Positions 1-64,000 of a stretch of 64,000 nt of DNA are shown piece by piece. The notes under the pieces were generated by a model. That model searched no databases, was not told the DNA's origin, and saw only the letters and a program-made list of their open reading frames with translations. Origin of the DNA: Kitasatospora acidiphila (GTDB lineage Bacteria; Actinomycetota; Actinomycetes; Streptomycetales; Streptomycetaceae). Location: positions 620,001 to 684,000 of the forward strand of contig NZ_VIGB01000003.1 of assembly GCF_006636205.1 (NCBI RefSeq), given 5' to 3'. Position 1 is the first letter of the stretch. Each line of letters starts with the position of its first letter. The position numbers and the translations under genes were made by a program.

Positions 1-1
1 A

Positions 2-1741
2 CGCCTCAGCCATGTCTACGGGCCGACCGAGAACACCACCTTCACCACGGGCCACCTGGTGCGGACGGCGGACCTGGCGGGTGCGGGCGGCGTCCCGATC
101 GGCGGCCCGATCGCCGAGACCCGGGTGTTCGTGCTGGACAGGTCGCTGAACCCGGTGCCGGCCGGAGCGGTCGGGGAGCTGTACGTGGCCGGCGCGGGTC
201 TGGCACGCGGGTACGCGGGGCGCCCCGCCCTGACGGCCGAACGATTCGTGGCCTGCCCGTTCGCAGTGGCGGACCGGATGTACCGCACGGGTGACCTGGT
301 GCGCTGGACCGCGGACGGAGAGCTGGTGTTCGTCGTGCGCGGGGACGACCAGGTGAAGATCCGCGGGTTCCGGGTCGAGCCCGGCGAGGTCCAGGCGGTT
401 CTGGCCGAGCATCCGGCGCTGGCCCAGGTCGCGGTGATCGCCCGCGAGGGCGCCCCCGGCGGCAAGCACCTGGTCGGGTACGTCGTCCCGGCGGCCGGGG
501 TGCAGGCACCGGCCGGGAACGCGGGCGACCTGGCCGGCGCCGTTCGCGCCTTCGCGGCCGAACGGCTGCCCGGCCATCTGGTCCCGGCGGCCGTGGTGGT
601 GCTCGACGCACTGCCGCTGACGGTCAACGGGAAGGTGGACCGCCGGGCGCTCCCCGCGCCGGAGTACGGCGTCACGGCCGAGCCGCCGACCGAGCAGGGG
701 CCGGTGGGCGCGCTCGCGACCGGCATCTGCGAGGCCTTCGCCGAGGTGCTGGGGCTTCCCGCCGTCGGCCTCGACGACGACTTCTTCGCGCTGGGCGGCC
801 ACTCGCTGCTGGCGATGTCACTGGTGGAGCGGCTGCGCCTGCGCGGCGTCTCGGTCTCGGTACGCGACGTGGTCGCGGCCCCGACGGTGTCCCGGCTGAT
901 GCGGTCCCTGGGCCGGCCGGCCATCGCCGACGCACTCGCGGTGCTCCTGCCGATCCGGACCTCCGGAAGTCGGCCGCCGTTCTTCTTCGTCCACCCGGGA
1001 GGAGGCCTGAGCTGGTCCTATGCACCGCTGGCCCGGCACATTCCGCAGGAGCATCCGCTCTACGGCTTGCAGGCCCGCGGGCTCGACGGCGCATCGGGGC
1101 TCGCGCCCTCGCTCCGCGCGATGGCCGCGGACTACCTCGCGCAGGTCCGCGCCGTCCAGCCGACCGGTCCCTACCACCTGATCGGCTGGTCGTACGGCGG
1201 GATGGTCGCCCACGAGATGGCGGTGCAGGCGAGGGCGGCGGGTGAAGAGGTGGCGGCGCTGGTCATCCTGGACGCCTACCCCGCACCCGCCGCGCAGTCC
1301 GCCGACCGCGGCGGGAACGCCCCGGGCGGTCGGGCCGATCAGGTCGAGCAGGCTGCCGAGATCGACCGGGCGAAAGCCGAGGCCCGCGAGCGCCTCGCCG
1401 GCGTCGTCGGGGACCTCACCGACTCGGAGCTCGCCGCTGTCGCCCAGGTGGTCGTCAACCACCTCCACCTGCCCGCAGAACACGAGTTCGGCCGGGTCGA
1501 CTGCGATGCCCTGGTCATCGTGGCCGAGCACGATCCGCGTGCCGACGAGGCGGATCCGCAGGCATGGCGGCCGCACATCACCGGAACGATCACCGCGGCC
1601 GGCCTGCCCTGCGATCACGACGCGATGCTGCGGCCCGAGATGCTGGAGCCCCTGTGGAGCACCATCGCGCAGTGGCTGACACGATCCCCCGGTGACCCGC
1701 ACACCCGGTCACCTCGCGGGCGCGGCGGCAGCGACAGCTGA
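2..1741 (+). CDS. NRPS, C-terminal A-PCP-TE part (partial at left edge)
   Basis: This is the end of a nonribosomal peptide synthetase gene that begins outside the window; the frame is open from base 2. Counted from the edge, residues 1-230 are the second half of an adenylation domain: YGPTEN is right at the edge, then YRTGDLV near 94, KIRGF near 119 and NGKVDRR near 209. A carrier domain follows, with LGGHSLL near 265. A type I thioesterase occupies about 310-570, with the nucleophile motif GWSYGG near 397 and a late His in CDHDAML. It therefore encodes a last module that activates one residue and releases the product. The substrate cannot be predicted because the specificity region is cut off. 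It lies on the strand opposite the large NRPS operon and over 20 kb away, so it probably belongs to another cluster extending to the left. Confidence 0.95.
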
Positions 1742-1924
1742 GCACCGTGTGCCGAGGGTGCGTGCGTGGGCCTGGCCCAGGTCCACGAGCCCCCTACCGT
1801 GGCGTCCTGGGCCCGACGGCCCAGGACGCCACCGGCTGAGCGCGTGGACCTTGAGGTCATGACGCACGACGACGCGAACGTGTGCGCGGTAGGAACGAGG
1901 ACCGTCGGGCAGGTTGACTCTGTT

Positions 1925-2368
1925 TCAGGACTCGGAAGGTCGGACGACGACGACCGGGCAGTGGGCGTGCTGGACGCAGCTGTGGCTGGTGGAGCCGAGC
2001 CGGGTGTCGGGAAGGCCGCCATGACCGTGGCTGCCGACAACGAGCAGGTCCGCACTGCTTGACCGTTCCACCAGCACCTCGGCGGCCTTGCCGGGCAAGG
2101 CGCTCTGGCGCACCTGCACCGGGGGCGCGTCCTGGAGGGCGTCGGCCACGGTCGCGGCGAGCGTCTTCCTGGCGGTCGCGTCCTGGTGGGGGTCCTTCGC
2201 GTGCAGCATCCAGTCGTACACGGTCGTGGGGTGCCAGCAGGCTATTGCGTCCACGGCGGCGCCGGTGAGATCCGCCTGGCGGATCGCCCATCGCAGGGCC
2301 TGGTTCGATGAGGGGGAACCGTCGACGCCGACTACGATCCGGCGTTCTGGACTAGTCTGCTCGTTCAT
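1925..2368 (-). CDS. Universal stress protein (UspA family), 147 aa
   Basis: This is a single-domain universal stress protein of the usual length. The N-terminus has the beta1 motif IVVGVDGSPSS. The C-terminal nucleotide-binding signature reads VGSHGHGG, followed by LGSTS, as in ATP-binding members. The start at MNEQT was chosen because the Usp fold begins immediately after it and a GGTGGGA ribosome-binding site precedes it; the frame stays open far upstream but does not look like protein. It is a monocistronic gene facing the NRPS end and divergent from the PAS-phosphatase gene. The family gives general stress or dormancy tolerance in the cytoplasm; the exact role is not visible here. Confidence 0.9.
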   Translation of the reverse strand: MNEQTSPERRIVVGVDGSPSSNQALRWAIRQADLTGAAVDAIACWHPTTVYDWMLHAKDPHQDATARKTLAATVADALQDAPPVQVRQSALPGKAAEVLVERSSSADLLVVGSHGHGGLPDTRLGSTSHSCVQHAHCPVVVVRPSES

Positions 2369-2614
2369 TCTGTCCCACCAGCCTTCAGCACCCATGGCTC
2401 CCGCTGCCGGCCGCCAACCGGCCGGCACGGACCGAACCGGGCCATCTACCCGTTGCTTCCAGTATCCGGCGGCCGCGCAGCAGTCCCCAGTCGATCCTGC
2501 GTCCCGGCGACTGCCTCGTTCGAGCGGCAGCGCGCCGGGCCGACTTGCACCAGGGGCCGCCAGGGGCCGGGCGTGCGACGGTGGAGGCGTGGAACGCGAG
2601 GACTGGGTGTGGAC

Positions 2615-3841
2615 ATGAGCGAACCGGCTATCGACTACCGGGCGGTGCTCCAGGCGCTGCCGGGAATGGTGGCGCTGCTGACGCCGGAGCTGGTGTACGT
2701 GGATGCCAATGCGGACTACATGCGCAACTCCGGCCGTACCCGCGAGGACTTGGTCGGCCGCTATCTCTTCGACGTGTTCCCGAACAACCCGAACGATCCC
2801 GCCGCCACGGGAGCCGGCAATCTCGAGGCGTCCCTGCGCCGGGTCATCGCCACTGGGGAGCGCGACACGATGGCGTTGCAGCGCTACGACGTGGAGTCGC
2901 TGCAACGCCCGGGCAGATGGGAGCAGCGGTACTGGAGTCCGATCAACGCTCCGGTGCTGGACGCCGAGGGCCGGGTCGTGCTGCTGGTTCACCGGGTGGA
3001 GGAGGTCACCGAGCTGATCCGCGCCCGCGGCCGGGCGGCTGGGGATCGGGCCCGGGTGCTGGAGGCGGAGCTGTACACCCGCTCCCGGGAGCTGCAGGAG
3101 GTGAATGAGCGGCTACGGCAGGCCCACGCCCGCGAACGGGAGGTCGCCCTCGCGCTCCAGGACGCGATGCTGCCCGTCCCCCACCTGGCCGATCACCACC
3201 AGACCGCGGTGCGCTACCAGCCGGCCGTCGGCGCACTGAACGTGTGCGGGGACTGGTACGACCTCGTCGAGCTGCCCGGCGAGCGACTGGCGGTGGCCGT
3301 GGGCGATGTCGTGGGCCACGGTCTGGCCGCCGCCGGCGTCATGGGCCAGCTGCGCAGCGCGCTCAGCGCCGCCTCCCGGGTCTCGGCCGGACCTGCCCAG
3401 GCCCTGGAGGCGCTGGGCCTGTACGCCCGATCGGTCAACGGCGCCGAGTCGACCACCGCGGTGTCCGTGCACATCGACTGGCCCGCCCTCTCCCTCACCT
3501 ACAGCAGCGCCGGCCATCCCCCACCGGCTTTGCTGCGCGAGGGTGGCGCGGTGGCGTTTCTGGACCGGGCCACCGACCCACCTCTGGGCGCCCGGCCCGA
3601 GCACGGGTCGCGGCCCCAGGTACGGCAGGAATTCGCCGGCGGGGACACCCTCGTTCTCTACACCGACGGTCTGATCGAACGCCGTGGTGAAGACATCGAT
3701 GTCGGCCTGGGCCGCCTCGCCCGCTCCCTGGCCACCCACCGCGCGCTCGCACCCGAGCGGCTGGCCGACGCGCTCCTGCACGACCTGCTCCCCGTCGCCG
3801 GCGCCACCGACGACACCGCCTTGGTCGTCATTCGCCTGTAG
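2615..3841 (+). CDS. PAS domain plus SpoIIE-type (PP2C) serine phosphatase, 408 aa
   Basis: This is a cytoplasmic signalling phosphatase. Residues about 5-125 form a PAS-like sensor (LPGMVALLTPELVYVDAN, then GRYLFDVFP). A charged helical linker covers about 145-185. The rest is a SpoIIE/RsbU-type PP2C phosphatase domain, with metal-site segments near CGDWYD and VAVGDVVGHG and the late Asp of GATDDTALVV. Homologues dephosphorylate anti-sigma-factor antagonists in partner-switching pathways. No membrane segment or HATPase kinase domain is present, and no antagonist or anti-sigma gene lies next to it, so its partner is unknown. The ATG at 2615 was chosen where PAS homology starts; an in-frame GTG lies two codons upstream. 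It stands alone between the stress protein and the CMD pair. Confidence 0.88.
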   Translation: MSEPAIDYRAVLQALPGMVALLTPELVYVDANADYMRNSGRTREDLVGRYLFDVFPNNPNDPAATGAGNLEASLRRVIATGERDTMALQRYDVESLQRPGRWEQRYWSPINAPVLDAEGRVVLLVHRVEEVTELIRARGRAAGDRARVLEAELYTRSRELQEVNERLRQAHAREREVALALQDAMLPVPHLADHHQTAVRYQPAVGALNVCGDWYDLVELPGERLAVAVGDVVGHGLAAAGVMGQLRSALSAASRVSAGPAQALEALGLYARSVNGAESTTAVSVHIDWPALSLTYSSAGHPPPALLREGGAVAFLDRATDPPLGARPEHGSRPQVRQEFAGGDTLVLYTDGLIERRGEDIDVGLGRLARSLATHRALAPERLADALLHDLLPVAGATDDTALVVIRL

Positions 3842-3917
3842 CCGGTCCTGAGCGGCCAGTGACCGCCAGGCGACCGCGGCCGGCCAGGGCGACGAGCAGT
3901 CCGACCTGCGGGACGGC

Positions 3918-4097
3918 TCAGCCCAGGAACCGGACCAGGTCGATCAGCCCGTCCCGCACCCGGTACCCCACCGACACCCGGATCGGCTGCTCGGCCACCC
4001 CGTGGGCGATCTCGTGGTCGACGACCCAGTCGCCCGTCAGGTCGTCTGCGTTGTGAGCGGTCAGCCGGCGGTCCACCACCGCGGTCTTCTCGTTCAT
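3918..4097 (-). CDS. Shortened NTF2/SnoaL-like protein, 59 aa
   Basis: This small ORF starts at an ATG that overlaps the TGA of the upstream CMD gene (ATGA), so it is almost certainly translationally coupled. Its first 19 residues (VVDRRLTAHNADD) resemble the start of a SnoaL/steroid-isomerase-like fold. The remainder (DWVVDHEIAHG, then YRVRDGLIDLVRFL) resembles the last strands of that fold. Family members usually have 110-150 residues, so the middle appears deleted in frame. It may be a degraded but still translated remnant, or a minimal partner of the CMD protein. No catalytic assignment is possible. Confidence 0.6.
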   Translation of the reverse strand: MNEKTAVVDRRLTAHNADDLTGDWVVDHEIAHGVAEQPIRVSVGYRVRDGLIDLVRFLG

Positions 4098-4534
4098 GCC
4101 GGGCTCGCCGCCCCTTCCGCTTCGACGGGCAGCAGCCCGCGCTCGCCGAAGACCTTCTTCGCCACGAACGTCGCGTTCAGGGCCTTGGGGAAGCCGCAGT
4201 ACACCGCCGAGTGCAGCAGGGCCTCGACGATCTCCGTCGGCTTCAGCCCCACATTGAGCGCCGCGTTGACGTGCACCTCCAGCTGGGGCTCGCACCCGCC
4301 GAGCGCCGTCAGCATGCCCAGCGTGACCAACTGGCGGTCCCGCGGCGCCAGGCCCGGTCGGCTGTAGATCTCCCCGAAGCCCCACGCCACCACCTGGTGG
4401 CCCAGCTCCGGCGAGATGTCCGCGAGCGAGCCGATGACCTTCTCACCGGCCTCGCCGTCCACCGCACCGAGCACCCTCGAACCCCGCTCGAAGCGGTCCT
4501 GGCGGGTCTCCGCTCCCATGTCACCGACGGTCAT
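4094..4534 (-). CDS. Carboxymuconolactone decarboxylase (CMD) family protein, 146 aa
   Basis: This is a PcaC/CMD-fold protein, about the length of gamma-carboxymuconolactone decarboxylases. Recognisable segments are GFGEIYSRPGL, RDRQLVTLGMLTALGGCEPQL and the helix NVGLKPTEIVEAL. The CXXC pair of AhpD-type members is absent (a single Cys in GGCEPQL, another in VYCGFP), so peroxidase activity is unlikely and a decarboxylase-like or uncharacterised role fits better. A GGAACGGAG-type ribosome-binding site precedes the ATG at 4534. The gene overlaps the shortened NTF2-like gene downstream. A palindromic operator-like site lies in its candidate promoter. Confidence 0.85.
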   Translation of the reverse strand: MTVGDMGAETRQDRFERGSRVLGAVDGEAGEKVIGSLADISPELGHQVVAWGFGEIYSRPGLAPRDRQLVTLGMLTALGGCEPQLEVHVNAALNVGLKPTEIVEALLHSAVYCGFPKALNATFVAKKVFGERGLLPVEAEGAASPA

Positions 4535-4636
4535 TCCGTACTCCGTTCCATCTGCTCGATCGAGACGCGCTCCGACGCCGCGTCAGATCCCCGACGCATC
4601 CGCCGGCGACCGGGCAACTCCTGCCCGGTCCAAGAT

Positions 4637-4667
4637 CACCATAGGAGTTGGAGCGCACTCTAAGACA
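4637..4667 (-). promoter_or_regulatory. Candidate promoter with TetR-like palindromic operator before the CMD operon
   Basis: On the minus strand a TTGTCT (4667-4662) and a TATGGT (4642-4637) are 19 bases apart. The spacer holds the 16-bp near-palindrome TTAGAGTGCGCTCCAA (4662-4647). This form, TTAGAGTGC-GC-type dyads, is common at operators of TetR-family repressors. No tetR gene lies next to it. The assignment is inference from sequence symmetry. Confidence 0.45.
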
Positions 4668-4924
4668 AGCCAGCGCGACTACGGCCGACCTGGCAGCTCG
4701 GTGACCGCTTGGTCCGGCGAACGCGCAGTCGCCTGGAATGCCGCCGGGCGAACACTCCTCGACCGCCGCGCGTCCTGTCCGGTCCGAAGCCGTGGGCGGC
4801 GCCGCATCAGGCCCGCTGACGGGAACTCAACTCGGTTGGTCCGGCGGCTCGATGGCGCGGGTCATCGTGAGGAGAACTCGGGTGAGCCGCGACCGTGCGG
4901 GACCGCTGCGAGTACGGTGGCCGC

Positions 4925-5806
4925 ATGACGCTACTTGCCGCTGGTAGGCACTGCCACAACGTCCTCAACCCGCTGCACTCGGTGATCTACTTCGCACCGG
5001 AGGCCGAGGCGGAGTTCACCGCGCTGGGCCTGGCCCCGGGCGCGATGAGCTATTTCGCCGGACGGGCGGCCGCGATGGGCCGGGTCGGGCCCGGAGTGGT
5101 CGCGGCCACCTTCTACAACTACAACAAGGCGCTGATCTCCCGTCACGTCCCCGCACTCTGGCAGATCGCCGCTCCCGAAGACGTGCTGGCGGCCAGGCTG
5201 CGCGCCGTGGTGGCGGCCCAACAGCGAATCCTGGGCGCGGAGTTGCTGGCGTCGGCGGAGCTGGCCGAGGCAGCCGAGCTGGCGCTGCGGGCCGCCGAGG
5301 GGTGCACCGCTCCGGGGCGGCCGCTGTACGCGGCGCACGCGGAGCAGCCGGTGCCCGATGAGCCTGCCCCGGCGCTGTGGCACGCGGCCACCCTGCTGCG
5401 CGAGCACCGGGGCGACGGGCATCTGGCCGCGCTGCTGGACGCCGAGCTGGACGGGCTGGAGGCGCTGATCAGCCACACTGCCACCGGGAAGGGATTCCTG
5501 CCCGAGGCGGCGCGGGCCACCCGCGGCTGGAGCGAGGACGAGTGGGCCGACGGCGAAGAGCGGCTGCGCTCCCGCGGGCTGCTGGACGGCGCGGGCCGGC
5601 TGACCGAGGCCGGCGAGCGGCTGCGCCGGCAGATCGAGGATCGCACCGACCGCCTGGCCGTGTCCCCTTACCGTGCCCTCGGCGAGGACGGCGTGGCCCG
5701 GCTTACCGAGCTCGCGGGCAAGCTGACGGCGGTGAGCCTGGCCAACGGGGCCTTCCCGGCGGGCGTCTTCGCCGCCGGCGCCGGGCGCGCAAGGGCAACG
5801 GAGTGA
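4925..5806 (+). CDS. SCO6745-like hypothetical protein, 293 aa
   Basis: This is a conserved actinobacterial protein of unknown function resembling the SCO6745 family. It is largely helical and Ala/Leu/Glu-rich. The N-terminal segment HNVLNPLHSVIYFAPEAEAEF and FYNYNKALISRHVPALW are typical of the family. The C-terminal third (GWSEDEWADGEERLRSRGLL, then GRLTEAGERLRRQIE) looks like a winged-helix/MarR-like region, suggesting DNA or ligand binding. The ATG at 4925 was chosen where the conserved sequence begins; an in-frame ATG ten codons earlier has no support. It stands alone. Confidence 0.75.
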   Translation: MTLLAAGRHCHNVLNPLHSVIYFAPEAEAEFTALGLAPGAMSYFAGRAAAMGRVGPGVVAATFYNYNKALISRHVPALWQIAAPEDVLAARLRAVVAAQQRILGAELLASAELAEAAELALRAAEGCTAPGRPLYAAHAEQPVPDEPAPALWHAATLLREHRGDGHLAALLDAELDGLEALISHTATGKGFLPEAARATRGWSEDEWADGEERLRSRGLLDGAGRLTEAGERLRRQIEDRTDRLAVSPYRALGEDGVARLTELAGKLTAVSLANGAFPAGVFAAGAGRARATE

Positions 5807-5823
5807 CTGTGCACGGAGGTTGA

Positions 5824-6063
5824 CGAGTCACGCCACCGGTCCTCACCACGATGAACGTCGACCTGTGGGTCAACGGCCAGGGCCTCCCGGTCCGCATGCA
5901 CGAGTCCACGCCGTCGACGGCCACCGCGCAGTTCGACGTGACGGCCGACTACTCCGACTACGGCACCACCCCGGTCACCGTCACCGCGCCGCCGGCCGGC
6001 GACACCACCGACCTCAGCGGCATGCTGAAGGGTGCCGCCGGCTCCGTCGGCGGCACCAGCTGA
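5824..6063 (+). pseudogene. C-terminal remnant of a Streptomyces lipoprotein (LppX/LprG-like fold)
   Basis: The open frame after the TGA at 5821 encodes about 79 residues containing NVDLWVNGQGLPVRMH, FDVTADYSDYG and VTVTAPPAGDTTDL. These are the closing strands seen in long streptomycete lipoproteins of about 250 residues. No signal peptide, lipobox or N-terminal two thirds is present, and the sequence upstream is unrelated. There is no good ribosome-binding site before the ATG at 5851. I read it as the 3' end of a deleted gene. Confidence 0.6.
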
Positions 6064-6092
6064 CAACAGGTCGGGTGACCAGGCATGAAAGG

Positions 6093-6147
6093 GGGGCCTC
6101 CCGCATAGCTCGTGGGTGTCGAATCCAACCGAGTAACAGGAGGCCCC
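6093..6147 (+). promoter_or_regulatory. Stem-loop that would sequester a Shine-Dalgarno sequence
   Basis: GGGGCCTCC at 6093-6101 pairs perfectly with GGAGGCCCC at 6139-6147 across a 37-base loop. The right arm contains the AGGAGG ribosome-binding site of the small ORF starting at 6150, so the fold would block its translation. Such leaders are seen before regulated small ORFs and in mobile-element leaders. The role here is not known. Confidence 0.45.
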
Positions 6148-6149
6148 TG

Positions 6150-6263
6150 ATGCTGAAGCCTTCCGTGTCAGTATCCGTTTCGTCCAACTCGGCTTCCCTG
6201 ACGTGTGATTGCCTCGCTCATCGGTCCGGGAACGGCGCATCGTCCCGTCCTGACCGCACCTGA
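6150..6263 (+). CDS. Possible 37-aa small ORF with strong ribosome-binding site
   Basis: An ATG at 6150 follows a near-perfect AGGAGG three bases outside optimal distance. The ORF encodes a short Ser-rich peptide (MLKPSVSVSVSSNSAS, then TCDC). It has no recognisable domain and may be a leader peptide or the broken start of a lost gene. The rest of 6264-6450 shows nothing recognisable. Confidence 0.25.
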   Translation: MLKPSVSVSVSSNSASLTCDCLAHRSGNGASSRPDRT

Positions 6264-6457
6264 CGACGACCTGACGCCCCGCCACCTCGGCCTCCGCCAC
6301 CGCCACCGCCAAGGCCGTGCTGCTCAGGCCCGCCGGTTACGGGTTCACAGCAGGGCCGCACAGGTGCTGCCGCCTCCCTTGACGGGCCTGCATAACACGG
6401 TGTGATGGGGTGCTGGGATCTTCTGGGCAGCCCCTCGGTCGGCCACTCTTCTCTCAC

Positions 6458-6478
6458 GCATGAAATGTCACATCATGC
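6458..6478. promoter_or_regulatory. Palindromic operator-like site before the peptide transporter operon
   Basis: A 21-bp dyad has GCATGA and TCATGC arms around a core ATGTCACAT. It is clearly AT-richer than its surroundings and sits 11 bases before the GTG start of the binding-protein gene, overlapping its leader. A repressor of the peptide-uptake operon could bind here. The only evidence is symmetry and position. Confidence 0.45.
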
Positions 6479-6489
6479 ATGGAGGAGAC

Positions 6490-8172
6490 GTGAGACAACG
6501 AAGAGTCGGGCTGGCCCTCGGCACCGCCCTGGGGCTGCTGTCGGCGGCCGGTTGTACGGGCGGTGGCGCCGGCGCCACCGTGACGGGCGCGGCAGCGGTG
6601 AAGGGCGGCACGCTGCATGTGCTGTCCACACTCGACCTGGAGCACCTTGACCCGGCACGCAACTACGTCACGTCCTCGCAGGACGTGAGCCGGCTGGTCT
6701 ACCGGACGCTGACCACCTTCGCCGCCGCACCGGGCCAGGCCGGCGGGAAGATCGTGCCGGATCTGGCCACCGACACCGGTCGGCCCAGCGACGGCGCGAA
6801 GACCTGGACCTTCACCCTCAAGCAGGGGGTGAAGTTCGAGGACGGCCGCCCGATCACCAGCAAGGACGTCAAGTACGGTGTGGAGCGGACCTTTGCCGCC
6901 GAGCTGCCCGAGGGTCCGCCGTACGCCCGAACGTGGCTGGCCGGCGGCGAGTCGTACAAGGGGCCCTACAAGGATCCCGCCGGGCTGGCCTCGATCGAGA
7001 CCCCGGACAGCAGCACCGTCGTCTTCCATCTCAACCGCCCGGTGGCCGACTTCGGCTCGGCGGCGTCGCTGCCGATGTTCGCGCCGGTGCCGCAGGACAA
7101 GGACACCGGCGTCAACTACGACTCCAGGCCGTTCTCCTCCGGCCCGTACAAGATCGACAGCTTCGAGCCGAAGAAGCAGCTCACCCTGGTCCGCAACACC
7201 AGCTGGGACCCGGCGACCGACACCGTCCGCAAGGGCCTGCCCGACAAGGTCGTCATCGACCTGGGCCTGGACGCGGCGGTGGTCGACCAGCGGCTGATCG
7301 CCGGGCAGGGAGAGGACGCCAACGCGGTCGCGCTGGAGCCGATCGGTCCCGCTTCGGTCGGGCGGGTGCTGAACGATCCGCAGTTGAAGAGCCGGCTGGT
7401 CACCGGCGACTCGATCAACACCCGCTACCTGAGCATCAACACCAAGCACAAGCCGCTCGACGACGTCCGGGTGCGCCAGGCCATCGCGTACGCGCTGGAC
7501 AAGGACGCCCTGCGCACCACTCGCGGCGGTCCGATCGCCGGCGACCTGGCGACCAGCCTGCTGCCGCCGTCCCTCGGCTACCAGGCCGAGGACCCCTATC
7601 CGAGCAAGGACGGCAAGGGTGATCCGGACAGGGCCAAGGCGCTGCTCGCCGAGGCGGGCCGCGCTTCCGGCCTCACCCTGACCCTCGACGCCCCGGCCTC
7701 GACCGCCGGCAAGGCGCAGGCCGAGGCGGTTCAGGCCTCGCTCGGCCGGGCCGGCATCACCGTGAAGATCAACGAGATCAGCACCTCGGCCTTCTACAGC
7801 ACGGTCGGCAACACCTCCCAGGAGCACGACCTGGTGATCGCCGGCTGGTCCCCGGACTGGCCCGGCGCGTCGACGTACCTGCCGATCGTGTTCGACGGCC
7901 GTCTGATCACCGGTCAGGGCAACAACAACTACTCGCAGTACGACTCTCCGGCCGTGGACGCGCAGATCGACAGGATCGCCGCGATGGGCGACCCGGCGGC
8001 GGCCCAGGCGGCGTACGGGCAGCTCGCCCAGCAGATCATGCAGGACGCTCCGGTGGTGCCGTTCCTGTGGGACAAGGCGCCGATCCTCGTCGGTCCGAAC
8101 GTCGCCGGAGCGTACGGGCACATCGCCTACGTCGGCCGACTCGACCTGGTCTCCCTGGGGTTGCGCAAGTGA
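6490..8172 (+). CDS. Oligopeptide/dipeptide ABC transporter substrate-binding lipoprotein (SBP family 5), 560 aa
   Basis: This is an extracytoplasmic solute-binding protein of the DppA/OppA family with normal length. It has a lipoprotein signal with lipobox LSAAGC (lipidated Cys about residue 22 from the GTG start). The family-5 signatures include FTLKQGVKFEDGRPITSKDVKYGVERTF-type sequence early, VRQAIAYALDKDALR in the middle and AGWSPDWPGASTYL near the end. The GTG at 6490 was chosen because GGAGGAG lies just upstream and the signal peptide starts there; an ATG ten codons earlier would put six extra residues inside the palindrome. It is the first gene of a five-gene transporter operon, and its stop overlaps the next start. 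It delivers peptides to the permease pair. Confidence 0.95.
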   Translation: MRQRRVGLALGTALGLLSAAGCTGGGAGATVTGAAAVKGGTLHVLSTLDLEHLDPARNYVTSSQDVSRLVYRTLTTFAAAPGQAGGKIVPDLATDTGRPSDGAKTWTFTLKQGVKFEDGRPITSKDVKYGVERTFAAELPEGPPYARTWLAGGESYKGPYKDPAGLASIETPDSSTVVFHLNRPVADFGSAASLPMFAPVPQDKDTGVNYDSRPFSSGPYKIDSFEPKKQLTLVRNTSWDPATDTVRKGLPDKVVIDLGLDAAVVDQRLIAGQGEDANAVALEPIGPASVGRVLNDPQLKSRLVTGDSINTRYLSINTKHKPLDDVRVRQAIAYALDKDALRTTRGGPIAGDLATSLLPPSLGYQAEDPYPSKDGKGDPDRAKALLAEAGRASGLTLTLDAPASTAGKAQAEAVQASLGRAGITVKINEISTSAFYSTVGNTSQEHDLVIAGWSPDWPGASTYLPIVFDGRLITGQGNNNYSQYDSPAVDAQIDRIAAMGDPAAAQAAYGQLAQQIMQDAPVVPFLWDKAPILVGPNVAGAYGHIAYVGRLDLVSLGLRK

Positions 8173-9068
8173 CCGTACTGTCTCAAGTGACCGTACTGCG
8201 ACGACTGTTGGCCCAGCGCTCGGCGGCCCTCGCGCTGGCCGTGGTGGCCGGGCTGGTCCTGGTCGCGGTTGCCGCGCCGCTGATCACCTGGATCGCCGGG
8301 AGTTCACCGACGGCCTTCCACGGCGACGCGGTGGACCCGGCGCTCGGCGGCCTGCCGCGCGGTGCCGCAGGCGGGATCAGCACCCGGCACTGGCTGGGCG
8401 TGGAGCCGGTCAACGGCCGGGACGTGCTCGCCCGGGTGGTGTACGGCGCACAGGTGTCACTGCTGATCGCCGTGCTCGCCACCGCGCTGTCGGTGGTGTT
8501 GGGAACGGCGCTGGGCCTGGTCGCCGGGTTCTTCGGCGGGTGGGTCGACACCGCGATCGGACGCACCATGGACCTGCTGCTGTCCTTCCCCAGTCTCATC
8601 TTCATGATCGCTCTGATCTCGGCGGCGCCCGGTGTGGACCGCCGGCTGCTCCTGGTCGTGGTCCTCGGCTTCTTCGGCTGGCCGTACGTCGGCCGGATCG
8701 TGCGCGGACAGGCGATGGTGCTCGCGCGGGGCGAGTTCGTCGCGGCCGCCCGGGTGCTCGGCGCCTCAAGGCGGGCACTGCTGCTGCGCGAGGTGCTGCC
8801 CAACCTGACCGGGCCGGTCCTGGTGGTGGCCACGATGTCGATCCCCGGCTACATCGCCACCGAGGCCGGCCTGTCCTTCCTCGGTGTGGGTGTCCAGGCC
8901 CCCACCCCCTCCTGGGGGCAGATGATCGCCACCGCCGTGCCCTGGTACGCCGCGGACCCCGCCTACTTCCTGATCCCCGGCGCCTTCCTGTTCGTCACCG
9001 TGCTCGCCTTCAACGTGCTCGGTGACGCCGTCCGCGACGCGCTCGACCCCCGGAGCAAGCGACGATGA
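8169..9068 (+). CDS. Peptide ABC transporter permease (DppC/OppC type), 299 aa
   Basis: This is an inner-membrane permease with about six hydrophobic helices. The EAA loop GEFVAAARVLGASRRALLLREVLP near residues 188-212 contacts the ATPases. The GTG at 8169 overlaps the stop of the binding-protein gene (GTGA). A second GTG 18 bases later begins an identical 12-base sequence (GTGACCGTACTG), so the start appears duplicated and either could be used. The 3' end overlaps the next permease gene by ATGA. Unusually, the OppC-like gene precedes the OppB-like gene. Confidence 0.93.
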   Translation: MTVLSQVTVLRRLLAQRSAALALAVVAGLVLVAVAAPLITWIAGSSPTAFHGDAVDPALGGLPRGAAGGISTRHWLGVEPVNGRDVLARVVYGAQVSLLIAVLATALSVVLGTALGLVAGFFGGWVDTAIGRTMDLLLSFPSLIFMIALISAAPGVDRRLLLVVVLGFFGWPYVGRIVRGQAMVLARGEFVAAARVLGASRRALLLREVLPNLTGPVLVVATMSIPGYIATEAGLSFLGVGVQAPTPSWGQMIATAVPWYAADPAYFLIPGAFLFVTVLAFNVLGDAVRDALDPRSKRR

Positions 9069-10057
9069 TCCTCTACCTGCTGCGCAGACTGGCCGTCACC
9101 ACGGCCATCCTGCTGGTGGTCTGCGCCGCCACCTTCGCCATCTTCTACCTGATGCCGGCCGACCCGGCGCAGGGCGCCTGCGGCAAGGCGTGCAGCCCGG
9201 AGCGGATCGCCGAGATCCGCACCACCCTCGGGCTGAACCACTCGCCGCTGGTCCAGTTCCGCGACTACCTGGCCGGCATCGTCTCGGGGCGGACCTACGG
9301 CAGCGGCGCGCAGGCCGTCAACTGCCCTTTCCCGTGCCTGGGGTTCAGCTTCCAGACCGACCAGCCGGTGTGGCAGCTGCTCACCGGCCGGCTGCCGGTC
9401 AGCTTCTCGATCGCCATCGGCGCGGCGGTGCTGTGGCTCGCGGTCGGCGTCGGTGCCGGCGTGGTCTCGGCCCTGCGGCGCGGCAGCCTGTGGGACCGGG
9501 CGGCGATGACGGCCGCCCTCGGCGGGGTCTCGCTGCCGATCTACTTCACCGCCCTGGTGCTGCAGTACCTGCTGGTTGTGCAGTTCGAGCTGCTGCCGTA
9601 CCCGCAGGCCGTGCCGTTCACCGCCGATCCGGTCGGCTGGGCGCAGTCGATGGTGATGCCGTGGATCACGCTGGCCATGCTGTACGCCGGGATCTACGCC
9701 AGGGTCACCCGCGGCGAGATGTTGGAGAGCCTCGGGCAGAACTACGTGCGCACCGCCCGGGCCAAGGGCCTGCCCGAGATCACGGTGGTGCGTCGGCATG
9801 CCCTGCGGCCCGCCCTGATGCCGATCGTGACCATCTTCGGCATGGACCTCGGCGCGCTGCTCGGTGGCGCGCTGATCACCGAGTCGGTGTTCGGTCTGCC
9901 GGGCGTCGGCAAGCTCGCGGCTGACGCGATCGCCTCCGCCGACCAACCGGTGATCCTCGGGGTGACGCTGTTCGCGGCCGCCTTCGTGGTCCTCGCCAAC
10001 CTGCTGGTGGACCTCGTGTACGCCGTCCTCGACCCGAGGGTGAGGGCACTCGGATGA
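9065..10057 (+). CDS. Peptide ABC transporter permease (DppB/OppB type), 330 aa
   Basis: This is the second membrane permease of the peptide importer. The N-terminal helix (LLRRLAVTTAILLVV), a periplasmic loop with PADPAQ and the cytoplasmic EAA-like segment QNYVRTARAKGLPEITVVRRHALR near residues 222-245 are typical of DppB. The C-terminal ESVFGLPGVGKLA motif is conserved in the family. It starts at an ATG overlapping the previous stop and ends overlapping the next ATPase start, so all five genes are tightly coupled. Confidence 0.94.
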   Translation: MILYLLRRLAVTTAILLVVCAATFAIFYLMPADPAQGACGKACSPERIAEIRTTLGLNHSPLVQFRDYLAGIVSGRTYGSGAQAVNCPFPCLGFSFQTDQPVWQLLTGRLPVSFSIAIGAAVLWLAVGVGAGVVSALRRGSLWDRAAMTAALGGVSLPIYFTALVLQYLLVVQFELLPYPQAVPFTADPVGWAQSMVMPWITLAMLYAGIYARVTRGEMLESLGQNYVRTARAKGLPEITVVRRHALRPALMPIVTIFGMDLGALLGGALITESVFGLPGVGKLAADAIASADQPVILGVTLFAAAFVVLANLLVDLVYAVLDPRVRALG

Positions 10058-10866
10058 CCCTGCTGACGGTGCGTGACCTGGCCGTGGAGTTCCGCTCGGG
10101 CGTTCGCGCCGTGGACGGGCTCGACCTCGACCTGGACGCCGGCCAAGTGCTCGGCGTGGTCGGTGAGTCCGGCAGCGGCAAGTCGGTCACCAGCCTCGCC
10201 GTGCTGGGCCTGCTGCGCGACGCCCGGGTCAGCGGCGAGATCCGCTTCGACGGGCGGGAGTTGACGGCACTCGACCAGCGCTCGCTGCGCCGGCTGCGCG
10301 GCGACCGGATCGCGATGATCTTCCAGGACCCGCTGTCCTGCCTCAACCCGTACTACTCCGTTGCGTTCCAGATCGCCGAGGCGTACCGGGCGCACCACCG
10401 CGCCGGACGCAAGCAGGCGCAGCGGATCGCGGTGCGCATGCTGGAGCGGGTCGGCATCCCGGAGCCGGAACGGCGAGCGAAGGCGTACCCGCACGAGTTC
10501 TCCGGCGGAATGCGGCAGCGCGTGATGATCGCGATGGCCCTGTGCCTGGAACCCGACCTGCTGATCGCCGACGAGCCGACCACCGCGCTGGACGTCACCG
10601 TCCAGGCGCAGATCCTCCAACTGCTGCGCGAGCTCCGGGAGGAGGCCGGCACGGCCATCATGCTGATCACCCATGACATGGGCGTGGTGGCCGGACTGGC
10701 CGACCAGGTCGCGGTGATGCACCAGGGCCGCGCGGTCGAGCGCGGTCCGGTACGGGACGTGTTCCACCGGCCGCAACAGGCGTACACCCGGGGCCTGCTG
10801 GCCTGCGTGCCACGCATCGACGGTCCCCTGCCGGACCGACTGCCCACCCTGGGAGCCGCAGAATGA
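10054..10866 (+). CDS. Peptide ABC transporter ATPase (DppD/OppD type), 270 aa
   Basis: This nucleotide-binding subunit drives the peptide importer. Walker A is GESGSGKS near residue 35, the signature motif FSGGMRQR is near 149, and the Walker B region [12 protein letters not shown] is near 170. A switch His lies in LITHDMG near 207. It is shorter at the C-terminus than typical DppD proteins (about 320 aa) and lacks the Cys-containing oligopeptide-transporter tail, which its partner ATPase retains. It overlaps both neighbouring genes. Confidence 0.94.
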
Positions 10867-11828
10867 GCCTTCTCGAAGTACGGAACCTGGTCAAGCGCTT
10901 CCCGGTGCGCCACGGGCTGACCCGACGGCTGGCCGGCCACGTCACGGCCGTCGACGGGGTCTGTCTGGTCGTCCGGCCCGGCGAAACCCTCGGTCTGGTC
11001 GGCGAATCCGGCTGCGGGAAGTCGACCGTCGCCAAACTGATCACGCGCCTGGAGCGGCCCACCTCGGGCAGTATCCAGTTCGCCGGGCGCGATCTCGCCG
11101 AGTTGGACGCGGCAGCCCTGCGACCGGTCCGCCGTGACCTGCAGATGGTCTTCCAGGACCCATTCTCCTCGCTCAACCCCCGGCACACCGTCCGTCAGAT
11201 CCTCGCCGGCCCCTACCGCTACCAGGGGCTGGAGCCCGACCAGCCGGCCGAGGAGTTGCTGGGCCGGGTCGGCCTGCGGCCGGAGCACGCCGACCGCCAT
11301 CCCCACGAGTTCTCCGGCGGACAGGCCCAACGCATCGGCATCGCCCGGGCGTTGGCCCTGCGCCCGAAGCTGGTGGTGTGCGACGAGCCGGTCTCCGCAC
11401 TCGACGTGTCGGTCCAGGCGCAGATCCTCAACCTGCTGAAGGACCTGCAGGACGAGTACGGACTCAGCTACCTGTTCATCGCCCACGATCTCGGCGCCGT
11501 GCGCCAGATCAGCAGCCGGATCGCCGTGATGTACCTCGGCTCGATCGTCGAAACCGCCGACCGGGACACCCTGTTCGCCCACCCCGCGCACCCGTACACC
11601 CACGCCCTGCTGTCCGCCGTGCCGCTGCCCGACCCGGACTTGGAGGCTTCCCGGGGGAGGATCGTGCTCCACGGCGACCTGCCCAGCCCACTCGACCCGC
11701 CCAGTGGCTGCGGGTTCCGCACCCGCTGCCCCAAGGCCGACGAACTCTGCGCCGCCGAACGCCCGCAGCTGCGGACGATCGCCCCCGGACAGCAGGTCGC
11801 CTGCCACTACCCAGAGAGGACGCCGTGA
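10863..11828 (+). CDS. Peptide ABC transporter ATPase (DppF/OppF type), 321 aa
   Basis: This is the second ATPase of the importer. Walker A GESGCGKS is near residue 46, signature FSGGQAQR is near 150, and Walker [11 protein letters not shown] is near 171. The C-terminal oligopeptide-transporter extension carries several Cys ([16 protein letters not shown], later ACHYPER), a pattern that can bind an Fe-S cluster in Dpp/Opp ATPases. It completes a binding-protein, two-permease, two-ATPase set. The downstream hydrolase gene overlaps its stop, so hydrolysis of the imported peptides may be coupled. Confidence 0.95.
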
Positions 11829-13107
11829 TCCGCGCCCAGTACCGGCTGCCCGGACTCGCCGTGACCGACCACGTCTTCGACGTGCCGCTCAACCACACCG
11901 AACCCGGGCGGGGGACCATCGAGCTGTTCGCCCGGGAGGTCGTCGACCCCGTTCAGGCCGACGAACGGCTGCCCTGGCTGCTCTACCTCCAGGGCGGGCC
12001 CGGCGGAAAGTCGCCGCGTCCGCTGAACGCCACGGCCGGCTGGCTCGGCCACGCGCTCAGGACCCACCGGGTGCTGCTGCTGGACCAGCGCGGCACCGGC
12101 CGCTCCACGCCGCTCACCGCCCGGGCCGCCGCCCGGTCCCCTCGGGCGGTGCGCTGGCCGACCACCTCTCCCACTTCCGCGCCGATTCGATCGTCGCCGA
12201 CGCGGAACTGATCCGCCGCCAACTGTGCGGCGACGAGCCGTGGGAGACCCTCGGGCAGAGCTACGGAGGCTTCGTCACCCTCAGCTACCTCTCCTTCGCC
12301 CCCGAAGGCCTGCGTGCCTGCTACGTCACCGGCGGCCTGCCCGGCCTCGACGCCACCGCCGAAGACGTCTACGCCGCCACCTACCCCCGAGTGCGGGACA
12401 AGGTGCGCTCCTACTACGCCCGTTACCCCGAGGACCGCCGACTGGTCCGCCAGATCGCCGGCCTGCTCGACCAGCGGGCCGTCCAGCTCCCCGACGGCGA
12501 CCGGCTGACGGTCCGGCGGCTGCGCACCCTGGGACTGGCCCTCGGCATGGGCGACGGCTTCGAACGCCTGCACTGGCTCTTCGACGAGGCCCTCGACCCG
12601 GACGGCGAACTCTCGGCCACCTTCCTTCAGCAGGTGGCGAACCTGACCGGCTTCACGGACAACCCGCTCTTCGCCGCCCTCCAGGAGTCGATCTACGGCC
12701 GCCCCGGAGCCGCCACCGGCTGGGCCGCCGCCCGGGCCATGGCCGAGCGCCCCGAGTTCGCCGAGGACACCGACCCCCTGATGTTCACCGGCGAGATGTT
12801 CTACCCGTGGATGTTCGAGGAGATCACCGGGCTGCGCCCGTTCGCCGAGGCCGTCCACCTGCTCGCCGAGCGCACCGACTGGCCCGCCCTGTACGACCCG
12901 GACCGGCTCGCCGCCAACCGGGTTCCGGTCGCCGCCGCCGTCTATCACGACGACATGTACGTCGACGCCGGCCTGTCGCTGCGCAGCGCCCGCGCGGTCG
13001 GCTCCCTGCGCGCCTGGGTCACCAACGAGTGGGAGCACGACGGGGTCACCGCCTCGGGCGACCGGGTCCTCTTCCAACTGATGGACCTTGCCACCGGCCG
13101 TAGTTGA
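11825..13107 (+). pseudogene. Prolyl-aminopeptidase-like alpha/beta hydrolase, interrupted by a frameshift
   Basis: A GTG at 11825 overlaps the stop of the upstream ATPase gene. It opens an alpha/beta hydrolase of the proline iminopeptidase type (peptidase family S33): oxyanion loop YLQGGPGGKSPRP, then VLLLDQRGTGRST. Near 12131-12140 the frame must shift by one base, apparently a lost C, to continue as ALADHLSHFRAD with nucleophile elbow LGQSYGG. Later come acidic VYHDDMYVD and His in NEWEHDG. With the shift repaired the protein is about 427 aa and all triad parts are present, so the mutation is recent or is a sequencing error. The predicted role is cytoplasmic removal of N-terminal residues from imported peptides. 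Confidence 0.8.
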
Positions 13108-13140
13108 CGAATCGTCAGACATTCTCGGAAAGGGAACGCC

Positions 13141-14319
13141 ATGAAACTCCGCCCGCTCACCGCCGCCTTGGCGCTGACCGTCACGCTGACCGCCGCCACC
13201 CCGGCCCTGGCGGACACCGCCCGGCCCGGCACCACCGCGCCGGCCTCCGACTGCGCCCTGCCGGGAAAGACCGGCTGGACCGACGAAGGCCACAACACCG
13301 ACTACACGCAGTTCCAGCAGCCGCTCGGCACCAAGCACGTGCTGATGCTGTTCGTCGACTTCCCGGACGCACCGGCTAGCGGCTCCCTCGACGACTACTA
13401 CCGCGAACTCGCCCCCGCGCAGGACTGGATGAAGCAGGACTCCTACGGCAGACTCCACCTGGAGATCGATCCACTGAAGCGGTGGATCACCATGCCGCAG
13501 ACCTCCGCCTCGTACGGATTCCAGCGCGGCATCACGTTCGACCAGCAGGAGCTGTACGTGAAGCAGGCCGTCCAAGCCGCCGCACCGTACACGGACTTCT
13601 CGAAGTACGACATGCTCTACATCGTCCCCACCAGGTCCGCCTCCGCGATCGCCTTCTCCCCCACCTACCTCTACGACCCGACCACCGCCGGGATCACCGT
13701 CAACGGCACCCGGATCAAGTGGGCGATCACCTTCGGCCAGGACATGTACCACTGGGGCTACAAGGTCGCCGACCACGAGACCTCCCACACCTTCGGCCTG
13801 CCCGACCTGTACGCCTTCACCGGCACCGACGTGCACCCCTACGTCGGCGGCTGGGACCTGATGGGCAACATCGCCGGCCCCGCACCGCAGCACACCGGCT
13901 GGGAGCGCTGGAAGTTCGGCTGGATCGACGACGCCCAGGTCGCTTGCCTGCCGGCCACCGGCAGCCGCACCGTCCGCCTGAAGGCCGTCGAACGCCCCGG
14001 CGGCACCAAGATCGCCGTGATCCGCACCGGTGGGAGCACGGCGTACGTCGCCGAATCCCGCCGGGCCATGGCCGGGGACGCCAACTCCTGCTCCACCGGC
14101 GTGCTCATCTACAAGGTCGACACCTCCATCACCACCGGCGACGGGCCGATCCAGGTGGTCACCAACCCCAACGCCGGCGCACCCACCGGGAACTGCACCA
14201 CGCTGGACATGCAGACCTGGCAGCCCGGCCAGTGGTTCCAGGACGACACCGCCCGCATCCGGATCTACGTGAACGCCTCCGACGCGTCCAGCGACACCCT
14301 CTGGACCTACAAGTGGTGA
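13141..14319 (+). CDS. Secreted M6-family (immune inhibitor A-like) zinc metalloprotease, 392 aa
   Basis: An N-terminal Sec signal peptide (KLRPLTAALALTVTLTAATPALA) predicts secretion. The zinc site is HETSHTFGLPDLY near residue 218, an HExxH pattern followed by the G..D/E region typical of family M6. GGWDLMGN downstream is also conserved. Cys at several positions suggest disulfides. It follows the peptide transporter operon by 33 bases in the same direction, so secretion, uptake and final hydrolysis of peptides would form one nutritional unit. Confidence 0.9.
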   Translation: MKLRPLTAALALTVTLTAATPALADTARPGTTAPASDCALPGKTGWTDEGHNTDYTQFQQPLGTKHVLMLFVDFPDAPASGSLDDYYRELAPAQDWMKQDSYGRLHLEIDPLKRWITMPQTSASYGFQRGITFDQQELYVKQAVQAAAPYTDFSKYDMLYIVPTRSASAIAFSPTYLYDPTTAGITVNGTRIKWAITFGQDMYHWGYKVADHETSHTFGLPDLYAFTGTDVHPYVGGWDLMGNIAGPAPQHTGWERWKFGWIDDAQVACLPATGSRTVRLKAVERPGGTKIAVIRTGGSTAYVAESRRAMAGDANSCSTGVLIYKVDTSITTGDGPIQVVTNPNAGAPTGNCTTLDMQTWQPGQWFQDDTARIRIYVNASDASSDTLWTYKW

Positions 14320-14344
14320 CCGGGTAGCGCCGGGACGCTTCCGC

Positions 14345-15325
14345 TCAACTCGCCGGCTGCGTGCGCTGTGGAGGTGCGGCGCCGTCGTGCCTTTCGAGCC
14401 AAGCCTGGTAGACCGTGCTGCGGGCGCAGGCCACTTGGTACGCCTCGATGACGTTCTGCACGAGCGAGGGGCCCAACAGTTGCAGCGGCCCCTCCTCATG
14501 CCAGGCGAGCAAATGCCGGTACCAGAGCGGATTCCCGGCAAGCGGACGCACGGCGATGCCCGGCACCTCCTCGAACGTGGCCTGGCAGAAGCTCACCGCG
14601 TGGCCGTTGCGGACGACGTCCAGGAGGAGTCGGCCCTCCGCCTCGTGGACGACGCGGACGCGATGGCCCAGGACGAGCAGGGTCCTGGACCAGTACTCAC
14701 GGATCCGGTCGTTGTCCGGACGGGGAGCGGCCCAGTCCTCGTCCTCAAGGTCCGCCAGCCCGACCTCCTCCAGGGCCGCCAGCGGATGGGCTGCCGGCAG
14801 TGCCACGAAGAGCGGCTCGGTGGCGATCGGCTCGGCGGTGACTCCTGGGGGGAACGCGAGCTCGTAACCGGGGCTGTCGCCCACCACCGCCGCTTCGAGA
14901 CGGCCGCCGGCGATGTCGTCGACGAGCGGGACGGTGCAGCCCTGGCCCCGCGAACTGATCTCGGCCTCCGGATGGTGCAACCTGATCGCCGTGATCAGCC
15001 CGCCGAGCAGGGGGGCGTTGACGGAGCCGAGCCGGAACCGGTGCGGCGAACAGCCCTTCTGCGCGGCGAGAGCGGAGACCTCCAGCAGCTCATCGACGGT
15101 CGGCAGCACCGCTCGCGCCCGGCTGAGGACCACCTCCCCGAACGCGGTCGGGACGACACCCGACTGCGCACGGCTGAACAGCTCACCACCGAGCACCCGC
15201 TCGATCCGCGTCAACTGGGCGCTGAGGCCGGGCTGGGTCAGCCGCAACGACGCGGCGGCCCGCGTCAGGCTGCCGCTGTCCGCGATGCTGCAGATGATCC
15301 GAAGGTGCCGGAGTTCGAGCTCCAT
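14345..15325 (-). CDS. LysR-family transcriptional regulator, 326 aa
   Basis: The N-terminal winged helix-turn-helix covers residues 1-62 (LRHLRIICSIADSGSLTRAAASL, then QPGLSAQLTRIERVLGGELF). A LysR substrate-binding domain follows from about 95 to 300. It is convergent with the metalloprotease gene, separated by only 25 bases. Its target is not evident: the gene behind it is a decayed hydrolase, while the peptide operon is a plausible distal target. The ligand is unknown. Confidence 0.92.
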   Translation of the reverse strand: MELELRHLRIICSIADSGSLTRAAASLRLTQPGLSAQLTRIERVLGGELFSRAQSGVVPTAFGEVVLSRARAVLPTVDELLEVSALAAQKGCSPHRFRLGSVNAPLLGGLITAIRLHHPEAEISSRGQGCTVPLVDDIAGGRLEAAVVGDSPGYELAFPPGVTAEPIATEPLFVALPAAHPLAALEEVGLADLEDEDWAAPRPDNDRIREYWSRTLLVLGHRVRVVHEAEGRLLLDVVRNGHAVSFCQATFEEVPGIAVRPLAGNPLWYRHLLAWHEEGPLQLLGPSLVQNVIEAYQVACARSTVYQAWLERHDGAAPPQRTQPAS

Positions 15326-15404
15326 GGCGAGATGGTATGGAGATCAGGCCCATATCAATAGGGGTGCGTCGGTAACGGCTCGGCCATCGAACCGGAAGTG
15401 GCTC

Positions 15405-15780
15405 CTACTGGAGCTTCCACTGCTGGTTCCAAGCGTTGCTGCAGGTCCAGACACCCGGGGCCTTGGCGTCCTCGTCGTAGGTGAGGCAGTCCTGATCGGT
15501 GATCCGGATCTCGTACCGGCCGTCGCCCTCGTTGACGAGCTGCCACTTCTGCTGGTCGGCGCCGGTCCAGGCGTTGGCCTCGGCGAATTAGCTCTTGGTG
15601 CTCTCGGTGAGCGCGAGACCGTTCAAGGCGCTGGTGATCTCGAACCGGCCGTTGCCCGGCGGGGTGAGCAGCCAACCGGAGGCCATGGGGCCGCTGGCCC
15701 CGGCGACGATCGAGGGACCCGAGGCGGATCCGGTGGCGATCGGGCCGCTGCCGGTCTTCACCGTGGGGTAGAGCCCTCCG
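15405..15780 (-). pseudogene. Ricin B-type lectin domain remnant
   Basis: The minus strand encodes parts of a beta-trefoil lectin domain, including a QQKWQL and a final NQQWKLQ, the QxW motifs of ricin B repeats. An in-frame TAA at 15588-15590 splits it after LTESTKS. Upstream it is joined out of frame to the truncated serine hydrolase. It is the 3' end of a secreted carbohydrate-binding protein that has decayed. No start or signal peptide is present. Confidence 0.7.
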
Positions 15781-16510
15781 GGTGGGGCCCGCGCACCGTC
15801 AGGTCCCCCTGGGCCGGGACATAGGTGTGGCGCAGGCCTAGGCGGTCGATGATCCGCGTGGTGATCTCCTCCCCCAGCGGCCGGCCGGTCACCTTCTCGA
15901 TGAGCAGGCCCGCGACGATGTAGTTGGTGTTGGAGTACTCCCACTTCGTGCCCGGGGCGAAATCGGCCTTCCGCGTGAGGGCGAGGTCGAGGAGGTCACG
16001 GGGTTCGTAGTAGCGGTGCGGGTCGGCGAGGATGTTGCCGATGGCCGCCAGGTACTCAGGCAATCCGCTGGTGTGCTGCAGGAGTTGGCGCACCGTGATG
16101 CGGCGGCCGTCGATCCCGTCGCCGCGGAGCAGCCCCGGCAGGTAGGTCTCGACCGGCTGGTCGAGACCTACCTTGCCCTCCCCGACCAGCTGGAGCACCA
16201 CGGTGGCGGTGAACGTCTTGGTGTTGCTGCCGATCCGCACCTGGCCGTCGCGCGGGACCGGAGCCCCGGTGGCCAGGTCGCCGACGCCGGCGGTGTAGGT
16301 GTGGCTGCGGCCGTCGCGGCCGGTGACGGCCGCCAGTGCGGCGGGCATGCCGTCGCCGTGGACCAGCGCGTTCAGGCTCTGCTGGACGGGGACGGGGGTG
16401 GTGGCCAGGGCTGCGGGGCTGCTCAGGGCAGCGGTGGTCGCGGCGAACGCGGCGATGAGCGTCGCGGTTCGACGGGCGGCGCGGAACCGCGGGTGGGACG
16501 GCTTGGCCAT
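15758..16510 (-). CDS. Truncated secreted serine hydrolase (R61-type D,D-carboxypeptidase / beta-lactamase family), 250 aa
   Basis: This is the N-terminal part of a secreted penicillin-recognising hydrolase. A signal peptide (ending near AALATTPVP) is followed by the nucleophile motif SNTK (GSNTKTFTA, about residue 97), HTSGLP, and the tyrosine motif YSNTNY near 197. The protein stops at a TGA after GPHPEGSTPR. R61-like enzymes need about 380 residues, and the missing part carries the HxG/KTG motif, so this version is unlikely to be active. The sequence past the stop belongs to a lectin remnant, pointing to a deletion fusion. It is likely a pseudogene. Confidence 0.75.
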   Translation of the reverse strand: MAKPSHPRFRAARRTATLIAAFAATTAALSSPAALATTPVPVQQSLNALVHGDGMPAALAAVTGRDGRSHTYTAGVGDLATGAPVPRDGQVRIGSNTKTFTATVVLQLVGEGKVGLDQPVETYLPGLLRGDGIDGRRITVRQLLQHTSGLPEYLAAIGNILADPHRYYEPRDLLDLALTRKADFAPGTKWEYSNTNYIVAGLLIEKVTGRPLGEEITTRIIDRLGLRHTYVPAQGDLTVRGPHPEGSTPR

Positions 16511-16766
16511 GAGGGACGGTTCCTTCCGGTGGCTGGATTCTCTGCTCCCCAGCTCATCAGCGCGCCCAGCGCGGATCGTCGGAGCGGGGTAGGAGAACCG
16601 GAGAGGGACCGCAGGACCAGGACGGCCGCCGACTGGGACCGTGCTCCCAGCGCGGTGCCCACCGTGACGGCCTTCCCGTGACGGCACCTCACCCCTCATG
16701 GCACCGGTGGTCCCCCGACCCCGTGGGCCGGTCCACCCGCGCCGGTCATCCGCCGGTCGCGGTGCG

Positions 16767-16937
16767 GAACTGTCGTTCACCAGTGGGCTGGTCCGGGCGC
16801 CGGCGGGCCTGCCGGTCGTGCAGAGCGAGATGCGGCCCGGCGACGTACTGTTCTTCCACGGCAGCGCAGTCCACGGATCACTGCCCAACACCACCACCGA
16901 CCGCTTCCGGCGCTCGCTGATCTTCGAGGGAGCTGCC
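16767..16937 (+). pseudogene. C-terminal remnant of a phytanoyl-CoA dioxygenase-like (PhyH) gene
   Basis: The frame encodes GLPVVQSEMRPGDVLFFHG, then SAVHGSLPNTTTDRFRRSLIF. This resembles the last strands, including the distal iron-binding His, of PhyH-type Fe(II)/2-oxoglutarate dioxygenases. The rest of that roughly 280-residue enzyme is absent. The frame runs directly into the SnoaL-like protein, whose TTG start lies just downstream. It is probably a deletion scar. Confidence 0.6.
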
Positions 16938-17405
16938 TTGTCCTCCCACGCTTCGATCTCACCCCAGGAAGCCGCTGACCGGCTGGCCATCCGTGAGCTG
17001 ATCGACGCCTACGCGCACTGCGCCGACCGGCGCGACGCCGAGGGCCAGATGGCGCTGTTCACCGACGACACCCGCTTCCTCGTGTACATGGACGCCACTG
17101 CGGCCGAACCCACCCAGGAGCTCCACGGGCGCGCGGCCCTCGCCCCGGTCTTCGACAACCTGAACAGCTACCGGGCCACCACCCACTTCAACGGCCAGAG
17201 CACCGTCTCCCTGGCCGGCGACCGTGCGACCGGGGAAAGCTACTGCCTCGCCCACCACGTCTCGTTCGGCGAGGACGACGAGCGCACCATCATGATCGCG
17301 TCCATCCGCTATCTCGACGAATTCGTCAAGCAGGGCGGCGAGTGGTACTTCGCCGAGCGCCGCCTGATGGTCGACTGGACCGAGACCCGCCCCTGCGCGC
17401 CCTGA
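16938..17405 (+). CDS. SnoaL-like / NTF2-fold protein, 155 aa
   Basis: This is a small alpha+beta-barrel protein of the SnoaL-like polyketide cyclase/dehydratase-like superfamily. The opening helix reads AIRELIDAYAHCADRRDAEGQMALFTDDTRFLVY, written here in pieces; HGRAALAPVFD and TTHFNGQSTV follow, and the protein ends in YFAERRLMVDWTE. The TTG at 16938 was chosen because GAGGGAGC precedes it at good distance and domain homology starts there. The open frame upstream is a dioxygenase remnant, so a fused reading would be misleading. The substrate is unknown. Confidence 0.78.
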   Translation: MSSHASISPQEAADRLAIRELIDAYAHCADRRDAEGQMALFTDDTRFLVYMDATAAEPTQELHGRAALAPVFDNLNSYRATTHFNGQSTVSLAGDRATGESYCLAHHVSFGEDDERTIMIASIRYLDEFVKQGGEWYFAERRLMVDWTETRPCAP

Positions 17406-17453
17406 AGCTGCGAGGCGGTCGAACAGTGGCCGCCGGCGGGGAGTTGACAGCGG

Positions 17454-18692
17454 ATGAAGGACGACGACGCCCGCGCCGCAGCCGGGAATCCGACGTTCTG
17501 GAGGCAGTTGCGGCGCCAGCTGTGGCAGCCGCCGCGCGCCCACGGCGAGCAGCCGCGCGAACGCGTCGTCGGCCCGCTCGAGCTCTTCTACGACCTGGTC
17601 GTGGTCGCCCTGGTCGCCCAGGCGGCCCACCACCTCGCGGGTCAGCTCACCTGGCGCGGGATCGGCGAGTACAGCGCCGTCTTCGCACTGGTGTGGATCA
17701 CCTGGCTCAACGGGAGCCTCCACCACGAACTGCACGGGCATGAGGACGCCCGCGCCCGCAGCACCTTCCTGCTGCAGATCCTGGTGCTGGTCCCGCTGGG
17801 TGCGTTCATCCCCGAGGCGGGCGGCGCCCGGGGCGCGGCCTTCGCCGTCACGGCGGGAGTCCTGTTCGCGGTGCTGACGCTGCTGTGGCTGCTGGCCTCC
17901 CTGGGCGACAGCCCCGAATTCCGCCGCTCCAGCGGGCTCTACATCACCGGGAGCGCCCTGTGCGCCGCGGTCCTCGTCCTGAGCGCCCCGCTCCCCGCCA
18001 CCACGCGAGTCCTGACCTGGGGGTTGCTCGATGCCGCCTACCTGGCGGGCTTCGCCGCCTTGCTGCTGACGGCCACACCGGTCACGGTCGCCGCGCTCAG
18101 CATCACCGACGCGCTGATCGAACGGTTCGGGCTGCTCATCATCATCGTCCTCGGCGAGACCGTGACCGGCGTGGTGAGCGGCCTCGCGGCCGAACCGGTC
18201 AGCGCCCTCACCCTGACCGTGGGGCTGATCGCCGTCGTGGTCGGATTCGGCGCCTGGTGGACGTACTTCGACTTCGCCGGGCACCGCGAGCCCCGGCGGT
18301 CAGCCGCGGCCACCACCCAATGGATGCTCGCCCATCTGCCGCTCACGGCCGCGATCGCCGCCATGGGCACGGCCATGGTCAGCCTGGTCGGGCACGCCCA
18401 CGCCGCCCGCACCCCCGCCGCCACCTCCTGGGTGCTGTGCGGCGGCGCGGCCGTCGTGCTGGCCGGCACCATGCTCGTCGCCGCCGCCCTCCAGGCCTGG
18501 CGCACCAAGCCGGACCTGTACCGCCCGCTGTCACGGACCTGCGCGGCGGCTGCCCTCGGCTGCCTCGCACTCGGCGCGGCCCACCCGGCACCGCCGGTGC
18601 TCGGTGTCAGCCTGGTCGCGCTCTTCGCGATTCCGTGGGGGCTCGCCGTGGCCTACCGCCTGCGCCACCAGGGGACGGCTGCCCGGGAGTAG
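17454..18692 (+). CDS. Low temperature requirement protein A (LtrA) family membrane protein, 412 aa
   Basis: This is a polytopic membrane protein with about eleven hydrophobic segments. The N-terminal family signature VGPLELFYDLVVVALVAQ begins near residue 40. A second conserved segment, RFGLLIIIVLGETVTGVV, is near 224 and YFDFAGHRE is near 270. The length is typical. The biochemical role of LtrA proteins is unknown. It follows the SnoaL-like gene by 48 bases on the same strand and may share its transcript. Confidence 0.9.
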   Translation: MKDDDARAAAGNPTFWRQLRRQLWQPPRAHGEQPRERVVGPLELFYDLVVVALVAQAAHHLAGQLTWRGIGEYSAVFALVWITWLNGSLHHELHGHEDARARSTFLLQILVLVPLGAFIPEAGGARGAAFAVTAGVLFAVLTLLWLLASLGDSPEFRRSSGLYITGSALCAAVLVLSAPLPATTRVLTWGLLDAAYLAGFAALLLTATPVTVAALSITDALIERFGLLIIIVLGETVTGVVSGLAAEPVSALTLTVGLIAVVVGFGAWWTYFDFAGHREPRRSAAATTQWMLAHLPLTAAIAAMGTAMVSLVGHAHAARTPAATSWVLCGGAAVVLAGTMLVAAALQAWRTKPDLYRPLSRTCAAAALGCLALGAAHPAPPVLGVSLVALFAIPWGLAVAYRLRHQGTAARE

Positions 18693-18844
18693 GTCCGCTC
18701 GGCGATCCGGGTCTGCGCGAACCGGACCACCACCCTGACCACGGGCCGAGCCGGGTGGCCGCCTACTATCGTTCCGCATTCTTCGGGGGACGCTGACGCC
18801 TGATCGGCCGTGCTCGTCGCCCAAGGCCACGCCCAACACGGCAC

Positions 18845-18875
18845 CACGAGTCCACCGCACGACGGTGGACTCGTG
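18845..18875. promoter_or_regulatory. Perfect 13-bp inverted repeat before the glutamate-synthase-like gene
   Basis: Arms at 18845-18857 and 18863-18875 are perfect complements around a 5-base loop, ending 5 bases before the AGGAGGA ribosome-binding site. It could be a repressor operator or an RNA hairpin that tunes translation or stops read-through from upstream. No U-tract follows, so an intrinsic terminator is less likely. Confidence 0.55.
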
Positions 18876-18893
18876 ACTCGAGGAGGAACGTTC

Positions 18894-20420
18894 ATGCACG
18901 CCCGGAGAATCGGCGCCGTCGCCGCGACAGCAGTGGCCGTGGTGGCTGCCCGCGACCTCATCCAGAAGCGGCACGCACTGCTCCGGAACTTCCCGGTGAT
19001 CGGCCACGCCCGCTACCTGCTGGAGGCGATCGGGCCGGAGCTGCGGCAGTACATCGTGACCTCCAACGAGGAGGAGCGCCCCTTCAGTCGTGACCAGCGC
19101 ACCTGGATCTACGCGTCGGCGAAGGAGGAGAACAACTACTTCGGATTCGGGACCGAGGTCGACGTCGAGCACGTGCAGGGGCACGCCTACCTGAAGCAGC
19201 GCACGTTCGCCGGCGCGCTGCCCGACGCCCACGACCCGCAGGCCCCGCTTCCCTCGGCCAAGGTGCTGGGCGGGCCGCGCGGGCGCGCCAAGGCGTTCCG
19301 GCCGGCGAGCGTGGTGAACATCTCGGCGATGAGCTTCGGCTCGCTCTCCGGCGCGGCCATCACGGCGCTCAACAAGGGGGCGGCGCTGGCCGGCGCGATG
19401 CACAACACGGGCGAGGGCGGCCTCTCGCCGTACCACCGCAGCGGCGGTGACATCGTCCTCCAGATCGGCACCGCGTACTTCGGCTGCCGCAACGAGGACG
19501 GCACCTTCAACCTCGACAAGCTCAAGGACGTGGTCGCCGGCGCGCCGGTCAAGGCGATAGAGATCAAGCTCTCCCAGGGCGCCAAGCCGGGGCTGGGCGG
19601 GATGCTGCCGGGCGCCAAGGTGACCCCGGAGATCGCCGAGATCCGCGGCATCCCGGTCGGCAAGGACTGCGCCTCCCCGTCACGGCACACCGCGTTCAGC
19701 GACGTCGACTCGATGCTCGACTTCGTCGAGCTGCTGGCCACCGAGACCGGTCTGCCGGTCGGGGTCAAGAGCGCGGTCGGGGAAATGGGCTTCTGGCAGG
19801 AGCTGGCCACGCTGATGGCACGTGGTGACCGCGGTGTCGACTTCGTGACCATCGACGGCGGTGAGGGCGGCACCGGAGCGGCGCCGCGGATCTTCGCCGA
19901 CTCGGTGGCGCTGCCGTTCCGGATGGGCTTCTCCCGGGTCTACGGGACGTTCGCCGAGCTGGGGCTGACCGACGACCTGACCTTCATCGGCTCCGGCAAG
20001 CTCGGCCTGCCCGAGAACGCCGCGGTCGCGTTCGCCCTGGGCGCCGACATGGTCAACGTGGCCCGCGAGGCGATGCTGTCGATCGGCTGCATCCAGTCGC
20101 AGAAGTGCCACACCGACAAGTGCCCCACCGGCATCGCCACCCAGAACCCCTGGCTGGCCCGCGGCCTCGACCCGACCTCGAAGGCCACCCGGGCCGCGGT
20201 CTACCTGCGCACCCTGCGCAGGGAGCTGACCAAGGTCTCGGCAGCCCTCGGCGTCGCCCACCCGGGGCTCATCACTGCCAACGACATCGAGATCATGAAC
20301 GGCGACTACGAGGCCCGCACCCTGGCCGGCGTCTACGGCTACAAGGACGGCTGGGGCGAGCTCGGACCGCACCTCGCCGATGAGATCACCGCCCTGCTCA
20401 CCGCCAAGCCGGCCGTCTGA
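18894..20420 (+). CDS. FMN-binding glutamate synthase family protein, 508 aa
   Basis: This is a GltB central/FMN-domain-like protein of the stand-alone type found in actinobacteria. An N-terminal hydrophobic stretch may anchor it. The flavin barrel carries SFGSLSGAAI near 148, LSQGAKPGLGG near 226 and TIDGGEGGTGAAP near 322. A Cys cluster (CIQSQKCHTDKC, about 401-412) matches the 3Fe-4S site of glutamate synthases. It lacks the glutaminase domain, so it should act as an oxidoreductase of unknown substrate rather than a full GOGAT. The ATG at 18894 follows a strong AGGAGGA. Confidence 0.9.
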   Translation: MHARRIGAVAATAVAVVAARDLIQKRHALLRNFPVIGHARYLLEAIGPELRQYIVTSNEEERPFSRDQRTWIYASAKEENNYFGFGTEVDVEHVQGHAYLKQRTFAGALPDAHDPQAPLPSAKVLGGPRGRAKAFRPASVVNISAMSFGSLSGAAITALNKGAALAGAMHNTGEGGLSPYHRSGGDIVLQIGTAYFGCRNEDGTFNLDKLKDVVAGAPVKAIEIKLSQGAKPGLGGMLPGAKVTPEIAEIRGIPVGKDCASPSRHTAFSDVDSMLDFVELLATETGLPVGVKSAVGEMGFWQELATLMARGDRGVDFVTIDGGEGGTGAAPRIFADSVALPFRMGFSRVYGTFAELGLTDDLTFIGSGKLGLPENAAVAFALGADMVNVAREAMLSIGCIQSQKCHTDKCPTGIATQNPWLARGLDPTSKATRAAVYLRTLRRELTKVSAALGVAHPGLITANDIEIMNGDYEARTLAGVYGYKDGWGELGPHLADEITALLTAKPAV

Positions 20421-20980
20421 CGCTCCGACGGCGACGGGCACCCAGCCCGGTGGCCGGGGGCGCCCCTGGCCGCAGGGCAGGTGCGGATCGTGGCGATCGC
20501 CGAGACGACGTGCTCGGCGATCGCCACGCACAGCTGCCGCGGCGATCGGACAACGTCGCCCCACGGCGGACTTTTCGAGGCCGGGTGCGGCGGCAGGCAC
20601 GGCCTCCCGGTGATCCGAGGTGTCAAGTCCCCGATCACGGAACACCCATCGGCCCCACGGACGGTCAAGGCCGGCCGACGCAGGCCCAGTTGTGGTCCCA
20701 GGGCTCCGGACCGGCGTCAACACAGCGGGCAGCAGCGATCCGACGGCCCCTCAGTAGCGGCTGCTGGAAGAGCCCGGCGGCTCGTCGGGATGCCGCAGGC
20801 ACGGCCCCTCCACCACGTGCACTGCGCCGTCGGCGGCGGTGCCCTCGGTCGCCTCACGACCGGACGAGGCGCCGAACCAGAAGTTCTTGCCGATCCGTTT
20901 GTACCTGTGCGCCCAACGCTGTCCGGGGGTGACGGGGGCGTGAGCGCCGCACAGTGATTCACTATTTTAGGGGACTGTCA
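20421..20980. other. Intergenic region with a strong hairpin; no gene seen
   Basis: This 560-base stretch separates the glutamate-synthase-like gene from the AfsR/SARP regulator. I see a 16-bp perfect hairpin at 20489-20528, listed separately. An AT-richer patch lies just before the regulator (GATTCACTATTTTAGG around 20956-20971) and may hold its promoter or ribosome-binding site. No convincing coding frame or RNA gene was found. Confidence 0.5.
20489..20528 (+). terminator. 16-bp perfect hairpin downstream of the glutamate-synthase-like gene
   Basis: Arms 20489-20504 and 20513-20528 (CGTGGCGATCGCCGAG type) are exactly complementary with an 8-base loop, about 70 bases after the stop codon. 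No T-run follows, which is usual for streptomycete terminators. It could also be a protein-binding dyad. Confidence 0.5.
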
Positions 20981-23371
20981 ATGGTGACCCAACCTATTCG
21001 ATTCCTCATGCTCGGGCCCGTGGCAGCCCATCACGGGGAGATGGCGCTGCCGGTCGGATCGCCGTTGCAGCAGGCCATGATGGCAGCCCTGTTGCTGCGG
21101 GACGGACGGGCCGCCAGTGCGGGCGAGCTGATCGCGGCCCTGTGGGGCGCGGCGCCGCCCAACAGTGCCTCGGCCATGCTGCGCACGTACGCCTGGCGGT
21201 GGCGCAAGGAACTCGAACGCGACCGCAGCGCCCCGGCGATCCTCACCTCGCTCGGCGACGGCTACCGCATGGTGCTGCCCGCCGAGAACGTCGACGCCGT
21301 GCGGGTGGAGTCGCTCGCCGCCGCCGCGCTGGCCGCGGCCAGGAAGGGCGAGGACCACGCGCGGGCCCGGCGGCTGCTCGACGAGGCGCTCGACCTCTGG
21401 TTCGGGGAGCCGCTGGCCGGGGTGCCCGGGCCGTTCGCCGAGCAGCAGCGGGCCCGCCTGGAGGACCTGCGGATCAGCCTGCTCGAGGAGAAGTGCGGCC
21501 TGGAGCTGGAGTTGGGGGACCAGAGCCGCGCCGTCCCGGCGCTGCGCGAGCTGACCGCCGAGCACCCGCTGCGCGAGCGCCCGTACGTGCTGCTGATGCG
21601 CGGGCTGTACCAGAGCGGACGGCAGGCCGACGCGCTCGCGGTCTTCGAGCGGGTCCGCCGGCTGCTCGCTGCCGAACTCGGCATCGACCCGGGGCCGGAA
21701 CTGCGCGCGATGCACCAGCGCATCCTGCGCAACGACCCGGCTCTGGTCGGCACCGCCGCGCCCGAGCCCGAGCCGACCGCCGGTGGCCGCACCCCCGCCC
21801 GGCCCACCCCGGCCCGGTCAACCCCGGTCCCGGCCCAACTGCCGGCCGACATACCCGACTTCACCGGGCGCGAGAGGGAACTCGCGGCGCTGCAAGCGGT
21901 GCTCGGCCGGGTCGTGCAGGACACCGCCGACCACACCGTGCTGCCGATCGCGGCCGTCTGCGGCATGGGCGGCGTCGGCAAGACCGCCGTCGCCCTGCGC
22001 GTCGCGCACCGGCTGCGCGCCGGGTTCCCCGACGGCCAGCTCTACGCCGACCTGCGCGGCGACCAACCGAAACCGGCTCAACCCAGCGTGCTCCTGGCCA
22101 GCTTCCTCACCGCCCTGGGGATCGCCCCCAACGCTGTGCCCGAGACGCTGGAGGACCGCTCCCGGCTGTTCCGCTCGCTGCTCGACGGCCGGCGCGTGCT
22201 GATCCTGCTGGACAACGCCCGGGACACCGCCCAGGTCCGCCCGCTGCTGCCCGGCTCCGCGCACTGCGCCGTCCTGATCACCAGCCGGGCCCGGCTGTTC
22301 GGTCTGGCCACCGCCGCCCAGATCGACCTCGATGTGTTCAGCGTCGGCGAGGCCACCGAGATGCTGGCGCAGGCCGCCGGTGGCGGCCGGGTCTGCGCCG
22401 ACCCGGCCGCCACCGGCGAGCTGCTGCGCTACTGCGGCCGGCTCCCGCTGGCCATCCGGATCGTGGCCTCCCGGCTCGCCTCCCGCCCGTCCTGGACGGT
22501 GGCCCGGCTCGCCGACCGGCTGGCCGCCGAGCAGCACCGGATGGCCGAACTGAGCCTCGGCGACCTCGCCGTGGCCAGCGCCTTCGACTGGGGCTACCGG
22601 CAGTTGACGCCGGACCAGGCGACGGCATTCCGGGTGGTCGCCGCGGTGAGTCGACCGGACATCGGCCTACCGGCCGCGGCGGCCGTGCTGGGCGTCGACC
22701 GGCGCCGGGCCGAGGACCTGCTGGAGTCGCTGGTCGACGCGGGGATGGTCACCCAGACCCACGCCGGCCGGTACCGCTACCACGAGCTGCTGCGCGTCTT
22801 CGCCTCCCAACTCTGTGCGCCGGGCGGCGCGGTGGAGTCCGCCACCGCGCTGAGCAAGCAGCTGGACTTCCTGCTCGCCACCGCCACCGCCGCCTTCCTG
22901 CAGATGGTGCCCGGCGACCCGATCAGCTCGGCGCTGCGTACTCCGGTGGTGCCCGGGCTGCGCTTCGACACCCCGTGCGCGGCCGCCCGCTGGGTGGCCG
23001 AGGAGTTCGACGCGGCGATCACCGCGGTGCTGGCCGCGACGACGGCCGCCACCTCGGCACAGGACCTGCGCACCGCCGCCGACCTGCTGATCGCGCTCCG
23101 CCCGTTCGACGCGGACCCGCGCCACGAGCGGCTCGCGGTGGCCGCGGCGGCGGTCTCCGCCGCGGCCACCGACCGCGCCGACCGGCACTCGCCGGGCCGG
23201 GCCGAGTTCATCCGCGGGAACCTGGCCGTCCAGGCCATCCGGCTGGGCGAGGCCGCCGAACACTGCCGCCGGGCGGCCGCCGCCTGCCGCGACGGCGACG
23301 ACCGGGTGATCCTCCCGGCCAGCCTGGCAGCAGCCGACATCCGCCCGATGTCCGTCGCACACCGCCCGTAG
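20981..23371 (+). CDS. AfsR/SARP-family transcriptional regulator with NB-ARC ATPase domain, 796 aa
   Basis: This is a large antibiotic regulatory protein. Residues about 1-95 form the OmpR-like winged helix, and about 100-245 the bacterial transcriptional activation domain (LLEEKCGLELELGD, then YQSGRQADALAVFERVRRLLAAELG). A Pro-rich linker precedes an NB-ARC/STAND ATPase domain from about 285, with P-loop CGMGGVGKTA near 327, LILLDN near 407 and a GLP-like RLPLAIRI near 487. The C-terminus is short: the usual TPR array is mostly missing and the protein ends soon after RPMSVAHRP. An AGGGGAC site precedes the ATG at 20981. It is convergent with the NRPS operon and is the best candidate for its activator. 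Confidence 0.9.
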   Translation: MVTQPIRFLMLGPVAAHHGEMALPVGSPLQQAMMAALLLRDGRAASAGELIAALWGAAPPNSASAMLRTYAWRWRKELERDRSAPAILTSLGDGYRMVLPAENVDAVRVESLAAAALAAARKGEDHARARRLLDEALDLWFGEPLAGVPGPFAEQQRARLEDLRISLLEEKCGLELELGDQSRAVPALRELTAEHPLRERPYVLLMRGLYQSGRQADALAVFERVRRLLAAELGIDPGPELRAMHQRILRNDPALVGTAAPEPEPTAGGRTPARPTPARSTPVPAQLPADIPDFTGRERELAALQAVLGRVVQDTADHTVLPIAAVCGMGGVGKTAVALRVAHRLRAGFPDGQLYADLRGDQPKPAQPSVLLASFLTALGIAPNAVPETLEDRSRLFRSLLDGRRVLILLDNARDTAQVRPLLPGSAHCAVLITSRARLFGLATAAQIDLDVFSVGEATEMLAQAAGGGRVCADPAATGELLRYCGRLPLAIRIVASRLASRPSWTVARLADRLAAEQHRMAELSLGDLAVASAFDWGYRQLTPDQATAFRVVAAVSRPDIGLPAAAAVLGVDRRRAEDLLESLVDAGMVTQTHAGRYRYHELLRVFASQLCAPGGAVESATALSKQLDFLLATATAAFLQMVPGDPISSALRTPVVPGLRFDTPCAAARWVAEEFDAAITAVLAATTAATSAQDLRTAADLLIALRPFDADPRHERLAVAAAAVSAAATDRADRHSPGRAEFIRGNLAVQAIRLGEAAEHCRRAAAACRDGDDRVILPASLAAADIRPMSVAHRP

Positions 23372-23392
23372 AACCGGGGCGGTGGTACGTGG

Positions 23393-23423
23393 AGCGGGTG
23401 ACGGCGGCCCGCCGTCACCCGCT
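23393..23423. terminator. Bidirectional hairpin between the SARP gene and the NRPS operon
   Basis: AGCGGGTGACGGCG at 23393-23406 pairs perfectly with 23410-23423 across a 3-base loop. It lies between two convergent stops, and its right arm overlaps the end of the MFS gene. It probably serves both transcripts. Confidence 0.65.
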
Positions 23424-24758
23424 ACCGCTCGGATGGCCGCCCTGCGCGACTGGCTGGCGGACACCGTCAACGGCGGACGGTTCCCGGTCGCGGGAGGGGG
23501 TCGGCTCCGGCTCACCGGCCGGCAGCTCGCGGATTCGCCGCAGCGGGGAGGCGATCAGGACCAGCGGTACCAGGAGCTCGCCGAGCTGAGCCGCCCCCAG
23601 CGTCGTCCGTGCTCCGACTCCGGCGCCGAGCGCTCCGCCCAGCAGCGCGCCCAGCGGCATGACTCCCCAGGTCAGGAAGCGCATGGTGGCGTTCATCCGG
23701 CCCAGCGCCCCGGCCGGGCAGAGCGTCTGGCGCAGGCTCACCTGGGCGATGTTGTAGGCCACGATCGCGAACGAGCAGCCGAACCACCCGACCACGAACG
23801 CGATGAGCCCGATCCCGCCGTGGGTCAGGGGAACGAGGAGCCCGAGCGGCAAGCCGACGAGCGGCGGCAGCCACACCCCGCGGGCGAGGCCGACCCGTCG
23901 GATGAGGCCGGGGGCGGCGAGCGCCCCGGCGAGGCCGCCGGCACTGCCCGCTGTCATCAGTACGCCGATGAGTCCGGCGGACAGCCTCAGATCGTGAGCC
24001 AGGAACGTGGTGATGACCGCCGCGAACACCGACATGAACAAGTTGACCACGGCGGTGGCCCCGGCGAGCGCGCGCAGGATCGGATCACGCAGGACCAGCC
24101 CCAGTCCCTCCCGGACGTCCCGCAGCAGCCTGGGCTTCTCCGGGCGGGACGGCGCGGGCTCGGTCTGCCGGATGTTCGCTATGAACAGGCCCGACAGGCC
24201 GAAACTCACCGCGTTCGCCGTGATCGCCAGTGGTGCGGTGAGCACTTGGACCAGCACACCGGCCACCGACGGCCCGGCCATTTGCGCGACCGAGGCGCTG
24301 GCCTGCAACTTCGTGTTCCCTTCGACCAGGTCTCCGGGTTGGATCAGGGTGGGCAGATAACTCTGATACGCGACGTCGAAGAAGACCGTGGCGAAGCCCT
24401 GGGCCAGCGCCACGGCGTAGAGCTGCCAGATCGTCAGCGCATCGCACCAGGCCGCGAGCGGTACCGACGCCAGCAGCCCGGCGCGCACCAGGTCGGCGCA
24501 CACCATGATCGGGCGCCGCCGCCTGCGGTCGCACCACACCCCGGCCGGCAGCCCGATCAGCAGGGACCCCAGGAACTCCATCGCGACCAGCACACCCACA
24601 GCCGGTGGCCCGGCGTGCAGGTACAGCACGGCCACCAGCGGCATCGCCAGCACGGACACCTGCACCCCGAACTGGCTGACCGTGTCGGCGATCCAGAGCG
24701 AGCGGAAGTCCCGGTGGCCCGACAACCCGGAGCGGCGGCGTCGGGGCAGGTCGCTCAT
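23415..24758 (-). CDS. MFS exporter (EntS-like, MFS_3 type), 447 aa
   Basis: This is a twelve-helix major facilitator protein of the drug/siderophore exporter type. [14 protein letters not shown] near residue 19, the loop 2-3 motif [11 protein letters not shown] near 75, and [14 protein letters not shown] near 125 are family features. The start ATG overlaps the stop of the NRPS gene upstream (ATGA), so it is the last gene of the biosynthetic operon. It probably exports or confers self-resistance to the product. The C-terminal tail is hydrophilic. Confidence 0.9.
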
Positions 24759-27700
24759 GCGTGCGCCTCGGCCTCGTCGTCGAGCAGGAACTCCGCCAGC
24801 CGGGGCGCCATGGCAGCCACCGTCCGGCTCTCGAACAACATGCTCATCGGGAAGTCCAGGGCGAGGTCGTCACGGATCCGGTTCGCCATCCGCATCGCGA
24901 GCAGCGAATGGCCGCCGAGGCCGAAGAAGTTGTCGTGGATTCCGACGTGCGCGATCCCGAGTACGTCGCACCAGACGCCGCAGAGCCATTCCTCCAACGC
25001 GTTGCGCGGTTCGCCGTCTTCCGCGCCGGGTGCCGACAGGTCGGGCGCGGGCAGCGCCGCCCGATTGAGTTTGCCGCTGGCCATCCTGGGGAGCTCGGGC
25101 AGGATGACGACCGCGCTCGGCACGGCGTGGGCCGGCAGGCGCCGCTCCGCGAAGGACCGCAGGGCATCGGGCTCCGGCAGAGCGCCGGCCGCGGCCACCA
25201 CGTACGCGACGAGCCTGGAGTCGCCGGGCGGGACCGCCGAAACCGTCGTCGCGCATTCCCGGACGCCGGGGTGCGCGCACAGGGTCGCGTCGATCTCGCC
25301 GAGTTCGATGCGGAACCCGCGGACCTTCACCTGGTGGTCGGCCCGTCCGAGGAAGTCCAGGCTCTCGCCGTCGGGACGCAGCCGTACCAGATCCCCGGTG
25401 CGGTACAGCCGTGCGCCGGGGCGGGCGGAGAACGGGTCGGGGAGGAACCGTTCGGCGGTCAGGCCGGGGCGGTTCAGGTAGCCGCGGGCCACGCCGGTGC
25501 CGCCGATGAACAACTCGCCCACGGCGCCCGGCGGAACCGGCCGCAGATCGGCGTCCAGGATGTGGGTGGCGGTGTTGCCGAACGGCGTTCCGAGCGGCAC
25601 CGCGCTCAGGTCGGTCAGCGTTTCGGGCGTGCACTGCCACCAGTTGACGCAGACCGTGGCCTCGGTCGGGCCGTAGCCGTTGTACAGCTCGCAGCCCGGG
25701 AGTGTGCGAAGGAGCTCCTGCGCCGTGGCGACGGGCACTTCTTCGCCGCAGGCCACGGCGAGCCGCAGTGTCGTGCATTCCTCGATACCGCGCTCGGTGA
25801 GGAGAACGCTCAGCATGGACGGCACGAACTGGGCTGCGGTGACGCCCTGGGTGCGGATCAGGTCGCGCAGGTAGCCGGTGTCCTTGTGGCCGTCGCGGCT
25901 GGGGAGGACCAGGCGCGCGCCGACGGTCAGCGGCCAGAAGAACTCCAGGACCGAGGCGTCGAAGCTCAGCGAGGACCGCTGCAGGAAGGCGTCGTCGGGC
26001 TGCAGCGGGTACCTCGCCTGCAACCAGTCCAGCCGCTCGACCGCATTGCGGTGGGAGAGCACCACGCTCTTGGGACGCCCGGTCGAGCCCGAGGTGGAGA
26101 TGGTGTAGGCGATGTTGTCGAGGTCGCAGGGTGCGGCCGGGTCGCTGTCCGGCCAGGCGGCCCACTGCGCCGGATCGTCGAGGTCGAGGATCAGCGCGTC
26201 CGTGGGCGGGAGCGCTTCGGCGATCCGCCCCTGGGTCAGGATCACCGGCACGGCCGTGTCCTCGATGAGATCGGCGAGGCGGTCCCGCGGATGCTCGGGG
26301 TCGAGGGGGACGTAGGCGCCCCCGGCCTTGAGGACGCCGTACAGGGCGGCGACCAGCTCCGTCGAACGTTCCGCGTGGACGCCCACCAGTGTCTCCGGGC
26401 CGACACCCGAGGCGCGCAGACGGTGCGCGATCCGGTTGGCCTGCCGGTTCAGCTGGGCGAAGGTGGTCGCCGTGCCGTCCGGGAGCACCAGCGCGACGGC
26501 GTCCGGTGTGTCACCGGCCTGGGCGGAGAAGCGCTCGTGCAGAGCGGTCTCGGCGGCGGGCCTGTCGGGTCCCACCGAGAACCGCGCCAGGGTTCGTCGG
26601 GCCTCAAAGGCCGGTGCCAGATCGCCGATCCGACGCTGGGCGTCCTCGGCGACCTGGGAGAGCACGGTTTTCAGGTGCGAGGCGAACCGGCGCATCGTCT
26701 CGGGCCGGTACAGGCTGACGTCCCAGGCGACGTCCACGGCTATCGCGCCGTCCACGCGGTGGTCGAACCAGATGCCGAGGTCGTACTTGGACCCCACGCC
26801 GGGCACCGGCAGTTCGGTGACGGTCAGGCCGGCCAGGTCGGGCGCGAAGCGGCGGCCGCTGCCGTAGCCGACGATGATCTGGAACAGCGGTGTGCGGGAG
26901 GGGTCGCGCTCGGGGGCGAGTTCCTCGACGAGCAGCGGGAACGGGACCTCCGCGTGTTCGAAGGCGTCGAGCACGAGGTCCCGCATCCGCTCGACCGATT
27001 CGGCGAAGGTCGGATCGCCGGAGGTGTCACCGCGCAGCACCAGCATGGTGAGCAGCGGGCCGATCATCGAGGCCGTCTCGGCTGCTTCCCGCGCCGCGGC
27101 GGCGGTGCCCACGGTCACGTCGTCTCGGCCGGTGTACTGCCGGAGTACGATCTGGCACGCCGCGAACAGCACCATGGCGGGTGTGGCGCCCACGGAACGG
27201 CCGAGTTCGGCAAGCCGCTCGGCCTCCGGACGCGGAATCACGAAGCCGGTGACGTCCCCGGCACCGGACCGGTGCGCGGGCCGCGGCAGCTCCGGGAGCA
27301 GTTCGAACGGGTCGAGGCCGGCGAGCTGTTGGCGCCAGTAGTCGAGGTGTTCCGAGGTGCTCTCGGCCCGGGCCGCGTCCTCCTGTGCCGCCGCGAACTG
27401 CGCGTACGAGATCTCCAGCGGGGCCAGGTCCGCCGCGCGGCCCGTGACGGCGGCGTTGTAGAGCTCTGCCAGTTCGGCGTAGAGGACGTTGCGCGACCAG
27501 TCGTCGAAGGCCAGGTGGTGGACGGTGACGAACAGCAGGTGGAGCTCGTCGGCCAGGCGGATGAGCCGGGCGCGGATCGGCAGGCCGTCGGCGACGTCCA
27601 GCGGTGCCGTCGCCTCGGCGAGCACGTGGTCCTCGATGCTCCTGCGGTCCGGCGCGTCCGCGGCGTCCTCGGTGGCCAGACTGAACTGGTCCGCCGACCG

Positions 27701-27919
27701 CACGACGCCGCACGGCTCGCCGTCGACGAGGCGGAACGAGGTCCGCAGCAGTTCGTGCCGTGCGACGAGGGCCGACAGCGCGGAGCGCAGCGAGCCGACG
27801 TCGAGCGGTCCCGTCAACCGGAGCGGCAGTGGCACGAGGTATCCGGCCGGGTGCGCACCGAGTTGCTCGGCGAACCACAGCTGCTGCTGGCTCTTGGACA
27901 GCCGGACGAGGTTCGTCAT
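24755..27919 (-). CDS. NRPS, one module C-A-PCP, 1054 aa
   Basis: This single-module synthetase has a condensation domain at about 5-430, with active-site HHLAFDD near 136 (DD instead of the usual DG). The adenylation domain spans about 450-950 (TSGSTGRPK near 611, YGPTEAT near 750), and the carrier has LGGHSLL near 1003. Aligned by eye to GrsA, the specificity residues read D-A-L-Q-V-C-G-V-C; I do not recognise the substrate. No E or TE domain follows. The ATG at 27919 follows AGGAAGGG. A GTG at 27970 overlaps the upstream NRPS stop (GTGA) and has GGAGGAGG further up, so translation may start 17 codons earlier. The end overlaps the MFS gene. Because the upstream NRPS ends in E, this C domain may accept a D-residue. 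Confidence 0.95.
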
Positions 27920-27966
27920 GGTCCCTTCCTGAGCGTTGGCTTGGGCATTCGGCGTCCGGGGCGGTG

Positions 27967-30900
27967 TCACGGTGCTTCTTCCTCCTCCGGGTCGGCGCCG
28001 AGCCCGCAAGTCATCGCCAGGGTGCGGGCGTGCCCGAGGAACCGGTCGACCAGCTCCTGGATGGCGGGCACCTCCCATTCGCGGCCGGGATACCCCCAGT
28101 GCAGTCGCAGTTCGCCGTCCGCGACGAGCGCCGTCACGTCGAACCGGTAGGGGCGCGGGAGACCGGGCGCGAATTCCGCGCCGCGTTCGCCCCGAGCCCG
28201 CCGGAGCAGGCCGTCCTCCGAGCCCGAGCTGAGTTGCCCGTGGTAGTTGAAGCAGAGGTCCGACGCGGTCCAGGGCTCGGACCCGTCGCGCAGGTACCTG
28301 GTCATCCCGTACCCGGCGCCGACCGGCTGTCCGGAGAACTGGCGGTGGACGTCCAGCAGTTGAGCGACCGGGTCGTCTCCCTCCGGCAGGCGCACGTGCA
28401 CCGGGTAGACCGCGGTGAACCACCCGACCGTGGCCGACACGTCGAGGTCTGTGCCCAGGGCGTCGCGGCCGTGGCCTTCGGTGTCGATCCGGAACTCCCG
28501 CCTCCCCGTCCAGTCCGCCAGGGTCCGGACGAGGACGGTCATCAGCACGGACTTGATGTCGGTGCGGTGGACCGCCGCCGATCGGCGCACGAGTGCTTCC
28601 GTCGCCGCCCTGTCCAAGGTGCCGGAGACGGTCCTTGCGTCGGCGGCCAGGTTGCCGCCGGCGCCTTCACCGTGCGGCAGTTCGCCCGCGTGGCTGGTGC
28701 CGAGCGCGCGCCAGTGTTCTGCCGCCGGGGCGAACTCCTCGGATCGGGCTCGGGCCGCGACCGCGCCCGCCCAGGCTTGGAACGAGGTCGTCTTGGCGGG
28801 CAGGCTCGGCTGCCGACCGGCTTCGAGCTGGCCGTAGACGAGGCCGAGGTGCTGCAGCAGGATGTCCCAGGACACCGTGTCCACCGCCAAGTGGTGGACG
28901 ACGAGCACCAGTTGGTCGGGGCCTTGGTCCGCTTCGAGCAGCACCGCGCGCAGCAGCGGTCCGGTGGCGAGATCGAAGGACGCCTGGGCGGCTTCGGCGG
29001 CGGCCAGCAGCGCCTGTTCTGCCTCGTCGGCGGTCAGGCCGGCGCCCTCGACGATGTCGAGGAGGTCGGTGTCGTCGACCGGTGCGAGGTACTGGTGCCA
29101 GCGGCCGTCGCGTTCCTCCAGCCGCAACCGCAGCGCGTCGTGGTGCCCGACCAGCGCGGACAGCGCGTCGCTCAGCAACGTGGAGTCCAGTTGCTCGGCG
29201 CTCTCCAGCCGCACCGACTGGTTGAAGTGGCTTTCGGGACCGTGGGTTTGGAGGAACCAGTGCTGGATCGGGGTGAGCGGGACTTCGCCGGTCACCGCTC
29301 CCTGCTGCGCCCGCACCGGGGCGCCACCGGCCCCGGCGGCCTGCGCGAGCTCCGCGATGCTCTGGTGGTCGAACACCTCACCGGAGGTGAGCGTCACGCC
29401 GGCCTGGCGGACCTTGGAGGCCACCCGGATCGCCATGATGGAGTCGCCGCCGAGCTCGAAGAAGTTCTCGTCGATCCCCACCTCGGCCAGGCCGAGCACC
29501 TGGCACCACGCCTCGGCCAGTACCTTCTCGGTCCGGGTACGCGGGGCCCGACGGGGGCGATCCGCACCGGCCTCCTCCGCCGGGACCGGCGCCGGCAGCG
29601 CATTGCGGTCGACCTTGCCGTTGGCGGTCAACGGGATCCGCTCCACCACCACGAACGCCTGCGGCACCATGTACTCCGGCAACGCCTGCCCCACATGCGC
29701 ACGCAGCACCGACACCGGCACCTCGACACCACCACGCACCACCAGGTAGGCCACCAGGCGCTTGTGACCACCATCGGCCCGCGCCACCACCACCGCCTCC
29801 GCGATCTCCGGATGCGCGATCAACCGCGCCTCCACCTCACCCGGCTCGATCCGGAAACCACGGACCTTCACCTGCCGGTCGATCCGACCCACGAAGTCCA
29901 ACTGCCCATCGGCACGCCACCGCACCGCATCACCCGTGCAGTACATCCGCGCACCCGCCACCGGACTGAACGGATCCGGCACGAACCGCACCGCCGTCAA
30001 CCCCGGATCATTCAGATACCCACGCGACACCCCCGCACCACCCGTACACAACTGCCCCACCACACCCACCGGCACCGGATCGAAGTTCTCATCCACCACA
30101 TACACCGACGTCCCCGAGATGGGACCACCGATCGGTATCCGCGCATCGACGGCGTCCTTGATGACGACGCTGGTCGTCGTACCGGTGTTCTCGGTCGGGC
30201 CGTAGCAGTGGAGCAGCGCCACATCGCGGGTCGCCGGGCCGGCGAGCGCCGCCGAGAACGCGCTCGGCATGGCCACGTCGCCACCGATCGCGATCTGTCG
30301 AAGGCCGGCGAGCGCTTCGAGGTCGTGCTCGACGAACTGGTTGAACAGTGCGGTCGTGGTGACCAGGCTGGTCACCGAGTGCTCGCGGATCAGCGCCGCG
30401 ATCTCGGGGATGTCCAGCTGCCCTGCCCTCGGCATCACGAGCCGCCCGCCCTGCAGCAGGCTCGTCCACAGTTCCATGGCGGAGATGTCGAAGCTGAGCG
30501 GCGCGAGCTGGATGAACGTCTCATCCCGGCCGTGGGCCAGGTAGTCGGGCAGGTAGGCCAGCCGCAGGATGTTGCGATGCGTGATGCCGACGCACTTCGG
30601 GACCCCGGTCGAACCCGAGGTGAAGCTGACGTACGCGAGCGAGTCCGGGTGCGCGGCAATCGCCAACGCCTCGGCGGATTCCGCGGCGAGCGCGGCCTGG
30701 ACCTCGGGATCATCGAGCACGACGACCGTGCGGCCATGCGCCGCCGCGCCGATCCCGGCCAGCGACTCGGTCGTGGCCACGATGACCTCGGTCCGGCTGG
30801 CCTCGGCGTAGCCGGCGGCACGCTCGGCCGGCCCGGCCGGGTCCAGGAAGAGATAGGCACCGCCGGCCTTCAGGGCCCCCAGCAACGCGACCACCGTCTG

Positions 30901-32568
30901 CGCCGATCGCGGAACCGCGATCCCCACGACGGAATCCGCGTTCACTCCGTGGCCGCGTAGCAGCCGGGCCAGCCGGTTCGTCAGCGAGTCGAGCTCGCCG
31001 TAGCCGAAGGTGCCACCGGCCCCGGTCAGGGCGACGGCGTCCGGGTGCCGCGCCGCCGCCTCGGCGAACAGCTCGCCGATGGTCCCGGTCGATCGGTCCC
31101 AGTGCACCGACCCCGTCCACGCGGTGATCCGATCGGCTTCAGCGGCCGAATCCAGCCGCAGGCCCGCCGGCGCGACCGCGGGATCGGTGATGGCCTGCTC
31201 GACGGCCTGCCGGAAGTGGTCCATCAGGACTCCCACCGTCGCCGGTTCGAACAGCCCGGATTCCCCGATCAGTTCGAACTCGATCACGGGGCCCCGGCCG
31301 ACGCCGACGAGCATCAGGTCGTTCTTCACCGAGCCGAGGTCGACGGGCACCGGCTCGGCCGCGACCCCCGCCAGCGACCAGCCGCCTGCCTCGGTGTCCA
31401 CCCAGTCCGCGACCGCCTGGCACAGCGGCATCCGCGAGCCGCCGCGGGGCACGCCCAGCTCGGAGACGATGCGCTCCAGCGTGATGTCCTGATGGTCCAG
31501 GGTGCCCAGGAACGCTCTCGCCGTGTGCCGCACGGCGTCCTCGACGGTGGCGGCGGCGCCGAGCCGGACCGGGATCGGCACCAGGTTGGCGAACAGGCCG
31601 ACCAGCCCTTCGGTCTCGGTGCGCCGGCGGCCGGAGACCGCGGCGCCGATCACCAGATCCGACTGCCCGGAATGCCGGCTCAGGACCGTGGCGAACAGCG
31701 CGACCATCGCGGTGAACGGCGTGGCGCCCGCGGCGGCGGCGAGCTCGTGGAACCGCTGGCTCTGCTCGGCGGACATCGACCACTCCGCACGGTGGCCCCT
31801 GGGCGAGCGCGCCGAGGTCCTCGGCCGGTCGGTCGGCAGCTCCAGCACGTGGGGGATGCCCGCGAGCGCCTCGCGCCAGTACCCGAGATCGCGCTCGCCC
31901 GGCTCGGAGTCGAAGCGGGCAGCCTGCCACTCGGCATAGTCGCCGTACTGGACGGGAACTGCCGCAAGCTCGACCGGGGTGCCGGTCACCCGGGCCGTGT
32001 AGCAGGCGTCGAGCTCGCGGTGCAGGACGCCGAGTGACCACTCGTCACCGATCAGGTGGTGCATGGCCAGCAGGAGCAGGTGCTCGTCCGCTGCGGTGCG
32101 GGCCAGCCGGACCCGCCACAGCGGCCCGCCGGCGAGGTCGAACGGACGGGCGCCTTCGCGCGTCAGCGCCCCCACTGCGTGCTCGCGGGCGGCTCCGCCG
32201 TCGGCACTCAGGTCGATGACCTCGAAGTCGACCGCAGCCGAGGCCTGTGGGGCGACCGACTGGCGCGGCGGGTCCTCGCCGGCGAAGGTCGTCCGCAGCG
32301 TCTCGTGCCGCCGTGCGAGGTCCGTGAAGGCTTGCCGGAGGGCTTCGTGATCCAGCGCTCCGCGCAGCCACGACAGCTCGGTCATGGTGTAGAGGCCCTC
32401 GTCGGCGGCCAGTTGCCCGGCCGCCCAGACCCCGCGCTGGATCGGCGAGAGCACGGCGTCCGCGCCCGCCCGGCGCGGGATCGCGCGCCGGGCGAGCCTG
32501 GCGGCGAGGTCGATCGTCTTGCCGCCGACTCGGAGCTCCCGGCTCGCGACGCTTTCGACACCGGTCAT
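27967..32568 (-). CDS. NRPS, one module C-A-PCP-E, 1533 aa
   Basis: After an Arg-rich N-terminal stretch (possibly docking), a C domain covers about 38-470 with HHLIGDEWS near 177. The A domain follows (TSGSTGVPK near 653, YGPTENT near 791), then the carrier (LGGDSIM near 1040) and an epimerisation domain from about 1100 ([21 protein letters not shown] near 1226). It should therefore add a D-configured residue. Specificity residues by eye are D-I-M-L-A-G-C-G-T, with no match I recognise. Blocks around A3, A6-A10 and PCP-E are nearly or fully identical in DNA to the neighbouring NRPS gene. The start lies 4 bases after the upstream stop, with AGGGGA inside that gene's end. Confidence 0.95.
29636..30120 (-). 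repeat. 485-bp exact duplicate inside NRPS A domain, copy 1
   Basis: This segment, encoding the C-terminal subdomain of the A domain (about core A6 to just before A10), is base-for-base identical to 35262-35746. Its coding strand prefers GGT, GTG, CGT, GAT and TTG codons, unlike the GGC/GTC-rich flanks. This suggests recent copying of an imported block. Confidence 0.95.
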
Positions 32569-32572
32569 CGGA

Positions 32573-35500
32573 CTATCCCCTGTCCCAAGTCATGAGCGGG
32601 CCCTGGACGCGCATCACCAGGTCGACCCGCAGTTCGGCGAGCAGATCTTCGAGCAGCGGCGTGGCGCCGTCACCGTTGGCGAGGACCACCAAGCCGTGGC
32701 CGGACACCGGATCCACGGCGTAGACGCTGCGGAATCCCGGGCCGTCGCCGGGGTGTCCGATCCACCGCCTGCCCGCCACGGTCTTCACGGAGGTGCCGAG
32801 CCCGTAACCGGTCCGCAGTCCGTCGAGCATCTGCTCGACGTCCGAGCGGCTGAGCACGACTCCCCGGTCCTGCGTCAGCGCGCGGTGGAGCTCGGCACCG
32901 ACCCGGGCCAGGTCCGCGGCGGACGTCCAGACGAGTTCGGCCGCGGCCGCGCCGCCGGACCGCCGACCGCGGCCGTAGCCGCGCCCGGTCGCGGTGTGCC
33001 CGACGGCGACCGCGTCCCCGGCCCCGGTGGGGAACTCGGGCAGGAACACCGTGTCGTCCATGCCCAGGGGATCGAGTACCAGAGTCCTCAACGCCTTCGG
33101 GAACGCCAGGTTGGTGACATCGGCGATGATCCGCTCGATCAGCGTGTAGTTCGCGAGGCTGTACTCGTACTGGGAGCCCGCCGGTCGGCTGACGGCGACG
33201 AGCGGCCCTTCCGCGTCCTCGTCCGGGCTCAGTCCCGCGCTGTGGCAGAGCAGATGACGGACCGTCACCGGCTGGGCCGGGTCCGGCGTGTCGACGCGCT
33301 GCTCGAGCAGCAGCTCGTTCACGGGGGTGTCGAGCGTGAGCAGGCCGTCGCGGGCTAGCCGCATCACCGCGATGGCGGCGAGGTGCTTCGCCACCGACCC
33401 GACCTGGAAGACCGTGTGCTCGGTCACCGGGACCGAGCCGCCGGCCGCGGTCACGCCGCTCCCCCACGCCGTGATCTCGCCGTCCGTGATCGTGGCGACA
33501 CTCAGACCGGGCACGCGGTAGCGCACCATCGGTCCGATCAGCAGCGGCGTCTTCGGATGGATGCGCCGCAGCCACTCCTCGGGCTCGGCCTGGTCCGCGT
33601 CCCAGAGCGAGATCTGGTTCACGAAGCGCCGCAGTTCCCGCAGGTGGTTCTCCGCGACGGACCGCACGGTCTCGCGGTCGAAGGCGTCGGCCGCGTACAG
33701 CCACGTCACCTGGAGCCGGCCGTCGATGATCCCGGCCATGACCTCCAGCGGATAGGAGCTCGCGAAGTCCGCCGGCGCCTCCGAGCCGAGCGTGCCGGGC
33801 AGGTCCGTGAAGGGGAAGCCGCCGTCGCCGGGTGCGTCACCCACCTCGCCGATGTAGTTGAAGCCGATCTCCGCGTCGGAGCCGACCGCCGCGGCGAGTT
33901 CGGGGCCGGCGAGGTAGCGGGCGACACCGTAGCCCATGCCGCGGTTGGGCATCGCCTGGGTCTGGTCCCGCACCTGCGCCACGTAGGAGCCGAGGCTGTC
34001 ACCAGCCGTGAGGTGCAGGGTCATCGGATGGACGGCGGTGAACCAGCCGACGGTCCGGGCGACGTCCTGGTCGCGGGCGAACGCCTCGCGCCCGTGGATC
34101 TCGACGTCGAGGGCCACGGCGCCGCTGCCCACCCAGTCGTGCAGCGCCGGGACGGCCGCGACGAGCAGCAGTTCGGCGGCGGTGATCCGACCGGTGGTGC
34201 GCCTGGTCGCGGCGCGGAACGCGTCGGTCTCGGCGAGGTCCAGCTCGACCCGCACCCGGCCGGTCCCCGCCGGGTCCGAGCCGGCTGCCGCGTCGCGGGG
34301 CAGCGGCGTGGGGCGGCTGCGGGCCTGGGTCCAGTACTCCGCGTCCTTCTGGAACGCCGGGCCGGCCGCGTACCGCTGCAGGTGCTCTGCCCATTCCTTG
34401 AACGACGTGGTCTTGCTCGGCAGTTCGATGGGCTCGCCGCGCACGGCGCTGGTGTACGCGGCGGCCAGATCGCCGGCGAGGAAGCTCCAGGAGACGATGT
34501 CGACCGCCATGTGGTGGACGACGATCAGCAGTTCGTCCGGCGCGGTCCCGCCGTGGTCGAAGAGGACCGCGCGCATCAGCGGGCCGGTCACCAGGTCGAG
34601 GCCCGCCTGGGCCCGCGCCCCGGCCGCCTCGGCCAGCTCCTCGCGCTGGGCCTGCGGCCACGCCGAAGCGTCGATGACCTCCAGGGGCGTCGGGTTGTCG
34701 TCGACCGGTGCGAGGTACTGGTGCCAGCGGCCGTCGCGCTCCTCCAGCCGCAACCGCAGCGCGTCGTGATGCCCCGCCAGCGCCGACAGCGCGTCGCGCA
34801 GCGCCTCGGGGTCGGCCTTGTCGTGCCAGCGCAGCAGCTTCGACTGGTTGAAGTGGTTTTCGGGGCCGTGGGTTTGGAGGAACCAATGCTGGATCGGGGT
34901 GAGCGGGACTTCGCCGGTCACCGGTCCCTGCTGCGCCCGCACCGGCGTGCCACCGGCCCCGGCGGCCTGCGCGAGCTCCGCGATGGTCTGATGGTCGAAC
35001 ACGTCACCGGAGCTGAGGGTCACGCCGGCCTGGCGGACCTTGGAGGCCACCCGGATCGCCATGATGGAGTCGCCGCCGAGCTCGAAGAAGTTCTCGTCGA
35101 TCCCCACCTCGGCCAGGCCGAGCACCTGGCACCACGCCTGAGCGAGGACCCGCTCGGCCTCGGTACCCGGGGCGCGACGGGCACCGCCGTCCTCGGCCGC
35201 CTCGGCGGGCGAGGGGGCGGGCAGCGCGTCGCGGTCGACCTTGCCGTTGGCGGTCAACGGAATCCGCTCCACCACCACGAACGCCTGCGGCACCATGTAC
35301 TCCGGCAACGCCTGCCCCACATGCGCACGCAGCACCGACACCGGCACCTCGACACCACCACGCACCACCAGGTAGGCCACCAGGCGCTTGTGACCACCAT
35401 CGGCCCGCGCCACCACCACCGCCTCCGCGATCTCCGGATGCGCGATCAACCGCGCCTCCACCTCACCCGGCTCGATCCGGAAACCACGGACCTTCACCTG

Positions 35501-38182
35501 CCGGTCGATCCGACCCACGAAGTCCAACTGCCCATCGGCACGCCACCGCACCGCATCACCCGTGCAGTACATCCGCGCACCCGCCACCGGACTGAACGGA
35601 TCCGGCACGAACCGCACCGCCGTCAACCCCGGATCATTCAGATACCCACGCGACACCCCCGCACCACCCGTACACAACTGCCCCACCACACCCACCGGCA
35701 CCGGATCGAAGTTCTCATCCACCACATACACCGACGTCCCCGAGATCGGACCACCGATCGACACCCGCGGCCCCTGCTCGGGGCCCAGCACCGCTGCGGT
35801 GGTGACGCAGGTGTTCTCGGTCGGGCCGTAGGCGTTGATCAGGGTCAGTTCCGGATGGGCGCGGACGACGCTCGCGCAGGGCGCGGGCAATGCGACGTCG
35901 CCCCCGATGAGCAACTGCCGCAGGCCGCTGAACGCCGCCATGTCCTGCTCGGCGATCTGGTGGAACAGCCCCGTGGTGGGGCTGAAGCTGGTGATCGAGT
36001 GCTCCCGGATCAGCGCCGCGATCTCGGGAACGTCCAGCCGCCCGGGCGCCGGCGCGACGACGGTGCCGCCGTTCAGCAGCGGAACCCAGATCTCCTCCAG
36101 GGAGACGTCGAAGGCGAGCGGCACGGTGTGCAGGGCGGTGTAGCCGGGGCCGGACGACAGGTAGCTCTGCCGGTGCGCCAGCCGGACGATGTTGCGGTGG
36201 GTGATGCCGACGCACTTCGGGACCCCGGTCGAACCCGAGGTGAACGTCACGAACGCCAGCGAGTCCGGATGCGCGGCAATCGCCAACGCCTCGGCGGATT
36301 CCGCGGCGAGCGCGGCCTGGACCTCGGGATCATCGAGCACGACGACCGTGCGGCCCTGCGCCGCCGCACCGATCCCGGCCAGCGACTCGGTCGTGGCCAC
36401 GATGGCCTCGGCCCCGCTGTCACCGACGAGCAGCCGGTTGCGCTCCGGCGGCGCGACCGGATCGAGCGCCAGGTACGCGCCACCGGCCTTGAGCACCGCG
36501 AGCAGCACCGTGATGAGGGCGGCCGACCGGGGAACCGCGACTCCGACGACGGTGTCGGCCCCCACGCCCCGCGCGCGCAGCACCCGCGCCAACCGGCTGG
36601 AGCCGTCGTCGAGTTCCGCATAGGTCATGGTCCGGTCCACCCCGACGACGGCCGTCGAGTCGGAGGCGGTGGGCAGGATGGCGGCGAACAACTCGGGCAC
36701 TGTCGTCTCGACGGTGGTGCCGAGGGCCTTGAGACCCCAGTCGAGCAGTTCCCGGCGATCGGCGGCGGTGAGGACCTCGATCTCACCGATGCGGGCTTCG
36801 GGCCGCTCCGCCATCTGCTCGAGTATCAGCTCATAGGTGCTCAGCACGCGTTCCGCGTCGGCTTCGCTCACCCGCGCGGGCTCATAGGTCAGGTGGAGCA
36901 GCAGTTCGTCACCGGCCACCACGCTGAGGTCCAGCGGGAAGCCGGTCTGCTCGTAGCTCCGCACGACCTGCAGGTCGAGCCCGGCTGCGTCCGCGTCGGC
37001 GTCCTGATGGAGGTCGACGAACTGGAACAGGCTCTCGAACAGCGGGGTCCCGCTCGGCACCGAGGTGTGCCGTCGGATGCGGGTGATGCCGATGTGCTCC
37101 GCCTTGCGCATCCCGTTGAGGGAGGTGCGCAGTTCCGCGAGCCAGTCCGCGACGACCGCGTCGGCGTCGACCGTGACCCGGGCCGGCACCGTGTTGATCA
37201 GCAGGCCGACGATCCGCTCCAGGTCGGCCTGGTCCGCGGAGCGGCCGGAGAGGATGGTGCCCCAGCACACGTCCCGCTGCCCGCTGTACCGGCTCAGCGC
37301 GATCGCCCAGGCGCCCTGCACCACCGTGTGGACGGTGCAGTGGTTGCGCCGGGCGAGTTCGGCCACCCGCTCGGTGAGGGCCGGGGAGACGGTGCGGACG
37401 GCCGACGCGCTGCTCGAACTCGCCTCGCGGGCGGCAGCGGCGATGAACGGCAGCGTCGTCGGCGAGTCGAAACCGCCCAGCAGGCCCGCCCAGAAGTCCT
37501 CGTCGGCCTGCTCGTCGCGCCGCCGCAGCCACTCGACGTGGCGGCCGAAGGGCACTGGCTCGGGAAGGCCGGGGAGCATGCCCGCGGCCAACGCGGAATA
37601 GGCCGCGCCGAGTTCGCCCCGGACGATGGATCCGCTCCAGGCGTCCATGAGGATGTGGTGCTGGTGCCAGGCGAGCAGATGGCGTTCGCCGTCGAGCCGG
37701 ATCAGGTCGAATGCCAGCGGCGGCGCGGCAGCCAGGTCCATGCCGCGGTGGCGCCGGTCGAGGAGCAGCCGGGTCGTCGCCGCGTGTATCGCCTCGTCAT
37801 CGCGGCCGCGCCAGTCCAGGGCCCGCAACGGCAGCGGGAAGCCCCGGTGGACGACCTGGACGGGGTGCGCGACGCCGTCCGTGACGAAGGTCGTCCGCAG
37901 GATCGGGTGCCGATCGATGACGTACCGCCACGCGGCGATGAACGCCTCGGTGTCAAGCCGGCCCCGGATCTCGAACACCGTCTGGGTCAAGTAGTTCCCG
38001 TTGCCCGGGCGGTGCGTCGATTCGAAGAGGATCCCCGCCTGCAGCGGCGACAGGGCATAGATGTCCACGACCGTGTCCGGCGGGTACCGGTCGAGGACGC
38101 TGTCCAGACCGTCCGCATCCAGATCGGCCTCGGGGAACTGCTCGGGGGTCGGCCGGAACCGTTGATTCATCGCCATCACCAA
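32573..38182 (-). CDS. NRPS C-A-PCP-E with C-terminal PBP/beta-lactamase-like hydrolase domain, 1869 aa
   Basis: Domains in order are C (about 40-470, HHILMDAWS near 175), A (TSGSTGVPK near 650, YGPTENT near 787), PCP (LGGDSIM near 1037) and E (from about 1097, HHMAVDIVS near 1227). The last 340 residues are a serine hydrolase of the penicillin-binding protein / class C beta-lactamase type: SVAK near 1597, HSAGLS near 1649, YSLANY near 1675 (where YSN is usual) and HPGDG near 1812. Specificity residues by eye are D-V-E-F-L-G-A-C-V, unassigned. Stand-alone PBP-type thioesterases such as SurE act after terminal E domains and close peptides on a D-residue. A cis-fused copy after E suggests this is the last, releasing module, although it is the first NRPS gene in the operon. 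No signal peptide or membrane helix is present, so it is not an exported prodrug peptidase. Confidence 0.93.
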   Translation of the reverse strand: MVMAMNQRFRPTPEQFPEADLDADGLDSVLDRYPPDTVVDIYALSPLQAGILFESTHRPGNGNYLTQTVFEIRGRLDTEAFIAAWRYVIDRHPILRTTFVTDGVAHPVQVVHRGFPLPLRALDWRGRDDEAIHAATTRLLLDRRHRGMDLAAAPPLAFDLIRLDGERHLLAWHQHHILMDAWSGSIVRGELGAAYSALAAGMLPGLPEPVPFGRHVEWLRRRDEQADEDFWAGLLGGFDSPTTLPFIAAAAREASSSSASAVRTVSPALTERVAELARRNHCTVHTVVQGAWAIALSRYSGQRDVCWGTILSGRSADQADLERIVGLLINTVPARVTVDADAVVADWLAELRTSLNGMRKAEHIGITRIRRHTSVPSGTPLFESLFQFVDLHQDADADAAGLDLQVVRSYEQTGFPLDLSVVAGDELLLHLTYEPARVSEADAERVLSTYELILEQMAERPEARIGEIEVLTAADRRELLDWGLKALGTTVETTVPELFAAILPTASDSTAVVGVDRTMTYAELDDGSSRLARVLRARGVGADTVVGVAVPRSAALITVLLAVLKAGGAYLALDPVAPPERNRLLVGDSGAEAIVATTESLAGIGAAAQGRTVVVLDDPEVQAALAAESAEALAIAAHPDSLAFVTFTSGSTGVPKCVGITHRNIVRLAHRQSYLSSGPGYTALHTVPLAFDVSLEEIWVPLLNGGTVVAPAPGRLDVPEIAALIREHSITSFSPTTGLFHQIAEQDMAAFSGLRQLLIGGDVALPAPCASVVRAHPELTLINAYGPTENTCVTTAAVLGPEQGPRVSIGGPISGTSVYVVDENFDPVPVGVVGQLCTGGAGVSRGYLNDPGLTAVRFVPDPFSPVAGARMYCTGDAVRWRADGQLDFVGRIDRQVKVRGFRIEPGEVEARLIAHPEIAEAVVVARADGGHKRLVAYLVVRGGVEVPVSVLRAHVGQALPEYMVPQAFVVVERIPLTANGKVDRDALPAPSPAEAAEDGGARRAPGTEAERVLAQAWCQVLGLAEVGIDENFFELGGDSIMAIRVASKVRQAGVTLSSGDVFDHQTIAELAQAAGAGGTPVRAQQGPVTGEVPLTPIQHWFLQTHGPENHFNQSKLLRWHDKADPEALRDALSALAGHHDALRLRLEERDGRWHQYLAPVDDNPTPLEVIDASAWPQAQREELAEAAGARAQAGLDLVTGPLMRAVLFDHGGTAPDELLIVVHHMAVDIVSWSFLAGDLAAAYTSAVRGEPIELPSKTTSFKEWAEHLQRYAAGPAFQKDAEYWTQARSRPTPLPRDAAAGSDPAGTGRVRVELDLAETDAFRAATRRTTGRITAAELLLVAAVPALHDWVGSGAVALDVEIHGREAFARDQDVARTVGWFTAVHPMTLHLTAGDSLGSYVAQVRDQTQAMPNRGMGYGVARYLAGPELAAAVGSDAEIGFNYIGEVGDAPGDGGFPFTDLPGTLGSEAPADFASSYPLEVMAGIIDGRLQVTWLYAADAFDRETVRSVAENHLRELRRFVNQISLWDADQAEPEEWLRRIHPKTPLLIGPMVRYRVPGLSVATITDGEITAWGSGVTAAGGSVPVTEHTVFQVGSVAKHLAAIAVMRLARDGLLTLDTPVNELLLEQRVDTPDPAQPVTVRHLLCHSAGLSPDEDAEGPLVAVSRPAGSQYEYSLANYTLIERIIADVTNLAFPKALRTLVLDPLGMDDTVFLPEFPTGAGDAVAVGHTATGRGYGRGRRSGGAAAAELVWTSAADLARVGAELHRALTQDRGVVLSRSDVEQMLDGLRTGYGLGTSVKTVAGRRWIGHPGDGPGFRSVYAVDPVSGHGLVVLANGDGATPLLEDLLAELRVDLVMRVQGPLMTWDRG
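35262..35746 (-). repeat. 485-bp exact duplicate inside NRPS A domain, copy 2
   Basis: This is identical to 29636-30120 at constant offset 5626. Near-identity (about 95% by eye) also covers 36201-36409 versus 30581-30789, the A3 region, and about 34850-35146 versus 29224-29520, the PCP/E junction. The substrate-binding part between A3 and A5 differs completely between the two genes. Confidence 0.95.
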
Positions 38183-38208
38183 TCAGCCTCGCTCAGAAGA
38201 TCACAGGA

Positions 38209-38421
38209 TCAGGCGTCCGCCGCAGCGGCCATCCGGTCGCGCAGGCTGCGCGGCCGCAGGTCCGTCCACACCTGCTCGATGTGCTTGACGCAGTCCTGCT
38301 TGGAACCCGCCGTCCCCTCGTCGAACCAGCCCGGCGGATTCGGCCGGTCCGCGGCCCAAAGGGAGTACTGCTCCTCGTGGTTGACGACTACCTTGAACTG
38401 CGCCTCATGGCCGTCGGCCAT
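38209..38421 (-). CDS. mbtH: MbtH-like protein, 70 aa
   Basis: This is a small chaperone that binds NRPS adenylation domains and supports their folding and activity. The family signature NHEEQYSLW and the following RPNPPGW are present, and the C-terminal helix carries DLRPRSLRDRM. A strong GGAGG ribosome-binding site lies just upstream. It sits between the dioxygenase and the first multidomain NRPS gene, so it likely serves the A domains of this operon. Confidence 0.97.
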   Translation of the reverse strand: MADGHEAQFKVVVNHEEQYSLWAADRPNPPGWFDEGTAGSKQDCVKHIEQVWTDLRPRSLRDRMAAAADA

Positions 38422-38456
38422 GGCTTCCTCCTTCGTTTCGGGGGTGTCGCGGCCGG

Positions 38457-39416
38457 TCAGCTCATCGCGACGAGGATCCGGCGGTCGCCGGTGTACGGCT
38501 CGCGGCCGTGGGCCATCAGCATGTTGTCGATCATCAGGACGTCGCCCTGCCGGTACGGCAGCGCCAGCGCGACGCGGTCGTAGGCCGACGCGATCGTCCT
38601 CAGGGCCTCATCGGGGATCGAACCGCCGTCCGCGAAGTAGGCGTTGCGGGGCAGCTCGGCCTCCGAGTACACCCCGAGCAGGGCTTCGCGCACCTCGGGC
38701 TCCAGGCTCGAGACGTGGAACAGGTTGGCCTGGTTGAACCAGACCTCCTCGCCCGTGTGCGCGGCCTGGGCGGTGGCCGGCCGGCGGTGCCGGGTGCGCA
38801 GCCCGTCCTCGGCCCACTCGAACTCGATGCCGTGGCGCGTGCAGTACTGCTCGACCGCTCCGCGGTCGGCGGTCTGGAAGGCCTCCTCCCAGCTCAGGCC
38901 GAGCCCGTCGCGGTACGCGCGGGTGTAGACGACGCCGTCGGCGAAACGCGCCCGCAGATCCGCGGGCAGCTGGGCGAGCACCGATCGGCTGTCGGCGATC
39001 GGGGTGGCGCCGCCGGTCGCGGGCGGGGTCTGGCAGGAGAAGAACAGCAGCTCCGGCCAACGGCTCGCGTAGGAGTTCTCGTTGTGCATCGGGATCGCCT
39101 GGTCGGCGGGGTACTCGGTGGAGGTGTAGATGTTGCCGCTGACCGCGCTGCGCGGGGTGGAGCGCTCGGTGTACTCGAGCAGGTCGCCGCCCACCGCGCT
39201 GACCACCTCGTGGAACGCCCCGACATCGCCCGCGGCGCCGCGCAGCAGGACGAACCCGCTGCTTCGGAGCGCGGCGCGCAGCGGCTCCCGGTGGGCGGTG
39301 ACCCAGGCCAGGGGATCCTCGACGGTGGCGAGGTCGTAGACCAGTGCGGCGGTGTGGCCGTTGTCGTGAACGTCGGCGGGCACGCCGCCGAGCGTGCTGC
39401 CTTCAGTGCGGAGCAT
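38457..39416 (-). CDS. TauD/SyrP-like Fe(II)/2-oxoglutarate-dependent dioxygenase, 319 aa
   Basis: This is a jelly-roll non-haem iron oxygenase. The iron ligands are seen in PMHNENSYA (HxE near residue 111) and the distal His in MAHGREPYTG near 303. GDRRILVAMS contains the Arg that binds 2-oxoglutarate. It resembles SyrP and related beta-hydroxylases that act on aspartyl or asparaginyl residues bound to carrier domains. Its neighbour encodes an A-PCP didomain with an Asn/Asp-like code, so beta-hydroxylation of carrier-bound Asn or Asp is the best guess. Free amino acid as substrate, as for AsnO, cannot be excluded. Confidence 0.9.
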   Translation of the reverse strand: MLRTEGSTLGGVPADVHDNGHTAALVYDLATVEDPLAWVTAHREPLRAALRSSGFVLLRGAAGDVGAFHEVVSAVGGDLLEYTERSTPRSAVSGNIYTSTEYPADQAIPMHNENSYASRWPELLFFSCQTPPATGGATPIADSRSVLAQLPADLRARFADGVVYTRAYRDGLGLSWEEAFQTADRGAVEQYCTRHGIEFEWAEDGLRTRHRRPATAQAAHTGEEVWFNQANLFHVSSLEPEVREALLGVYSEAELPRNAYFADGGSIPDEALRTIASAYDRVALALPYRQGDVLMIDNMLMAHGREPYTGDRRILVAMS

Positions 39417-39453
39417 GGAGAGTCCTGTCCTTGAACGGGAGACCGGGGACCGG

Positions 39454-41271
39454 TCAGTCGGCGAGGATGTCCCGGACGGTGCGCTTGCGCAGCACGTCCA
39501 TCAGACCGACCTGCAAGCCGGCCTTGCGGGCGCGGGTGACCACGCGTGCGGCGGCGATGCTCGTGCCGCCCAGAGCGAGGAAGTCGTCGTCGATACCGAC
39601 CTGCTCGGCGCCGACGGTCTCCCCGATGATCCGGCACAGCAGTTCCTGCTCCGGTGTCATCGGCCCGACCCCGGTCCCGGCGGGCTCGGCCGCCTCCGGT
39701 CCGGGGAGCGCCGCGCGGTCGAGCTTCCCGTTGGCCGTGAGCGGGAGATCGGCCATCGGTACGAAGACGGCCGGGACCATGTACTGGGGCAGCGTCCTCG
39801 CCAGGAACCGGCGCAACTCGACGGCGTCGACGGCGCCTTGGGCCGCGCCCACGACGTAGGCGGTGAGCCGGGTGTTGCCCGCGTCGTCCGGGCTCGGCAC
39901 CACGGCAGCCCGGTCCACCAGCGGGGACCCCGCGAGCGCTGCCTCGATCTCGCCGAGCTCGACCCGGTAGCCGTTGACCTTCAGCTGGTCGTCGACCCGG
40001 CCCAGGTACTCGAGCTCGCCGTCCGGCCGCGTCCGGACCAGGTCGCCGGTGCGGTACATCCTCCCCGGGCCCGGTTCGCCGGACGGATCGTCGATGAACC
40101 GCTCCGCGGTGAGCGCCGGACGGTTCAGGTATCCGCGCGCCAACTGGGCGCCCCCGATGAACAGTTCGCCGATCCCGACGTCGGGGACGGGCCGCCGGGC
40201 GTCGTCGAGGACGTACAGCCGGGTGCCCTCGATGGCGCGCCCGATCGGCACGGCTCCCGGCTCCAACCGGCGACCGGGTTCGACCACGTACACGCAGCAG
40301 CCGACGGTCGCCTCGGTGGGGCCGTACTCGTTGACGACGCTCACCCCGGGGTGTGCCGCCCGCCACGCCTCCAGCGCCGCGCCGAGCAGCGCCTCGCCGC
40401 CGATCACCAGTTGCTCGCTCGGCGAACACTCACCGGGCAGCCGACGCAGCAGCGCCAGGTGCGACGGCGTGACCTTGAGGAAGCTCGGCTTGCGGAATCC
40501 CGGCGGCAGGGCACGGCCGTCGGCCAGCGAGACCAGATCGACGACCTCGACCGATCCTCCCGCGATCAGCGGGGGGAAGATGCTCGTCACGGCCAGGTCG
40601 AAGGAGACCGAGGAATGCAGCAGCGTCCGGCCGGCCGCGGCGGGGTAGTGCGTGCGCGCGTAGTCGAGGTAGGTGTTCAGGGCTCCGTGCTCGATCACGA
40701 CGCCCTTGGGCATGCCCGTGGAGCCGGACGTGTAGATCACATAGGCGGTGCTGTCGTCTTCGGGCGGCGGGGCCACGGATGTCGAGAACGCCGAGTACAC
40801 CGATCCAGCCGGATCGCAGGCGTCCAGCAGTCCTTCGGTCTCCGGAGATTCCAGGTGCAGGACGCAGGCCCCGGTGTCCGTCCCGGCGAGCACGGTGCGA
40901 GCGGCCTCGCCCGACGCCACCACGATCGGCGCGGCGGAGTCGGCGAGGACATGCGCGATCCGCCGGGCCGGGTCGTCGAGGGCGATCGGCACGTACCCGG
41001 CGCCGGTCTTCAGCACCGCGAGCAGCGCGGCGACGATGTCGGTCGACCTGTCGAGCATCACTGCGACGAACGCACCGGGCCCAACGCCCTTGTCGGCGAG
41101 CACTCCGGCGAGCCGGGCCGCCCGGTCGTCGAGTTCCCGGTAGGTCAGCTCGCGGCCGTCGTGGACGACGGCGACCGCGTCGGGAGTCGCGCGGACCTGC
41201 TCGGCGAACAGCTCGGGGGCGGTGCGCGGCGCGTTCGTCGAAAGTCGGGATGACATGGTTCGGGTTGACAT
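39454..41271 (-). CDS. Free-standing NRPS A-PCP didomain, predicted Asn (or Asp), 605 aa
   Basis: This is a loading protein without a condensation domain. The A domain has LTYRELD near 47, YTSGSTGMPKG near 185, YGPTEAT near 319, YRTGDLV near 400 and NGKLDR near 517; the carrier has LALGGTSI near 567. Specificity residues by alignment to GrsA read D-L-T-K-V-G-E-V-G, close to known asparagine codes (DLTKLGEVG) and near aspartate codes. The pairing of A-PCP, oxygenase, Cys-type shuttle and free PCP mirrors SyrB1/SyrC and CmaA/CmaE/CmaD systems, where the amino acid is modified on the carrier and then moved. An alternative start, MSSRLS, lies six codons in. Confidence 0.93.
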   Translation of the reverse strand: MSTRTMSSRLSTNAPRTAPELFAEQVRATPDAVAVVHDGRELTYRELDDRAARLAGVLADKGVGPGAFVAVMLDRSTDIVAALLAVLKTGAGYVPIALDDPARRIAHVLADSAAPIVVASGEAARTVLAGTDTGACVLHLESPETEGLLDACDPAGSVYSAFSTSVAPPPEDDSTAYVIYTSGSTGMPKGVVIEHGALNTYLDYARTHYPAAAGRTLLHSSVSFDLAVTSIFPPLIAGGSVEVVDLVSLADGRALPPGFRKPSFLKVTPSHLALLRRLPGECSPSEQLVIGGEALLGAALEAWRAAHPGVSVVNEYGPTEATVGCCVYVVEPGRRLEPGAVPIGRAIEGTRLYVLDDARRPVPDVGIGELFIGGAQLARGYLNRPALTAERFIDDPSGEPGPGRMYRTGDLVRTRPDGELEYLGRVDDQLKVNGYRVELGEIEAALAGSPLVDRAAVVPSPDDAGNTRLTAYVVGAAQGAVDAVELRRFLARTLPQYMVPAVFVPMADLPLTANGKLDRAALPGPEAAEPAGTGVGPMTPEQELLCRIIGETVGAEQVGIDDDFLALGGTSIAAARVVTRARKAGLQVGLMDVLRKRTVRDILAD

Positions 41272-41283
41272 GGTGATGGCCTT

Positions 41284-42069
41284 TCAGCTGCTGACCGTGA
41301 GCGTGGCCGTGACGGCGGCGGCGACCGCCGGGCTGCGCAGCAGATCGGCGCGGCTGGCGTCGAACGAGGTCTCACGATCCGTGAAACCGCCTTCGTGGTC
41401 AGCCGAGTTGATGGACAGTGCGTCCACCCACCGGGGCTGGCGCTCCAGTTGGCGCGCCGCCGACAGGTAGCGCGTATAGGCGCGGAACAGCCCCATGAGC
41501 TCGTCGCCGACCTCGCCCTCGATGCCCCATCGATCGAACGCGATCCGGCTGGCGTCGACGTAGACGGCGCAGAACTCCTCCGCCAGGGCCGCGAAGTCGC
41601 CGGCGCAGTGCTTGGCGACCTCCTCGGCGCGCTGCCGGAACCGCTGCCGCTCGTCCTCGTTCAGCGCGGTCATCGACCCCAGCGCGCCGAACAGATCGCG
41701 GCTGAGGGTCGCCGTGTTCGGCGATCCCGGGTTGAAGAGGACGACCTCGGGCCGGACCTCCTGCCTGAGCTCGATCGCGTCGGCCAGCGCCGCCGCGTAC
41801 ACACCGCCCGCGCAGTAGCCGAGGACCGCCGAGACGCGCTCGCCGGAGCGCGGCAGGGTCTCCAGCCACCAGGCCAGGTACTGGTCGGCGCGCTCGAGAT
41901 CCGCTGTCGGCGGGACCGCGTGCCACACGTCCAGCCGATCGGGCAGCAGCCGGGCCAGGTCCCGGAAGGTGGCCTCCTGGCGGGTGCTTCCGTCGAAGTC
42001 GACGGCCAGGACCAGGGCGCCCTGGCCGCCCCCGCCGAGTCGGTCCCACCCCTGCGATGCTGAGGTCAT
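41284..42069 (-). CDS. Alpha/beta hydrolase with Cys nucleophile, candidate aminoacyl shuttle, 261 aa
   Basis: This has a thioesterase-like fold, but the nucleophile elbow reads GYCAGG (near residue 85) instead of GxSxG. Asp is available downstream, and a late His lies in SADHEGGF near 220. A Cys nucleophile is the hallmark of CmaE and SyrC, which move aminoacyl groups from the A-PCP protein to another carrier rather than hydrolysing them. It lies between the genes for the A-PCP didomain and a free-standing PCP, exactly the donor and acceptor such an enzyme needs. A proofreading type II thioesterase is the alternative, but these use Ser. Confidence 0.82.
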   Translation of the reverse strand: MTSASQGWDRLGGGGQGALVLAVDFDGSTRQEATFRDLARLLPDRLDVWHAVPPTADLERADQYLAWWLETLPRSGERVSAVLGYCAGGVYAAALADAIELRQEVRPEVVLFNPGSPNTATLSRDLFGALGSMTALNEDERQRFRQRAEEVAKHCAGDFAALAEEFCAVYVDASRIAFDRWGIEGEVGDELMGLFRAYTRYLSAARQLERQPRWVDALSINSADHEGGFTDRETSFDASRADLLRSPAVAAAVTATLTVSS

Positions 42070-42101
42070 TCGCGTACCTGTCTCCAGTGTCCGGCCGTGC
42101 C

Positions 42102-42377
42102 CTAGCCCTGAGCGGTTCGAACGGCCACGGCCTCGGCCACGCCGTCGACCGTCCTGGCCCGGAAGACGTCGCGGATCGTCACCTTGACGTCGAAGACCTG
42201 GCGCAGCCGGGCGACCAGGCGCGCGCCGAGCATCGAGTTACCGCCGAGCTCGAAGAAGTCGCTCTCGCCGTTCACGGGTGCGTCGCCGCCGAGGACCTCC
42301 TGGAAGACCTCCGCGACCTGCGGTGCGAACATCTCGGCGGTGGGCTGGTTGGACGTCAGGTCTGATGCGGTGTTCAT
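42102..42377 (-). CDS. Free-standing peptidyl carrier protein, 91 aa
   Basis: This is a single four-helix carrier domain with the phosphopantetheine site FFELGGNSML (Ser near residue 48). It has no attached catalytic domain. It lies between the LanB-like gene and the Cys-type shuttle, so it is the likely acceptor of the loaded and perhaps hydroxylated amino acid, and the likely substrate platform for the LanB-like protein or the free C protein. Confidence 0.95.
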   Translation of the reverse strand: MNTASDLTSNQPTAEMFAPQVAEVFQEVLGGDAPVNGESDFFELGGNSMLGARLVARLRQVFDVKVTIRDVFRARTVDGVAEAVAVRTAQG

Positions 42378-42437
42378 GTGTCGTGTCCTTAGGTCAGGGG
42401 TAGCGGTGAGTCTGATGTCGCCATCGCCGGCTGGGAG

Positions 42438-44810
42438 TTACGCGCCGGCGCCGTCGATCGCGACGAGCCGCAGCTCGGACGCGTAGGCCGCGCCCGCGCC
42501 GTCCCGGAGCCAGTGCCCGGGCAGGTCGGGCAGCATCTCGGAGAACGAGACCCGGGACGCGGGATCGTCCTCGGCCGCGCTGCGGACCGCAGCGGCGAGC
42601 AACTCCACCAACGCGATGCTGCTGAAGTCGACGTAGATCGGCTTGGCCTCCACCGCGACCCGGTAGAAGGCACGCCGCGGCAGCCCCACCAAGTCGCGCC
42701 AGCGCACTGCGGCCCGATGCCGCTCGACGCGGTCGGAACGCCGCACCCAGGCCAGTTCGGTGACGCCGATGCTCCAGGACTCGCGGGAGATCACCAGCCG
42801 GTCGATCGTGACGCGGGGACGGTATGCGGCCGACGGCAGCGGCTTGAAGCCGTTCATGGCGGCGCCGGACAGGTACTCCCCCAGCACCTCCAGGATGTCC
42901 AGGTCCGGCGCCTCGGGGGACTTGACGATCAGACGCTCGCCATCGCGGTGCACGGTCATGGACGCGCCGGGGATGACCCGGCCCGTCGTCCCGGTGTTTC
43001 GGGCGTGCATGGTCCACACCAGGTCCTGCGGGCCGACCAGCACCGGAGGGTACGTGCGGGAGTTGACCGCCGGGGATTCCCGTGCGGGCAGCGGGAGCAC
43101 GCGCGGCGTCCGGCGGTCGGCCGCGTCCGTCGCGGCGAACCGGGCGGGGTCGGGGCACTGCGCGATACCGGCCGGGCTGTCCTGCGTGTTGATCGCCAGA
43201 TGCAGCTCTCCGAGCACGAACTCGTAGTCGCCGGCGGCGATCGCCTGCGGGTCGCGGCCGGTGATCATGATGTCCGGGCACTGGTGGACCGCCGACGACC
43301 ACGGCGGCTCGCAGGCCGGGAACAGCTCGCGCACCCGGTCGGCCAGGTCGGCGGCCGACACCTGGTGGCGGCGGACGCCGTCCGGGACCGCAAGGATCTC
43401 CGCCCAGCGCCGCTGGAGCTCCGGGACGACCGCCGCGACCGGCGGCGCGAGGTCCTGGAACGAGTAGACCAGGTCAGGTGTCATCGCGTTGAGGACGGCG
43501 TTCAGCGACACCTCGCCGTCCGCGGAGGCCGAGCGGAGCCTCTCGTACACCTGCACGAGGCGCCTGCCGTACGCCTCGCCGACCTGTCCGACGAACCAGC
43601 GCGCGCTGTCGAGCAACAGGCCCAACGGCGCGGCGAGTTGTCCGAGCAGGTCCGCCCCCAATGCCACCTCGGTGTCGCGGACCGTGTCCTCGTACACCAC
43701 CCGCCGACCGCCGTAGGCCTGTCCCGCCCGGCGTGCCGGATCCTGCCCGGTCACCCGCTCGAAGACCTCGTCGAGCCGTTCCATTGCCTTGAACACCGAG
43801 TCGGCGTCGCCCGCCGCCTCGCTCACGGCCTCACGGGCGGCGAGCACCTCGTCCAGGAGGCCGAGCGCCTGCTCGCGGGCCACCGCGTCGGCCACCGCCA
43901 GGAGCTCACCGCGCAGCTCCTGCTCGCGGAACTCGCCCACGGAGAGCGGGAGTTCGCATACCAGCAGGTCTTCCGCGGTGAGCCGGTCGACGACCGCCAA
44001 CACACTCTCGCCGGTCCGCTCGGCGTATCCCGGGATCGACCGCTCGATCTCCAGGATCGTCATGGCCCCATCGCACAGGTCGAAGACCTCGGCCTCCGCG
44101 GCGGTGAGCTCGCGCACCGGGCCGCGCGGCCTGCGAACGCTGCCGTCGCCCAGCAGCACGTCGGCCTCCGAGCGACGCGGCTTGAGGGACACCCGCACCC
44201 GCGGATCGGCGGCGAGCGCCCGGGCCACCGCTTCGACGGCCCAGTGCTCGAAGTACACCTGGCGTCGGCGCAGCAGCCGCTCACCGGGCCGGACCGTCAT
44301 CCCGGTCGTGTCCTCGCACCATCGACCCCAGCAGTGCGGTCCGAAGAAGCCGATGGTCTCGTTCTTCAAGCCGTAGCGCTGGAGGTAGGTGGCGACCTTG
44401 AGCTCCCGGCGGCGCTGCCGTGCCGGCTGGGCCTTGGACCGGGTGGCGACCTTGTCCACGCAGTCGCGGAGCATGGCGGGGTTCTGCCACGCGACCGCTT
44501 CGCGGAGCATCGGGTCCGCCGCCGCCGCGCGCAGCGCCGCCTCCATCCGTGCGATGGCGCCGTCGTACTCCCGGGCCAGTGCGTCCGACAGCGGGGCTTC
44601 GGAGTCCTCGGCGGCTGCGGCCGCCAGCAGTTCGTCGTCGGCCAGCGGCTCGACGATGGCCGACGGGAACCCGGCGGAGCGCAGCTCCACCTGTCGCCAC
44701 ACCTGCCACCCGGTGTCACCGAGGGGGATCAGATCCCCGTTCTGGTTCCCGCTCGCCTCGCTCGCTCCGGTTGTTCCGGTTGTTCCGGTTGTGCCAGTCA
44801 TCCCGTTCAT
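42438..44810 (-). CDS. LanB-type protein (lantibiotic dehydratase N-terminal domain only), 790 aa
   Basis: This protein matches the tRNA-dependent glutamylation domain of LanB dehydratases: VELRSAGFPSAIVEPL near residue 40, a region with WQNPAML near 108, and YLQRYGLKNETIGFFGP near 140-157. The closing segment FYRVAVEAKPIYVDFSS, then ASELRLVAID, is as in that domain. The separate elimination domain (SpaB_C) is missing, and no LanC, precursor peptide or protease gene lies nearby. LanB homologues lacking elimination include peptide aminoacyl-tRNA ligases (PEARLs), which add an amino acid from a charged tRNA. Here the partner genes are all NRPS-like, so a carrier-bound amino acid is the likely acceptor. 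The start overlaps the upstream stop (ATGA). The N-terminus holds a Thr-Gly repeat from 9-bp tandem DNA repeats. Confidence 0.88.
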   Translation of the reverse strand: MNGMTGTTGTTGTTGASEASGNQNGDLIPLGDTGWQVWRQVELRSAGFPSAIVEPLADDELLAAAAAEDSEAPLSDALAREYDGAIARMEAALRAAAADPMLREAVAWQNPAMLRDCVDKVATRSKAQPARQRRRELKVATYLQRYGLKNETIGFFGPHCWGRWCEDTTGMTVRPGERLLRRRQVYFEHWAVEAVARALAADPRVRVSLKPRRSEADVLLGDGSVRRPRGPVRELTAAEAEVFDLCDGAMTILEIERSIPGYAERTGESVLAVVDRLTAEDLLVCELPLSVGEFREQELRGELLAVADAVAREQALGLLDEVLAAREAVSEAAGDADSVFKAMERLDEVFERVTGQDPARRAGQAYGGRRVVYEDTVRDTEVALGADLLGQLAAPLGLLLDSARWFVGQVGEAYGRRLVQVYERLRSASADGEVSLNAVLNAMTPDLVYSFQDLAPPVAAVVPELQRRWAEILAVPDGVRRHQVSAADLADRVRELFPACEPPWSSAVHQCPDIMITGRDPQAIAAGDYEFVLGELHLAINTQDSPAGIAQCPDPARFAATDAADRRTPRVLPLPARESPAVNSRTYPPVLVGPQDLVWTMHARNTGTTGRVIPGASMTVHRDGERLIVKSPEAPDLDILEVLGEYLSGAAMNGFKPLPSAAYRPRVTIDRLVISRESWSIGVTELAWVRRSDRVERHRAAVRWRDLVGLPRRAFYRVAVEAKPIYVDFSSIALVELLAAAVRSAAEDDPASRVSFSEMLPDLPGHWLRDGAGAAYASELRLVAIDGAGA

Positions 44811-46069
44811 GAGGCCTCCTCAATCCGCACCGCGGTTCCGGCGCACTGTGCGAGTGACTCGGCCAGGCACTGCGTGTACCGCTCGCCGGACCGCGCCGAC
44901 AGGTGCCCGCTCCACTGCACCTCGCAGCCGAGGCCGCCACCGTCCTCGAAGAAGCGCACCGACAGCGGGGTCTTGGCCGCGTAGTTGGGGACGTCGAGCT
45001 CTGCCGTGCACGTCACGCCCGCGAAGGCGCGCTCGACGGACTGCTGCTGGCTGCGGTAGGAGATCATCACCTGGTTCAGTGCCTCCACCGCACCCCCGCC
45101 GCGGCGCACGTGCGCGGCCAGGTCGGCGAAGGAGTAGTGGCGCCGCCGCAGATCGTCGGACCATCTCGCATGCTCTCGCCGAGCCAGGTCGACGACTGTC
45201 TCGCCGGCCTCCCGACTCGCGGGCAGCGGCACCTCGTTGATGAAACATCCCACCACCGCGGCCTCGCCGGCGAGCCGCTGGGATGCGGCCGCGCCGAGCG
45301 CGGTCACACCGCTGTCCGGCACCGGCAAGGCATGGTGGACCGCCGCCGAGACCAGTTTGAATACGCTGATGCCGACGGAGCCGGCGCACGCGCTGATGCC
45401 TGCCGCGGCGGCCGGATCCGCGGTGATGATCCGCCGCAGCACCGTGTCGGAGGCGCCCTCGCGCGGGAACGGGGCGACCATCGCCGATGGCGGGATCCTG
45501 TCGTACCAGTAGTCGCGGTCCTCGGTGAGCGCGGACTCCTCAGCCGCGCGAACCCGGCGGACCAGGCGGACGTACTCGTCAGGCGAGGCCGGCGTCACGG
45601 CTCCGGTGATGGACATGCTCAGCTGCTCGGCGAGGAGGCGGTGGCTGATCCAGTCGTAGACGAGATGGTGGACGATCAGGACCACTGTCGTGTGCCCGGG
45701 AGCCACCGGCAGAACGAGGAATCGCACCAGCGGACCGTCGTCCACCTCGAACGGCCGCATGGTTCGCGCCGCGATGAAGGTCTCGGCGTCGTCCACCGGC
45801 TCGGCGAGCATCTCGATCTCGGGCTCGTCATCCGAGAAGCCGTAGACGATCTCCCCGGTCCAGGCGTCGATGCCCATCCGCACCCGAAGGGCCGGCGTCG
45901 CGGCCACCAGCCGCCGACAGGCGGCGGCCAGCTCCGCCGCCGCGATCCGGCCCCGGACCTCCACGCGCACCGCGAGGTTGAAGGCCCCTGTCGCTTCGGC
46001 CTTCTCATCCGCGAAGTAGAGCGCGGCTTGGGCCAGCGTCGCCCGCTCGCTCCCCTTGATCAGAGCCAC
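44807..46069 (-). CDS. Free-standing condensation-domain protein, 420 aa
   Basis: This is a single NRPS condensation-type domain with active-site HHLVYDW near residue 136 and the late motifs GCFINEVPLP near 270 and RRHYSFADLAAH near 305. No carrier or A domain is attached, so it acts in trans, probably joining the product on the free PCP to another acyl or aminoacyl group. The start is uncertain. A GTG at 46069 with AGGGAGC just before it is used here; an ATG at 46177 would add 36 residues of unlike sequence. It is the first gene of the biosynthetic operon. Confidence 0.88.
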   Translation of the reverse strand: MALIKGSERATLAQAALYFADEKAEATGAFNLAVRVEVRGRIAAAELAAACRRLVAATPALRVRMGIDAWTGEIVYGFSDDEPEIEMLAEPVDDAETFIAARTMRPFEVDDGPLVRFLVLPVAPGHTTVVLIVHHLVYDWISHRLLAEQLSMSITGAVTPASPDEYVRLVRRVRAAEESALTEDRDYWYDRIPPSAMVAPFPREGASDTVLRRIITADPAAAAGISACAGSVGISVFKLVSAAVHHALPVPDSGVTALGAAASQRLAGEAAVVGCFINEVPLPASREAGETVVDLARREHARWSDDLRRRHYSFADLAAHVRRGGGAVEALNQVMISYRSQQQSVERAFAGVTCTAELDVPNYAAKTPLSVRFFEDGGGLGCEVQWSGHLSARSGERYTQCLAESLAQCAGTAVRIEEAS

Positions 46070-46211
46070 GTCGGCTCCCTGCTCGTCGACCTCATGCCGA
46101 CCATTCCAGAGGATGGGGATCCACAGGGGATATGCGATCGGTCCCTGGGGGATCGACGATCCGGGGGCTCGGGCCATTGCCGGCCCTGGAATCGGCTCCG
46201 CGCTCGCGGAC

Positions 46212-46323
46212 GGGCGTGGAGCGATCGTGGATCGCGGACGGGCATGGAGCGACCGTGGAGCGTGGACGGGCGTGGAGCGACCGTGGAGCGTGGACGGGCG
46301 TGGAGCGACCGTGGAGCGTGGAC
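46212..46323. repeat. Four tandem 28-bp repeats in the divergent control region
   Basis: Units begin at 46212, 46240, 46268 and 46296. The last two are identical, the second differs at one base, and the first is more diverged. Each unit holds CGTGGAG twice, 11 bases apart (for example 46271 and 46282). Pairs of heptamers separated by 4 bases are the usual binding pattern of SARP regulators. The block lies 143 bases upstream of the C-protein GTG and 138 bases upstream of the carbonic anhydrase GTG, in the only sizeable divergent region of the cluster. Confidence 0.9.
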
Positions 46324-46461
46324 GGGGTGGCACGCTGCACCTTGGGTGCGATCGTGCGACGTGTGCGCGCGTGCGTCGGGCGCGTCGGGCGTGGCAGGCC
46401 GTGCTTCGCGGCGATGATCTGCGCATGAGTTGCGGTGAAGCCCACGTCATCGGAGCAGCCA

Positions 46462-47229
46462 GTGACTGATCGGATCGTCCCCCAATCACCCCCCGCGCCC
46501 GTGCCGAGCCGACGCCGGTTCCTGGTCGGCGGCGCCGCCGCGCTGGCTGCCACCCCCGCGCTCGGCGGCCCGGCGCAAGCCGCCGTGGGCCGCCCGACCT
46601 GGGCGGTCCGCGAGGCGCCGGGATCGCCCGACGAGGAGTCGACCGACCCGGAGCTGGTGCTGCGCCGGCTGATCCAGGGCAACGACCGATGGGTGTCGGG
46701 TCAGCTGACCCATCCTCACCAGACCGTGGCCCGCCGGATGGCGGTGGCAGCAGGGCAGCACCCGATCGCCACGGTCTTCTCCTGCATCGACTCGCGGGTG
46801 CCACCGGAGATCGTGTTCGATCTCGGGGTGGGCGACCTGTTCGTGGTCCGGACCGCCGCGCAGACCAACGACGGCCTGATCCAGGGCGCGGTGGAGTACG
46901 GAGCCGAGGAAGCCGTCACACCGCTGGTCGTGGTGATGGGCCATCAGCGCTGCGGCGCGGTCACGTTCGCGGTGGACGCGCTCAACAACGGCACCGAGGT
47001 GCCGGCGAAGTTCAAGGACGTGGTGGAGGCGCTCCGACCCGCCTACGAAGCGGCGCTGCCACTTCCCGGTGACCAGGTCGAGAACACGGTCCGCGCCCAG
47101 ATCCGGCTCACCGTGGCGCAGTTGCGTGTCGATCCGGTGCTCGCCCCGCTGATCAGCGAGCACCGGATGCGGGTGGTCGGCGCCTACTACTCGCTGGACA
47201 CCGGCTGCGTCGAGTTCGCCTTGCCGTGA
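46462..47229 (+). CDS. Tat-exported beta-carbonic anhydrase, 255 aa
   Basis: A twin-arginine signal (SRRRFLVGGAAALAATPALG) at about residues 14-33 predicts folded export. The mature part is a beta-class carbonic anhydrase: zinc ligands Cys in FSCIDSRVPPE near 109, then His and Cys in GHQRCGAV near 165. The GTG at 46462 follows GGAGC; another GTG at 46435 would only add nine residues. It interconverts CO2 and bicarbonate outside the membrane. It is transcribed away from the NRPS operon and shares its control region, but has no obvious biosynthetic role. Confidence 0.9.
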   Translation: MTDRIVPQSPPAPVPSRRRFLVGGAAALAATPALGGPAQAAVGRPTWAVREAPGSPDEESTDPELVLRRLIQGNDRWVSGQLTHPHQTVARRMAVAAGQHPIATVFSCIDSRVPPEIVFDLGVGDLFVVRTAAQTNDGLIQGAVEYGAEEAVTPLVVVMGHQRCGAVTFAVDALNNGTEVPAKFKDVVEALRPAYEAALPLPGDQVENTVRAQIRLTVAQLRVDPVLAPLISEHRMRVVGAYYSLDTGCVEFALP

Positions 47230-47339
47230 CGGCGCTCCGGCCGCAAACATAACGGTCTTTCATCTTCGCCTTGGTGAAGGCCAGTTGTGGGTAGATACCC
47301 GTTCCGGCCCACGGATCGCGGGCCGTCGGGATCGAGACG

Positions 47340-48122
47340 GTGCGCGAGGTGTCCGTGGCGAGTGGTCCTGGCAGTGCTGCCCGTGCGGACGCGCTGCTGC
47401 AGCTCAGGGGAGTCAACAAGCACTACGGACAGTCGCATGTGCTGCGGGATGTCGACCTCGACGTGCACGCGGGCGAGGTCGTGGTCCTGCTGGGTGCCTC
47501 CGGCTCCGGCAAGTCGACGCTCTGCCGGTGCGTGAACCGGCTGGAGACCATCGACTCCGGCGAGATCGTCCTGGACGGCACGCCGATTCCGGCCGAGGGC
47601 CGCGAACTGGCCCGGCTACGCGCCCAGGTCGGGATGGTGTTCCAGTCCTTCAACCTGTTCGGCCACCGGACGGTAGTGGAGAACGTCACGCTCGCGCCCG
47701 TCCGGGTGCGCGGGCTGCCCCGCGCCCGGGCCGAGGCACGCGCCCGTGAGCTGCTCGACCGGGTCGGGCTCGCCGACAAGGCCGACGCCCATCCCGCCCA
47801 GCTCTCCGGCGGGCAGCAGCAACGCGTCGCGATCGCACGCACGTTGGCGATGGACCCGCGACTGATCCTGTTCGACGAGCCGACCTCCGCGCTGGACCCC
47901 GAGATGATCGGCGAGGTGCTGGAGGTGATGACCGAACTCGCCGCCGAGGGCATGACCATGCTCGTGGTGACGCACGAGATGGGCTTCGCCCGCCGCGCCG
48001 CCGACCGGGTGGCCTTCCTGGACCAGGGCCGGATCCTGGAGACCGCGCCGCCCGACGTCTTCTTCGAGAACCCGAGCACCGACCGCGCCCGCGACTTCCT
48101 CGGCAAGATCCTGCGGCACTGA
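47340..48122 (+). CDS. Polar amino acid ABC transporter ATPase (GluA/GlnQ-like), 260 aa
   Basis: This is the ATP-binding subunit of a glutamate/glutamine-type importer. Walker A GASGSGKST is near residue 52, Q-loop VFQSFNLFGH near 99, signature LSGGQQQR near 154, and Walker B LILFDEPTSALDPE near 173. It is the first gene of a four-gene operon with a binding lipoprotein and two permeases. GTG starts at 47340, 47349 or 47355 are all possible; the conserved domain starts later, so function is unaffected. Confidence 0.92.
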   Translation: MREVSVASGPGSAARADALLQLRGVNKHYGQSHVLRDVDLDVHAGEVVVLLGASGSGKSTLCRCVNRLETIDSGEIVLDGTPIPAEGRELARLRAQVGMVFQSFNLFGHRTVVENVTLAPVRVRGLPRARAEARARELLDRVGLADKADAHPAQLSGGQQQRVAIARTLAMDPRLILFDEPTSALDPEMIGEVLEVMTELAAEGMTMLVVTHEMGFARRAADRVAFLDQGRILETAPPDVFFENPSTDRARDFLGKILRH

Positions 48123-48185
48123 CGCCGACCGCCGCCCGGCCGCATGCGGCACCACCGCGCTCCCTCGCCTGCAAGGAGACCCCGC

Positions 48186-49133
48186 ATGACCACTCGCTCC
48201 TCCCTGACCCTCCCGGCGCTGCTGCTCACCCTGACGGTCGCGTGCGGCCTGACCGCGTGCAGTTCGTCGAGCAAGATGCCGGCCCCACCCGGCTCGTCCG
48301 GCTCGGCGGCCGGGGCGGACAGCTACCAACAGGTCATCGACGACGCGCCGGTGGCCGCCGCCTCGGACATCCCGGCCGGCAGCCTGATGGCGAAGATCAA
48401 GGCCCGTGGCACCCTGAACGTCGGTGGCACCGACGCCGCCGCACTGTTCGCCCTCAAGGACCCGGTCAGTGGCAAGGTGACCGGTTTCGACGCCGGCCTG
48501 GCCGACATGCTCGCCAAGTACATCATCGGCAAGCCGAGCACCAACCGGGTGCAGATCGACGTCACCACCCGCGAAGTCCTGCTGCAGAACGGCACGGTGG
48601 ACTCGGTGCTCGCCACCTACACCATCACCCCCGCCCGCGCGCAGAAGGTCGGCTTCGCCGGACCGTACTACTCCTCCGGCGACGCCATCCTGGTCAAGTC
48701 GTCCGACACGGCCATCACCAAGCCGTCCGACCTGAACGGCAAGTCGGTCTGCACCGAGACGAGTTCGACCGCCGCCAACGACATCAAGCAGTTCGCCCCG
48801 AGCGCCAAGGTGGTGCTGTTCCAGACCAACGCCGAGTGCCAACAGGCCGTTGAGCAGGGCCGGACCGACGCGTACGTGCTGGACCAGGCGCTGCTGCTCG
48901 GCGACGCGGCCCGGGACAAGAACGTCAAGGTGGTCGGCCAGCCGTTCACCGACGAACCGTACGGCATCGGAGTGCCGTTGAGCTCGCCCGAGATGAAGAC
49001 CTTCGTCGACAACTGGCTGAAGCTGATCGAGTCGGACGGCGAGTGGGCCAGGCTATGGAAGGCGACGATAGGCACCGAACTGTCCGGTGACGCCCCGACG
49101 CCGCCCGTCGTCGGCTCGGCCGCCGGGAGCTGA
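48186..49133 (+). CDS. Glutamate-type amino acid-binding lipoprotein (SBP family 3), 315 aa
   Basis: This is an extracytoplasmic binding protein. The signal peptide ends in lipobox LTAC, with lipidated Cys at residue 25. The family-3 features include GTLNVGGTDAAALF near 78, a segment with KVTGFDAGLADMLA near 97, PARAQKVGFAGPYYSSG near 150, and SDGEWARLWKATIG near the end. An AAGGAG site precedes the ATG. It delivers substrate to the two permeases downstream. Confidence 0.93.
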   Translation: MTTRSSLTLPALLLTLTVACGLTACSSSSKMPAPPGSSGSAAGADSYQQVIDDAPVAAASDIPAGSLMAKIKARGTLNVGGTDAAALFALKDPVSGKVTGFDAGLADMLAKYIIGKPSTNRVQIDVTTREVLLQNGTVDSVLATYTITPARAQKVGFAGPYYSSGDAILVKSSDTAITKPSDLNGKSVCTETSSTAANDIKQFAPSAKVVLFQTNAECQQAVEQGRTDAYVLDQALLLGDAARDKNVKVVGQPFTDEPYGIGVPLSSPEMKTFVDNWLKLIESDGEWARLWKATIGTELSGDAPTPPVVGSAAGS

Positions 49134-49138
49134 GTCCG

Positions 49139-49777
49139 GTGCCTACGGCGGTCCTGAGCCAGCTCGGCGACGGCCTGCTGGTCACCGTGGAGATGACGGC
49201 GCTGGCCTTCGCGGGCGCGCTGGTGCTGGGCGTGCTGCTGGCGATCTGCCGGATCAGCCCGGTGCCCCCGCTGCGGCTGGCCGGCGCGGCGTACGTCACG
49301 GCGTTCCGCAACATACCGCTGCTGGTGCTGCTGGTGCTGTTCGTCTTCGGGATGCCCGAAGTCGGGCTGCTCTACCCGCTGTTCGCGACGGTGGCGCTCA
49401 CCATGGCGCTGTACTGGGCCGCGTTCGTCTGCGAGGTGGTGCGCTCGGGAGTACGGACCGTGCCGCGCGGGCAGATCGAGGCGGCCCGGGCGCTCGGCCT
49501 GACCTTCACCCAGTGCCTGCGGTTCGTGGTGATACCGCAGGCGCTGCGCTCGATGGTGCAGCCGCTGGGCAGCGTCTTCATCGGCCTGGCGCTCGGCACC
49601 TCGCTGGCCGCCGCCGTCGGCGTGCCCGAACTGACCGGCCAGGCCCAGCTGGTGACGCTCAAGTACGACAACCCGCTGACCAGCTTCGCGCTGACAACGG
49701 CGGTCTACGTGGCGATCACCCTGACCTCCGGGCTGATCGCGGGCCGGATCGAACGGAAGGTGGCCATCAAACGGTGA
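49139..49777 (+). CDS. Amino acid ABC transporter permease (GluC-like), 212 aa
   Basis: This is a small His/Glu/Gln/Arg-type permease with about five helices. The cytoplasmic EAA loop IEAARALGLTFTQCLRFVVIPQALR, written in pieces near residues 118-140, contacts the ATPase. The GTG start lies 5 bases after the binding-protein stop, and its own stop overlaps the next permease start. Confidence 0.93.
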   Translation: MPTAVLSQLGDGLLVTVEMTALAFAGALVLGVLLAICRISPVPPLRLAGAAYVTAFRNIPLLVLLVLFVFGMPEVGLLYPLFATVALTMALYWAAFVCEVVRSGVRTVPRGQIEAARALGLTFTQCLRFVVIPQALRSMVQPLGSVFIGLALGTSLAAAVGVPELTGQAQLVTLKYDNPLTSFALTTAVYVAITLTSGLIAGRIERKVAIKR

Positions 49778-50583
49778 AGGGCCAAACGGTGGACGACGAC
49801 CAGCTGTTCGACGTCCCGGGCCCGCGGGGCCGGCGCCGGATCCGGATCGTCACCGCTGTCTCGGTGCTGGTGCTGGCGGCGCTACTGGCCCTGGCGCTGC
49901 GCCAGTTCGCCGCGCACGGGCAGCTGGCGGCCTCCCAGTGGCAGATGTTCGGCAACTGGGCGATCATCCGGTTCCTGCTCGACGGCGTCGGCCAGACCCT
50001 GCTGGTCACGGCCGTCGCCGCCGGACTGGCGCTGCCACTGGGGGCGTTGGTCGCGCTGGTCCGGCTCAGCCGCAGCCGGGTGGCCCGCGCGCTGGCCCGC
50101 GGCTATGTGGAGTTGTTCCGGGCCGTGCCGCTGCTGTTGCTGCTGTACATCTTCCTGTTCGGCCTGCCCCGGACCGGGTTGACCTTTCCGGTGTTCTGGC
50201 AGCTGGTCATCCCGATCGTGCTCGGCAACGCCGCCGTGCTGTCCGAGATCTTCCGGGCCGGTGTGCTGGCGCTGGACCGCGGCCAGTCGGAGGCCGCGTA
50301 CAGCCTCGGCATGACGTACTGGCAGGCGATGGCCTGGGTGGTGATCCCGCAGGCGGTCCGCCGACTGGTCCCGACCCTGGTCAGCCAGTTGGTGCGGCTA
50401 CTGAAGGACTCCACCCTCGGCTATGTGGTCAGCTATCTCGAACTGCTGCACAAGGCCCAGGTGTTGGGCGAGTACTACCACAGCGTGCTGCCCACCTACC
50501 TGGTCGCGGCGGCCTGCTTCGTCCTGATCAACACCACCCTGTCCGCCCTGGCCACCTGGCTGGAGCGCCGCCGCCGCAGCTGA
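49774..50583 (+). CDS. Amino acid ABC transporter permease (GluD-like), 269 aa
   Basis: This is the second permease of the importer. It has an extra N-terminal hydrophilic stretch and helix before the conserved core, as in GluD proteins. The conserved segments are YVELFRAVPLLLLLYIFLFG near 110 and the EAA loop SEAAYSLGMTYWQAMAWVVIPQ near 171. The GTG at 49774 overlaps the previous stop (GTGA); another GTG five codons later is possible. It ends before a strong hairpin. Confidence 0.93.
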   Translation: MKGQTVDDDQLFDVPGPRGRRRIRIVTAVSVLVLAALLALALRQFAAHGQLAASQWQMFGNWAIIRFLLDGVGQTLLVTAVAAGLALPLGALVALVRLSRSRVARALARGYVELFRAVPLLLLLYIFLFGLPRTGLTFPVFWQLVIPIVLGNAAVLSEIFRAGVLALDRGQSEAAYSLGMTYWQAMAWVVIPQAVRRLVPTLVSQLVRLLKDSTLGYVVSYLELLHKAQVLGEYYHSVLPTYLVAAACFVLINTTLSALATWLERRRRS

Positions 50584-50601
50584 CCGGTTCGACCAGCAAA
50601 A

Positions 50602-50631
50602 GGCGTAGGCGACGTGTCCGTCGCCTACGCC
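50602..50631. terminator. Bidirectional hairpin terminator
   Basis: GGCGTAGGCGAC (50602-50613) pairs perfectly with 50620-50631 across a 6-base loop, between the convergent ends of the permease gene and the M24 peptidase gene. An AAAA run precedes it, giving a T-run on the minus strand. Confidence 0.75.
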
Positions 50632-50670
50632 GCGCACCTCAGACCTGGTCCACGAGCGGGCGGTGCGCGC

Positions 50671-52113
50671 TCATCGCAGCGACGCCATCCATGCCTCGAC
50701 CTCGTCCGCGCCCCGCGGCAGGCCCGAGGACAGGCAGACCGGGCCGTCGGCCGTGATGAGGAAGTCGTCCTCGATCCGGATGCCGATGCCGCGCAGTTCC
50801 TCGGGGATGGTCAGGTCATCGGGCTGGAAGTACAGTCCCGGCTCGACGGTGAGGACGTGGCCCGCCTGGAGCACCCCGTCCGCATAGGTCTCGCTGCGGG
50901 CGCCGGAGCAGTCGTGGCAGTCCAGGCCGAGCATGTGTCCCGAGCCGCAGACGGTGTAGCGGCCGTACAGCCCGGGGTCGGGGTCGCTGGCGGTGCCGCC
51001 GGGCCGCAGGCCCCAGCCGTCGAGGCCCTCGGCGATGACCCGCATCGCGGCGTGGTGGAAGTCGCCGTACCGCGCCCCGGGCCGCAGCGCGGCGATGCCC
51101 GCCGACTGGGCGGCGAAGACCAGGTCATAGACCCGGCGCTGAGCATCCGTGAACTGCCCGCTGACCGGCAGCGCCCGGGTGACGTCGCCGGTGTAGAAGG
51201 AGTCGGCTTCGACACCGGCGTCCAGCAGCAGCAGGTCCCCGTCCCGCACCGGGCCGTCGTTGCGCATCCAGTGCAGGACGCACGAGTGGGCGCCGGCAGC
51301 CGCGATGGTGTCGAATCCCAGGCCGTAACCGTCGAGCCGGGCACGCCGGTTGAAGGTGCCCTCGATCCAGCGCTCGCCCCGCGCCAGTCCGGTGGCGTGG
51401 CGCAGCTCGCCGACGACGTCGTGGAACCCGGCGACCGTGGACCCCACGGCCGCGCGCAGCTGCTCGATCTCCCACTCGTCCTTGACCAGCCGCAACTCCG
51501 AGAGGAAGGTGCTCAGTTCGGCCTCGTCCCGGGCGGATGGCGGCACCAGTGCGTCGACCAGCGCGTCCTCGCCGCGCAGCACCCGGGTCGGGACGTTCCC
51601 ACCGAGGGCTCGTTGCAGGTCGTCACGTGCGGCGGCCTCGATGCCGAAGGCGTCGGCGGTCTCCGAGAGCGTCCGGCGCCTCCCGACCCAGAACTCGCCG
51701 TGCTGGCGGCTGCGGTAGAACTCCGTGCCGTTCGGCCCGCCGTCCCGCGGTGACCGGGGCCGGGTGTACAGCGTGACCGAGTGCCCGGTCCCGGTGGGCT
51801 CGAAGACCAGGACACTGTCGGGGACCGCGTTCGCCCCCTGCTCCGCGGTGAGGTGGACGAACGCGGAGTGCGGCCTGAACGCGTAGTCGAAGTCGTTGCT
51901 CCGAACCTTGAGCCCACCCGCCGGAATGACGATCCGCTCCCCGGGGAACCGCTCGGACACCGCCGCACGCCGCTTGGCCGCGTACGCCGCCCCGGGAACG
52001 GGCGACAGCTTCAGGCCCGTATCCGCCCACCCCTGCCGGAAGGCCTCGGCCGACGCGGCTGGCACCGCGCGGTCGTGACTCTCGACACCGCGCGACCCGT
52101 CCTGCTGCTCCAC
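50671..52113 (-). CDS. M24-family Xaa-Pro aminopeptidase (aminopeptidase P), 480 aa
   Basis: This is a metallopeptidase that removes N-terminal residues next to proline. The N-terminal aminopeptidase P domain (RRAAVSERFPGERIVIPAG, then FDYAFRPHSAFVHLTA) is followed by the pita-bread catalytic domain. Metal ligands appear in LLLLDAGVEADSFYTGDVTR, GSGHMLGLDCHD, VLTVEPGLY and GIRIEDDFL. The GTG at 52113 was chosen because CGGAGG precedes it at six bases; a GTG ten codons upstream lacks a site. The gene stands alone with an AT-rich upstream region. Confidence 0.93.
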   Translation of the reverse strand: MEQQDGSRGVESHDRAVPAASAEAFRQGWADTGLKLSPVPGAAYAAKRRAAVSERFPGERIVIPAGGLKVRSNDFDYAFRPHSAFVHLTAEQGANAVPDSVLVFEPTGTGHSVTLYTRPRSPRDGGPNGTEFYRSRQHGEFWVGRRRTLSETADAFGIEAAARDDLQRALGGNVPTRVLRGEDALVDALVPPSARDEAELSTFLSELRLVKDEWEIEQLRAAVGSTVAGFHDVVGELRHATGLARGERWIEGTFNRRARLDGYGLGFDTIAAAGAHSCVLHWMRNDGPVRDGDLLLLDAGVEADSFYTGDVTRALPVSGQFTDAQRRVYDLVFAAQSAGIAALRPGARYGDFHHAAMRVIAEGLDGWGLRPGGTASDPDPGLYGRYTVCGSGHMLGLDCHDCSGARSETYADGVLQAGHVLTVEPGLYFQPDDLTIPEELRGIGIRIEDDFLITADGPVCLSSGLPRGADEVEAWMASLR

Positions 52114-52164
52114 AGAGTGCCTCCGATCGTCGTTGATCCACACACAGAAAAAGACAATACCATT

Positions 52165-52174
52165 TCACATGTGA
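52165..52174. promoter_or_regulatory. Palindrome TCACATGTGA upstream of the aminopeptidase P gene
   Basis: A perfect 10-bp palindrome lies in an AT-rich patch about 50 bases before the GTG start of the M24 peptidase gene, close to TATAGAT/TATTGT-like minus-strand promoter elements. Its ATGTGAC half also occurs in the dyad before the peptide transporter operon. It is a candidate operator only. Confidence 0.35.
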
Positions 52175-52304
52175 CGTATCTATAGCTGCGCACCCAGCAG
52201 GCCGCGGTGCACGGTGTCTCCGATCTCACCGAGCTGCCGGCCGCGCCAGTAGGCTCTGGGCCGGGGGCGGCCCGGCGCCGCAGTGCCTCCGGGGCCATCA
52301 TGGA

Positions 52305-52727
52305 TCAGCCGACTCCGCGGTGGTCGTACCAGCGGGCGATGGAGTCCTTGTAGCCCTGCGGCATCACCAAGTCGGCGATCTGGTCCTCGACGAAGAGGCC
52401 GATCTCCTTGTGCTCGCTGCTCACCACCGGGGCCTGTTCCGGTCCGAGCAGCCGGCAGCCGTAGGTGACGATGAAGACGTGGCGGCCGGGGATCGGCTCG
52501 TACATCCAGACGTCCAGCAGGGGGCCGGCCGCGATATCCCAGCCGCTCTCCTCCCGGACCTCCCGGGCGGCGCAGTCCGCGGGTTCCTCGCCGAGTTCGA
52601 GCTTGCCGCCGGGCAGTTCCCATTCCTCACGCTCGTTCTTGAGCAACAGCACTCGGTTCTGCGAATCGAGCACCACGCCCTTGATCGAGATCGGGAAAGT
52701 GCGCGGCGTGTACGGGGAGTCGTTCAT
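52305..52727 (-). CDS. NUDIX hydrolase, 140 aa
   Basis: This is a compact NUDIX protein of normal length. The NUDIX box is complete: GGKLELGEEPADCAAREVREE then SGW, with all acidic metal ligands, near residues 40-63. The N-terminal strand reads ISIKGVVLDSQNRVLLLKNE. It hydrolyses an unknown nucleoside diphosphate derivative. The ATG at 52727 follows a GAAGGAAG site. The region from 52728 to 52968 holds nothing recognisable. Confidence 0.9.
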   Translation of the reverse strand: MNDSPYTPRTFPISIKGVVLDSQNRVLLLKNEREEWELPGGKLELGEEPADCAAREVREESGWDIAAGPLLDVWMYEPIPGRHVFIVTYGCRLLGPEQAPVVSSEHKEIGLFVEDQIADLVMPQGYKDSIARWYDHRGVG

Positions 52728-52968
52728 TGCTTCCTTCGCGGTGCGCTGGCGGCCATGGGCTTCCCGAACGTAGCGCCTGGATCGGCCCGGCCGGTCCATT
52801 GGCCGTCGGCACGACAGTTGACAGCTAGTCACTTCACGGTGGCTCAGCGCTGGCTCGACAGCGTGAACCCTCCTCCCCCACCTGCTACTATGCGAAGGGA
52901 CGACATGACGTCCGGCTCGGTGCAGCCCTCTCATCGGTTACGGCCCCGGCCGGGAGATCGTCACCTGC

Positions 52969-53214
52969 GTTGCAGGCCTTCCAGAGCCGACGACGCCAGC
53001 CTGTTCGAGCGAACCCGCCTTCGCGCAGGTCGCTGCGAGCTCTCCAGAGCTGATGACGGCAGCAGCACGGCGACCTGGTGGCGGCGGGCGTCAGCCAGTT
53101 GCGAGCCCTCCAGAGCTGATGACGAAACTGACGCTTCGCCAGTACCCGGCACCGGCTAACCTGTTGCGAGCCCCCTAGGCCTGATGACGACGCCGCCTCC
53201 AGGGCTGATGACGA
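52969..53214 (+). CRISPR. Degenerate CRISPR-like direct repeats (about 28 nt, 63-66 bp period)
   Basis: Four related 28-nt units start at 52969, 53032, 53098 and 53163, so spacers would be 35, 38 and 37 nt. The consensus runs from GTTGCGAG through CCTCCAGAG to GCTGATGACGA. Units 2-4 differ from each other at 3-4 positions, and the first is more diverged. A fifth partial unit ends at 53214. No large cas operon is adjacent, but cas2 and the tail of cas1 lie 4 kb away on the same island. It is probably a dying array. Chance family repeats remain possible with so few units. Confidence 0.5.
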
Positions 53215-53248
53215 CCGGAACCGGCCGTACGGCGAGGCCTGCGGCCCC

Positions 53249-53681
53249 CGGTCGTCATCAGCCCTAATTCCTTGTTAGCGGACGGTGGGAGCCAGGGGTT
53301 GCCACCGGTCCGTTCGAGCGCCGGGGGCGTGATGCCTGGACTCACCCGGGCCATTGAGGTCTCCCGATAGAGCGGCACGCGGCCCTGGCGCTCGTGGTGG
53401 TGGCGGTCGCGTGGGCGCCGGACGGATGCCTTACAGATATCCGGCTGTGCAGGCCTTCCCCCAGACCGGCGACGTTCGGCGCCTACTCGGCCGCCACCAC
53501 CGTCAACACCTTGCGCTTGACCACTCGTTGGTGTTGGTGGTGCGAGCCCGCTGCGCGGTGACCTCTCGATCTGCCCGAGCCGCTTGAGCTCCCTCAACAG
53601 ACCGAGGCCCGCGCGGCGCGCTGGTGCCACGAACGGCTAGTGAGGTGGCGGACCGACCGTATGGTCGAGTCCTGGAATTAG
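53249..53681. repeat. Long inverted repeat, left arm (about 430 bp)
   Basis: This segment is the reverse complement of 55788-56222 with high identity (47 of 50 at the inner end, less further out). The two arms enclose the IS110 transposase gene and one unknown gene. The outer end carries CATCAGCCCTAATTCC, that is GGGCTGATGACG on the other strand, which matches the 3' part of the CRISPR-like repeats. No convincing gene is seen in the arm. Confidence 0.85.
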
Positions 53682-53744
53682 GTCGCTGCGTGGCCCGCAT
53701 GCGCTCGCAACCAGCGCAAACACCGCGTCCTTGGGGAGGGAACC

Positions 53745-54977
53745 TTGATCTACTGCGGCATCGACTGGGCCGAGAAGACGCACGACGTCGCCCTGGTCAA
53801 CGACTCGGGCCAGCTGCTGGCCAAACGTCACATCACCGACGACGCGGCCGGCTACAAGATCCTGCTGGACCTGCTCGCCGAATGCGGCGACACCGCCGAA
53901 AACCCGATCCCGGTCGCGATCGAGACCTCCCGCGGGTTGCTGGTCGCCGTGCTGCGGACCGGCAGGCGCCAGGTGTTCGCGATCAACCCGCTGGCCGCCG
54001 CCCGCTACCGCGACCGGCACGCCGTCTCCCGCAAGAAGTCCGACCCCGGCGACGCCCTGCTCCTGGCGAACATCCTGCGCACCGACATGCACGCCCACCG
54101 GCCCCTGCCCGACGACAGCGACCTGGCCCGCGCCATCGCCGTCCTCGCCCGCGCTCAACAGGACGCGGTCTGGAACCGGCAGCAGATCGCCAACCAGCTC
54201 CGCTCCCTGCTGCGCGAGTACTACCCGGCCGCCTTGGAGGCCTTCGCCAAGTGGGCCAACGGCCTGTGCCGCCCCGAGGCCCGCGAGCTGCTCAAGCTCG
54301 CCCCCACCCCTGCCCAGGCCGCCCGGCTGACCCACACTCAGATCACTGCGGCTCTCCGGCGGGCCGGTCGCCAGCGCGGCATCGAACCGGAGGCCGAGCG
54401 GCTACGCGAGGTCTTCCGCACCGAGTGGGCCCATCAGCCCGCCCTGGTCGAGAAGGCGCTCGGCAAGCAGATGCTCGCCCTCATGGGCCAGCTCACCGCC
54501 GCCTGCACCGCCGCCGACAACCTCGCCCAGGCCGTCGAGGAGATGTTCCCGCAGCACCCGGACGCCGAGATCATCCTCAGCTTCCCCGGCCTCGGCCCCC
54601 AGCTCGGCGCCCGGGTGCTGGCCGAGATCGGTGACGACCGCACACGCTTCGCCGACGCCCGCGGCCTCAAGGCCTACGCCGGTGCCTCCCCCGTCACCCG
54701 CGCCTCCGGCAAGAAGTCGAGCATCACCCGCCGGTGGGTGAAGAACGACCGGCTCAACCACGCCGGCTACCTGTGGGCCTTCGCCGCCTTGACCAACTCG
54801 CCCGGAGCCATGGCCCACTACCGGCGCCGTCGCGACGACGCCGGCGACTGGCACGCCGCCGCCCAGCGCAACCTGTTCAACCGCCTGCTCGGCCAGCTCT
54901 ACCACTGCCTCAAGAACCGCCGGCTGTTCGACGAGCAAGTCGCCTTCCCAGCCCCGGCCGTGGCCGCTGCTGCCTGA
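53745..54977 (+). mobile_element. IS110-family transposase, 410 aa
   Basis: This is a DEDD-type transposase/recombinase. The N-terminal RuvC-like domain begins CGIDWAEKTH (first Asp near residue 7) and continues with AIETSRG and KKSDPGDALLLA. The C-terminal Tnp_20 domain has SFPGLGPQLGARVLAE and the catalytic-Ser region YAGASPVTRASGKKS. It starts at TTG 53745 after GGGGAGGG. The length is full and no interruption is seen, so the element may be active. IS110 elements carry a guide (bridge) RNA in their flanks; a candidate would lie in 53500-53744 or just downstream. Confidence 0.93.
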
Positions 54978-54981
54978 CGGT

Positions 54982-55695
54982 TCAGGCGCCGGTCACGGTG
55001 CCGGGGTTGAGGCAGTCCGCCAGTGCGGCTCGCTCAGCGGGCGGCAGGTGATCTCCGAGCGGGGACTGCCGGTGGCTGAGCTCGCTGTCACAGATCCAGC
55101 TCCGCTCGTCCGTATCGAACGACCACGGCTGGGCACCCCACATCGGGTGGCCCGCGAGCAGCTGCCGGGCCAGAGCTTCGCACTCGTCAGGGGCACCATT
55201 GGCGATCAGCGCCTCGACCACGGCACCCACGGCCTCCTCGGGGACCCGGGAGTCACCGAGCGCCGGAAGGAGCAGCAGCAGGCGGGCATGGGGATCGGTC
55301 ACACCGTCCGCGCCGTCGGGGGCGCGGAGGATCGCTACGAGCTCCGGCCAGCACAGGCCCGGACCGATGCGGTCCTCATCCGGGCTGGCCAGCACCACGT
55401 CGGCACCGCCCGGGCTGACCAGGAAGTAGTCGGTGGTCGTGTACTCCTCGCCGCTGTTGTAGTGCACGACGATCGAGAACCCGCCCTCCAACGGAACCGT
55501 GAACATCGGCCAGGCCGACTTGTCCTGCAGCCGGTCCAACATGGCGCCGGCGTCACCCGCGTCCACGCCGAAGGCCTCCGGCGGCTCCCCCTCGTACAAG
55601 TCCACCAGGTGCGCGGCCCAGAACCCGGGCTCGCCCAGCAGCGGGAGGCCGTCCACAACGGGAACCGACGAGTACCAGTGCCGCGCCATCACCAT
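54982..55695 (-). CDS. Unrecognised hypothetical protein, 237 aa
   Basis: I do not recognise this family. The protein is acidic and soluble, with no signal or membrane segment. It opens with RHWYSSVPVVDGLPLLGEPG and has a hydrophobic core around FSIVVHYNSGEEYTTTDYFLV; the second half is helical and Leu/Ala-rich. Its style, a small acidic protein next to a mobile element, resembles some immunity-type proteins, but that is only an impression. The start at MVMARHW follows the inner end of the right repeat arm. It converges on the transposase gene with four bases between stops and sits within the inverted-repeat unit as possible cargo. Confidence 0.65.
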   Translation of the reverse strand: MVMARHWYSSVPVVDGLPLLGEPGFWAAHLVDLYEGEPPEAFGVDAGDAGAMLDRLQDKSAWPMFTVPLEGGFSIVVHYNSGEEYTTTDYFLVSPGGADVVLASPDEDRIGPGLCWPELVAILRAPDGADGVTDPHARLLLLLPALGDSRVPEEAVGAVVEALIANGAPDECEALARQLLAGHPMWGAQPWSFDTDERSWICDSELSHRQSPLGDHLPPAERAALADCLNPGTVTGA

Positions 55696-55787
55696 GCCGC
55701 GATTCTCGCGCACGAAGATCCGCTCTGTTCGACTGCCCCATGCTCCGGCCGGCCATCGACTTGACGCCTTCGCACCGTGAGGGTGTC

Positions 55788-56222
55788 TAATTCCAGGACT
55801 CAACCACCCGGTCGGTCCGCCACCTCACTAGCCGTTCATAGCACCAGCGCGCCACGCGGACCTCGGTCTGTTGCGGAAGCTCAGATGGCTCGGGAGTATC
55901 GAGAGGTCACCGTGCAGCGGGCTCCGACCACCAACACCAACGAGTGATCAAGCAGGCGGTGTTGACGGTGGTGGCGACCATGAAGGCGCCGAGCGTCGCC
56001 GCTCTGGAGGTAGACCTGAATCGGCCCGGCTGATAACGGGCATCCGCCCGGCGCCCATGCGACCGCCACCACCACGAGCGCCGGGGCCGCAAGTGCCGCT
56101 CTATCGGAAGACCTCGATGGCCCGGGTGAGTCCAGGCATCACGCCCCCAGCGCTTGAACGGTCCGATGGCAACCCCTGGCTCCCACCGCCCGTTACCGAG
56201 GAATTAGGGCTGATGACGCCGG
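55788..56222. repeat. Long inverted repeat, right arm (about 430 bp)
   Basis: This is the counterpart of 53249-53681. The inner edge is TAATTCCAGGACTC at 55788 and the outer edge GGAATTAGGGCTGATGACG ends near 56219. Differences and small indels increase toward the middle, so the two arms diverged after duplication rather than being a fresh fold-back artefact. Confidence 0.85.
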
Positions 56223-56576
56223 CCGAGCGCGGCGTCCCTGTTCCACCGTCACGCCGTAGTGCGTTGCGCGCCTTCAGCGCGGCCTTCCAGCGGTGAGACG
56301 CGGGGAAGGCCGCTTGTTCTCGGGGAGGTCAGAGCAGCACCGCCTTCCGGATGTCCTTCAGGAACGGCCAGTGTGGCCCCGCCCTGGGAACGCATCATGA
56401 CTGCTGCCCCGAGCGGCGGCGGCCAGGACCGCACTCTACCCTCGGGGCCGCCGCGTGCTGCTGACGGTCCGCCACGAAGCCGGAAGTCCCTCCCGTCGAC
56501 CCCGCTGGCCCCGACGCTACGGCGCCATGGCGCCGCTCCCCGAAGGCAGACTACGCGCCGGACGTGACGGGTGTCA
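56223..56576. other. No recognisable gene between repeat arm and small membrane protein
   Basis: This stretch is GC-rich with only short Arg/Pro-rich open frames in several phases and no supported start. Fragments at 56273-56300 loosely resemble the CRISPR-like units, but are too weak to call. Confidence 0.4.
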
Positions 56577-56702
56577 TCAGCGGTCGTCCTGTGCCTGCCG
56601 GTCGCGCCAGCGGCGGACGCGGATGCCGACTATGGCAGCGAACACCATCCAGGCTGAGGCGGCGATCCCGATGGCCTGGGCGTGCGAGTGTATCCAGTTC
56701 AC
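56577..56702 (-). CDS. Small single-span membrane protein, 41 aa
   Basis: A GTG at 56702 follows GGGGGA at eight bases. The ORF encodes one hydrophobic helix (AIGIAASAWMVFAAIVGI) flanked by NWIHSHAQ at the N-terminus and a basic tail RVRRWRDRQ. Small basic single-span proteins are common in streptomycete conjugative elements and phage-like islands. Its function is unknown. Confidence 0.5.
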   Translation of the reverse strand: MNWIHSHAQAIGIAASAWMVFAAIVGIRVRRWRDRQAQDDR

Positions 56703-57214
56703 TGGCGTGTTCCCCCGGTGAATGATCTGTCAATTGCTTTGGAAAAGCTAGCAGTTGACCTGGAGATGTGACGGCGAATCAGCAGATGACGGGTGACGAA
56801 GGCCGGGGCGTAGGCGACGACGACGCCCTGGGGCGGCCATCAGCGACGTTCAGGTCAAGGACCTGGCCCGGACCACCACCCGGGGGGCGGTGGAGTCGAG
56901 CTCCACCCCCACCGTCGACATCCAGTACTCCATCGCCGGGTTGTTGAGCGTACGTCATCAACATCTCAGGCCTGGGTCGGTCGGTGGAGGCTCCGGACGA
57001 TGCAGTCGCGCAGCAAGGCCGCTTGACGGGTGCAGTGATTGGAAGACCAAATGAGCAGCGCGGTACTGCACGGCTTGCAATGGCCACCGTGGACCCGCGG
57101 TGACCGAGCCGCCCGACACTGACGACCCGAGGGTAAAGTCCCAGGTCACGCGCGGTCTGACTCGACCGCAGCCAATCGGCGCGCCGCAGCGGTCCGACGG
57201 TGCAGTTACGCAGG
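56703..57214. other. Gene-poor stretch downstream of cas2
   Basis: No supported gene is seen. A + strand frame near 56835-56960 reads protein-like (SDVQVKDLARTTTRG) but lacks a start and is short. Two related 19-base sites (GACGATGCAGTCGCGCAG near 56997 and GACGGTGCAGTTACGCAG near 57196) occur 200 bases apart. If the island carried a CRISPR array behind cas2, it is gone from here. Confidence 0.4.
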
Positions 57215-57478
57215 TCACAGGATGTCGCCGGGGCCGCCGAGGTGGACGCCGATCGTGGTGGAGTCGATCATGCCCGGGGAGCGTGCGGTGTACGTGACGA
57301 TGCTGTCGTACTCGGGGTCGATGGCGGTACTGAGCGCGCTGGTCAGCTCACGGTACTGGGCGGCGGTGAGTTCGCCCTGGAAGACGCTGCGCTGGGTCCG
57401 GTGGAGGTAGCGGCGGCAGGTCATCAGGACCGTGGGGTTGCGTTCGGCGGCGGTGTCGTAGACCAGGATGACGAACAC
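57215..57478 (-). CDS. cas2: CRISPR-associated endoribonuclease/adaptation protein Cas2, 87 aa
   Basis: This is a typical short Cas2 protein: a ferredoxin-like fold beginning MFVILVYDTAAERNPTVL, with the conserved Asp at the end of strand 1 (residue 8). CRRYLHRTQRSVFQGEL follows, as in type I and III systems, and the protein ends IGVHLGGPGDIL. Cas2 dimerises with Cas1 to insert new spacers. It lies 6 bases after the stop of a cas1 remnant, keeping the normal cas1-cas2 order, but no effector cas genes are in the window. The gene itself looks intact, although it is probably without a partner here. Confidence 0.9.
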   Translation of the reverse strand: MFVILVYDTAAERNPTVLMTCRRYLHRTQRSVFQGELTAAQYRELTSALSTAIDPEYDSIVTYTARSPGMIDSTTIGVHLGGPGDIL

Positions 57479-57484
57479 GGCAGC

Positions 57485-57568
57485 TCACCACCAGGGCCGG
57501 AACGGCTTGTAGGGGGTGCCCTCCAGACACAGGCGGACCCACCTGATGACCCGCGAGCGCCACCACGC
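57485..57568 (-). pseudogene. C-terminal tail of cas1
   Basis: Just before cas2 the minus strand encodes SRVIRWVRLCLEGTPYKPFRPWW and a stop, split here as SRVIRWVRLCLEG and TPYKPFRPWW. This looks like the last helix and Trp-rich end of Cas1 proteins. The preceding 300 residues are absent; a different sequence on the other strand takes over near 57570. It is a deletion remnant. Confidence 0.55.
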
Positions 57569-57691
57569 GCCGGCCGTCACGATGGTCCAGCACACCGCCG
57601 ACCAGCTCGGTGGCCACTACGACCAGCGCAAACCCGGTGCCCTCGCCGCCTTCGGCCTGATGCTCCTGCGCGGGGTGACGGCTGCCAGTAG

Positions 57692-58123
57692 TGGTGGCGA
57701 CCGTTCCACCACGGCGAGCTGCTGGACCAAGCCGACGAAGTTGCCCGGTACGTCGACCGCGACCACCCGGATGCCTGGGCGAACTTCAGCCAGACCAACG
57801 TTGCGCTGCACCGGGTATCCGCCGCGGTGGCCCTGGGCGACGCCGGCGCCGCCATCGATACGGCCCGGCCGCTGCTGCGGCGCCGCATCCCAGCACCCGA
57901 ACGGCAAGCGGCACTGTGGGTGGACCTTGCCAGGGCCTTCAACCAGCAGGGCAAACTGTCCGAGGGCTACCGCGCCCTGCGCATCGCCGAACGTCACGCC
58001 GCCGAAGACATCCGGCGTCGTCCGGACATCCGGGAGCTGGTGGCCGACATGGCAGCACGCGACCGCCGCGGTGCCCTGCCGGGGCTACGCCAGTTCAGCC
58101 GTGAGTTGGGAGTCCGACCTTGA
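57692..58123 (+). pseudogene. C-terminal TPR part of an XRE-type regulator
   Basis: After an in-frame TAG at 57689 the frame encodes FHHGELLDQADEVARYVDRD, then LHRVSAAVALGDAGAAIDTAR and LWVDLARAFNQQGKLSEGY. This is the helical repeat region found at the end of streptomycete XRE/TPR regulators. The N-terminal helix-turn-helix (about 80 residues) is missing and no start is supported. Its stop overlaps the TTG of the flavoprotein gene, a layout common in mobile islands. It is probably a 5'-deleted gene that abuts the cas1 scar. Confidence 0.65.
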
Positions 58124-58659
58124 GCAAGCCGTTCCTCTACGTCGTCGTGTGCGCCTCCGGCATCGCCGACGACGTGGGCCAGCTGATCTCAGCCGCCCAA
58201 GCTGAAGGATGGGCGGTAGGCGTGGTAGCGACGCCGAACGCGATGGGGTTCATCGATCAGGCCGCCATCGAGAAGCAGACCGGCTACCCGATCCGCTCGG
58301 CCTGGCGCACGCCCGAGGTGCCGGCCTCACTGCCGCCGGCCGACGCCATCGCGGTCGCGCCCGCCACCTTCAACACGATCAACAAGTGGGCGGACGGCCA
58401 TGCCGACACTCTGGCGCTCGGCATACTCACCGAGGCCTACGGCCTGGGCATCCCGGTAGCCGCCCAGCCGTACGTCAACTCGGCCCAGGCCGCCCACCCG
58501 GCCTACCCGGCCAACGTGGAGCGACTGAAGGCGATGGGCGTGCTGTTCGGCGACTACATGCCGCACGAGCCGAAGGCCGGCGGGGGCCGTGACCAGTACG
58601 ACTGGAGCACACCGTTGCGCCTGCTGCGCCCGGTGCTCGAAGCCAAGACCAAGGCGTAG
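58120..58659 (+). CDS. Flavoprotein (PPC decarboxylase/HFCD-like fold), 179 aa
   Basis: This is a homo-oligomeric flavin-containing Cys decarboxylase-type fold. The opening strand LYVVVCASGIADD, the middle PPADAIAVAPATFNTINKWADG (flavin contact PATFNTI-N-K near residue 88) and the later GIPVAAQPYVN are characteristic. It starts with TTG overlapping the preceding stop. Such genes often travel with XRE/TPR regulators and NUDIX genes in streptomycete islands; the substrate is unknown. Confidence 0.85.
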   Translation: MSKPFLYVVVCASGIADDVGQLISAAQAEGWAVGVVATPNAMGFIDQAAIEKQTGYPIRSAWRTPEVPASLPPADAIAVAPATFNTINKWADGHADTLALGILTEAYGLGIPVAAQPYVNSAQAAHPAYPANVERLKAMGVLFGDYMPHEPKAGGGRDQYDWSTPLRLLRPVLEAKTKA

Positions 58660-58685
58660 CCAGCCAGCTCGGGAAGGAGCAGCAG

Positions 58686-59334
58686 GTGGACGTGGTGGGG
58701 ACCTGGACGGGCAAGTCCGCCTGTGCGCTCCAAGAGGCGCTGCGCGACACCAACGAGGGGTTCGCGGGGCGGCTTGGCATCGGCCTACGGACAGTGGCAA
58801 GTTGGCACGCCGATCCGGAGCTGGTCCCCCGCACCGAGATGCGGCAGCTACTCGACCAGATCCTGGAGACCGCGCCGCCGGCAGTGCAGAAGCGGTTCGC
58901 GCTGCTGACCGCCGAAGCCAGCCCACGCAACGCGGGCCAGGCCCTGCGCGTGGCCATCGCCGTGGTGGTGCGCGACTCCGAGGTACTGCTCGTCTGCCGT
59001 CGGGACGACGAGAGCGCTGGCATCCGCTGGCAGTTCCCAGCAGGCGTCATCAAGCCGGGGGTGAACCCGGCGTCGGCAGCCGTCCGCGAGACGTTAGCCG
59101 AGACCGGGATCCACTGCGCCGTACGCCAACTCCTCGGCGGCCGACTCCATCCGGCTACCGGGGTCTGGTGCGAGTACTTCCTGACTGAGTACCTGGCCGG
59201 GGAAGCCCTGAACCAGGACACGGTCGAGAACGCCGACGTCGTGTGGGTTCCAAGAAACGCAGTGCCCGTTCATCCCCGTCGATACCATCTTCCCGCCCAT
59301 CCTGGCCTCCCTGGAGGAGCCGCAGCATGACTGA
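58686..59334 (+). pseudogene. HTH-NUDIX protein with C-terminal frameshift and degenerate NUDIX box
   Basis: The GTG start follows AAGGAG. Residues 1-75 look like a small helix-turn-helix-like N-terminus, and a NUDIX domain follows (VAIAVVVRDSEVLLVCRRDD). The NUDIX box has Val in place of the first Glu (KPGVNPAS) and Ala for one of the paired Glu (RETLAETG). Near 59262-59270 the natural end (FIPVDTIFPPILASLEE, stop at 59334) is in a frame shifted by one base, so the ORF instead ends at 59330 with unrelated residues. It is likely inactive. Confidence 0.7.
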
Positions 59335-59750
59335 GCAGATCACCGATAAGCCGGGTATCGCCGCCGCCATCGTGGTCCAGGACGGCCGCGTGCTGATGGT
59401 GCAGCGCCGGGTCAAGGAAGGCGAGCTGTCGTGGTAGTTCCCGGCCGGTGAGATCGAGCGGGGAGAGACGGCCGAGGAAGCCGCGGTCCGCGAGACCGCT
59501 GAAGAGGTCGGCCTGACGGTCAAGGCCGTCCGGCTGCTCGGTGAGCGCGTCCACCCGAATACCGGCCGGCAGATGTCCTACAGCGCCTGCGAGATCGTGA
59601 GCGGTAGCGCTTCAGTGGTCGACACCGAGGAGTTGGCAGCGCTGGCCTGGGTCACCCACGACCAGATCGCCGAGTACGTGCCAACCGGGCTGTTCGAGCC
59701 GGTGCAGCAGTACCTGACGACGCTCTGCCCGGCCAGCCACCAGCTGATCG
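59327..59750 (+). pseudogene. NUDIX hydrolase interrupted by an amber codon
   Basis: This starts at an ATG inside the end of the previous gene. IAAAIVVQDGRVLMVQRRV leads to ELSW, then TAG (59435-59437), then FPAGEIERGETAEEAAVRET and AEEVGL. The box is a perfect NUDIX consensus, so one CAG-to-TAG change (WQF expected) kills the gene. The frame continues without a natural stop into the downstream hairpin. It is a second, tandem NUDIX gene and, like the first, recently broken. Confidence 0.75.
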
Positions 59751-59753
59751 ACG

Positions 59754-59791
59754 AACGCTCCTTGTCCGCAGCTCTGCGGACAAGGAGCGTT
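59754..59791 (+). terminator. 16-bp perfect hairpin followed by TTTT
   Basis: AACGCTCCTTGTCCGC (59754-59769) pairs exactly with 59776-59791 around a 6-base loop, then T-rich sequence. This is a classical intrinsic terminator for the XRE-flavoprotein-NUDIX transcription unit. Confidence 0.8.
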
Positions 59792-59849
59792 TTCGCGCTC
59801 GACCTGCGAACCACCGAGCAAGGCGACTGCCATCAGCGTCATCGCCGGC

Positions 59850-60019
59850 GGGCTGGGCCGATCGCCACGCCGCTGACGGTTGAGGTTGTTGGCGGCGCCG
59901 GCGAACTGGCGTCGGATCGCGGCCAGTGCGTCGATGGTCGTGTCGAGCCTCTCGCGAGGTCCAACGACCGAGCCGTCAGCGGACATGACCTCGCCCTTCA
60001 CGTAGTAGGCGACCAACAT
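59850..60019 (-). pseudogene. Mobilisation-protein-like fragment
   Basis: The minus strand encodes RLDTTIDALAAIRRQFAGAANNLNR. This resembles the conserved helix of MobC-type plasmid mobilisation proteins (IRR..AG.GNNLNQ). Only about 55 residues are recognisable, and the frame then runs on without homology. It is a small relic of a conjugative or mobilisable element. Confidence 0.35.
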
Positions 60020-60512
60020 GTGCTTGGCGACTGAACTGTCCACCGGCGAGCGCGCCGTGGGCGCCCCCAAGTCCGAGGCTGGCAAGCACGCGGTCGGCAT
60101 CCCAGCGGAGATCGTCCCGGAGTTCGAGCAACACCTACGCTGGTACGCCCAGGACGGCGACGACGGCCTGCTGTTCATCGGCGAGCGCGGCGCTCCCTAC
60201 CGGCGCTCGACCTTCGGCCGCAATTGGCGCAAGGCTCGCGCGAAGCTCGGCATGACCGGCTTCTGCCTCTACGGCCTACGCCACACCGGCAACGTCCTCG
60301 CCGCCAGCACCGGCGTCAGCCTGCGCAACCTCATTGCTCACATGGGTCACAACTCCGCCCGTGGCGCGCTGATTTACCAGCCCGTCCCCGCCGAACAGCA
60401 GGCCAAAATCGCCAATGTCATCAGCGCCGCCGTCGTCGACATACGCACCCGCCGCCGGCAACCCGCCTCTGCGGGCTCCGCCCCGATCACCACCGCGTTC
60501 CGTCAGCGCTGA
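60018..60512 (+). pseudogene. C-terminal half of a tyrosine recombinase (phage-type integrase)
   Basis: The frame encodes the catalytic domain of a site-specific integrase: PKSEAGKHAVGIP, then YGLRHTGNVLAA (R..H box, near residue 92), LIAHMGHNS and the nucleophile Tyr in ALIYQP. The N-terminal core-binding half and the first catalytic Arg region are missing, replaced by the mobilisation fragment on the other strand. This was probably the integrase of an integrated element now degraded. Confidence 0.8.
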
Positions 60513-60595
60513 CCTCCTGACAACGTGGCGCGATACGGCACCCACGTTCATGACGATGGCGCCCGACCACCGCCGGGCGCCATCGCTACGCCGTC

Positions 60596-61354
60596 CTACT
60601 TGAACCAGACCCGCACGCCCTTGTGGCCGGAGCAGGTGCCGGAGCCATCGTCGCCCGCGAACGAGACGTACCCGTCCTTGCACGTTGCCGTCTCACCCGG
60701 TTGCTGAGGTGTCTCGCCCCGATCCCAGCCGCAGTAGCCCACCGTGTGCGCCTTGCACGACCCCGCCGGACTTGGGGCCGGTGGTGTCGGTCCTGCGGCA
60801 GGAGCGGGCGGCGGGCTATACGTGTTGGCCGGTGGGTTCGTGGTGGCTTCCGGGGCCGGGACCTGAGTGGAGGGTGCAGTGTTCGGCGTGGGCGTGGCTG
60901 TCGTCTGTGCAGAAGGCACGGCCGTCGGCGCGGAGGTGGACATCGAAGGTCTCGGCGAAATCCCGGGGCAGTTCTCCTCGTTCTTCACCACGTACAGCTT
61001 CACCGTCAAATCCTTCACCGACGGCGAGCCTGCTGCGGGCGCCTGCCCGCAGACCTTCCAGTTGCTCTTTATGATCACGATGCGCGGGGACGTCTCACCG
61101 GCCTTCACGTCCTGGAAGGTGACGTCCCTTGCTATATACGCATCCGGCTTCTGCAAGGCATCCTTCGCCTTGTCACCGTGCATCCCAACGACGTTGGGCA
61201 CTGGCGTCCCAGTCGTGGCCGGCTTGCAACCGGCCGCTAAGAGCACTGCCGCCAGCGCGGCGACACCCAACCCGACCTTCCTACCAGCTGAGTTGGGCAA
61301 CCGGTGGCTGTTGAGCGTCCGTTCAGTCCTCACGAAGGATGAAGGTACTGTCAT
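60596..61354 (-). CDS. PASTA-domain lipoprotein with DUF3761-like C-terminus, 252 aa
   Basis: This is a secreted lipoprotein. The signal peptide ends LLAAGC (lipidated Cys near residue 43 from the ATG at 61354). A PASTA-like domain follows (VPNVVGMHGDKAKDALQ), then a long Pro/Thr/Ala-rich linker. A small Cys-containing terminal domain reads CKAHTVGYCGWDRGE, then CKDGYVSFAGDDGSGTC, and resembles DUF3761. PASTA domains bind peptidoglycan fragments, so a cell-wall location is likely. It stands alone. Confidence 0.85.
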   Translation of the reverse strand: MTVPSSFVRTERTLNSHRLPNSAGRKVGLGVAALAAVLLAAGCKPATTGTPVPNVVGMHGDKAKDALQKPDAYIARDVTFQDVKAGETSPRIVIIKSNWKVCGQAPAAGSPSVKDLTVKLYVVKNEENCPGISPRPSMSTSAPTAVPSAQTTATPTPNTAPSTQVPAPEATTNPPANTYSPPPAPAAGPTPPAPSPAGSCKAHTVGYCGWDRGETPQQPGETATCKDGYVSFAGDDGSGTCSGHKGVRVWFK

Positions 61355-62161
61355 ATGACACACTGCGCGGACGGAACGCTCGAACTCGCAGCGGACACTG
61401 CTCCGACCGAGCCAACGCCAGCCTGGCAGCCAGCCTTCCGGCTCTCGCCGACCCGATCCAACGCCCCGCCGACGCCTGGGTTCGGCTCCGTGAGGACATC
61501 ACCCTCGGCATGTGGCGCGTGGCCACTGCAGGCCAACCGTCTTGTCCTTCCCAACGTCGATGCCCGTGCAGGCAAGGGACTCAAGATCTCCGAGGTGCTC
61601 CCGCAGGCGCTAGGCGAAACCGTCGTAGCCGAGCGACTCGGTGATCTCAACAGTGCCAAGCGGCTGCTAAAGCAGACAGTCCGGTTCCAGGTGCACTGAG
61701 CCACCTGCCCGGGTAGGCAGAGGCCTCGCGCGGTCTCCGTTGCCTCTTGAGGATGCGGGAGGAGGTCGTTCAGCCTCACCCTTAGCGGGTCCCCGCGGTG
61801 AGTCCATCCGAGGTACCACACGGGGTTGGGCTTCCGGGCATCGGCGGCGGCAACCTCCCATCCGCCCCGGTTGAACTCAGAAGGGTTGATGGTCCGGCCC
61901 CAGAAAGGCCGTATCGACTCATGGCCACGCCAGCAGAACGCCGACGCTCCGGCAGGCCCACCCCAACGATTTCCACTGGGAGCTCACTCGGCCCACAGCA
62001 CGCCCCGTACCCGCGACGCTCGCGCCTTTACTTGGCTCACATGGCCATCGACCGGATCCCCTCCCTCACTGCCGGTAGCTCACGCTAGGGTTGACCCCAT
62101 CGTCAACGCGGCCCGACGGGCTTCCGCTCGGCGCCGACATGCGCGGTTTCGAGTCTCGAAG
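61355..62161. other. Gene-poor stretch with remnant coding texture
   Basis: On the + strand 61350-61540 (SLAASLPALADPIQRPADAW) and 61550-61699 (GLKISEVLPQALGETVVAERL) read like two pieces of one protein in different frames. They are possibly the end of a helicase-like gene, but I cannot name it. From 61700 to 62161 I see no supported gene or structure. Confidence 0.35.
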
Positions 62162-62210
62162 GACATGCCCCCACCCGCACGAGTCACTTCGTGCTGCCTG
62201 GGGGCATGTC
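62162..62210 (+). promoter_or_regulatory. Hairpin holding the ribosome-binding site of the helicase gene
   Basis: GACATGCCCCC (62162-62172) pairs with GGGGGCATGTC (62200-62210), and an inner stem pairs GCACGA (62177-62182) with TCGTGC (62189-62194). The right arm contains the only G-rich ribosome-binding site before the TTG at 62211, so the fold should repress translation. Confidence 0.6.
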
Positions 62211-64000
62211 TTGCTGTTCCGCGGTTCCGCATCCTCCGTCTCCGCCGAGAGGGCCGCAGGCACTCTTGTGCTCCGCCTGAGCGAGAACTTCGTGCACAAG
62301 CATGGCTACCGGCCGAGCCCCTCTGAGACCCGCTCGTGGGAGCGAAGCATCCCGGTCCTCACCGATGCACTGCTGGACGCAGGCCTCGGTGAGGTCGAGC
62401 TCCTGTTGGAGTATCAGCTGCCATTGACCAGCCGCCGAGCGGACATCGTGCTGGCGGGCGTCCATCCGAAAACGCAGGAGCCGTCCTACGTCGTCGTCGA
62501 GCTGAAGCAGTGGAGTGCCGCTTCTCCAGACGATGGTGCGCCGGCGCTCTGCTGGGTCGATGCCTACTCGACCCCGAGGCTCAATCCGATTGAGCAAGTC
62601 CGCGGGTACTGCGACTACCTGGCAGACTTCAACGGTGCGCTCGCCGAACATCCGCAAAGGATCGCGGGCGTGGCGTACCTGCACAACGCGACCGAATTCG
62701 GAATCCGGGGCCTACAAGACGTGGGACAGGACATCCGCGGACGGATCTTTAGCGGTGAACGCAGGGCCGATCTCCTGGAATACCTGAAGACTCTGCTCGC
62801 CCCCTCCTCGGGAGCTCGGGCTGCCGATGAGCTGCTACTCGGTAAGAATCGGCCATCGAAGCAGCTGATGACGGTGGCCGCCCAGGAAGTCCGGGCGCGC
62901 GAGCAATTCGTACTGCTTGAGGAACAGCGGCTAGCGTACGAGATGGTGCTGCGCGCGGTCGAACGCTCCCATCAAGCGGACCGCAAGGAGGTGGTGGTGG
63001 TCCTCGGCGGCCCCGGGACGGGCAAGAGCGTCATTGCATTGTCGTTGCTCGGCGAACTGTACAGGCAGGGCCGTACCGCACTGCACGCCACAGGTTCACG
63101 TTCATTCACCTTGACCATGCGCAAGGTAGCCGGAGCCCGCAAGCCCGCCGTGCAGAAACTCTTCAAGTACTTCAACGACTTCATAGCCGCAGAAAAGAAC
63201 GCCCTCGATGTACTGATCTGCGACGAGGCTCACCGCATCCGAGAGACCTCTAGCACCCGCTGGACCCCAGCCGCATACCGCACCAAGCGATCCCAAGTGG
63301 ATGAGTTGATCGATGCAGCCCGGGTGCCGGTGTTTCTGTTGGACGAGAACCAGGTAGTACGACCTGGGGAGCTGGGCACCGAGGCACAGGTAGTCAAAGC
63401 CGCCCAGGATAAGGGACTGGACGTGCACGTCGTGCAGCTCGCGGATCAGTTCCGGTGTGGTGGAAGCGAAGCCTACGTGGACTGGGTAAACCGTCTGCTG
63501 GGATTGACTGAGGGCGGTCCTGCGGCCTGGGAACCGGACGGCCTGATGGATCTACTTGTTGCCGATTCACCGTCAGCACTGGAGGAGTTCCTGCAGGCGC
63601 GTCAGGCCGAAAAGTACGAGGCTCGCATCACCGCGGGGTATTGCTGGCGATGGAGCCCGGAGCCAAAGGACGGTGAGCCGCTTCCCCTGGACGTCGTCAT
63701 CGACACTTGGGCGCGGCCGTGGAACCTGCGAGGCGATCGCTCGATCTCCGGCGCCCCGCCAGCCGCACTTTGGGCGACCGACCCGGCCGGCTTCGGCCAG
63801 GTCGGCTGCGTCTACACAGCCCAAGGCTTCGAGTACGACTGGAGCGGGGTGATCATCGGGCCGGACATGGTGTGGCGCAACGACCGCTGGGTAGTGAACC
63901 GGAGCCTCTCCAAAGACAACGTATTCACCAAAGCGACCACGGACGCCGAGGTCGACCGGCTGATCCGGCATACCTACAAGGTATTGCTGACTCGCGGTGT
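62211..64000 (+). CDS. PD-(D/E)xK-like nuclease fused to DUF2075-type helicase/ATPase (partial at right edge)
   Basis: The frame is open from the hairpin to the window edge, over 596 residues. The N-terminal 200 residues contain LLLEYQLPLTSRRADIVLAG and YVVVELKQW, a D...ExK pattern of restriction-type nucleases. A superfamily 1-like ATPase follows, with Walker A GGPGTGKS near residue 265 and Walker B LICDEAHR near 340. Further motifs are LDENQVV near 382, QLADQFRCGG near 413, TAQGFEYDWSGVI near 540 and TYKVLLTRG at the edge, all typical of DUF2075 proteins. No ATG or GTG start fits; TTG at 62211 gives LLFRGSASSV, the expected family beginning, and GTG at 62268 is the fallback. DUF2075 proteins are often linked to phage defence or mobile islands; the role here is not known. 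Confidence 0.88.
   Translation, partial: MLFRGSASSVSAERAAGTLVLRLSENFVHKHGYRPSPSETRSWERSIPVLTDALLDAGLGEVELLLEYQLPLTSRRADIVLAGVHPKTQEPSYVVVELKQWSAASPDDGAPALCWVDAYSTPRLNPIEQVRGYCDYLADFNGALAEHPQRIAGVAYLHNATEFGIRGLQDVGQDIRGRIFSGERRADLLEYLKTLLAPSSGARAADELLLGKNRPSKQLMTVAAQEVRAREQFVLLEEQRLAYEMVLRAVERSHQADRKEVVVVLGGPGTGKSVIALSLLGELYRQGRTALHATGSRSFTLTMRKVAGARKPAVQKLFKYFNDFIAAEKNALDVLICDEAHRIRETSSTRWTPAAYRTKRSQVDELIDAARVPVFLLDENQVVRPGELGTEAQVVKAAQDKGLDVHVVQLADQFRCGGSEAYVDWVNRLLGLTEGGPAAWEPDGLMDLLVADSPSALEEFLQARQAEKYEARITAGYCWRWSPEPKDGEPLPLDVVIDTWARPWNLRGDRSISGAPPAALWATDPAGFGQVGCVYTAQGFEYDWSGVIIGPDMVWRNDRWVVNRSLSKDNVFTKATTDAEVDRLIRHTYKVLLTRG

Follow-up and report, generated by a model that had tools for sequence, protein, structure and literature searches.

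The window, a stretch of 64,000 nucleotides from Kitasatospora acidiphila, carries on its minus strand an operon encoding, in order, a condensation (C) protein, a LanB-like protein, a peptidyl carrier protein, an NcmC-like protein, an A-T protein, a TauD-type oxygenase, an MbtH-like protein, three NRPSs and an MFS exporter (Table 1). Intergenic gaps are at most 60 bp, and the genes overlap at C/LanB and NRPS3/MFS. The end of the lone C gene and the start of the LanB gene share ATGA, with GAGGAGG upstream. Genes were called by codon bias, and the same procedure reproduced the genes of the window. For the lone C gene the caller's own start is an ATG at 46177; we adopted the GTG at 46069, which agrees with the C protein of locus L005, beginning MALMQGTERATL.

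Table 1 Features of the LanB-containing operon.
Feature	Coordinates	Strand	Evidence
Free-standing condensation protein, motif VHHLVYDW	44807..46069	-	PF00668, E 2.9e-26
LanB N-domain (PEARL-like) protein, 790 aa	42438..44810	-	PF04738 without PF14028
Free-standing peptidyl carrier protein, 91 aa, GGNS site	42102..42377	-	PF00550, E 6.8e-15
NcmC-like alpha/beta hydrolase, Cys nucleophile motif GYCAG	41284..42069	-	NcmC 6e6t, E 1.7e-33
Stand-alone A-T protein, code DLTKVGEVGK (Asn-like)	39454..41271	-	Pfam and code
TauD-type oxygenase	38457..39416	-	PF02668, E 9.9e-47; PDB match to a clavaminate synthase-like protein
MbtH-like protein	38209..38421	-	PF03621
NRPS1: C-A-T-C/E-like with C-terminal beta-lactamase-family domain	32573..38182	-	Pfam
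NRPS2: C-A-T-C/E-like	27967..32568	-	Pfam
NRPS3: C-A-T without thioesterase; start from gene caller	24755..27919	-	Pfam
MFS exporter	23415..24758	-	PF07690

The first-pass annotation had described a 790-aa LanB N-domain protein with the motifs KNETIGFFGP and RSAGFP and no elimination domain, coupled by ATGA to a lone condensation protein and followed by a lone carrier, and each of these elements is present as read. Its statement that precursor peptide and LanC are missing also stands for the operon, whose gaps leave no room for a separate precursor gene, and for the 30 window proteins scanned with Pfam, none of which contains a LanC-like or PF14028 elimination domain. An M24 aminopeptidase lies outside the operon at 50671-52143 (Pfam), and an IS110-family transposase gene at 53745-54977 (+). 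The end of another NRPS (A-T-TE, 59-1741, +) lies at the window's left edge, separate from the LanB operon. A tandem repeat of a 28-bp unit (46208-46330; 4.4 copies, 93% match) sits in the upstream region that separates the lone C gene from a divergent carbonic anhydrase gene. The beta-lactamase/PBP-family domain that ends NRPS1 (32576-33550, -) matches PBP-family proteins, including the PBP cyclase Ulm16.

In the LanB-like protein, RSAGFP includes R44 and KNETIGFFGP starts at K149; the PF04738 match has an E-value of 8.2e-21. The ORF stands above chance, with a third-position GC of 0.92 and a 95%-identical full-length homologue, and its nearest named homologues come from Kitasatospora. A PF04738 search of the 8.58-Mb genome itself found three loci, two full-length LanBs and the window protein. 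Structure prediction, which the first-pass annotation had suggested as a check, gave a model with a pLDDT of 91.6, whose predicted N-domain fold matches the class I dehydratases NisB, MibB, TbtB and MadB, with TbtB as the top structural match and glutamylation domains as the best matches. These enzymes differ from the window protein at the ATP-site residues, and neither an elimination domain nor a precursor or LanC was found in the scanned window proteins and operon gaps.

According to PMC11962472 and PMC12945691, the ATP-site residues of BhaB7 are D558, E575, E813 and R815, and its tRNA-end residues are R197, Q201, Y205, R208 and R429. Mapped by motifs and spacing rather than by direct alignment, the ATP-site counterparts in the window protein are D513, E535, E779 and R781, conserved in 100-101 of 101 aligned rows, and the tRNA-end counterparts are R145 (101/101), Y142 (98/101) and R369 (101/101). 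The alignment comprised the window protein, 23 of 95 homologues and 77 locus genes of 700-900 aa, with TE-fused LanBs and the frameshifted P0092 left out. The offset counterparts of BhaB7 R197 and Q201 are not conserved in these rows, and the D558-E575 distance of 17 in BhaB7 compares with 22 in the window protein. Both LanBs from the same genome have Arg at the R781 column, though the alignment there bridges a long gap and reaches their elimination domain. They have Glu at the D513 column, as does TglB, so this position does not discriminate.

Retention of the ATP-site residues and, at the tRNA end, of the main residues Y142, R145 and R369 makes the 790-aa protein a likely PEARL-type ligase that forms amide bonds with ATP and aminoacyl-tRNA, as far as sequence can indicate. 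A dehydratase role was rejected on the missing elimination domain together with the retained ATP-site residues. The RiPP PEARLs TglB, BhaB7 and AmmB2 share with it the PF04738-type domain, the ATP-site residues and part of the tRNA-end residues, but they extend a ribosomal scaffold peptide (PMC11962472, PMC12945691), and no such peptide was found in the window operon. The lone carrier was rejected as such a scaffold: C-terminal ends vary among the carriers of related loci, and the GGNS/GGTS site is intact.

We found the same set of genes at other loci. In a tree of 63 C domains, the lone C proteins of three Kitasatospora loci (the window, L005 and L014), of L046 from Plantactinospora and of L010 from a Streptomyces MAG form one clade (100/100, stem 1.19), in a bootstrap that had not settled. 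Searching genomes for this lone C, with the best four candidates per genome scored and the counts thus lower bounds, gave at least 4 of 394 family genomes and at least 2 of 394 class genomes, the source genome being in both. The matches listed fall in five distinct genomes, among which G028 and G057 resemble L005 and L014. Adding L046 and L010 brings the total to seven loci, spread over at least three genera. A LanB gene is present at all seven: it adjoins the lone C gene in the window, L005, L046, G240 and G447, and lies at a distance of 1.8 kb in L014 and of about 8 kb in L010, a locus with several genes that appear broken. All seven also have a lone carrier, which in G447 is ~10.7 kb from the C gene. 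The association of LanB with a lone C and a lone carrier seen in the first-pass annotation therefore recurs in the neighbourhood survey that it had proposed. The C and LanB genes overlap by 4 bp in the window, G447 and G240 (with LanB first in G240) and by 11 bp in L046. LanB relatives occur in 26 of 70 Kitasatospora genomes, often without the lone C; among the matches listed, the lone C was never seen without LanB.

The seven cassette LanBs lie inside one group of 13 rows (99/99), in which the other rows are two LanBs linked to a urea-forming C domain and four homologues of unknown context. The L005 LanB is 83% identical to that of the window. The carriers of the window, L005, L014, G240 and G447 have VKVTIR in common, the window segment reading VKVTIRDVF. 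G447 and G240 also encode beta-lactamase-fused NRPSs, MbtH and a C-A-T protein; their A-T codes, DFWSVGMVHK and DFWNVGMVHK respectively, are unlike the Asn-like code of the window, and we take them to be Thr-like. In L046, genes for T, C, LanB, A and an NcmC-like protein are consecutive within 6.6 kb, with a further T-C gene 5.5 kb upstream. Lone Cs beside LanB in L015, L016, L019, L026 and L034 fall outside the clade and were not counted. An apparent T-LanB fusion in L034 was rejected, as the frame exits the T domain mid-motif and appears frameshifted.

The protein at 41284-42069, presumed to be a thioesterase, is a homologue of the Dieckmann cyclase NcmC (35% identity). It keeps the Cys and Tyr, while the aligned Asp is replaced by Asn and the aligned His by Ser; with both aligned catalytic residues replaced, a plain Dieckmann cyclase was rejected. 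Across six LanB-linked NcmC homologues (window, L005, L007, L008, L011 and L046), none has His at the aligned site, an Arg adjoins that site in all six, and the Asp is retained in four. An alternative His lies ~20 residues upstream in five of the six. This upstream His could be a relocated base, as opposed to a loss of function. The protein may transfer acyl groups between T domains. The A-T protein code, DLTKVGEVGK, was read at what we presume to be the code residue positions. A near-match, DLTKIGEVGK, is found in an Asn/cyano-Ala context (PMC12283262). The bripiodionen proteins BpdC, BpdD and BpdE resemble the window in their Asn-type A-T protein, second T domain on another protein, and NcmC-type protein; the Asn module there is split over the A-T protein and the second T domain, both of which are needed (PMC10956176), giving a precedent for a split module here. 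BpdE differs in having the full Cys-Asp-His-Tyr set (Cys89, Asp116, Tyr204 and His245, all essential), and the bripiodionen cluster has a PKS and no LanB in the portion of its gene table examined (PMC10956176).

A LanB-like enzyme that acts on an NRPS product is already a published kind. As described in PMC11212132, SnaE, a PEARL-like LanB homologue from the threopeptin cluster of Stackebrandtia nassauensis (2024), extends a bis-arginyl urea NRPS product by Thr, with its use of ATP and Thr-tRNA itself inferred there; LanB-like enzymes are placed in about two thousand NRPS/PKS clusters, with one characterised. The chemistry we propose for the window LanB is likely, and a published precedent exists for it. 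The first-pass annotation's idea of charged-tRNA use agrees with the conserved residues, but LanB action on an NRPS product is not new after SnaE. For the exact set of genes, which it knew from no characterised system, titles and abstract starts of the open-licence literature showed no paper; the general idea is published (PMC11212132). Like SnaE, the window protein lies in an NRPS cluster without an elimination domain or precursor peptide; SnaE makes a peptide bond to a proteinogenic residue, as the window protein would. SnaE belongs to a hybrid NRPS-PKS and acts after a C domain of the urea-forming type (EHHXXHDG), and its rationale is the free carboxylate left by the chain reversal at that domain (PMC11212132), whereas the window operon has no PKS, has a lone C and a lone carrier of its own, and shows the motif in none of its six HHxxxD (C-type) motifs.

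We also scanned species genomes for LanB relatives, which gave 424, of which 80 were kept, representing 78 loci; many are near-copies, and locus counts are not independent. NRPS domains adjoin many of these LanBs, and domain queries of L006, L013, L018, L020 and L029 saw none near the LanB relative. EHHxxHDG was found in 6/78 loci (L009, L012, L021, L022, L024 and L027), a lower bound as flanks were at most 10 kb and some contigs short. The SnaE rationale does not fit the window, and the published explanation for LanBs in NRPS clusters has a visible basis in only these six loci within the flanks surveyed. What is new is a rare, recurrent C-LanB-carrier set in which the published reason for a PEARL is missing; judged by titles and abstract starts, the open-licence literature names no LanB that has its own lone C and carrier. 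The set offers a compact system for studying the source of the acceptor in such enzymes and for asking whether tRNA and carrier protein act on one substrate.

We lean towards a reading in which the 790-aa protein is a PEARL-type amide ligase that adds a tRNA-borne residue to a nonribosomal peptide and has its own free-standing module. In this module, activation of Asn would fall to the A-T protein, and the TauD oxygenase may hydroxylate it, possibly by beta-hydroxylation of the loaded residue. From the A-T protein the residue would pass to the lone carrier, perhaps via the NcmC-like cysteine protein, and be linked by the lone C with the peptide of the three NRPSs or with another amine. The carboxylate of the product would be the substrate for LanB: the enzyme is predicted to activate the free carboxylate of this small peptide by ATP-dependent phosphorylation and to form an amide with the amino group of an aminoacyl-tRNA. 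What is observed is the gene set in its operon, a predicted fold, conserved residues and a lone C, LanB and lone carrier that recur together; ATP and tRNA use, the identity of the acceptor carboxylate and of the amino acid, and the succession of steps would follow by inference. The first-pass annotation had suggested a carrier-bound substrate; PEARL chemistry needs a free carboxylate, and the C-terminal end of a carrier-bound thioester offers none. Against the PEARL reading, no free carboxylate is evident, as the window contains no urea-forming C motif and the A-T code is Asn-like; two LanBs linked to urea-forming C domains share the 13-row group, and the departures from BhaB7 in the residue mapping described above also count against it.

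A free carboxylate of the kind PEARLs use would be at hand if a thioesterase or the PBP-like domain released the peptide and the PEARL then extended its free C-terminus off the assembly line, with the lone C and carrier serving only a split Asn module. Of the 22 locus LanB genes longer than 900 aa, 21 carry a GHSMG motif ahead of the LanB part, with a thioesterase confirmed by Pfam in L035 (the one tested) and precomputed for P0065 and P0072, and SnaE may act on free products (PMC11212132). We nevertheless consider off-line extension doubtful, because the lone-C clade occurs with LanB in 5/5 genomes among the matches listed, which is unexpected for a mere split Asn module, and the A-T codes in G240 and G447 do not resemble an Asn code. 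It is improbable, in our estimate, that LanB makes an acyl-aminoacyl-tRNA from which the lone C passes the ester-activated chain to an amine on the lone carrier, a crossing from tRNA to carrier. LanB might instead draw its amino acid from an aminoacyl-carrier protein, as the lone carrier at 7/7 loci and the similarity of aminoacyl thioester and ester would allow; the conserved counterparts of the residues at the tRNA CCA end make this highly improbable. Glutamyl-tRNA-dependent modification of a hydroxyl, as by true LanBs, on carrier-bound Ser, Thr or hydroxy-Asn is barely credible: glutamylation domains are the best structural matches and the TauD oxygenase could provide a hydroxyl, but an elimination domain occurs in 0/30 scanned window proteins and the ATP-site residues are retained, unlike in LanBs.

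Beyond the PEARL-type reading of the window, the survey contained a second free-standing LanB arrangement, in which a lone A gene and a lone T gene lie between two LanB-like genes (L033, L042, L048, L056, L057, L058, L066 and L082); the lone A code is DARSxSQMTK in all eight. In L016 (8727-15336), a lone C, LanB, lone A and lone T are followed by a gene that by eye resembles an ATP-grasp ligase and may thus encode a third enzyme of amide formation within a single operon.
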